Below are positions 1 to 28,160 of a DNA stretch of 28,160 bases, piece by piece. The DNA comes from a virus: positions 1 to 28,160 of the IMG/VR virus record IMGVR_UViG_3300042475_004077. One strand, written 5' to 3'. The notes beneath the pieces are model-generated. The model searched no databases. It was given only the letters and a program-made list of their open reading frames with translations, and was not told where the DNA came from. How positions within the stretch are numbered: the stretch's first letter is position 1; every line of letters starts with the position of its first letter. Both the position numbers and the translations under genes were made by a program.

Positions 1-153
1 GAGAAAGAGTTTAACAACCTTGCAAAGTATGGTTGTGCGGCTTGTCAAGTAGATCTTGAGTATGAAGATCAACTAGAAGGTTTTGTAAAATGGATGGAGC
101 GAGATACTCCATTCTGTGTTACCTGTGCTAAATCCTTTAAAACTGCATCGTAA
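1..153 (+). CDS. C-terminal end of a small-zinc-ribbon-like protein (partial)
   Basis: The first frame is open from the window edge to a TAA at 151-153, giving the last 50 residues of a gene that begins outside the window. Two CxxC pairs are visible (residues 12/15 and 39/42 of the fragment), the spacing expected of a four-cysteine zinc site. Its stop lies 16 bases before the next start, so it probably belongs to the same plus-strand operon as the amidoligase cluster. The function cannot be told from this fragment. It may be a DNA- or protein-binding tail on a larger enzyme, or a small stand-alone zinc protein. Confidence 0.6.
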   Translation, partial: EKEFNNLAKYGCAACQVDLEYEDQLEGFVKWMERDTPFCVTCAKSFKTAS

Positions 154-169
154 ACTATAGGAAGCTAAA

Positions 170-1012
170 ATGGCTATCATTAACAATGTAGAATTCCTTC
201 TTGGTTGCGACCCTGAAGTCTTTGTTGTAAACAGCAAAGGAGAATTTGTAAGTGCTCATGGAATGATTCCCGGCACTAAAGAAGAACCACTGAAGGTACG
301 TAACGGTATGGTTCAAGTTGATGGAATGGCTTTGGAGTTTGGTATTGATCCTTCAGCTACCAAAGGTGATTTTGTTTATCGAGTAAAAGATGTTCTGAGT
401 CAGTTAAAAGAGATGTTGCCAGAAGGTCACAGCTTGTCTGTGGCTTCTATTGCAAAGTTCTCTCCTGAAGTAATGGCAGCACAGCCCCCTGAAGCACTTG
501 AGTTGGGTTGTGATCCTGATTATAATGCCTACACCTTTGATAAGAACCCTCGTCCTAGGCTGCCAGACCCTAATATTCGGTCCGCTGGTGGTCATGTTCA
601 CATTGGATGGGGTAGGGATATGCCTACTCGAGATCCACGCCATATTGCTGCCTGTGCTGCTCTAGCAGCAGAGATGGACTACTATATGGGGGCAGCATCT
701 CTAGCTTGGGATAAGGATGCTCTTAGGCGCTCTATTTATGGCGCTGCAGGGGCTTTCCGTCCTAAACCTTATGGTATGGAGTATCGTTCAGGTTCTAACC
801 AGTGGTTACAATCCGACGAGTTAATTGGGTTTGTCTTTGACACGACTGTTAAAGCAATTAGTAGTGTTATGGATCCTAAAAAACGTAAAGGTGCAAATAA
901 TCAAACTTTCTTCAGAGGTTCAATCAATCTTCCTGCTAAGGAGATTATTGATAACAACTGGGGTTATCTAGGTGAAGCTATCTTTAATGAGCTAAAGGGC
1001 AGCTATGTTTAA
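170..1012 (+). CDS. Phage phiEco32-like COOH-NH2 ligase (type 2 amidoligase)
   Basis: This 280-aa protein has the layout of the phage COOH-NH2 ligase family, which has a glutamine-synthetase-like fold and is predicted to join a carboxylate to an amine using ATP. Visible signatures are GCDPE (12-16), DG..LE (51-56), a second GCDPD (113-117), GGHVHIGW (140-147), YG..GAFR (190-197) and YGMEYRS (201-207). The acidic, histidine and arginine residues in these blocks are the expected metal/ATP ligands and carboxylate binders, and none appears to be lost. AGGAAG at 159-164 is the ribosome binding site. The stop overlaps the start of the next gene by 8 bases, so the two are probably translationally coupled. 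The substrate is unknown; family membership is well supported. Confidence 0.88.
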   Translation: MAIINNVEFLLGCDPEVFVVNSKGEFVSAHGMIPGTKEEPLKVRNGMVQVDGMALEFGIDPSATKGDFVYRVKDVLSQLKEMLPEGHSLSVASIAKFSPEVMAAQPPEALELGCDPDYNAYTFDKNPRPRLPDPNIRSAGGHVHIGWGRDMPTRDPRHIAACAALAAEMDYYMGAASLAWDKDALRRSIYGAAGAFRPKPYGMEYRSGSNQWLQSDELIGFVFDTTVKAISSVMDPKKRKGANNQTFFRGSINLPAKEIIDNNWGYLGEAIFNELKGSYV

Positions 1013-1607
1013 TAATGACGCAGAATATGCACGTTCTCGCATCGTGTCAAGCTATATGCGAGGTAAAGGCCAGTTATATAAAATCTTAGATATCTCTTCT
1101 AAGAGTAACTTGTTAGATAAGGCAGTTATTACTGCTTTAAACCAAGACAAACTACATGTGCAAATCAAAATTACAGACCTTGAGTTTAACATTGGTAAGC
1201 TAGGTTATGTTAACGATGTTATCTCTGGTATTGCAATGTTTGTAAGCAGACTACCTTTGCGTAGAGATTATCGTCAAGGTATTCGATCTTCACAACTTAA
1301 CTTTACTAGGAATGGGGGTTCTTCTCCTGTTTCTGAGCTATGGCTAGAGCAAAATGCAAAAGCAGTTAACAAGTGTATCAACAATCAGTTTCCTAAGCTA
1401 GAAACAGTTATTGAGTTATCTGAAGAATGGAATAACGATATTGCTTTTAGCAAAAACTTTGCTCTTAGCAGTAAGTATAAACTCTTGTATAAAGGATTTA
1501 CAATCGGTAGTTTAAACAAAGACGATAAGTTTAAACTAGACAATAACTTCAACTTCGTAGAAGAAGAATTTGCCAAGGAAGTAGGATATGAGCACCTTTC
1601 TCGATAG
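1005..1607 (+). CDS. Hypothetical protein inside the amidoligase cluster
   Basis: This 200-aa protein matches no family I recognise. It is mixed alpha/beta in character, with no signal peptide, membrane segment or cysteine motif. A basic block around residues 82-96 (RLPLRRDYRQGIRSSQL) stands out. The N-terminal third looks helical and the C-terminal third is rich in Lys, Asn and Phe. It overlaps the ligase before it by 8 bases and the amidoligase after it by 20 bases, so it is made together with both. It may therefore be a carrier, substrate or scaffold for the peptide-ligase pathway; that is inference from position only. Confidence 0.8.
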   Translation: MFNNDAEYARSRIVSSYMRGKGQLYKILDISSKSNLLDKAVITALNQDKLHVQIKITDLEFNIGKLGYVNDVISGIAMFVSRLPLRRDYRQGIRSSQLNFTRNGGSSPVSELWLEQNAKAVNKCINNQFPKLETVIELSEEWNNDIAFSKNFALSSKYKLLYKGFTIGSLNKDDKFKLDNNFNFVEEEFAKEVGYEHLSR

Positions 1608-2412
1608 AAAAGTAAATGAGTTCTGGGATCTTTCTGGTAAAAAAGGAGATATCGGAATTGAAGTAGAAGTAGAGGGTAATCAAAGGTTACCTTTAGAAGT
1701 CAATGATAACTGGCGAGTTATGAATGACGGGTCATTAAGGGGTGAAGCTAAGGAGTATGTATTCCGTTATCCTCTGTCTAAAGAAGAAGCTTTTAAAGAA
1801 GTCAATATCTTGTATGATCTTCTAGATGGCAAGATAAATGACTCTATGCGAGCTGGTGTACATGTGCATCTTAATTGTCAGCGATTGACCCTACGTCAGT
1901 TGTTTACAGTTATGGCAGCTTACTACTGTCTTGAAGACCTTATCACCGAAGAAGCAGGTGAAGAGCGACAAGGCAATCTGTTCTGTCTAAGGCTATCTGA
2001 TGCAGACTATGTTAACATTGGTATCATGAGTACTCTGACATACAAAGATGTAACCTCTGACGGGGGTATCTTTCATAATGAAAATCTTCGTTATAGTGCT
2101 ATGAACTTGGTTAGCTTGAGTAAGTTTGGTTCTCTAGAGTTTCGTGCTTTGCGTACTCCTACTAACCGAGAAAAAATTATTGAGTGGACTGATATGTTGT
2201 TTACCTTAAAAGAAAATGCTCTAAAGCATTTCTCAAGTCCGCTAGAGCTATTGTCTAGTATGTCTGCAAATGGTGCAACAGAAGTAGTTACTAAGTTGCT
2301 AGGTGAACATGCTAAGAAGCAAGTTAGCAAACCTCACTTTGAAGAGTCACTGTACGAGAGTATTCGTCAAATTCAACACTGGGTATTCCTAACAAACTGG
2401 GAGACTAAATAA
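1588..2412 (+). CDS. Amidoligase family protein (Amidoligase_2-like)
   Basis: This 274-aa protein carries the motifs of the second glutamine-synthetase-fold amidoligase family. They are GIEVEVEG (23-30, metal-binding glutamates), DGSL followed by AKEYV (47-58), AGVHVHLN (89-96), RYSAMNLV (168-175) and GSLEFRALRTP (181-191). The order is the same as in bacterial amidoligases thought to form amide or peptide bonds from amino acids and ATP. It is not simply a copy of the ligase at 170-1012: the histidine motif and the glutamate-arginine block differ. The start lies within the end of the preceding gene, with a purine-rich AAGGAAGTAGGA just upstream. The enzyme class is clear, but neither the substrate nor the product can be read from the sequence. 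Confidence 0.85.
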   Translation: MSTFLDRKVNEFWDLSGKKGDIGIEVEVEGNQRLPLEVNDNWRVMNDGSLRGEAKEYVFRYPLSKEEAFKEVNILYDLLDGKINDSMRAGVHVHLNCQRLTLRQLFTVMAAYYCLEDLITEEAGEERQGNLFCLRLSDADYVNIGIMSTLTYKDVTSDGGIFHNENLRYSAMNLVSLSKFGSLEFRALRTPTNREKIIEWTDMLFTLKENALKHFSSPLELLSSMSANGATEVVTKLLGEHAKKQVSKPHFEESLYESIRQIQHWVFLTNWETK

Positions 2413-2413
2413 C

Positions 2414-3208
2414 ATGGCTACTGAAAACTTTGTCTATCCTTATCGTCAAGCTTCGAAAAGTGCAATTGCCTTAGCTCAAGGTATTGAGGGAAAGGTAATT
2501 CGGCTAGAGAACTCTAGATTTAGACCTTCTGCAAGGAAAACAGTAATCAACTGGGGTTCTACTGTGTTAACCCCACTACTTGAAGGAACTCGTATTTTAA
2601 ATAAGCCTGAGTTAGTAAATCGAGCTAGTAACAAGAAAAACTTCTTTGAACTAGCGAAAGAAGCTGGTGAACTTGGACCTAAAATTCCAGACTTTACTTT
2701 CTCTAAAGAGGTAGCTAGGCAGTGGTTGTCTGAGGAGAAACCAAAAAAGATTTTTGCTCGTACAGTACTAACCGGACATTCAGGTGAAGGTATTGTAAAA
2801 GTAAACACAGTAGAAGACCTAGAGCCTATTGCTGAAGGTACTATGTTTGTTGTGTATGTGCCTAAAAAACGAGAATTTCGTTTCCATGTAGATCGAGTAC
2901 AAGGTGTCTTTTGTGTTCAAGAAAAACTGAAGAAAAAAGAAATTCCTAATGAGCAAGTAGATTACCAAATTCGAAACCATTCAAACGGTTTTATCTTTGC
3001 TAAACAAGATCTCGAAGTACCTGAGAGTTGTGAAACAGAAGCTCTAAAGGCTCTGAAGATTACAGGCTTAGACTTTGGCGCAATTGACGTTATTTATAAC
3101 GAACGACAAGAGCAAGCTTATGCTCTTGAAGTAAATACTGCTCCAGGTCTAGAAGGATCTACTATTGGAGACTATGTAGAAATGTTCGAAAGGCTAAAAA
3201 ATGGTTAA
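2414..3208 (+). CDS. ATP-grasp ligase
   Basis: This 264-aa protein reads as an ATP-grasp carboxylate-amine ligase, an enzyme that activates a carboxylate as acyl phosphate and couples it to an amine. The central strand and glycine loop FARTVLTGHSGEGI (114-127) holds ATP. REFRFHV (153-159) follows, and the metal-binding end is LDFGAIDV (219-226, D225) followed by ALEVNTAPGLEGS (237-249, E239 and N241). The N-terminal 70 residues form a short pre-ATP-grasp region. A good Shine-Dalgarno (GGGAG) precedes ATG 2414, and its tail overlaps the next gene by 8 bases. Its place beside two amidoligases suggests a multi-step peptide or amide synthesis. It resembles RimK-like ligases in general layout, but its specificity is unknown. 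Confidence 0.88.
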   Translation: MATENFVYPYRQASKSAIALAQGIEGKVIRLENSRFRPSARKTVINWGSTVLTPLLEGTRILNKPELVNRASNKKNFFELAKEAGELGPKIPDFTFSKEVARQWLSEEKPKKIFARTVLTGHSGEGIVKVNTVEDLEPIAEGTMFVVYVPKKREFRFHVDRVQGVFCVQEKLKKKEIPNEQVDYQIRNHSNGFIFAKQDLEVPESCETEALKALKITGLDFGAIDVIYNERQEQAYALEVNTAPGLEGSTIGDYVEMFERLKNG

Positions 3209-4043
3209 TGTTAGTAAGGTAGCTAACTTTATCTATAACTTGAGTGTCCTCTATAACCCCGAAATTATTGGCTGGGAAGATTGGGAAGAAGTTAGGCATG
3301 ACTGGTATGGCCAGTATAAAGATAACAGAGTAGCCGTTGCTAACAAAGTTCTAAAAGCCTTCGAAAAAAAGTACAAGGGTACGGGTAGAAATACCATTAG
3401 CCCAGAGGCTTTTGGAGACTACAAAAAAGATCTTTATAAGTTTAGAGATCTACTACTGCAAGAAGTTGAAGAACACTACTATAAGATTATTGATAAGAAA
3501 AAATTCTTCAACTATATCCGAATGGAACGAGTTACTGCACAACTTAGTGATCTAGGGTTGGCTAACTGTCTAAGAGATCATGTTTACATTGAACCAATGA
3601 GACTCTCAAAAGAAGAAATTAAAGAGTTAATAAAAACTTTCTGTTACTGCTTTGAGTATCTTGCTGATCGTATTAACAAGAAAGAAATTAACAAAGAAGT
3701 GTTAAACCAACTAGGCTTACCTTTAGTGAAAGAAGAGCTACAGTTACTAGTAGAAACAACAAATGATCTAGGAGAGTTGTTCAACTGGAACAAAACAGTT
3801 CAAGGTTTTTGGTGGTGGGCAGAGATATATCTAAAACGTGAAAAAGACTCTTTTAAGCAAAATGTTTATTCTTACTTAGAGAGTCTTCATCCAGATGTGT
3901 CTTTTCCAAAAGTTGTAATAGAACTAAAACCACGTTTAGAAATTAGAACAGGTATTGGTAAACCAGTGCAGGGTACACAAGCTTACAACGCTGTTCCTGT
4001 AAACTGGGAGGTTATAGGTGACTTAGCACAAAATGAGTTCTAA
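3201..4043 (+). CDS. Hypothetical helical protein, last gene of the ligase cluster
   Basis: This 280-aa protein has no recognised domain. It is mainly helical, rich in Lys, Glu, Tyr and Trp, with a tryptophan-rich patch (GFWWWAEIYLK, about 202-212) and a proline/glycine-rich C-terminus from about residue 240. No transmembrane segment or signal peptide is seen. The start overlaps the ATP-grasp gene by 8 bases and the gene ends just before two strong terminators, so it closes the operon. It might be the acceptor protein or a partner of the ligases, but nothing in the sequence proves it. Confidence 0.8.
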   Translation: MVNVSKVANFIYNLSVLYNPEIIGWEDWEEVRHDWYGQYKDNRVAVANKVLKAFEKKYKGTGRNTISPEAFGDYKKDLYKFRDLLLQEVEEHYYKIIDKKKFFNYIRMERVTAQLSDLGLANCLRDHVYIEPMRLSKEEIKELIKTFCYCFEYLADRINKKEINKEVLNQLGLPLVKEELQLLVETTNDLGELFNWNKTVQGFWWWAEIYLKREKDSFKQNVYSYLESLHPDVSFPKVVIELKPRLEIRTGIGKPVQGTQAYNAVPVNWEVIGDLAQNEF

Positions 4044-4050
4044 ATGAAAA

Positions 4051-4104
4051 AGCCCCTGTCAGCATTACGCTGGCGGGGGCTACTTACTTTATTTTTTTTT
4101 TTTT
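4051..4104. terminator. Bidirectional intrinsic terminator between convergent operons
   Basis: A 13-bp stem (4051-4063 with 4069-4081, two G-U pairs) and a 5-base loop follow the last plus-strand gene. On the plus strand it is followed by a T-rich stretch and then 13 Ts (4092-4104). Read on the minus strand the same stem is followed at once by five Ts (4050-4046), so it can also stop the long structural operon. Confidence 0.85.
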
Positions 4105-4107
4105 GCA

Positions 4108-4154
4108 AACCCCCCTGGCGCAAGCCGGAGGGGTTCCACTTTTCTTTTTTTTTT
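4108..4154 (+). terminator. Second, tandem intrinsic terminator
   Basis: A 12-bp stem with one mismatch (4108-4119 with 4124-4135) is capped by a GCAA tetraloop and followed by TTTTC and ten Ts (4140-4154). It acts on plus-strand transcripts as a back-up to the hairpin just before it. On the minus strand it is followed by an A-run, so it should not terminate there. Confidence 0.8.
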
Positions 4155-4404
4155 AATCACGCTTACTAAAGAAGTAATCATGTAGCTCTTTGCGGAGATC
4201 TTTCATTTCTTGCTTGATCTCTTCAACAGCTTTACGATCGTCTTCTCTACGTATGTCTCGGTTTTTAATTTCAAGTTGTAATAAATCTATCTTTTTGTTA
4301 TTTGTTAGAACAGTTCTAACTAACCAACCAATAGAAGCAAAAACACTTGCAACTAAACCTGCAATTATTTTACCTACCCATTCATCCATAGCACCCTGCA
4401 TCAT
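4153..4404 (-). CDS. Small membrane protein with coiled-coil tail (possible holin/antiholin)
   Basis: This 83-aa protein has one hydrophobic segment (about residues 9-32) followed by a charged, helical, coiled-coil-like tail (about 35-78). It is the last gene of the lysis cassette, directly after the o-spanin gene, whose end it overlaps. The first possible start is ATGATG at 4404; the ATG at 4389 (giving MDEWVGK) sits 5 bases after GCAGGG and may be the real one. One-helix proteins with a soluble tail occur among holins and holin antagonists, but the role here is only suggested by location. Confidence 0.6.
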   Translation of the reverse strand: MMQGAMDEWVGKIIAGLVASVFASIGWLVRTVLTNNKKIDLLQLEIKNRDIRREDDRKAVEEIKQEMKDLRKELHDYFFSKRD

Positions 4405-4594
4405 AGCCTGAGATTACATCTTCACCAGCAACGATAGTTTGAGGGCCACCATCAATTAAAAGAGCATCGTTTAGTCTATCAATTTTAGGTGATAAACCGT
4501 CACAAAGACCTTTATCGCTCATTGCGCTTTTGTTGACGAAGTCGCAACCTGTCAACAGCATCACTAACAGAGCGGTTACCACTAGTAGCTTCAT
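4382..4594 (-). CDS. Outer-membrane spanin subunit, Rz1-like lipoprotein
   Basis: This 70-aa protein starts with a lipoprotein signal peptide ending in the lipobox LLTGC (Cys17 is the predicted lipidated residue). A short periplasmic chain follows, with C31 and C68 and the C..L...ID.L..AL pattern common in phage Rz1-like proteins. Its gene begins inside the i-spanin gene in another frame and runs past its end (83-base overlap), the classic overlapped spanin layout. AGGAG lies a few bases before ATG 4594. With the i-spanin it should bridge and fuse inner and outer membranes in the last step of lysis, which implies a host with an outer membrane. Confidence 0.85.
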   Translation of the reverse strand: MKLLVVTALLVMLLTGCDFVNKSAMSDKGLCDGLSPKIDRLNDALLIDGGPQTIVAGEDVISGYDAGCYG

Positions 4595-4760
4595 CTATTC
4601 TTCTCCTAGTTTCAATGTAATTCTCTTGTTGTTCAATAATTACTTCTTGCTCTTTAGCTTTAAAGCCTTTGTTATATAAAAAATAACTAGCAGCTCCAGC
4701 AGCAGTAAGCAAGAAAATAATCGCTCCTATCATTAGTTTATTTGTTATCAAGCTCATCAT
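4512..4760 (-). CDS. Inner-membrane spanin subunit, Rz-like
   Basis: This 82-aa protein has an N-terminal transmembrane helix (about 8-29) and a charged periplasmic coiled-coil. The tail carries ETRRRIDEATS (50-60) and AVDRLRLR (68-75), a pattern typical of short Rz-like i-spanins. Two adjacent ATG codons (4760 and 4757) are possible starts. The gene overlaps the holin gene upstream by 23 bases and contains the start of the o-spanin gene. The membrane topology and the overlapping lipoprotein gene together make the spanin call strong even without sequence search. Confidence 0.82.
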   Translation of the reverse strand: MMSLITNKLMIGAIIFLLTAAGAASYFLYNKGFKAKEQEVIIEQQENYIETRRRIDEATSGNRSVSDAVDRLRLRQQKRNER

Positions 4761-4947
4761 GAGTATACTCTTTTCTTCTTGATACTAACTCTGTTTGTTT
4801 TCTTGCCCAATCCATACCGAAAGCTGCACCTACATAAAGCATGAGAGGCCAAGCAAGTATTTCAAGAGCTTCTACACGTCCATATAGTCCCATGTAGCCT
4901 AGATATAAAAGGATAGCTATAGCTGATTCACGCTTATAGGTTTTCAT
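4738..4947 (-). CDS. Candidate holin (two transmembrane segments)
   Basis: This 69-aa protein has two hydrophobic segments (about residues 8-22 and 28-46) joined by a short turn. The C-terminus is charged and ends in HDELDNK. Size, topology and the place between endolysin and spanin genes fit a class II-type holin that opens the inner membrane. It starts one base after the endolysin stop. No family match is claimed; the other small membrane protein at 4153-4404 is an alternative holin, and one of the two may be an antagonist. Confidence 0.7.
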   Translation of the reverse strand: MKTYKRESAIAILLYLGYMGLYGRVEALEILAWPLMLYVGAAFGMDWARKQTELVSRRKEYTHDELDNK

Positions 4948-4948
4948 A

Positions 4949-5368
4949 TTAGCCTAACTCAAAATGAGGGCTATCGGTTTCGCCTCTTTCACGAGGACGA
5001 CCGTCTTCATCCCAGTCGGCACCCCAACGAATAGGAGTACCTAGTTCTTTAGAAGCTTGAAACATTGCATCTGCAATAGCATCAAACTTTTTAATGTCAT
5101 TCCAGTCAATAGGCCAAGGCGCAAGATCAACTGCATGACCAAAACCATCTGCCTGTACAAAGTGTCTAGACTTTAAAGTCCAAGTCACTACAGGTCCGGG
5201 TTTTGTTCTACCTTGTGCATATAGCTCTGCTTGACGTTCTGGTGTACGAAGACCCTCTAGCACAGTAAAATCTTGAGAGGACAGTTGGATGGCCCTCTCA
5301 ATAACTTTTACTAGGTTAGGATGAACACCTTTTAGAATGTCTTTAGATTTATTACCTAGTTGATACAA
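4949..5368 (-). CDS. Endolysin, M15 family L-alanyl-D-glutamate-type peptidase
   Basis: This 139-aa protein is a single-domain zinc peptidase of the M15 family that cuts peptidoglycan stem peptides. Motifs include GLRTPERQAELYAQGRT (39-55), KSRH (66-69), GHAVDLAPWP (77-86), IRWGADW and SPHFEL (133-138). Likely zinc ligands are H69, D81 and H135. The start is a TTG at 5368, chosen because GGAGAG (5374-5379) sits 5 bases upstream and there is no ATG nearby. It overlaps the fibre gene end by 17 bases. There is no signal peptide, so export depends on a holin. H69 and D81 are further apart than in the compact SxHxxGxAxD form. Confidence 0.9.
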   Translation of the reverse strand: MYQLGNKSKDILKGVHPNLVKVIERAIQLSSQDFTVLEGLRTPERQAELYAQGRTKPGPVVTWTLKSRHFVQADGFGHAVDLAPWPIDWNDIKKFDAIADAMFQASKELGTPIRWGADWDEDGRPRERGETDSPHFELG

Positions 5369-5906
5369 GTTTGCTCTCCAATTCTTGAATACGCTTATCT
5401 TGTTCCTTTATTGCCTCAATTAGTAAAGCTACAATATTACCATAAGCAATTGATTTGTAACCTTCTTTATTAGTGTCTACTAGCTCAGGTAAAACCTTTT
5501 CAACTTCTTGGGCAATTAAACCAATAGATTTGTTACCTGACTCTTTAAGAGTATAGCTAACTCCTTCTAGCTGATTTACTTTTTCTGTAGCATTAACTAG
5601 ACGTTTAATGTCTTCTTTCAATCTAGAATCTGAAGTTGTATTGATGTTAACTCCTGTAATAGTGTTTACAGACATATCTACAGTAGTAGCATTTAAAGTG
5701 AAAAGAGATTTCCAACCATTAGCTTGAATTTTTAATACAGGAGAAGCTGCCGAAGTATCTAACCACATTTTACCTGCTACTACATTCAAAGTAGGCGCTG
5801 TGGTGCCTGAATGTGAACTATCTATAGCTGCTAAAGAGTTATTTAGGTTTGTAGTATAAGTTGTACCTGATACGTTACAGTTTAATGTTATATTAGCTTG
5901 TGCCAT
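5352..5906 (-). CDS. Short tail fibre with C-terminal peptidase S74 chaperone domain
   Basis: This 184-aa protein has a Thr/Asn/Ala-rich beta-type N-terminal half (1-90) and an intramolecular chaperone of the peptidase S74 type (about 91-180). The chaperone begins with SDSRLKEDI (S92 and K97 are the expected catalytic pair). It continues with GLIAQEVEKVLPELV (129-143) and ends in a trimer-forming helix (about 157-180). In known S74 fibres the chaperone guides trimer folding and then cuts itself off before the serine. The fibre part left after cleavage would be only about 91 residues, very short, so it may be a tip or an adaptor. It starts one base after the gpJ-like gene stop. Confidence 0.88.
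   Translation of the reverse strand: MAQANITLNCNVSGTTYTTNLNNSLAAIDSSHSGTTAPTLNVVAGKMWLDTSAASPVLKIQANGWKSLFTLNATTVDMSVNTITGVNINTTSDSRLKEDIKRLVNATEKVNQLEGVSYTLKESGNKSIGLIAQEVEKVLPELVDTNKEGYKSIAYGNIVALLIEAIKEQDKRIQELESKLVSTR
5374..5379 (-). promoter_or_regulatory. Ribosome binding site of the TTG-start endolysin
   Basis: GGAGAG on the minus strand lies five bases before the TTG at 5368, inside the last codons of the fibre gene. It is the main reason for choosing a non-ATG start for the endolysin. The weak start codon may hold lysozyme synthesis below that of the fibre. Confidence 0.6.
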
Positions 5907-5907
5907 T

Positions 5908-8900
5908 TTATTGTCCTATCGCTTGCCAATCAATTTCTCTTATTACTCTATTTCCGCTATTCCATATACTAAAAGTAAAACTTGTTTTATTTCTAGAAGT
6001 AACAATAGGGGTATCTCCTTCTTGGGCATTAATAACTTGAAGACCTATAGTAGGAGGTGTAGTACCTAACAATCCACCATAAAATCCTCCGTTAGGAAAT
6101 GTGACAGTTGTACTAGCTGTAGACAGAGTATTTACTCTTCCTTTGTAAACTTTATCTCTAACATCAATCTCAACACTTAAATTGTAAACTTCAAATAGAG
6201 AGTTAATATTTCCACTATTCATTTCTACTTTAATTTTTATGTATCTAGTTTTATAACTACCTGTAATAAATGATTCCCAATCAGTATAATTAACTCCATT
6301 TTCAGAAGTTTGGATAAAGAACTTAACAGACCCAGAAATAGAACTTCCACAAATATTTAAAGAATTACAAACAATTGGTATATTACAAAACAGATCAGAT
6401 CTATCAAAAATAGCTGCATTAATGCTAGGAATAAGACGAACTGAAGTAATTTCGTTTAAATCTATAACAGAAAATTCGTAAGTACTTACACTAAATCCTA
6501 CACTAGTTGACATTATACCACTAGCTACTGTAAAACCAGTTTTAGCTCCACTGAAAGTTGGTTCTTGAGGGAATTCTCCAATAAAATTAAAGTTTGTATC
6601 TACAAAAGTATTTATTAAAGTTGCAGGATTAACAGAATAAGTTCCGCTAGAGTCCTTAAATTTAATAAAGTAAGTACCTTGTAAAGTAGGTACTGTTTTA
6701 CTAGTAGTATTACCAGACAACTCTTCTACGAGATCACTTGCAGTGTCCCAAGTAGCACTAGCTCCTACTAATGGACTATGTCTAATAGATACTGCACCTC
6801 CATGTATAACATCTAAGTCGGTAGCTAAATTCCAATTTAAAGTAGAAAGACCTTCTCCAGATGAAGAAATAGATAGTCCCGAAGGAGTAGTAGGTGGTGG
6901 CAAGAAAGCAGATGAAATAATTCCTGTAATAACTAGAGGAGTAGATTTGTCTCCATAGTAGCTTACAGAAGTAATTCTAAAATCATAACTCACGTTTTTT
7001 TCAATATCTGAAATTGTAAAAGATGGTAAATAAGTTTCTCCAACAACTGACCAGTCAGATTCTAAAGTTTTCTTAAATTCAACTAAATAGTTTAAAATGG
7101 AAATTTCAGTAGGACCGCTAACTACTTGCCAGGTTAAGTTAAACTTAGATTTTACCCCAGCTGTTACATTTGTATAATACAATTCTTCAGTAACTACTAA
7201 ATTATATGGGGAATTAGGTACTCTAGAGAAATTAATAGGCCCAATAGTTGTAGGGCTAGATAAAGAATTGTTTCTAGACACAGACCTAACTCTAAAGTAA
7301 TAAGTTCCCGTATTTAAGGTATTAACTTCAAGGAATTCAGTTTTGACTCGACTTAGAACTAACCAATCGATATTATTAACTGAATATTCTACTTGGTAAG
7401 AGTCAACTGAGACATCATTCGGGAAAATCCAGTTGAGTCTACCTAAAGAAACCGTGTTAGAAGAAGTATTTCTAGTGAAAGTGAGACTCTCAGGAGAAGA
7501 AATACTATAAAAGTAATCAAGTTTACTTGATATATAAGGGACATCATCAGGTACATTCCAAGCCATAGTTTCATGACTGTACTGTCTAGCTTCAATTGCC
7601 GAGGTTAAATCACCATTAATCTTAATTGACTCAATTTTAAAAATTTCATTGTCTAAGCCTGTTGTAGGTTCGGTTATTGTAATAATATCCCCAGGTTCTA
7701 ATAAAAGACCTTTTTTGCCAATTGTAAATTTAACTCTCATTTGTCTGCGAGAAGTTCTAACTATTTGTTCTGCTTTTGCTAAAGCATGGTATGGGTCTGA
7801 TGTACAGGGTAAATACACTTCTGTTTTTAGTAATACTTCACTATCTTCTTGTAAGTAAGTGTTGTAAGTAGTAGAGTAAGAAGGAGGCCAAGTTACTGTG
7901 TCATCTACAAAATCTTCAAACTCATTCATAAAACGAGCTATACATTGGTTATATCTTGAAGAAGAATCTGGAAATTCTAAATCAATACTATTTCTAATTA
8001 TGTCATCTTCTGTAATATTTACTGAAATAAGCGATTGAGTATCTTGAATAGTTCTAGGTGAATACATAGAAAGTTTGTATTTACCACCACTCCAGATCAA
8101 CTCTGCTTCTTCCATAGACTCTAGTATAATCTCGATGTTTTCACGAATAGGTCTTTCAGTATCTAAAACAGTATTACACTCATATAATGGAATGCTATAC
8201 TTGCTTAACTGAGGCTGATAAACTATTGTTCCGTCTTCTTTTTCAACATTAGGTCTACGGCCATTCACTCTACCATCTCTTGCTAGCTCAGAAGCAACTA
8301 TTGTACTACAAAGTATTTTAGCAATATAGAAAGATTCTAAGTCAATAGAGTCTAGGGATAAACCTTTACCGTAGTTAGGATTAGTTAAATAATCAAGTAA
8401 AACTCGAGCAGGATTGTTAGAGTATGATTTTGTAGAACTTAAAGAAAAAATCTTAGTAGTATCATTATACTCAATATCATAAATTTTCATACCTTCTACA
8501 AAGAAAGAAACGTTAGGAGATCCATTGTAATTATATTCTTCTCTATTCAACCTAAAACACATTGTTGCATTAGCAGTATTAGTGAATCTATTTGTAGAAG
8601 AGATACCATTAGCTGTAGCCATAGAGGAAGCAGAGCCACCATCATTATCAACTACAATTCTTTGTCCATATTCTAAAGTTTTATCATCCCAATTTTTGTC
8701 ATCAACAGTAATATCAACAACGCGATTAATGCCTCCATGACAAATAGCTTGTTGAACAAAAAGATATTCGCTCTTAGAACCTGATTGACTTGTTGATAAA
8801 TTTTTGCTAAAAATTTGTTTTCCAGCAGTAGTAGACCGAGATATTTCAAATAAAGTAGTAGTAGTTTTTTGGTTATTTACTGTTGTACTAGTGGAAGATA

Positions 8901-9456
8901 CTTTTGAGCCTCTTGTGTAAACATAACCATCATTGCTAGTTACAAGTTTAGTAAATTTTGAACCAAAATTTAAATTTGCCGCTAACAAGAGTTTACTCGA
9001 AAAAGTGGTTCCTAAAACATTAAGTGTAAAAACTGGAGTCTTATTTACACCTTGCCAGTAAATTTCAATTTCAGTTTTAAAGTTTAAAGAGGGAAATGCT
9101 GTATTTGAAACAGAAATTTCTTTGTAATAAGTAGTGCCACTAGAAAAGAAAGGACCTTCCGTTAATCTTGTAGTACTTTCATTTGCAAAAACATAATTAT
9201 TTCTTAGAAGATGTCTTACCTTACCTCCTGAAACTTTTGCTTGACCATAAACTAATGGTAAATAAAAAGGTTCACCATCAATTGCAACATTGACTTGTTT
9301 TCTTTTATCTAGTTCTGCTTTTAGCTTAGAAGTGCGATAAGACTGATAGGCAATAGACGCGGTTGTTAAGGCTAAATTGATAGCTAGAGAAGTTACTGCT
9401 GCTGCTGAGGCTGCTGCTCCTAATAAAAAGCCTGCTGTTGCTGTAAATACTACCAT
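5908..9456 (-). CDS. Tail tip / central hub protein, gpJ-like, with fibronectin type III modules
   Basis: This protein of about 1182 aa sits after the tape measure and two tail-tip genes and before the fibre, the place of lambda J. It begins with an Ala/Thr-rich hydrophobic segment (about 5-40). A basic linker and a gpJ-like hub region follow up to about residue 645, which includes the RMRVKFTIG and LEPGDIITITEP stretches seen in gpJ-type proteins. Three fibronectin III-like modules follow (about 652-745, 747-850, 855-950), then a C-terminal beta-rich tail that may contact the host. The ATG at 9456 overlaps the preceding stop (TAATG) and has GGGGGA 8 bases upstream. A GTG at 9471 would add five residues but lacks a better site. 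Confidence 0.85.
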   Translation of the reverse strand: MVVFTATAGFLLGAAASAAAVTSLAINLALTTASIAYQSYRTSKLKAELDKRKQVNVAIDGEPFYLPLVYGQAKVSGGKVRHLLRNNYVFANESTTRLTEGPFFSSGTTYYKEISVSNTAFPSLNFKTEIEIYWQGVNKTPVFTLNVLGTTFSSKLLLAANLNFGSKFTKLVTSNDGYVYTRGSKVSSTSTTVNNQKTTTTLFEISRSTTAGKQIFSKNLSTSQSGSKSEYLFVQQAICHGGINRVVDITVDDKNWDDKTLEYGQRIVVDNDGGSASSMATANGISSTNRFTNTANATMCFRLNREEYNYNGSPNVSFFVEGMKIYDIEYNDTTKIFSLSSTKSYSNNPARVLLDYLTNPNYGKGLSLDSIDLESFYIAKILCSTIVASELARDGRVNGRRPNVEKEDGTIVYQPQLSKYSIPLYECNTVLDTERPIRENIEIILESMEEAELIWSGGKYKLSMYSPRTIQDTQSLISVNITEDDIIRNSIDLEFPDSSSRYNQCIARFMNEFEDFVDDTVTWPPSYSTTYNTYLQEDSEVLLKTEVYLPCTSDPYHALAKAEQIVRTSRRQMRVKFTIGKKGLLLEPGDIITITEPTTGLDNEIFKIESIKINGDLTSAIEARQYSHETMAWNVPDDVPYISSKLDYFYSISSPESLTFTRNTSSNTVSLGRLNWIFPNDVSVDSYQVEYSVNNIDWLVLSRVKTEFLEVNTLNTGTYYFRVRSVSRNNSLSSPTTIGPINFSRVPNSPYNLVVTEELYYTNVTAGVKSKFNLTWQVVSGPTEISILNYLVEFKKTLESDWSVVGETYLPSFTISDIEKNVSYDFRITSVSYYGDKSTPLVITGIISSAFLPPPTTPSGLSISSSGEGLSTLNWNLATDLDVIHGGAVSIRHSPLVGASATWDTASDLVEELSGNTTSKTVPTLQGTYFIKFKDSSGTYSVNPATLINTFVDTNFNFIGEFPQEPTFSGAKTGFTVASGIMSTSVGFSVSTYEFSVIDLNEITSVRLIPSINAAIFDRSDLFCNIPIVCNSLNICGSSISGSVKFFIQTSENGVNYTDWESFITGSYKTRYIKIKVEMNSGNINSLFEVYNLSVEIDVRDKVYKGRVNTLSTASTTVTFPNGGFYGGLLGTTPPTIGLQVINAQEGDTPIVTSRNKTSFTFSIWNSGNRVIREIDWQAIGQ

Positions 9457-10022
9457 TACTTTTTCCCCCACTTCAGATTAACTGATTTTCCGCCAACATA
9501 AATATCATCAAAAGAAGTATCAGTAGTACTAATTTGGTCCATTCCATCCTTAGAAACAATATACCCTGCAATAGAGTCTAGTGCTGCCATAGGTGAAGTT
9601 GCGCTAAGAACGGCTTGTTTCGTAGAGCCATCATTAATGACTTTACCAGTATCAATACGCCCACGATAAGCTACTAGTACATCTTCTTCACCGAGTAAAG
9701 GCCAATCAAATTGATCAAAGAATACAGCATAGACAGTTAACTGTTTACCAGTAATTCCAATTCTTAATTCATTCTGAATAAGATTATCTTGATCTAAGAA
9801 AGTTAGCTCATAAACTTCACGATCTACTGAAGAAGAAACTCTAGGGGGACCAAAACCTATTACTGAATTCTGAGAAGAGTAGGTATCTCCTTTGAATACA
9901 ACATCAAATGAAGAACTAGTTATTCTTAGTATTGAAGAAGAAAGGTAAATTTCTCCTAGTAAAAGAAACTTAGGACTAGATAAATTTATTGCAGTTAATG
10001 CTGCTGCACTTAATTTTCTCAT
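9456..10022 (-). CDS. Tail tip assembly protein (DUF2163-like minor tail protein)
   Basis: This 188-aa beta-rich protein lies directly before the gpJ-like hub gene, with TAATG stop-start coupling. The N-terminal MRKLS... start, the FLLLGEIYL strand and the GRID turn (about 121-124) after a long beta region resemble phage baseplate-hub or tail-tip proteins often labelled DUF2163 or lambda K/L-like. No cysteine-rich iron-sulphur site of lambda L type and no peptidase motif of lambda K type is seen. Role as a hub component is supported mainly by position; the family name is tentative. Confidence 0.7.
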   Translation of the reverse strand: MRKLSAAALTAINLSSPKFLLLGEIYLSSSILRITSSSFDVVFKGDTYSSQNSVIGFGPPRVSSSVDREVYELTFLDQDNLIQNELRIGITGKQLTVYAVFFDQFDWPLLGEEDVLVAYRGRIDTGKVINDGSTKQAVLSATSPMAALDSIAGYIVSKDGMDQISTTDTSFDDIYVGGKSVNLKWGKK

Positions 10023-10023
10023 T

Positions 10024-10629
10024 TTATACTGCCTCTAATATTTTAATAGTTCCTGGGTTTACAAGTACACCATCTTCGTAAATTATACCTTGTAGTGTAT
10101 CTAAGCTTCTATAATACTGCAAGGTAGGTTTTGCTGTAGAGCCCGGATGATATACAAGATGTGATGTAGTAAGAGAAGTTCTTAAACTAGGGTAAATACC
10201 TACACTTACATTTGAATCTGTAGTATTTACGTTTGAAGTAACCATATAAATTTTACTATGATTTGAAAATTGAATAAAAGAGCCTTTAGGTAAAAAGCCA
10301 GTTTGGTTAAAGTCAATTAAAACAGTATTAGATCCTGCATTAGTACTAGCTGGAATACAACTGTTAGAAGTTACAGTAATTTTTTTATCTACAGAAAGTA
10401 ATTGTGGCATTACCATTGACTTAGCTGAAATAATACCTGTAACTACACCTACAAAATAGTCTTCTTCAATATCTCTAGTTTGAATTTGAAAACTTAGCTC
10501 CCAACGTTGGGCACCTTGCGATGCCCTTTGTTGTTTTAGGCTAATTGTATCTGCACTAAAAATAGGTTCATTAGATTCGATAGTAAGAGGAGCCACAATT
10601 GGGCTCCCCTCAAAATAATATACTGTCAT
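10024..10629 (-). CDS. Distal tail / minor tail protein
   Basis: This 201-aa beta-rich protein is the first gene after the tape measure, to which it is joined by a TAATG overlap. It starts with a YYFEGSP strand, then the QRASQGAQRWELSFQIQTR stretch (about 34-52) that looks like the beta sandwich of distal tail proteins. The C-terminal half is Thr/Ser/Asn-rich. In siphophages this gene position codes for the distal tail ring or an M-like minor tail protein that links tube and tip. I cannot name the exact family. Confidence 0.7.
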   Translation of the reverse strand: MTVYYFEGSPIVAPLTIESNEPIFSADTISLKQQRASQGAQRWELSFQIQTRDIEEDYFVGVVTGIISAKSMVMPQLLSVDKKITVTSNSCIPASTNAGSNTVLIDFNQTGFLPKGSFIQFSNHSKIYMVTSNVNTTDSNVSVGIYPSLRTSLTTSHLVYHPGSTAKPTLQYYRSLDTLQGIIYEDGVLVNPGTIKILEAV

Positions 10630-13600
10630 TATCGTGATCCTCTCTCGCGATTGGTCATATTGACCCCAGCAGTGATCTCCGGTATCATACGAGCAATCTC
10701 TTTACGAGCTTGCATGGAGACATCACCTGTAACATTAATATTGAACACTTGTTGTTGTTTGTCCTTATTATTATTTTCTTTTGACATTGTAAAAGCAGTA
10801 GAATTGGCAGGACCAACTTGACCACCTGAAGAAAAGGCTGGTATACGACCATCATTAGCATTTAGGGTTTCAAGGAAAGGTAACCAACGCTTAGTAGTAG
10901 CTGCATTAACTACGTACTCACCATTGGAAAGCATTGCCATTATAGAGTCTGAAGTACCTGTTCCAGGACCGGTGACCTTACCTCCTTCAGCAGCGAAGAT
11001 CATGTTAAAGAATCCACCACCGCCTCCAAAGAGACCACCCAAGCCACCTAATAAACTAGAAAAGATATTGCCAATTCCACCAAATAGTTTACTAAAGAAA
11101 CCTGAAATTTCTGAGAATATGCTTTGGAAGAAACCACCTCCTCCAGCTGCAGAAGGAGTTCCAGTAGGAGCAACTGTTCCACCTAGGCCACCCGCCATAG
11201 GCATATTGGTGACAAATACAGGAGTACCGCCTTGCATTAGTCCAGAGGCATTAGGAGCTAGTACTCCTCCACCCATAGCAGCGCCTGCAGAAGAAGCACC
11301 TGAAAATAACCCGCCAAAAATACCAGTTAAATCAAACTTATTAAACAATGAGTTAGTCATACTATCAATGAAATTATCAATCATCTTATTAGTAAAACTA
11401 TCTAGTAAACCATCTCTCATTTCTGCAAAGCTAAGTTCACCTTTTGCATAACCACTAAGGTTATCCTTAAAGGATTGAAGCATAACTGAAGCACCATCAA
11501 GACCAGCTTGAGCAAAGTAAGCTGGGGTCATAGTGGTCATTTCAATAGCTTGTTCACCTATTTCTTTTAGCTTTTTCTCAAGATCACTTAATTCTTGAGT
11601 TGCTCCTTTACTAGCAGTACCTAGGTTTTCAGTAGCAGTAGTACTTTTATTTGAAGAATCTTCTACCTCTTTGATAGCACCCTCTAGTTGTAAAAGTGCT
11701 AAAGCACCTGATTCAACCATACCCTCTCCACCAATTCCAGCAAACAATGTAGATTGGTAAGTGCTAGAGGGGTCTAAGCCAGTATCAAATTCATAACCCT
11801 TTGGAAGAGTTACGTCTATAGACTTTACATTTACTTCTAGTACTTTTTGCTTTCCTAGTTCGGTTGAACCATAAATAGGCCCATCCATAGTAACTGCTGC
11901 ATCACTATTTAAACCACCTGTTTTAAAAGATCTATAAGAACCTGAGTTAATTTTCTGTAACAAAGGTAAGAACTTTTTGGTAGAATTAGCATTAATGACA
12001 TACTCGCCGTTAGAAAGCATAGCAGGAATAGAATCACTAGTACCTGTTCCAGGTCCAGAAACAAAGCCACCTGTAGCCATAGGTACCCCAGAAGGACCTA
12101 TTGCTGGTGGTAACTGACGGTTTACTCCATTCAAAAGATCTAGAATATTTTTTGCCTGTATACCAGCAAGTGTCATTGCTAGAGAAGCTTCCTGAAGATA
12201 GTTTGCTGCTTCTTTTGTTTTCTGTGATGAGTCTAGATATGCTTGTGAGGTTGTACTAATACCTGAAACTAATAGCTGATTAGTTTGAGTTGATTTTAAA
12301 ATATAGTCTTCTTGGGCATACTGGAATTCATCAATAGCAGTTTCTAAAGCTGCTGATGTAGCTACTACAGAATCACTACTATTCTTAATAGTAAGTAGTT
12401 TATTAACACCCTCTTGAATTTGAGTGTCTAACTCTCTAATCATAGCATCGTCTTGAGCAGCAGTCCCTACATACTTAGTTCCTGCAGGAGTAGTTATAGT
12501 TCCACCTTGAGTCGCTTTTGTATCCCTAGATAGCATAAGATCATATCTTAGCTCTTCAAGTTTGTTAATACCTTCTCCAATAGCTTCGATCCTATTAGGA
12601 TCCCACTGAGATAAGGTTTCAAAAAGTTTATCAATGTTTACTAGTTTGCTATCTAATGAGTCAATTATTGGATCTAACTTATCTAGTAGAACCTCTTTAT
12701 CCTCAAGAGCAGTCATTGTAGCTTTGAAGTTAGTTGATTCTAAAATTCTAGCATTAGTTTCTTGTTCCCCTGCTAGTTCCGCAATGAATCTACCAGCAGG
12801 TCCAAAAACAAGAGCTGTAGCATCTTCTCTTAACTTTTTAAGTTCTGCTTCTACAACTACTTTTTGATCCATAAGATTTTGACGTTCAGGAGAACCGACT
12901 CTATAGATTTTTAAGGCTTCTTGTAAGTCTGCCAATTCCTGCATAGAGTCATTTATACGTTTTTGAACAGTAGTTCTTGTATCCTTATACTCAACTCTAT
13001 TACTTACTTGATCAGGAGCTGTATAGGACTCCTTATTAATCCCTAAAAATTCAAGAAGAGCATTTTTTGCATCAATAATTCTATTAACAATTGAATCGAT
13101 AGTATTATTTAAGCTATCCCACCCTTGTAGCATAAAATTACCTACATCAATCCAGGTTTGAGCTTCAAATAATTTACCAAAGTTTTCGGCAGCAGTCACA
13201 ACCCAAGAATTAATCTTAGCTTGCCATTCAGAATCTAGTCCACCATAAATTGCACCAGCAATAGCTCCTCCAGCTGCTCCCCATGGTCCAGCTAAGCTAC
13301 CAATAGCGGCACCTGTAATAGCGCTGTTTAGTACTTCTGCTCCTTTTCCACCTTCGCCTTCCATACCTTCTAATGCAGCACTGCCCATACCAACTGCTAA
13401 AGCAATAGCACCAGCCATTTTTGCATTTAAGCCTGCTTGTCTAGCAATTAGTCCGCTTTCAATACCTGCAATTAGATTTTCACTAAGAACATCTCCAAAA
13501 CCAGAAGATTCTAATGAAGTTCTTATTAAAGATCCATCAGATAAAATTCCAGCTAAGTTAGCTATTGCAGATAGACCAATAATTGCACCTAAAGGATTTT

Positions 13601-16600
13601 GCCTTGAGAAACTCAATACGCCGGAAATTAGACCCTTACCTAATGCTAAGGCTCCAACTAGTCCAACATTTATTAAGGCTTCATTTTCCCTATAGTAAGC
13701 TAAACCTCCAAATCTATCAAAGATAGAAGAGATAATAAGGTCTCCTACATCAGAGAATACAAAAGAACCTGCGAGCAACGCAAGAAAACTAGATCTAAAA
13801 CCAAAAAGTATTCTTTGTGCAAGGGGTGACAAGGCAGCATTACCTGATCTTCTAGCTAAGGAGTCTATAAAACCAAATAAGAATCTAGTACCTATTTGAG
13901 CACCAAACGTTGAAGCAGTAACTACTGCATAAGACTCTAATGAATTAGCATCTAGTTCTAGCATATCGGATATAATGGAACCTATATTAATACCTAGAAA
14001 AAGAGAACCAATTGTTCTCATAAGTGCATTGTTTAAGAAGCTTGTAGAGCCTAAACTACTTCTTGCTTTTTTAAAGGCAGCAAAGAGATCTGCTTGCCCA
14101 AAAGCCAAAGCTAATGCTTTAGTAATACCTTTTCTAATAGCAGGTACAAAAGCAGCTGCTAACCCTACAGCTAAGACAGCTCCTAGAGGTCTAGCGTATT
14201 TCTCAGCAAAATCTGCCATAGACTTATTTACTAAAGCCTCTTTTAAAATTGGACTAATACTGCCATAAGTAGCTGAGATTTCTCTTTCAAATCTATCTCT
14301 AAATGTATTTGCAATAGCACCAGCTAAACCTAGTCCGATAGCATTAAATAAGTTTGACACCGATCTAGTATATAGCTGAAGAGTAGTCTCATTTGGTGTA
14401 CCCTGATCAAAGATTCTTGAAGCAAGAACGTTATTAATATCAGGTCCGAATTGTCTAGCAGCTTCTCCGGTAATAGTCTCATAGATTAAACCGATTAAAC
14501 CTTGCGACCACAAAGCTACTACTTTCATAGTAAATGTATTGTTAATAACAGGTAAAATAGCTGTTATTAGAATACCTTTTAATCTTGAAAATACAAAAGA
14601 ACGAATAGTTGTGCTTAATGCAGCAGCTACTGCGGTTAATCCAATAAATACGCCCTTACTAAATTGTTCATCATAAGTCTTTAGAAGAATAGCTGAAATA
14701 GTTTCCATGATACTAGTTATCCCAGCACCAATCCCTCTTACAGCAGAGAATATAACATTAGATCCAAAGTTTACAGCGCTAGAAATTGCATTAAATACAA
14801 GACCTATGCCTTTTACAAAGTTATCTTTAATAGAATTTAAGATATCTTCATTATTTTCCCAAAGTCCAGTCATCTTTCCTACTAGATTATCGTAAGTATC
14901 AGAAATACCATCTTTGACATAGGTAAATAATTTTTGAATACCTTTTTGCATTTCGATTGCAAAGAACTTAATAGAGCCTAGTAAGGATCTAGTTACAGAG
15001 TAACCTAATTCTCTACTTGCAATATAGTAAGAAGTTACTCTTTTAATAAGATCTGTACTAAAGTCATAAATTACAGTAGCCTTACTAAATACATTACCGG
15101 AAATAAAACTATAAGCGTCTTTCCCTAAGGCTAGAAGCTCTGTTCTAAATAACGTAGTAATAGCAACTAAACTACTAAATGCTGCATAGATAGGGTTTAC
15201 ATTAAATAGTTTTACAGATAGGAAAGCAGAAGTAATAGAAGAAATCGTTAATAGGATTCTTCCATAATTGTTTTTAAATTCTATTAGTTTATCATAAAAC
15301 TCTTCAAAAGTATTTTCGTTGAACAACGAGGTAATTACTTGGCTAATATCTTGGAATACTTTCTTAATATTATCATAAAAAGAAGTAAAGAAACCAGAAA
15401 CTCTGTTCCATAAGTTCTTAGGCTCTTCTACAATACCATCAATAGTATCTGGCCAAATAGAGTTACCTACGAGATAAATATAAAGATCATAAAATAGAGA
15501 AATTAAATTATTTTTAAAAGTTTCAAAAGGTTCTTTAACAGCACTCCAAAGATCTATACCAGATATTCTATAGAATTCTTTAGTGAACACATCAACAAAA
15601 TTTCTTATAGAAGAAGTGACTCCGCTAGTTAGTTTTTCTATTTGCGGTTTAAATTTCTCATACAGATTAAAAGACTCATCAATTAAACCTGCAATTCTAT
15701 CTTTATTACTAGTAAATGTACTTGCAAAAGCATCTATAAAAGCTGAGCCTATTGTTAGTCCTGATTTTCTTAAATTATCATAAATCAAAGAAAAATCTTT
15801 AGCAATATTATTGATAACATCAAATATTCTTGAACCAATACCGATAGCTTCTGTAGCTAGTTGCTCCATCCAAGGGAGCGATTCCATGAATAAGCTTTTA
15901 AAAGTATTTACTAAACTATCTTTTTCAGTTGAAATTAAATTAAAAGAATTTATTACGCCATTGACATAGTCTTTAATTTGAAAACTATTTAGAACAAAAG
16001 CAGTCGTTAACTTGGTAATTTCTTGTCTAGCGATTGTAACTGTTTCTACAACAGCAGCACTTAAACTGATTAAATTAAATTCATCTATTGCTTGTAAGGG
16101 TGCAATTATTTTATAAAAAGAGTCTACAGGCATTACTGCTAACTCTTTCATGTCTTCTAGGAAAGGTAAGGCCTCTGGCATAGCGCTAGAGAAACCAGAA
16201 GGTAAACTTTCAAGAGTATTTTTTGCTGCCTCTAAAGTTTTAGAAGCTACCCCATCTAACTTAATTTTATCTTCTTGACCTGTTATTCTGTAAAAACCAT
16301 TTTGGATAGAAGTAAAGATACTAGAAAAACCTTCTAGGATTTTTGTTTTATTCACTGCAAGAACTGCTGTTAATCCAGTTACTAGCTTAATAATAGGGTT
16401 ATTAGTTACTAGCGTTGCAAGTAATGCACCGCCACTAAAAGCAACTAAAGACTTTAATGTTTTTTCCCAAGTTTCCGCAAAAACAACTGCTTTAACAGCA
16501 AAGTTTGTCATACTTTCCCCGTTAAAGTATTCCTCCATAAGAACGAATAAATCTGAGAAAAAGGCAGAAACATTAGTATAAAAAGATTTAAAAGGACCAC

Positions 16601-18104
16601 TAACTAGGTTCCAAAGCATAGAAGCCCACTCAACAATTCCATTGATAGTGTCTGGCCAAACAGAACCACCTACTAAGTAGATATATAGATCATAAAAAAT
16701 ATTTTTAATATTTTCAGCAAAAGCTACAATGTGGTTACTAACTCTAGACCACAACTTAGAGGCATAAGCTACAATACTATCAATAGTATTTGCAAAAGAA
16801 GAAATAAGCTCTGAGAAAACTTTACTATAATCAATAGCTTCAAAGTAATCTCGTATATTGTTTAGAATAGGAGTAATTGTTTTACTCAGTTCTAAAATAC
16901 CTTTTTGGAAACCTAACTTTAAGTCTTTAAAAGAAATTTGCCCAATAGCTGCTTTAAAAACTTGTTTAAATACACTAGCTAACTCTGAAGCTATGTTAGA
17001 AACAGGCGCTCTTACTTTTTGCCAAATTACGTTGAAGTCACTAACTAGAGAATAAACAACTTCTTTGATTTTATTTACAACAGGATAAAGGAATGCAATG
17101 TAGAAGTTATTTAAAGCTAGACCTAAAGAATTAATTAGAAAACTAACATTGTTTTTAATTCTTTCAATATCTTTACCAACACCTCTTGATAAAGCAGTAA
17201 GAACTATGCCTGTGTTTTTAAGAAAAGTACCTAACGATCTAGAAATTCCGCTAGCCTTATCTAGTTCTCCTACAAAAGCTCCTAGACCATTACCAAATAT
17301 TTTTAACCCTTTTCCAAAAGTTACAGTCATACCTGATAGCTGTGTTTCTACTTTTTCACTTTGAGATAGAATAGCGTATGCTACTTTTTCTGCGGATAAC
17401 TCTCCTTCTTCTGCCATCTTTTTAAGTTGATCAGAAGAAACACCAAGACCATCTGCAATAACCTTAGCAATCATTGGTGCACCTTCATTAATAGAGTTTA
17501 ATTCTTGTGCAGCAGCAGAGAAGTTATTTGAGAAAGCTTGAGAAAGCTGAATTAATGCAGCATCAGCAGCAGGACCACCAGTTACCCCAGCAGCAATATT
17601 TAAAGTTTCAGTTAGAGTTAAAAGATCCTTAGTATCAAACTTACTAGATAAACTTGTTAAAGACAATCTAGAAAAAACTTGAAGTGGCGTATCTACAGCA
17701 GATCCGCTAAGGTTAGCAATATCGTAGAGATCTTTTTTTACAGAACTAATTTCTTCAGAAGTTTTTAAAAATAGACCTAGTCTATTTTCCATACTAGTGA
17801 TTGCATCACCAGCTTTTAAAAATTGAGAAGCACCAAAAGTAGCAGTGCCTAAAGCCAAAGTACTTGCAACTAAAAGTTTTATAGAACCAGTAGCGCTTTT
17901 AACTTGCTTATCTAAGCTAGCAACCGAAGTCGTTAACTGATTAACATTAGCAACTCCAGTTGTAGTTTTTACAGAACCAACTTTAGTTAAAGACTTATTT
18001 GCATTATTAGCAGAGATACCTAAATTTTCAATTTTAGAATTTATTTTTGAAATAGAGACTAAGGCATCTTGATCCTCAGCTCTAAATTGTAATTTAACAG
18101 TCAT
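10629..18104 (-). CDS. Tape measure protein
   Basis: This 2491-aa protein is the longest gene here and sits after the tail assembly chaperones, the standard place of the tape measure. Residues about 1-300 form the usual TMP N-terminal region (coiled coil, then the TMP domain with GAPMIAKVIADGLGV). The centre is long, helical and hydrophobic in stretches, and includes a repeated block (residues 470-492 and 871-893). A glycine-zipper-like stretch (about 1595-1621) could enter the membrane. Two SDSI.AMLSNGEYV.NA motifs occur near 2017-2039 and 2378-2400, the latter after a Gly-rich segment. TAGGAG precedes ATG 18104. If the usual rule of about 1.5 angstrom per residue holds, the tail is near 370 nm. 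Confidence 0.95.
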   Translation of the reverse strand: MTVKLQFRAEDQDALVSISKINSKIENLGISANNANKSLTKVGSVKTTTGVANVNQLTTSVASLDKQVKSATGSIKLLVASTLALGTATFGASQFLKAGDAITSMENRLGLFLKTSEEISSVKKDLYDIANLSGSAVDTPLQVFSRLSLTSLSSKFDTKDLLTLTETLNIAAGVTGGPAADAALIQLSQAFSNNFSAAAQELNSINEGAPMIAKVIADGLGVSSDQLKKMAEEGELSAEKVAYAILSQSEKVETQLSGMTVTFGKGLKIFGNGLGAFVGELDKASGISRSLGTFLKNTGIVLTALSRGVGKDIERIKNNVSFLINSLGLALNNFYIAFLYPVVNKIKEVVYSLVSDFNVIWQKVRAPVSNIASELASVFKQVFKAAIGQISFKDLKLGFQKGILELSKTITPILNNIRDYFEAIDYSKVFSELISSFANTIDSIVAYASKLWSRVSNHIVAFAENIKNIFYDLYIYLVGGSVWPDTINGIVEWASMLWNLVSGPFKSFYTNVSAFFSDLFVLMEEYFNGESMTNFAVKAVVFAETWEKTLKSLVAFSGGALLATLVTNNPIIKLVTGLTAVLAVNKTKILEGFSSIFTSIQNGFYRITGQEDKIKLDGVASKTLEAAKNTLESLPSGFSSAMPEALPFLEDMKELAVMPVDSFYKIIAPLQAIDEFNLISLSAAVVETVTIARQEITKLTTAFVLNSFQIKDYVNGVINSFNLISTEKDSLVNTFKSLFMESLPWMEQLATEAIGIGSRIFDVINNIAKDFSLIYDNLRKSGLTIGSAFIDAFASTFTSNKDRIAGLIDESFNLYEKFKPQIEKLTSGVTSSIRNFVDVFTKEFYRISGIDLWSAVKEPFETFKNNLISLFYDLYIYLVGNSIWPDTIDGIVEEPKNLWNRVSGFFTSFYDNIKKVFQDISQVITSLFNENTFEEFYDKLIEFKNNYGRILLTISSITSAFLSVKLFNVNPIYAAFSSLVAITTLFRTELLALGKDAYSFISGNVFSKATVIYDFSTDLIKRVTSYYIASRELGYSVTRSLLGSIKFFAIEMQKGIQKLFTYVKDGISDTYDNLVGKMTGLWENNEDILNSIKDNFVKGIGLVFNAISSAVNFGSNVIFSAVRGIGAGITSIMETISAILLKTYDEQFSKGVFIGLTAVAAALSTTIRSFVFSRLKGILITAILPVINNTFTMKVVALWSQGLIGLIYETITGEAARQFGPDINNVLASRIFDQGTPNETTLQLYTRSVSNLFNAIGLGLAGAIANTFRDRFEREISATYGSISPILKEALVNKSMADFAEKYARPLGAVLAVGLAAAFVPAIRKGITKALALAFGQADLFAAFKKARSSLGSTSFLNNALMRTIGSLFLGINIGSIISDMLELDANSLESYAVVTASTFGAQIGTRFLFGFIDSLARRSGNAALSPLAQRILFGFRSSFLALLAGSFVFSDVGDLIISSIFDRFGGLAYYRENEALINVGLVGALALGKGLISGVLSFSRQNPLGAIIGLSAIANLAGILSDGSLIRTSLESSGFGDVLSENLIAGIESGLIARQAGLNAKMAGAIALAVGMGSAALEGMEGEGGKGAEVLNSAITGAAIGSLAGPWGAAGGAIAGAIYGGLDSEWQAKINSWVVTAAENFGKLFEAQTWIDVGNFMLQGWDSLNNTIDSIVNRIIDAKNALLEFLGINKESYTAPDQVSNRVEYKDTRTTVQKRINDSMQELADLQEALKIYRVGSPERQNLMDQKVVVEAELKKLREDATALVFGPAGRFIAELAGEQETNARILESTNFKATMTALEDKEVLLDKLDPIIDSLDSKLVNIDKLFETLSQWDPNRIEAIGEGINKLEELRYDLMLSRDTKATQGGTITTPAGTKYVGTAAQDDAMIRELDTQIQEGVNKLLTIKNSSDSVVATSAALETAIDEFQYAQEDYILKSTQTNQLLVSGISTTSQAYLDSSQKTKEAANYLQEASLAMTLAGIQAKNILDLLNGVNRQLPPAIGPSGVPMATGGFVSGPGTGTSDSIPAMLSNGEYVINANSTKKFLPLLQKINSGSYRSFKTGGLNSDAAVTMDGPIYGSTELGKQKVLEVNVKSIDVTLPKGYEFDTGLDPSSTYQSTLFAGIGGEGMVESGALALLQLEGAIKEVEDSSNKSTTATENLGTASKGATQELSDLEKKLKEIGEQAIEMTTMTPAYFAQAGLDGASVMLQSFKDNLSGYAKGELSFAEMRDGLLDSFTNKMIDNFIDSMTNSLFNKFDLTGIFGGLFSGASSAGAAMGGGVLAPNASGLMQGGTPVFVTNMPMAGGLGGTVAPTGTPSAAGGGGFFQSIFSEISGFFSKLFGGIGNIFSSLLGGLGGLFGGGGGFFNMIFAAEGGKVTGPGTGTSDSIMAMLSNGEYVVNAATTKRWLPFLETLNANDGRIPAFSSGGQVGPANSTAFTMSKENNNKDKQQQVFNINVTGDVSMQARKEIARMIPEITAGVNMTNRERGSR
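15426..15494 (-). repeat. Tape measure internal repeat, copy 2
   Basis: This stretch encodes residues 871-893, FYDLYIYLVG.S.WPDTI.GIVE, matching copy 1 exactly 401 codons earlier in the same frame. Nearby segments also align loosely (LWN.VSG.F.SFY after it), so the duplicated unit is longer than the 23 residues marked. Confidence 0.8.
16629..16697 (-). repeat. Tape measure internal repeat, copy 1
   Basis: This stretch encodes residues 470-492. Compared with copy 2, only three of the 23 residues differ (G/N, V/I, N/D). It marks an old internal duplication of about 400 residues that would have lengthened the tail. Confidence 0.8.
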
Positions 18105-18128
18105 TTTATTTTTCTCCTAAATAAAATA

Positions 18129-18156
18129 GCCCTACGAAGAATTAACTCCATAGGGC
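18129..18156 (-). terminator. Hairpin between the gp10-like gene and the tape measure
   Basis: An 11-bp stem (18129-18139 with 18146-18156, two G-U pairs) with a 6-base loop lies in the 58-base gap. On the minus strand it is followed by TATTTTATTT, a weak T-tract. It may be a partial terminator that lowers tape-measure expression, or a processing/stability hairpin. Confidence 0.55.
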
Positions 18157-18162
18157 GATTTA

Positions 18163-18474
18163 TTAGCTCTCGTATTCTACAATAGCACCTTTTGGATTAC
18201 CGTAGTTTAAGGCTACCTTTTCAATAAAATTTGCTGGAGCTTGAGAGCTGGATCCTGCATTTAGGTATTTCACATAATCTTCATCGTTAGTAATATCAAA
18301 GCCTTTAGGCTTAATTTCAATTGACCAACTTCTAGAAGCCTCTCCTGTATCTTTAGGTGTTACTGATTGGAGATCTGATCTAACGTTTTCGCTTATCATA
18401 GTTAAATTACTAGAAATTTCAGCTTCTACTTGTTTCATCAAATCTTTTTGATTATAAATAAGTTTCAATTTCAA
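18163..18474 (-). CDS. HK97 gp10-like head-tail connector / tail completion protein
   Basis: This 103-aa protein shows the pattern of the HK97 gp10 family: a helical N-terminus, then TPKDTGEASRSW (39-50), strands, NDEDYVKYLN.G (about 62-73) and QAPANFIEKV (78-87). Such proteins sit at the neck or complete the tail. No ATG opens the frame; the TTG at 18474 follows AAAGGGGA and gives a normal N-terminus, while a second TTG at 18468 is also possible. It overlaps the end of the frameshifted chaperone by 23 bases. Its place between chaperone and tape measure is further down the operon than usual for this family. Confidence 0.75.
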   Translation of the reverse strand: MKLKLIYNQKDLMKQVEAEISSNLTMISENVRSDLQSVTPKDTGEASRSWSIEIKPKGFDITNDEDYVKYLNAGSSSQAPANFIEKVALNYGNPKGAIVEYES

Positions 18475-19119
18475 TTGATTCCCCTTTTAGCATATTAACT
18501 ACATTAGACTCAGTCATTTGGTTACTGAAACGTTCAAAGAATTTTAGGCTTACTGAACCTTCTTCTTGAATACGTTTTAGCTTTAGTTGTTTTAATGATG
18601 CAAAAAGATCTTCCGGTTTAAGTTTACCTCCGCCCATAGACATAGCTATAACAGCTGCTCGATTATCCGCTCGCCATTCATGAGGTCTATGTTCGAAGTA
18701 TTGATACCAACCAAGGATTTCTTCATAGGGAAGTGCTTGAATTTCTTGGACTGTTTTTTTCAGATTATAAGCTAACTCATAAAGAGCTAACTCTTCTTCT
18801 GTTAAACGTTTCCCTTTTCTTCGGTATTAATACCAGAATAAATTAGAACTTCTTTAGCTAGTTTTGAAATCTCTTCTAGGGGAAAACCATCAATTTCATC
18901 GTCTGATAGTTCTTCTGCCCCAATTACCCCCATGCGAATAATCTTGCGTTGAATAGCAAGACCTTGCTCAGCTTCAGGTAGTGCTTTAGCCTCTGTGTTA
19001 ATATAGCTTTGAAATTCTTTTACTTCCAGACCTGTGAGCTTTTTAACTTCTACAGCATCTTTTTTATTAAGGAAGCTTAGTTTTTTTACTGGTGATTGTG
19101 ATCCGATTAGATGTTTCAT
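18452..19119 (-). CDS. Tail assembly chaperone fusion made by -1 frameshift (lambda GT-like)
   Basis: A -1 shift at GGGAAAC (18814-18808) joins the first 104 residues of the gene at 18802-19119 to an open frame running from 18808 to the stop at 18452, giving 222 residues. The added 118 residues include PYEEILGWYQYFEHRPHEW and a following RADNRAAVIAMSMG, the hallmark of the lambda T / tail-chaperone C-terminal domain. That region has no usable start of its own: an ATG at 18643 falls in the middle of the domain. I checked the shifted frame and found no stop. In lambda this fusion binds the tape measure and recruits tube subunits; the same gene order here (tube, chaperone, tape measure) supports the call. 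Confidence 0.88.
18802..19119 (-). CDS. Tail assembly chaperone, short (lambda G-like) form
   Basis: This 105-aa protein is the normal, unshifted product. It is mainly helical with an acidic C-terminal half (ELSDDEIDGFPLEEI) as in other G-like chaperones. The stop codon comes two codons after the slippery site, so most ribosomes end here and only a fraction make the longer fusion. The ATG overlaps the upstream stop (ATGA). It helps coat the tape measure before the tube is built, by analogy with lambda. Confidence 0.82.
   Translation of the reverse strand: MKHLIGSQSPVKKLSFLNKKDAVEVKKLTGLEVKEFQSYINTEAKALPEAEQGLAIQRKIIRMGVIGAEELSDDEIDGFPLEEISKLAKEVLIYSGINTEEKGNV
18808..18814 (-). promoter_or_regulatory. 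Programmed -1 frameshift slippery site GGGAAAC
   Basis: The heptamer is in the right phase (zero frame AAG-GGA-AAC, i.e. G GGA AAC) and fits the X XXY YYZ rule; lambda uses GGGAAAG at the same place in its tail genes. A small stem of five pairs plus a G-U (18796-18791 with 18786-18781) starts 11 bases downstream and may help. AAAAGGG just before could act as an internal Shine-Dalgarno stimulator. Confidence 0.82.
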
Positions 19120-19343
19120 TCTTTATCTCCTAGAATATCTTTATTATTTTCGCGAATTGACTCAATCATAGAATTAAGTTTACCTAGACTAGCAAGAGTG
19201 CTCATCACTTCTTGTACTTTTTCAGGGTGACTTTGAAATTCAGGTAGTCGTGCGATTGTTTTTTGTGTAGAGATAGCTACACTTGATTGCATGTGTTTTA
19301 ATGTCTCTTTAATGACATACTCACTTGAAAATGGTTTATTCAT
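19116..19343 (-). CDS. Small helical protein upstream of the tail chaperone
   Basis: This 75-aa protein is helical and charged, with no membrane segment or cysteine. It lies between the tail-tube genes and the chaperone, and its stop overlaps the chaperone start (ATGA), so it is translated with it. No family is recognised. It may be an extra assembly factor or a tube-associated protein. ATG 19343 has only a weak AGG upstream and the start is preceded by an AT-only stretch. Confidence 0.7.
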   Translation of the reverse strand: MNKPFSSEYVIKETLKHMQSSVAISTQKTIARLPEFQSHPEKVQEVMSTLASLGKLNSMIESIRENNKDILGDKE

Positions 19344-19364
19344 TATATATACCTATAGAGAGGT

Positions 19365-19393
19365 AAGCCCCTGTAATATGCTCACAAGGGCTT
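19365..19393 (-). terminator. Hairpin after the tail-tube gene
   Basis: A 10-bp stem with one mismatch (19365-19374 with 19384-19393) and a 9-base loop starts 8 bases after the tube gene stop. There is no T-run on the minus strand, so it may be a weak terminator, a pause or an mRNA end-protecting hairpin that lets the tube genes be expressed more than those downstream. Confidence 0.5.
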
Positions 19394-19401
19394 TCTCTTA
19401 A

Positions 19402-19980
19402 TTAGCTGGTAGCAGTGATAGTAAACGGACCGAAGAAGTCGGACTGAATTGACAGAGCTACAGTAGCAGTTGAAGCGTCATCACGTGAAGGATTGACGAG
19501 TAGTGATTCAATCTTACCAACAAAGTAGATAAGAGCATTAGGAACTGGTGAAGCTAGAGTACCACCAATACCTGCAGTTAGAGCAGTTGTTAAAGCAGGA
19601 GCTTTAGCAGGAAGCAAAGCAAACTGGAACACTTTAGCAATACCGTCACCAACTGCATCACCTAGAGTACCTGTAGTAGCGAAAGAAGCGTTGTTCTTTG
19701 CCCAAGCAGAAGGAATGTAGTTGATAGTTAGTTCTAGGTCAGGAGCGTCTGACTGAGCACCAATAGACTGAGTCTGTGCTTGACCATAAACGGGAACCTT
19801 GACGATATTAGCAGGAGTACCAAAGCTAGGCATGTCACGAATGTTTTTAATTTCTTCGAAATCTGAAGTAAGTGCAAAGTTAGTTTTTAAGTTAGCTTCG
19901 ATAAGAGTACCGGGAACAGGATCACGAGAAACAGCGAGAGCTGAATACTGTGCAGCTGAAATTGAAGTTGGAAAAGCCAT
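19402..19980 (-). CDS. Tail tube protein, paralogue 2
   Basis: This 192-aa protein starts with MAFPTSISAAQYSAL and is closely related to the gene just before it (19993-20580). The central block from EIKNIRDMPSFG to ELTINY is identical in both, as is SRDDASTATVALSIQSDFFGPFT near the end. Compared with paralogue 1 it lacks two short segments (about residues 36-45 and 104-112 of paralogue 1) and ends in ITATS. Position before the chaperones and tape measure marks it as a major tail (tube) protein. CTCC-type SD sequence precedes the ATG. Which copy is more abundant cannot be told from the sequence; the hairpin after it may protect its mRNA. Confidence 0.8.
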   Translation of the reverse strand: MAFPTSISAAQYSALAVSRDPVPGTLIEANLKTNFALTSDFEEIKNIRDMPSFGTPANIVKVPVYGQAQTQSIGAQSDAPDLELTINYIPSAWAKNNASFATTGTLGDAVGDGIAKVFQFALLPAKAPALTTALTAGIGGTLASPVPNALIYFVGKIESLLVNPSRDDASTATVALSIQSDFFGPFTITATS

Positions 19981-19992
19981 AAGTATTACTCC

Positions 19993-20580
19993 TTAGACAG
20001 TAAATGGGCCGAAGAAATCGGATTGAATTGAAAGAGCTACAGTGGCAGTTGAAGCGTCATCACGTGAAGGATTAATTAGAATTGATTCTAGTTTACCAAC
20101 GAAATAGATAAGCGCGTTAGGGACAGTACCGATACCGCCAGAAAGAGCATTTAGACTTGTTGGTTTAGAGGGTAGTAAGGCGAATTGAAATACCTTAGCA
20201 ATACCATCGCCTACTGCGTCACCTAAAGTACCTGTACCTGCGGCTGATACTGAAGGGTTACCGAAAGCAGAGTTAGCCTTAGACCAATCAGTTGCTACAT
20301 AGTTAATAGTTAGTTCTAAATCGGGTGCATCAGATTGAGCACCAATTGATTGTGTTTGAGCTTGACCGTAAACAGGGACTTTAACGATGTTTGCTGGTGT
20401 ACCAAAGCTGGGCATGTCGCGAATGTTTTTAATTTCAACATAATCGCCACGAGATCCAGAAGTAATTGAACCAGAGAAGTTAGCTTTAAGGTTAGCTTCA
20501 GTTAAAGACGCTGGCACGGCAACTCGAGATACAGTCAGCGCAGAATACTGAGCTGCTGAAATTGAAGTTGGGAAAGCCAT
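19993..20580 (-). CDS. Tail tube protein, paralogue 1
   Basis: This 195-aa protein is the first of two tandem copies and shares its N-terminus, central block and C-terminus with the second. Differences cluster in three spots: residues 16-46 (extra Gly/Ser-rich SGSITSGSRG), about 93-112 (NPSVSAAGTG) and about 138-152. It follows the tail-terminator gene, starts 3 bases after its stop, and uses GGAG inside that gene as binding site. Beta-rich with many small residues, as expected of a siphophage tube protein. The two copies could form a mixed tube or serve at different tail positions. Confidence 0.8.
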   Translation of the reverse strand: MAFPTSISAAQYSALTVSRVAVPASLTEANLKANFSGSITSGSRGDYVEIKNIRDMPSFGTPANIVKVPVYGQAQTQSIGAQSDAPDLELTINYVATDWSKANSAFGNPSVSAAGTGTLGDAVGDGIAKVFQFALLPSKPTSLNALSGGIGTVPNALIYFVGKLESILINPSRDDASTATVALSIQSDFFGPFTV

Positions 20581-20583
20581 TAG

Positions 20584-20976
20584 TTATTCTCCATAGTAAG
20601 AAAAGGGAACAGAGTAGTCTGCTCGTGAAAGTGTTGAGTCATCGGGATCTGGACCCATAAATTGTAAAGAGCTTACACTTGTTTGAATACTGTAATCTAA
20701 CAGCTTATTCTGAAAAGTAGAGTCTAAAAGATTAGAAATAACAGAAGGTTGTTTCTGTCCTTCACCAGCAGGATAATAAATGCTTACTATGACGAGACCT
20801 GTAACTAATTTGTTATCTCTATAGGCAAATTGATTTGCTTTTCCAGTTACTACATTAATCTTTAAAAAAGGAACAGATGAAATCTTTCCTCTATAATCAG
20901 CGGGATAAACGGGCAAATTTGCTAGTAAGTTATTCTGTGGTAAACCGTAAAAAGTGTCAATGATTTCTTCAAACAT
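20584..20976 (-). CDS. Tail terminator / tail completion protein (gpU-like)
   Basis: This 130-aa protein has the size and gene position of a tail terminator, right before the tube genes and after the head-closure gene, to which it is coupled by TAATG. Helix at the N-terminus (FEEIIDTFYGL), then strands with VPFLKINVVTG and LVTGLVIVSIYYPAGEG fit the alpha/beta fold of lambda U-type proteins. Sequence alone gives no definite family. Confidence 0.65.
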   Translation of the reverse strand: MFEEIIDTFYGLPQNNLLANLPVYPADYRGKISSVPFLKINVVTGKANQFAYRDNKLVTGLVIVSIYYPAGEGQKQPSVISNLLDSTFQNKLLDYSIQTSVSSLQFMGPDPDDSTLSRADYSVPFSYYGE

Positions 20977-21311
20977 TAAACACCTCTTACTGTTAACTGT
21001 GTTATTCCTGGAAAGGTTTCTAGTTTCTCAAACCTATAAGTTTTGTTTCCAAAAGTAATAGTAGAGTATCTAGAACCATCTAAGTCTTTAGTTCTAATAA
21101 CTAATTCCTTTTCAATATTTAAGTCTTTATCAAGTACTGAGCTTATTTCGATAAATTCTACAGCATAAGGTTGTTCATCAGAGATGATTGTACCTGTACT
21201 GAAATTGAATCCTGTTGCTGTCTCCTCTGACAAGACACCTATTTGAACTAGGTCTCCTGCAGCTTGAAAAGCTTGATCTACAGCAGAATCTACTGTGGAT
21301 AAAAGGCTCAT
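20976..21311 (-). CDS. Head-tail joining / head closure protein
   Basis: This protein of about 111 aa lies between the connector gene at 21311-21811 and the tail terminator, the usual place of a head-closure protein. It has a helical N-terminal 25 residues and then beta strands with a FGNKTYRFEKLE segment (about 90-101). The ATG at 21311 overlaps the upstream stop (TAATG) and has GGAGG 8 bases upstream; a TTG at 21329 would add six residues but has no better site. Function rests on order and fold impression. Confidence 0.65.
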   Translation of the reverse strand: MSLLSTVDSAVDQAFQAAGDLVQIGVLSEETATGFNFSTGTIISDEQPYAVEFIEISSVLDKDLNIEKELVIRTKDLDGSRYSTITFGNKTYRFEKLETFPGITQLTVRGV

Positions 21312-21811
21312 TAGTTTGCCCTCCACCAACTCCCAGGTGCAGCATATCCTTGACTAAAGATCAATGGAGCAATTAGCTTCATGACTTCAGCGGGTACTTG
21401 AGGTACTTGAGGTGATGAGCTACGACCAGCATCTGTATTAGACAAACTAATTGGTCCAATAGAAATAGAGTCATAGGTCACGTCATAACCTTTAGTTACT
21501 GCAGGGTATTTGATAAGATGCAAAGCTAAATAAGATACTGCTTTTTGTAGTCTAATAGGAATTTCTCCTTGTTCACAAGGAACATGAAGAGAAAGGACAG
21601 GATCAAAAAAGCTTAGTTTAGCTCTAGGCCAAGAGAGAGACTGAGACGGCGAAACTGCCGTCCCAATCCATTCATTTTGGTCCAGAATTCGAGTAGCATC
21701 AACTAGCGCTTGTTCTTGAGCATCTGAGTCTGCAGCTTCCCAAAAAGGGTTGTCTGCAAGATAGTCATCAGCAGACTCTAAATAAGAGTTTTCAAATAGT
21801 ATTAGCGCCAT
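21311..21811 (-). CDS. Head-tail connector (DnaT-like / gp4-like adaptor)
   Basis: This 166-aa protein contains SYLESADDYLADNPFW followed by EQALVDATRILDQ.EWIG (about 33-51) and W.RAKLSFFD (about 61-70). This is the pattern of phage connector proteins often labelled putative DnaT-like or gp4/gp6 adaptors. In known phages they bind below the portal ring. It follows the capsid gene and a 50-aa gene and is coupled to the head-closure gene by TAATG. GAGG precedes ATG 21811. The label DnaT-like is historical and does not mean a replication role. Confidence 0.75.
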   Translation of the reverse strand: MALILFENSYLESADDYLADNPFWEAADSDAQEQALVDATRILDQNEWIGTAVSPSQSLSWPRAKLSFFDPVLSLHVPCEQGEIPIRLQKAVSYLALHLIKYPAVTKGYDVTYDSISIGPISLSNTDAGRSSSPQVPQVPAEVMKLIAPLIFSQGYAAPGSWWRAN

Positions 21812-21825
21812 GATGCCTCCTCAAG

Positions 21826-21978
21826 TTAAGGTGCTACAGCTACACAGCGGCGTGCATAGCGACGTAGATAAGTCATAAGACGGTCGTCATTAGCTTCAAG
21901 TTTGAACTTAGCAATGAAGGCCTCTACGTCTACTGATACGCCAGTAGCGGTGGTTACATAAACTGGTTTTTCAGCCAT
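21826..21978 (-). CDS. Small basic protein after the capsid gene
   Basis: This 50-aa protein is short but credible: it starts 13 bases after the capsid stop, has GGTGGTG upstream of ATG 21978, ends at TAA 21826-21828, and stops 14 bases before the next gene. It begins MAEKPVYVTTATG and ends with an arginine-rich helix (YLRRYARRC). Codon use resembles that of the capsid gene. It may decorate or stabilise the head or bind near the portal; no family is known to me. Confidence 0.7.
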   Translation of the reverse strand: MAEKPVYVTTATGVSVDVEAFIAKFKLEANDDRLMTYLRRYARRCVAVAP

Positions 21979-21991
21979 TATACACCACCAA

Positions 21992-23083
21992 TTAAGCGTG
22001 TAGAATTGGGAGAATACCTAGGTTCAGAGGATCCATAGTACGGGTCCAAGAACCAGCAGCCCCTAGGGTTGAGTTAGTAGCGAATACGTTAGTAGCGCCA
22101 ACCCAGTCATAACCCATAGGATGAGCTACGAAGCCATAGCGGTACCAGATGTTGGTTGAGCCACCACCAGCGTAAGCGGCAGGAGCGCGATCAACTTCGG
22201 TAGCGACGGGCATTGGGATTTCACGGAAAGCAACTGAACCGGGCTTTACGAGGAAAGTGGTTTTGGTTGACTGGTCGTTAACGTTTGCTGAAGCAGCAAG
22301 GTTACCCTGAGCAGCACGTGTTAGGATTAGACGGAACTTACCACCAAAGATTGTTTGGAAGTCAAGGTTACCATCGCGAACGCGATCTTGGTCGATTAGG
22401 TTAGCTGCACGAAGGTCAGCAAGAACTTCAGGTGAAGTTACCATGTAGACGAAGTCTGGTTCGTAGTCCTTATAGAACATACCCATAGCGCGGAATAGAC
22501 GCTCACCACGAGCAGCACCCATTTCTGAAGCGTCAACTAGTTTACGAGCATCGCCAGCGCCAGTAGCAGCAGCACCGAAGGCACCGTTAGCATTGACGTC
22601 AACGAAAGCACCGACTGAACCTGAAGGAACGGTATCGAAAGAAGTGATACCAGCGCCAAGAGCAACTTCAGAAGCGGCAACGCCCTTCATGATGTTTAGG
22701 ACAGCGTTATGCTCGTCCTGAGCGCGTGACTGAGCGAAGTTACGAGCGAAGAAGGCTAGGCCATCCTGCTGTGAGATAATGCGCTGTAGGTTAACCTGTT
22801 CAGCACCGATAGTGCGAGCATTCTTGATGTAGTTCGCAATGTCGGTTGAAATGGTTGAGTAGGTACCATCAGCTGCTGAAGTTAGCGAAGCGTTATTGAT
22901 GGTAGCTGAAAGGGGTTTGTACCAGCGTAGCTGACCAGCAAAGCCTTCACCAGCGGGGTCTAGTTCGGTTGAAGCTGCGACCATGCCAGTTGAGTTAATA
23001 CGCTTTTCTTCGGTCCAGCGCTCTTCTGCATAAGCAGAAATAGCGACTGCTACGTTCTGGAAGTTTAGATGATTAATAGCCAT
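21992..23083 (-). CDS. Major capsid protein
   Basis: This 363-aa protein follows a scaffold gene and precedes connectors, the place of the major capsid protein. It is rich in Ala and Gly with a helical N-terminal region. A long central segment (about 75-145, with ARTIGAEQVNLQRIISQQDG and an FFARNFAQSRAQDE helix) looks like the spine helix region of an HK97 fold. KDYEPDFVYMVTSP and VRDGNLDFQTIFGGKFRLILT are typical of the peripheral/axial domains of phage capsids. Base composition is clearly more GC-rich than the tail genes, as often seen for the most expressed gene. A weak AAAGG precedes the ATG. No separate protease gene lies in the window. Confidence 0.85.
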   Translation of the reverse strand: MAINHLNFQNVAVAISAYAEERWTEEKRINSTGMVAASTELDPAGEGFAGQLRWYKPLSATINNASLTSAADGTYSTISTDIANYIKNARTIGAEQVNLQRIISQQDGLAFFARNFAQSRAQDEHNAVLNIMKGVAASEVALGAGITSFDTVPSGSVGAFVDVNANGAFGAAATGAGDARKLVDASEMGAARGERLFRAMGMFYKDYEPDFVYMVTSPEVLADLRAANLIDQDRVRDGNLDFQTIFGGKFRLILTRAAQGNLAASANVNDQSTKTTFLVKPGSVAFREIPMPVATEVDRAPAAYAGGGSTNIWYRYGFVAHPMGYDWVGATNVFATNSTLGAAGSWTRTMDPLNLGILPILHA

Positions 23084-23113
23084 TTTTGTTGTACCTTTTA
23101 GTTAGTATGACTT

Positions 23114-23794
23114 TTAGTAAGTCACTGTTCCTAGTTTACCTGAGTCTGCTAACGCAAGCAATTCTTCTGTAGACATACCAGAGAGACTCTTTGGTCGGCT
23201 TACAGTTGCAGAACTTTTGTTAGAAGTTGTCCCAGCACCTGAGTTTTCTTTAGATTTAAAGAGAAAATCCTTTTGAGGATCTTTAGCGAAAGCCTTTAGA
23301 TAGTCATTAATACTAGCACCGGACTTATGGACCCATGAACCGTCTTCGTCTTGAACAAGCTCAGGGAGAATAGTTTTGAAAGCAGTTTCACGTGCGAAAT
23401 CGTTACGGAAGTCGAGAGAGCCTAAGTGTTTCTCTAGCTCACGATCTCGAGTCAAAGAAGTTAACCGTTCTTGCAAGATTTTATTGGTTTCTTCTAGTTC
23501 TGCATTCTTTAGCTTAGAAGCTTCATAATGCTTTCCTTCGTCTTCGAGTTGTTTACGTTGCTTTTCTTGAGCTTCAGCTTTAAGACGAGCATTTTCACGT
23601 GCAGTCTCTTCAGCTTTCTTATAGGCTTTGTCAACATTAGCCTTCATTTGTTTAAGCTCGTCAGCTACCATTTGTTTTAATAGAGCTTGATGCTCTTCCT
23701 TCAGAGAGGCTTTCTTTTGAGAAAGGTCTTCGGAATTGGTAGTGTTATCGTCGTCTTCATTATCATTGACATTATCGTCGTGTTGATCAGCCAT
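23114..23794 (-). CDS. Capsid scaffolding protein
   Basis: This 226-aa protein starts with a very acidic stretch (Asp/Glu/Asn-rich, about 1-25) and a long charged coiled coil (about 26-130) rich in Lys, Glu, Ala and Gln. A folded stretch (LGSLDFRNDFARETAFKTIL) and a Ser/Thr-rich linker follow, then a C-terminal helix (GMSTEELLALADSGKL). This acidic-plus-coiled-coil layout and the position just before the major capsid gene are those of a scaffold. AAAGGAAAT lies before the ATG, and a TATAAT lies 25 bases upstream of it. No protease domain is fused to it. Confidence 0.85.
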   Translation of the reverse strand: MADQHDDNVNDNEDDDNTTNSEDLSQKKASLKEEHQALLKQMVADELKQMKANVDKAYKKAEETARENARLKAEAQEKQRKQLEDEGKHYEASKLKNAELEETNKILQERLTSLTRDRELEKHLGSLDFRNDFARETAFKTILPELVQDEDGSWVHKSGASINDYLKAFAKDPQKDFLFKSKENSGAGTTSNKSSATVSRPKSLSGMSTEELLALADSGKLGTVTY

Positions 23795-23818
23795 AGTTAT
23801 TTATTTCCTTTGCACAGC

Positions 23819-23824
23819 ATTATA
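23819..23824 (-). promoter_or_regulatory. Possible promoter for the scaffold-capsid genes (perfect -10)
   Basis: A perfect TATAAT stands on the minus strand 25 bases before the scaffold start, in the short gap after tRNA-Trp. The best -35-like match (TTGTAC) is only 13 bases upstream, too close, so this is not a full host sigma-70 promoter by eye. It could also be chance in AT-rich DNA or depend on an activator. Confidence 0.3.
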
Positions 23825-23876
23825 AGAGAACTAGAAGGTACAACTTTAGTTCAGTTAGTCTATGGTTTGTTAAAAT

Positions 23877-23950
23877 TGGCGAGGGACTAGAGACTTGAAC
23901 TCTAACTTGGAGTTTTGGAGACTCCCGTGCTACCATTACACTAATCCGAC
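23877..23950 (-). tRNA. tRNA-Trp (CCA anticodon)
   Basis: The minus strand folds as a tRNA: D-arm GTG..CAC, anticodon arm GGAGT-CTCCAAA-ACTCC with anticodon CCA, 4-base variable loop, T-arm TAGAG-TTCAAGT-CTCTA, and an encoded G73 followed by CCA (discriminator G is typical of bacterial tRNA-Trp). The acceptor stem has two mismatches, at pairs 2-71 (T-T) and 3-70 (C-C). It reads UGG codons only. It sits in the middle of the virion gene block and not with early genes. Confidence is high for identity, less for activity. Confidence 0.85.
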
Positions 23951-23956
23951 ATAGAT

Positions 23957-24105
23957 CTATTGTTAAGCACAATAGTAAGCTATGAGTAACCCTCCGGGGT
24001 GCGCTTATCTAAGTATGCTCTAACTAAGAGTGGACTCACAGAGGCGTGGAGGGTCTTGTATCATGCGGTCCACACAGGCGAACTCGCGGGCTAGGCCCTA
24101 TACAC
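23957..24105 (-). ncRNA. GC-rich structured stretch next to tRNA-Trp (candidate RNA)
   Basis: The 160 bases between the tRNA and the 52-aa gene at 24111 hold no good reading frame but several paired segments. A perfect 7-bp stem with a 5-base loop (23957-23975) lies just before the tRNA 5' end. A 7-bp stem (23989-23995 with 24048-24054) encloses smaller hairpins. Two short GC-rich hairpins lie within 24078-24105 (GCGA/TCGC and GGGC/GCCC). The GC content is far above the flanks. It could be an RNA element, a degenerate second tRNA or a processing region; I could not fit a tRNA cloverleaf to it. Confidence 0.35.
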
Positions 24106-24110
24106 ATGAA

Positions 24111-24269
24111 TTACTTCTTTTCAACAGGAGCTTTAACAGCCACAGGAGCAGCTTCTTCTACAGACTCAACAGTAGCTTGTAGTTTACGCCACTGAGCTGA
24201 ATTAGGGCCTTCAACAGGAATGCCTTGAGCAAAGTCTGCAAACCATGATTTAAATTCTTTTAATTTCAT
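24111..24269 (-). CDS. Small protein, 52 aa
   Basis: This reading frame starts at ATG 24269, overlapping the stop of the zinc-ribbon gene by ATGA, and ends at TAA 24111-24113. The protein has an amphipathic N-terminal helix with two Trp (KEFKSWFADFAQG and QWRKLQ) and an Ala/Val/Pro/Lys/Glu-rich tail (VEEAAPVAVKAPVEKK) that looks flexible. No family recognised. The stop-start overlap and coherent composition support it as a real gene, possibly a small virion or adaptor peptide. Confidence 0.65.
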   Translation of the reverse strand: MKLKEFKSWFADFAQGIPVEGPNSAQWRKLQATVESVEEAAPVAVKAPVEKK

Positions 24270-24424
24270 TTTTTATACCGATACTGAATGGGTTGAAATG
24301 TAAAATCACAAGAAGAACAAACAAAGAAACCTTCTCTGTGATTCCATACTGTAATCTCTTTTATTCTTCCTTCTTTACAGGAAGGGCATAAACAACCAGG
24401 GTAAAGTTGATACTCTCTAGTCAT
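24266..24424 (-). CDS. Small zinc-ribbon protein, 52 aa
   Basis: The frame runs from ATG 24424 to TGA 24266-24268, with GAGGTG 7 bases before the start. Cysteines at 11, 13, 16 and 36, 39 form a CLCPSC ... CSSC arrangement typical of a zinc ribbon, with a beta-like stretch (ITVWNHREGFFVCSSCDFTF) between and after. It is coupled to the 52-aa gene that follows. Zinc ribbons of this size often bind nucleic acid or polymerase; being downstream of the phage RNA polymerase this is tempting but not shown. Confidence 0.75.
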   Translation of the reverse strand: MTREYQLYPGCLCPSCKEGRIKEITVWNHREGFFVCSSCDFTFQPIQYRYKK

Positions 24425-24435
24425 CTAGTCACCTC

Positions 24436-24476
24436 AGAAAAAGAAAGGAAAGTGAGGAAGGAGCAGGAGAAAGGAG
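24436..24476. other. 41-base purine/pyrimidine tract
   Basis: The plus strand is purine except for T24453 and C24464; the minus strand, which is transcribed, is therefore a polypyrimidine leader just before the zinc-ribbon gene. The gap 24425-24539 holds nothing else but this tract and the hairpin at 24510-24537. Confidence 0.6.
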
Positions 24477-24509
24477 TTATCCTCTCATCCCGCCCCCATG
24501 GGTTTTCTA

Positions 24510-24537
24510 CCCCCTCTTCTTTATAGCTAAGAGGTGG
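24510..24537 (-). terminator. Hairpin after the basic-protein gene (no T-run)
   Basis: A 9-bp stem with one mismatch (24510-24518 with 24529-24537) and a 10-base loop starts two bases after the stop of the 97-aa gene. No T-run follows on the minus strand, so it is more likely a processing or mRNA-protecting hairpin than a full terminator. Confidence 0.4.
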
Positions 24538-24539
24538 AC

Positions 24540-24833
24540 TTAGTTAAAAAGGTTAGAAATACCTTTCTTAATACTTTTACCCATACCACCAGCTTTCCTC
24601 TTTGCAGCTACACGTGCTTTTTCTAAATTACGTTTAGCAGCAGCAAGTTGTGATGCTGTCTTAGTTTTACCAGAAGAAATTTTACCTAGTGTTTTATTCT
24701 TTAACTTACCAAAAGTACCTACTTTACCTGCTACAGACCGTGATGCACCAGATTTAGAGGTTTGTTGATTTGAATTAGCTTTAACTTTTTTTGTTTGTGC
24801 AGTTGATACACCAAATTTAGGTTTAATTGCCAT
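24540..24833 (-). CDS. Very basic 97-aa protein
   Basis: This protein has about 20 Lys and 4 Arg against a single Glu, so its net charge is near +23. Residues 1-60 are Lys/Ser/Thr/Gly-rich and probably disordered; 62-83 form a Lys/Arg/Ala helix (AAAKRNLEKARVAAKRK), and the C-terminus (GMGKSIKKGISNLFN) is amphipathic. It resembles histone-H1-like or DNA-packaging peptides in composition only. AGGAGA precedes ATG 24833. Lying in the virion block after the RNA polymerase, it may bind packaged DNA, act as an ejected protein or bind the polymerase; none is proven. Confidence 0.72.
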   Translation of the reverse strand: MAIKPKFGVSTAQTKKVKANSNQQTSKSGASRSVAGKVGTFGKLKNKTLGKISSGKTKTASQLAAAKRNLEKARVAAKRKAGGMGKSIKKGISNLFN

Positions 24834-24844
24834 TTTAATGTCTC

Positions 24845-25078
24845 CTATTGACTTAATGCGTTGAGTTGTGCTAAACCTAAAAGAAAATAAGCAGTTTCAC
24901 GAGTCATGTTTCCAGATCGTACTATCATTTCGTCTTCTTTAGTTACAGCAATAATTAGTAATTCTTCTACAGACTCTTTCATTTCATTGAGTTCAGTAAT
25001 AATTTCTTCAATCTCTGAACGATCTGCTGTAGTATTAATTGGTTGCTTATTAAAAATGTTTACAATCTTATCAGTCAT
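24845..25078 (-). CDS. Small acidic protein, 77 aa
   Basis: This helical, acidic protein (SEIEEIITELNEMKESVEEL) has a short strand-turn (TKEDEMIVRSGNMTRE) and a C-terminal helix (AYFLLGLAQLNALSQ). It starts 9 bases after the RNA polymerase stop with AAGGAA before the ATG, so it is coupled to the polymerase gene. The layout is reminiscent of small phage proteins with a strand followed by a helix encoded near polymerases or DNA metabolism genes, but I cannot name a family. Confidence 0.7.
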   Translation of the reverse strand: MTDKIVNIFNKQPINTTADRSEIEEIITELNEMKESVEELLIIAVTKEDEMIVRSGNMTRETAYFLLGLAQLNALSQ

Positions 25079-25087
25079 TATAGTTCC

Positions 25088-28000
25088 TTATGGACCCCAT
25101 CCGTAATAGTCGTAACCATTACGTAGAGGTGCAGTAATTTCTTCTGGTTTAAACTTAGGATCAAAGTAACCAAGATCTTCAGCTTCTTTGAGATACTTAA
25201 AGTAAAGCTCATCTGTAAAGCCTTCTTCACGAAGAGCATCTAACGTTTTCTTGACTTTTGGGTATTGAGCAAAACGTTTATATATGTCTCTAACTTCTTT
25301 AAGTAAAGGATCGATTTCGTTAATGTTCAGAGCAGCGGCGTCATGGATAGTACTGGTAGGGGTACCTGTTTTACGTCCCCAGAGATGTAGCTGTCTTACA
25401 ACGCTAGCATCGTCTGCGTGAGTACCGTTAACACCTAAACCAAGTCTAACATCACCTACTTGACCTTTACCTAGTAGCTTACCATCTTCTGCATTCATCT
25501 GATAAATGTTTCGAATATAGCGTTTAGACTGTGGATCATAGAAACGAATTTCTTGCTGTACTTTTGGTCGGTAGTCTTGATAAAGTTTTTTACCGTCGAA
25601 AGTAACCCAAGGAATACGAACCTTTTTTGTAGAACGAGCATAATCTTGACCTACTCTTTTCCAAAAGTCGATGTAGTTATCAGTAACAGGAGCACGTTCT
25701 GAGAGTTTCTCAGACATGATAGCAGCAATTCTTTTAAAGTGATCAGGACCAACTTGTGGACCTCTACGATTACTGTATTTGTATACAAAGTCTGCTAAGC
25801 TAGGATGAATCTCCGCAGCTTCAGCAAGTAGTGCATCACTCACCGCTTTGTCAGGAGTATTAGCAATTTCAAGGACTTCTTTCTTTAACGCTAAGAGGTC
25901 AGCTTGAGTATCTGTAGCACCAAGAGCTTTTGCTTCTTTAATTTTTAAGTCTATTTGTTTAGTCAAAGCAAGATACTCTGCTCTAGTAGTAACTAGCACA
26001 TCTTGTTTACGTAATACCTTTGACAATTCAAGAGCCACACGTGCTGCTTGTCCTGCTTTACCAGCACCATACAAAGAAATCATAACTTGATACTTAGCTG
26101 CCTTGTTAATGTCTTCCCAAGTCAGATCGAGTCCTAACTCATCCATTAACTCACGGAAGCGAGGATCAGAAACAGTATCTTGAGCGACAAGGTCATAGAT
26201 TCGGTTCTTCTTGACTGACTGTAACACGTTACTAGTGATAGCAGCACCACGATCACCTGTAGCGAGTGCAATCATCTGCAAACCACTAGCACTAGCGTCA
26301 GCTTCACCTAGTAACTTAGACTTATATAGCTTTAGCTTACTAGGAGTGAAGTCACCACCTGTAGCTTGATAAATACGATAATATTCTAAACTGAAACGAG
26401 CGATTTTAGCAATTTCTGCTGCATCTGTAGATTGTACTAGAGGATGCTCAAGAAATTCTCTAATACGTCTATCTCTTTGTGTCTTAGCACTTAATAATGC
26501 TCCTAATTCAAGAATAGATTTTTCATTTCTTTTGAAGATAGCTAAACGACCTGCCTCAGTAAGGGCTTCAGTACCTGGACCAATAACAGAAGCCATTTGG
26601 ATTCTTAACTGGTGTAACCCTTGTGGAGTCATAGGTACTGCATGAGCAGTGTTTAAGAAAGGACGCACTACTTCACCACCTGTAGGTGTTAGATACCCGT
26701 TATAGTAGACGCGACCGCGACCATCAATACGGGCATGTACGGTAAAAGGTTTTCCATTTGAACGGTAGTATCTGATAGCCTCCATAAGACCATAGCCTTG
26801 GTCTCCTCGTCTGATAATTTCTTCACGAAAGCCGTTAATTGAGTCATAGTAAGCTGCTTTACCTCTCTGGTCTTTGAAACGAGCTAAGTCATCCATGAAG
26901 CTTGAAAAGTCATCATCTACTTCATAACGGAAAGACATAGTATGATTTAACATGTCGGCAAAATCACCGTCAATTTGTTTTTCGTCAAACTTAGAAAAAG
27001 CTGAACGAGTAACAACAGGAACACCTGTGTCACGTCCTCTAGCATCTACGTAAGTCTTTTTTCCAGGAGCAACAAAATATTTGTTCTCAGGGCGATCAAC
27101 ACCTAAACGATTAGATAGCTCGATACGTCTGTTATAGTCTTGTAATTTTAGCATAGTAGGGTCAGTAACTTGTACTTCACGGGAAACAGTATCTTTCCAA
27201 TTACCTGAAGCACGACCTGTGTCAAGATCAGTAGTAGCTCTACGAGTAACACCACGAGAGTTTACTCTGATTATTCCTTGTTGTCTGAACAACTCAAGAA
27301 TTTTAGAACCTTGCTCATGGTAGTCCTCTAGAGAGGAACCAAAAATAGGATACACGGGATTCCAAGTTTGTTTTAACTCTTTACCTAGAAGAATAGCTAA
27401 AGAATCGTAGTCAGTAGTAGTGCCTTCAGCAACTACAGCCATCAACCTAGACATAGAACGAGTTACTTCACCTTCAATAGGTTCTGTTACCTTTTGAATA
27501 AATAACTTTTCTAATGTAAGACTTCTTTTTAGTTTGTAAAAGAATTCAAGATCCATAATAGAACGGTATTCTTCACGAATTGTTCTTGTAATAAAGTCGG
27601 CAAAACCTTCTTCTTTGATCTCAAGAAACATAGTCAACCAGTCTGGAGTCACTTTTTTCTTTAAGTATTTCTTTACGATTTTCGACCACTTCTCAGGAGT
27701 CTTACCATAACGAGTATAAAAACCAATAGGATCGTCAGCATAAAAAACAGAACGAATAGATCGTTTAATAAAGCTATCTTTCAGAGTTTCATACAATCCC
27801 TCTGGTTTTTGATTAGGACCAAAGAAATAAGAAGTCCAAGGAGCTTTACCTTTGTAGTAAACTGAGCGAGCTAGTTTGATGCCCTCTGTTGAAGCCCAGT
27901 CTTGCACATAGCGTTCGTATTCTAGTTTCTCTGCGTGTAGCTTAGAAATAGGAATAGTCTGGCCTTGAATCATAACAGCAGGTTCGTTAGGATCACCCTT

Positions 28001-28160
28001 AAAGCCAAGAAACAACTCTGAACGTGCTCGTGAGCGACGATCTAGTAGTCTTGAAACGTTAACAGTTGAGAAGTTCATTTCTGAACGTAGAGTAGCAACA
28101 AAGTTTTCCCAAGGAACTGGATTCTTTTGGTAACGGTCAAATAACACACGCAGATTTTCA
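25088..28160 (-). CDS. Single-subunit (T7-type) DNA-directed RNA polymerase, 5' end cut by window
   Basis: The frame stays open to the right edge, so the start is outside; at least 1023 residues are present. Numbered from the first in-window GTG (28147), the palm motifs of single-subunit RNA polymerases are all there: RIDGRGRVYYNGYL (473-486, DxxGR), motif A with DASASGLQ (D617), motif B with KYQVMISLYG (K685, Y693, G694) and motif C with STIHD (H935, D936). The catalytic aspartates D617 and D936 are kept, so it should be active. The N-terminal about 450 residues would hold the promoter-binding domain and are not recognisable by eye. It heads the structural operon instead of an early region, unlike T7, which raises the possibility of a packaged virion polymerase. 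Confidence 0.92.
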   Translation of the reverse strand, partial: ENLRVLFDRYQKNPVPWENFVATLRSEMNFSTVNVSRLLDRRSRARSELFLGFKGDPNEPAVMIQGQTIPISKLHAEKLEYERYVQDWASTEGIKLARSVYYKGKAPWTSYFFGPNQKPEGLYETLKDSFIKRSIRSVFYADDPIGFYTRYGKTPEKWSKIVKKYLKKKVTPDWLTMFLEIKEEGFADFITRTIREEYRSIMDLEFFYKLKRSLTLEKLFIQKVTEPIEGEVTRSMSRLMAVVAEGTTTDYDSLAILLGKELKQTWNPVYPIFGSSLEDYHEQGSKILELFRQQGIIRVNSRGVTRRATTDLDTGRASGNWKDTVSREVQVTDPTMLKLQDYNRRIELSNRLGVDRPENKYFVAPGKKTYVDARGRDTGVPVVTRSAFSKFDEKQIDGDFADMLNHTMSFRYEVDDDFSSFMDDLARFKDQRGKAAYYDSINGFREEIIRRGDQGYGLMEAIRYYRSNGKPFTVHARIDGRGRVYYNGYLTPTGGEVVRPFLNTAHAVPMTPQGLHQLRIQMASVIGPGTEALTEAGRLAIFKRNEKSILELGALLSAKTQRDRRIREFLEHPLVQSTDAAEIAKIARFSLEYYRIYQATGGDFTPSKLKLYKSKLLGEADASASGLQMIALATGDRGAAITSNVLQSVKKNRIYDLVAQDTVSDPRFRELMDELGLDLTWEDINKAAKYQVMISLYGAGKAGQAARVALELSKVLRKQDVLVTTRAEYLALTKQIDLKIKEAKALGATDTQADLLALKKEVLEIANTPDKAVSDALLAEAAEIHPSLADFVYKYSNRRGPQVGPDHFKRIAAIMSEKLSERAPVTDNYIDFWKRVGQDYARSTKKVRIPWVTFDGKKLYQDYRPKVQQEIRFYDPQSKRYIRNIYQMNAEDGKLLGKGQVGDVRLGLGVNGTHADDASVVRQLHLWGRKTGTPTSTIHDAAALNINEIDPLLKEVRDIYKRFAQYPKVKKTLDALREEGFTDELYFKYLKEAEDLGYFDPKFKPEEITAPLRNGYDYYGWGP

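Follow-up and report, generated by a model that had tools for sequence, protein, structure and literature searches.

A MuF-type minor head domain fused to a T7-type RNA polymerase in a group of aquatic tailed phages

Introduction

N4 and P23-45 are the precedents for two-step phage transcription that relies on a packaged RNA polymerase (PMC10770324). Loading of proteins into phage heads has also been described for minor head proteins of the MuF type. In SPP1, the portal targets the MuF homologue gp7 to the interior of the procapsid (PMC6316719); a few copies are loaded via the portal and support the start of infection (PMC6316719; PMC5576092). MuF domains also occur fused to polymorphic toxins, VIP2/ART, PBECR and RelA/SpoT (PMC5576092, PMC5512222, PMC7302621), and delivery to the host has been proposed for enzymes fused to MuF (PMC5512222).

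This study examines a stretch of viral DNA of 28,160 bases (a virus record, here called the window), in which a long reading frame for an RNA polymerase runs off the contig edge. Its relatives form a group of aquatic tailed phages that carry a MuF minor head domain and a T7-type RNA polymerase as a single polypeptide, MuF::RNAP.

The polymerase gene continues into a minor head domain

The ORF at 25088-28160 (minus strand) encodes 1023 aa of a divergent T7-type single-subunit RNA polymerase, the C-terminal part of the fusion. Since the frame is still open at the edge of the record, the gene start lies outside the window. The ORF matches the Pfam profile PF00940 (E 1.4e-10, 41 bits against a curated cut-off of 22) and the RNA polymerase family phrog_414 (E 2.5e-21).

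The missing N-terminus is supplied by an overlapping locus, L021, which shares 401 bp with the window end at 99.75% identity. The same frame enters a Phage_Mu_F domain there (PF04233, E 1.1e-10), which makes a MuF::RNAP fusion very probable for the window gene. In IMG/VR relatives with 85-93% identity, the ORF is complete at about 1507 aa; its N-terminal part matches PF04233 (E 1.4e-10) and the head morphogenesis family phrog_241 (E 8e-47), and its C-terminal part matches PF00940. PF04233 scores lie between 42 and 58 bits, against a curated cut-off of 29.6, and in both L006 and the phage DSS3_VP1 one ORF passes the curated cut-offs for the two domains. The first 340-370 residues of the full protein are a MuF (MuF/SPP1 gp7-type) minor head domain, from which a length of about 1507 aa follows for the window protein. 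In complete relatives this domain is followed by a linker, seen as a low-confidence stretch at residues 343-357 in a model of residues 1-560, and then by the polymerase. Searching the PDB with the MuF fold gave no informative match.

The original prediction had been a single-subunit RNA polymerase that is long for its kind (more than 1020 residues, against 883 in T7), with the suggestion that the lost N-terminus be read for added domains. The assignment holds, on PF00940, phrog_414 and the structural model described below. The length also holds, the whole protein being longer still; reading the N-terminus yielded the MuF domain, which together with a larger N-terminal region of the polymerase explains the extra length.

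Structure and kinship of the polymerase

The T7-type fold of the fusion polymerase is shown by structure prediction. An AlphaFold2 model of the window protein, based on 40 sequences, has a pLDDT of 77.9 and a pTM of 0.72; Foldseek ranks T7 RNAP first in the PDB (E 3.8e-19), followed by mitochondrial RNAPs. Identity to T7 by structure is only 12-15%. In BFVD, the top match is A0A7S5FRK7 (1463 aa, 45% identity), which agrees with the DSS3_VP1 fusion in both figures; free phage RNAPs come next, with N4-type virion RNAPs lower down. Profile comparison by hhalign gives 79% for T7 (E 1.6e-5) and 0.2% for the N4 mini-vRNAP, and phrog_2166 is matched only at E 0.001, with no stretch passing alone.

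Membership of the N4-like vRNAPs (Schitoviridae) is rejected by this profile comparison. The N4-type architecture (about 3500 aa, with a C-terminal encapsidation region and a zincin domain) is not met either, the proteins here measuring 1451-1603 aa with MuF at the N-terminus. Nor is that of P23-45, a two-barrel RNAP on the tape measure protein (TMP): the polymerase is of T7 type and the TMP is a separate gene. In a phylogenetic tree, the MuF::RNAPs form one group with 100/100 support that excludes the free RNAPs encoded by these phages, and a recent duplication of the phage's own free enzyme is thus rejected as their source. Their deeper origin is unresolved because of long branches (N4) in the tree.

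Active site and selection

The active site is intact. This is seen in an alignment of 56 sequences; the motifs were also aligned with those of T7, N4 RNAPII and S-CBP4. All of the elements below lie on the minus strand of the window. The DxRGRxY element (DGRGRVY, window-protein residues 479-485; 26705..26725) is the counterpart of DWRGRVY in T7, and DxxGR is conserved except for Gly to Ser or Ala in five sequences. Motif A (EADASASGLQMI; 26270..26305) contains the catalytic D621, invariant in 56/56. Motif B (KAAKYQVMISLYGAG; 26060..26104) contains K689, present in all 56, and Y697 and G698, present in 55; the exception is EBPR siphovirus 1, in which an exon ends inside the motif. The fingers element (GLGVNGTHADDASVVRQLHLW; 25379..25441) corresponds to GIAPNFVHSQDGSHLRKTVVW in T7, and its N..H..D pattern is invariant. 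Motif C (IHDA; 25325..25354) carries the catalytic D940, with the HD pair invariant in 56/56.

Two departures from T7 stand out. The position of T7 R627 varies (mostly A, N, Q or S, with R in one row), and motif C reads HDA in every sequence as opposed to HDS. Neither concerns the catalytic aspartates, and N4 RNAPII (HDC) departs as well, so membership of the superfamily is retained. Nei-Gojobori dN/dS values are about 0.03-0.15 in the MuF, linker and polymerase segments alike; they are approximate, since several of the pairs approach saturation in dS.

Distribution and conservation of the fusion

Relatives are encoded by at least 387 viral contigs in an alignment-based scan, of which 80 were kept for study. 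The 97 loci examined include several that are the same contigs in both scans, and 53 distinct complete proteins remain once identical ones are removed. The frame is not cut upstream by a contig end in 80 of the 97 loci; MuF lies in the same ORF in 79 of these. In the remaining one, L010, the frame is broken and MuF is matched at another place in the locus. Complete fusion ORFs (n=72) span 1451-1603 aa. In 13 of the 13 records tested, which are incomplete, no MuF gene was found besides the fused one.

A single scan, run over 84,980 species genomes of bacteria and archaea and resting on two peptide patterns, found no relatives. On this basis a prophage or bacterial origin was rejected. The absence is compatible with a lytic lifestyle, a possibility that carries no more weight than one such scan can give.

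Gene neighbourhood

Downstream of the fusion gene, the features of interest are all on the minus strand. An acidic ORF of 77 aa (pI 4.4; 24845..25078) follows directly and is conserved in relatives, with 77% identity in the relative G002. The next ORF (24540..24833) encodes a Lys-rich basic protein of 97 aa (pI 12) without a family match and is absent from G002, in which a 78-aa ORF is followed directly by the promoter-like element. In the window, this lineage-specific repeated element, CACCTCTTAGCTATAAAG, lies at 24519..24536, ahead of the genes for scaffold and major capsid protein (MCP). A tRNA-Trp (cca; 23877..23950) separates it from the head scaffolding protein (phrog_206; 23114..23794), and the major head protein (phrog_247; 21992..23083) shares 50% identity with the DSS3_VP1 coat protein. 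The tape measure ORF (10629..18104) has the TMP domain PF20155 as its only Pfam match, so the polymerase is not fused to it.

Upstream genes are visible only in relatives. The order in G002 is portal, head-fibre genes, fusion gene; in DSS3_VP1 it is portal, tRNA, MuF::RNAP, hypothetical protein, MCP. In both, the fusion gene occupies the interval between portal and scaffold/MCP that is typical of MuF-type genes.

It had been predicted that the polymerase gene stands at the head of the structural operon, on the same strand as the capsid genes and directly upstream of them, and is followed by a basic protein. Strand and position are borne out, scaffold and MCP both being on the minus strand. The basic protein is only partly confirmed: the adjacent ORF is acidic, and the basic one is second and not universal. 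The placement at the operon head fails, because relatives have portal and head-fibre genes upstream and scaffold/MCP has a promoter-like element of its own.

Two further features of the window were noted. The adjoining ORFs 19402-19980 and 19993-20580 (both minus strand) match one major tail protein family (phrog_158) and have an 85%-identical stretch of 126 bp in common, a tail-tube gene duplication of which G002 has a single copy. At 170-4043 (plus strand), weak Pfam hits point to a gene cassette of COOH-NH2 ligase-like and ATP-grasp-like type, joined in relatives by a glutamine amidotransferase; the whole is possibly a phage peptide/amide ligase module.

A second polymerase, a promoter-like element and possible dU-DNA

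Four records (G006, DSS3_VP1, G009 and G015) also encode a separate, free T7-type RNAP. In DSS3_VP1 this enzyme has 732 aa and lies in the early/replication region; G006 is a 73.8 kb relative of the window. Its absence from other records is uninformative, since these are fragments. Since these genomes have a free enzyme as well, an early, virion-borne role is left open for the fused one.

The element CACCTCTTAGCTATAAAG came from a k-mer search of G006 and G002 intergenic regions. In the window and most of its close relatives it precedes scaffold/MCP; it also precedes RNR, the gene in the SSB position and a small gene. The exact 18-mer occurs in 33 stretches of the viral collection, all from the window lineage; copies lie at L037 8718-8735 (minus), L038 14241-14258 (plus) and L041 2639-2656 (plus). 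Its CTATA and the purines after it resemble T7-type promoters. The element is likely to be a promoter for a phage RNAP, as inferred from sequence alone. Given the genes below it, the free RNAP might be its reader, although this inference is tentative. The same k-mer search of G006 and G002 intergenic regions gave no convincing early motif that could serve the fusion enzyme.

A variant form, CACCTCTTAACGYTAAAGCAGAAAG, precedes both the SSB-position gene and a probable tRNA in G006. Two copies of the element, at L038 14241 (G006 54241, plus) and L040 2603 (G002, plus), point antisense through 4-5 kb of small minus-strand genes and meet plus-strand structural genes only beyond these.

The G006 locus also encodes a dCMP/dCTP deaminase homologue (L038:12673-13089, minus), 42% identical to the dCTP deaminase of DSS3_VP1. 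Despite this homologue, a dTMP phosphatase was not found in the window lineage, and whether its DNA contains dU is undecided.

Proposed mechanism and alternatives

The original prediction of a possible virion polymerase is supported, and on stronger evidence than gene position: the polymerase forms one polypeptide with the only MuF minor head protein detected in the phage. It is very probable that MuF::RNAP is packaged in the virion; this is inferred from the fusion, and packaging remains unproven in the absence of proteomics. By analogy with gp7, the portal would recruit the N-terminal MuF domain inside the procapsid in few copies, and the linker (about residues 343-357 of the full protein) would tether the T7-type polymerase inside the head. 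On infection, the fusion protein would exit with the DNA and transcribe the first phage genes without the host polymerase. These probably would include the gene for the free T7-type polymerase, which would then take over middle and late promoters. The full mechanism, a MuF-loaded virion RNA polymerase of new architecture, is likely, with packaging, ejection, early transcription and promoter choice all inferred.

Several points count against it. A protein of about 170 kDa must unfold to pass the tail tube of a siphovirus. An SPP1 capsid holds no more than 1-2 copies of gp7, and SPP1 can do without it. The lack of a convincing early promoter for the fusion enzyme in the k-mer search counts here too. 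The non-conserved R627 position and the HDA of motif C also weigh against the mechanism, and polymerase activity is inferred and untested.

Three other explanations can be considered. The fusion might be cleaved at assembly, leaving MuF alone in the virion and freeing the polymerase to act as a late or middle RNAP in the producing cell. The low-confidence linker between the domains would suit this, as would the position of the gene among late structural genes, from which the polymerase would be made late. However, the portal-to-MCP genes examined include none that was recognised as a head maturation protease, a free T7-type RNAP is already present for such a role, and the fusion is kept invariantly across members with 45% identity, which would be needless if the domains acted separately. 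Cleavage is therefore considered unlikely. Less likely still is that the packaged polymerase serves mainly as a DNA-entry motor or a portal-proximal DNA clamp instead of an early-gene polymerase. MuF/gp7 proteins do bind the portal and support the start of infection (PMC6316719), and a coupling of vRNAP transcription to DNA entry has been proposed by the authors of the P23-45 study (PMC10770324); yet a motor would still use transcription, the catalytic residues are conserved, and there is no direct evidence for a motor.

The third explanation, a structural minor head protein with a captured and now inactive polymerase fold, draws on the strong divergence from T7 and the loss of the R627 equivalent. 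It is considered very unlikely: dN/dS is low, and none of the 56 sequences departs from the catalytic aspartates, the motif B lysine or the HD pair.

The virion polymerase reading can be taken further. A portal-tethered polymerase may transcribe the leading DNA and so help to pull the siphovirus genome into the cell, and in dU-DNA phages like DSS3_VP1 early expression may be freed from the host polymerase, which may read uracil-containing promoters poorly. Taken jointly, this bolder reading is no more than a possibility.

Comparison with known systems

The same gene is found in DSS3_VP1 and DSS3_PM1 (Naomviridae, Noahvirus; QGH74596.1/A0A7S5FRK7), with MuF and RNAP in 1463 aa at 43-45% identity, the fusion between portal and scaffold/MCP, and the same pair of polymerases. 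The window lineage differs in its extra head-fibre genes between portal and fusion gene. DSS3_VP1 is a cultured marine dU-DNA roseophage, reportedly described by Rihtman et al. 2021, whose fusion is annotated only as 'minor head protein-like'. As DSS3_VP1 and DSS3_PM1 are cultured on Ruegeria pomeroyi DSS-3, packaging, early transcription and the link to dU-DNA are directly testable.

A more distant homologue, at about 30% identity, is formed by gp47 and gp49 of EBPR siphovirus 1 (JF412302). It differs in that a group I intron (L023:16358-16584; RF00028, E 1.8e-8, 40.5 bits, below the gathering threshold of 50), with an HNH endonuclease gene beside it, splits the coding sequence inside motif B; the record annotates the parts as two unrelated genes.

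The Pelagibacter phages Kolga and Aegir have a homologous MuF 'head morphogenesis protein' (26-33% identity) in the same scaffold/MCP neighbourhood, share the MCP and MuF lineage, and encode a separate T7-type RNAP. Their MuF protein, in contrast, has 633 aa and no RNAP, and ends in a zincin-like HEFAHH motif (Kolga L125:45152-47053), which represents another MuF payload. The C-terminal payload of MuF thus looks swappable.

MuF-fused effectors have in common with MuF::RNAP the N-terminal MuF domain and a C-terminal enzymatic payload for which delivery from the head is assumed. Their payloads are toxins or modifying enzymes, and no RNA polymerase is mentioned in the bearing passages (PMC5576092, PMC5512222, PMC7302621). 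The literature searched contained nothing that joins a minor head protein to a virion or single-subunit RNA polymerase, and the bearing passages of papers on MuF and RNA polymerases do not describe the fusion; a mention in Rihtman et al. is not excluded. Transcription machinery would accordingly join toxins among the MuF payloads, and such a small natural delivery domain could serve for loading proteins into capsids.

Among virion polymerases, N4 gp50 is likewise a polymerase of the single-subunit superfamily encoded among virion genes, with a second phage polymerase in the genome. It differs in its size (3500 aa) and its other carrier domains, and the fusion has no profile match to the N4 mini-vRNAP. 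P23-45 is closer in design: a siphovirus whose virion RNAP is fused to a structural protein, with a second, non-virion RNAP in the genome. There, however, a two-barrel RNAP of cellular type is joined to the tape measure protein, as opposed to a T7-type one joined to MuF (PMC10770324). The earlier view that a siphovirus with a packaged enzyme would be noteworthy in itself is revised by this precedent, even though its enzyme is unrelated. A virion polymerase made by fusion to a structural protein is hence of a known kind, and the combination of a MuF carrier with a T7-type polymerase is new. If packaged as proposed, it would be a fourth virion-polymerase architecture beside the N4-type, the crAss-like and the P23-45 tail-tape fusion: a T7-type enzyme on a small minor head protein, hidden as a 'minor head protein' in at least several hundred environmental viral contigs.
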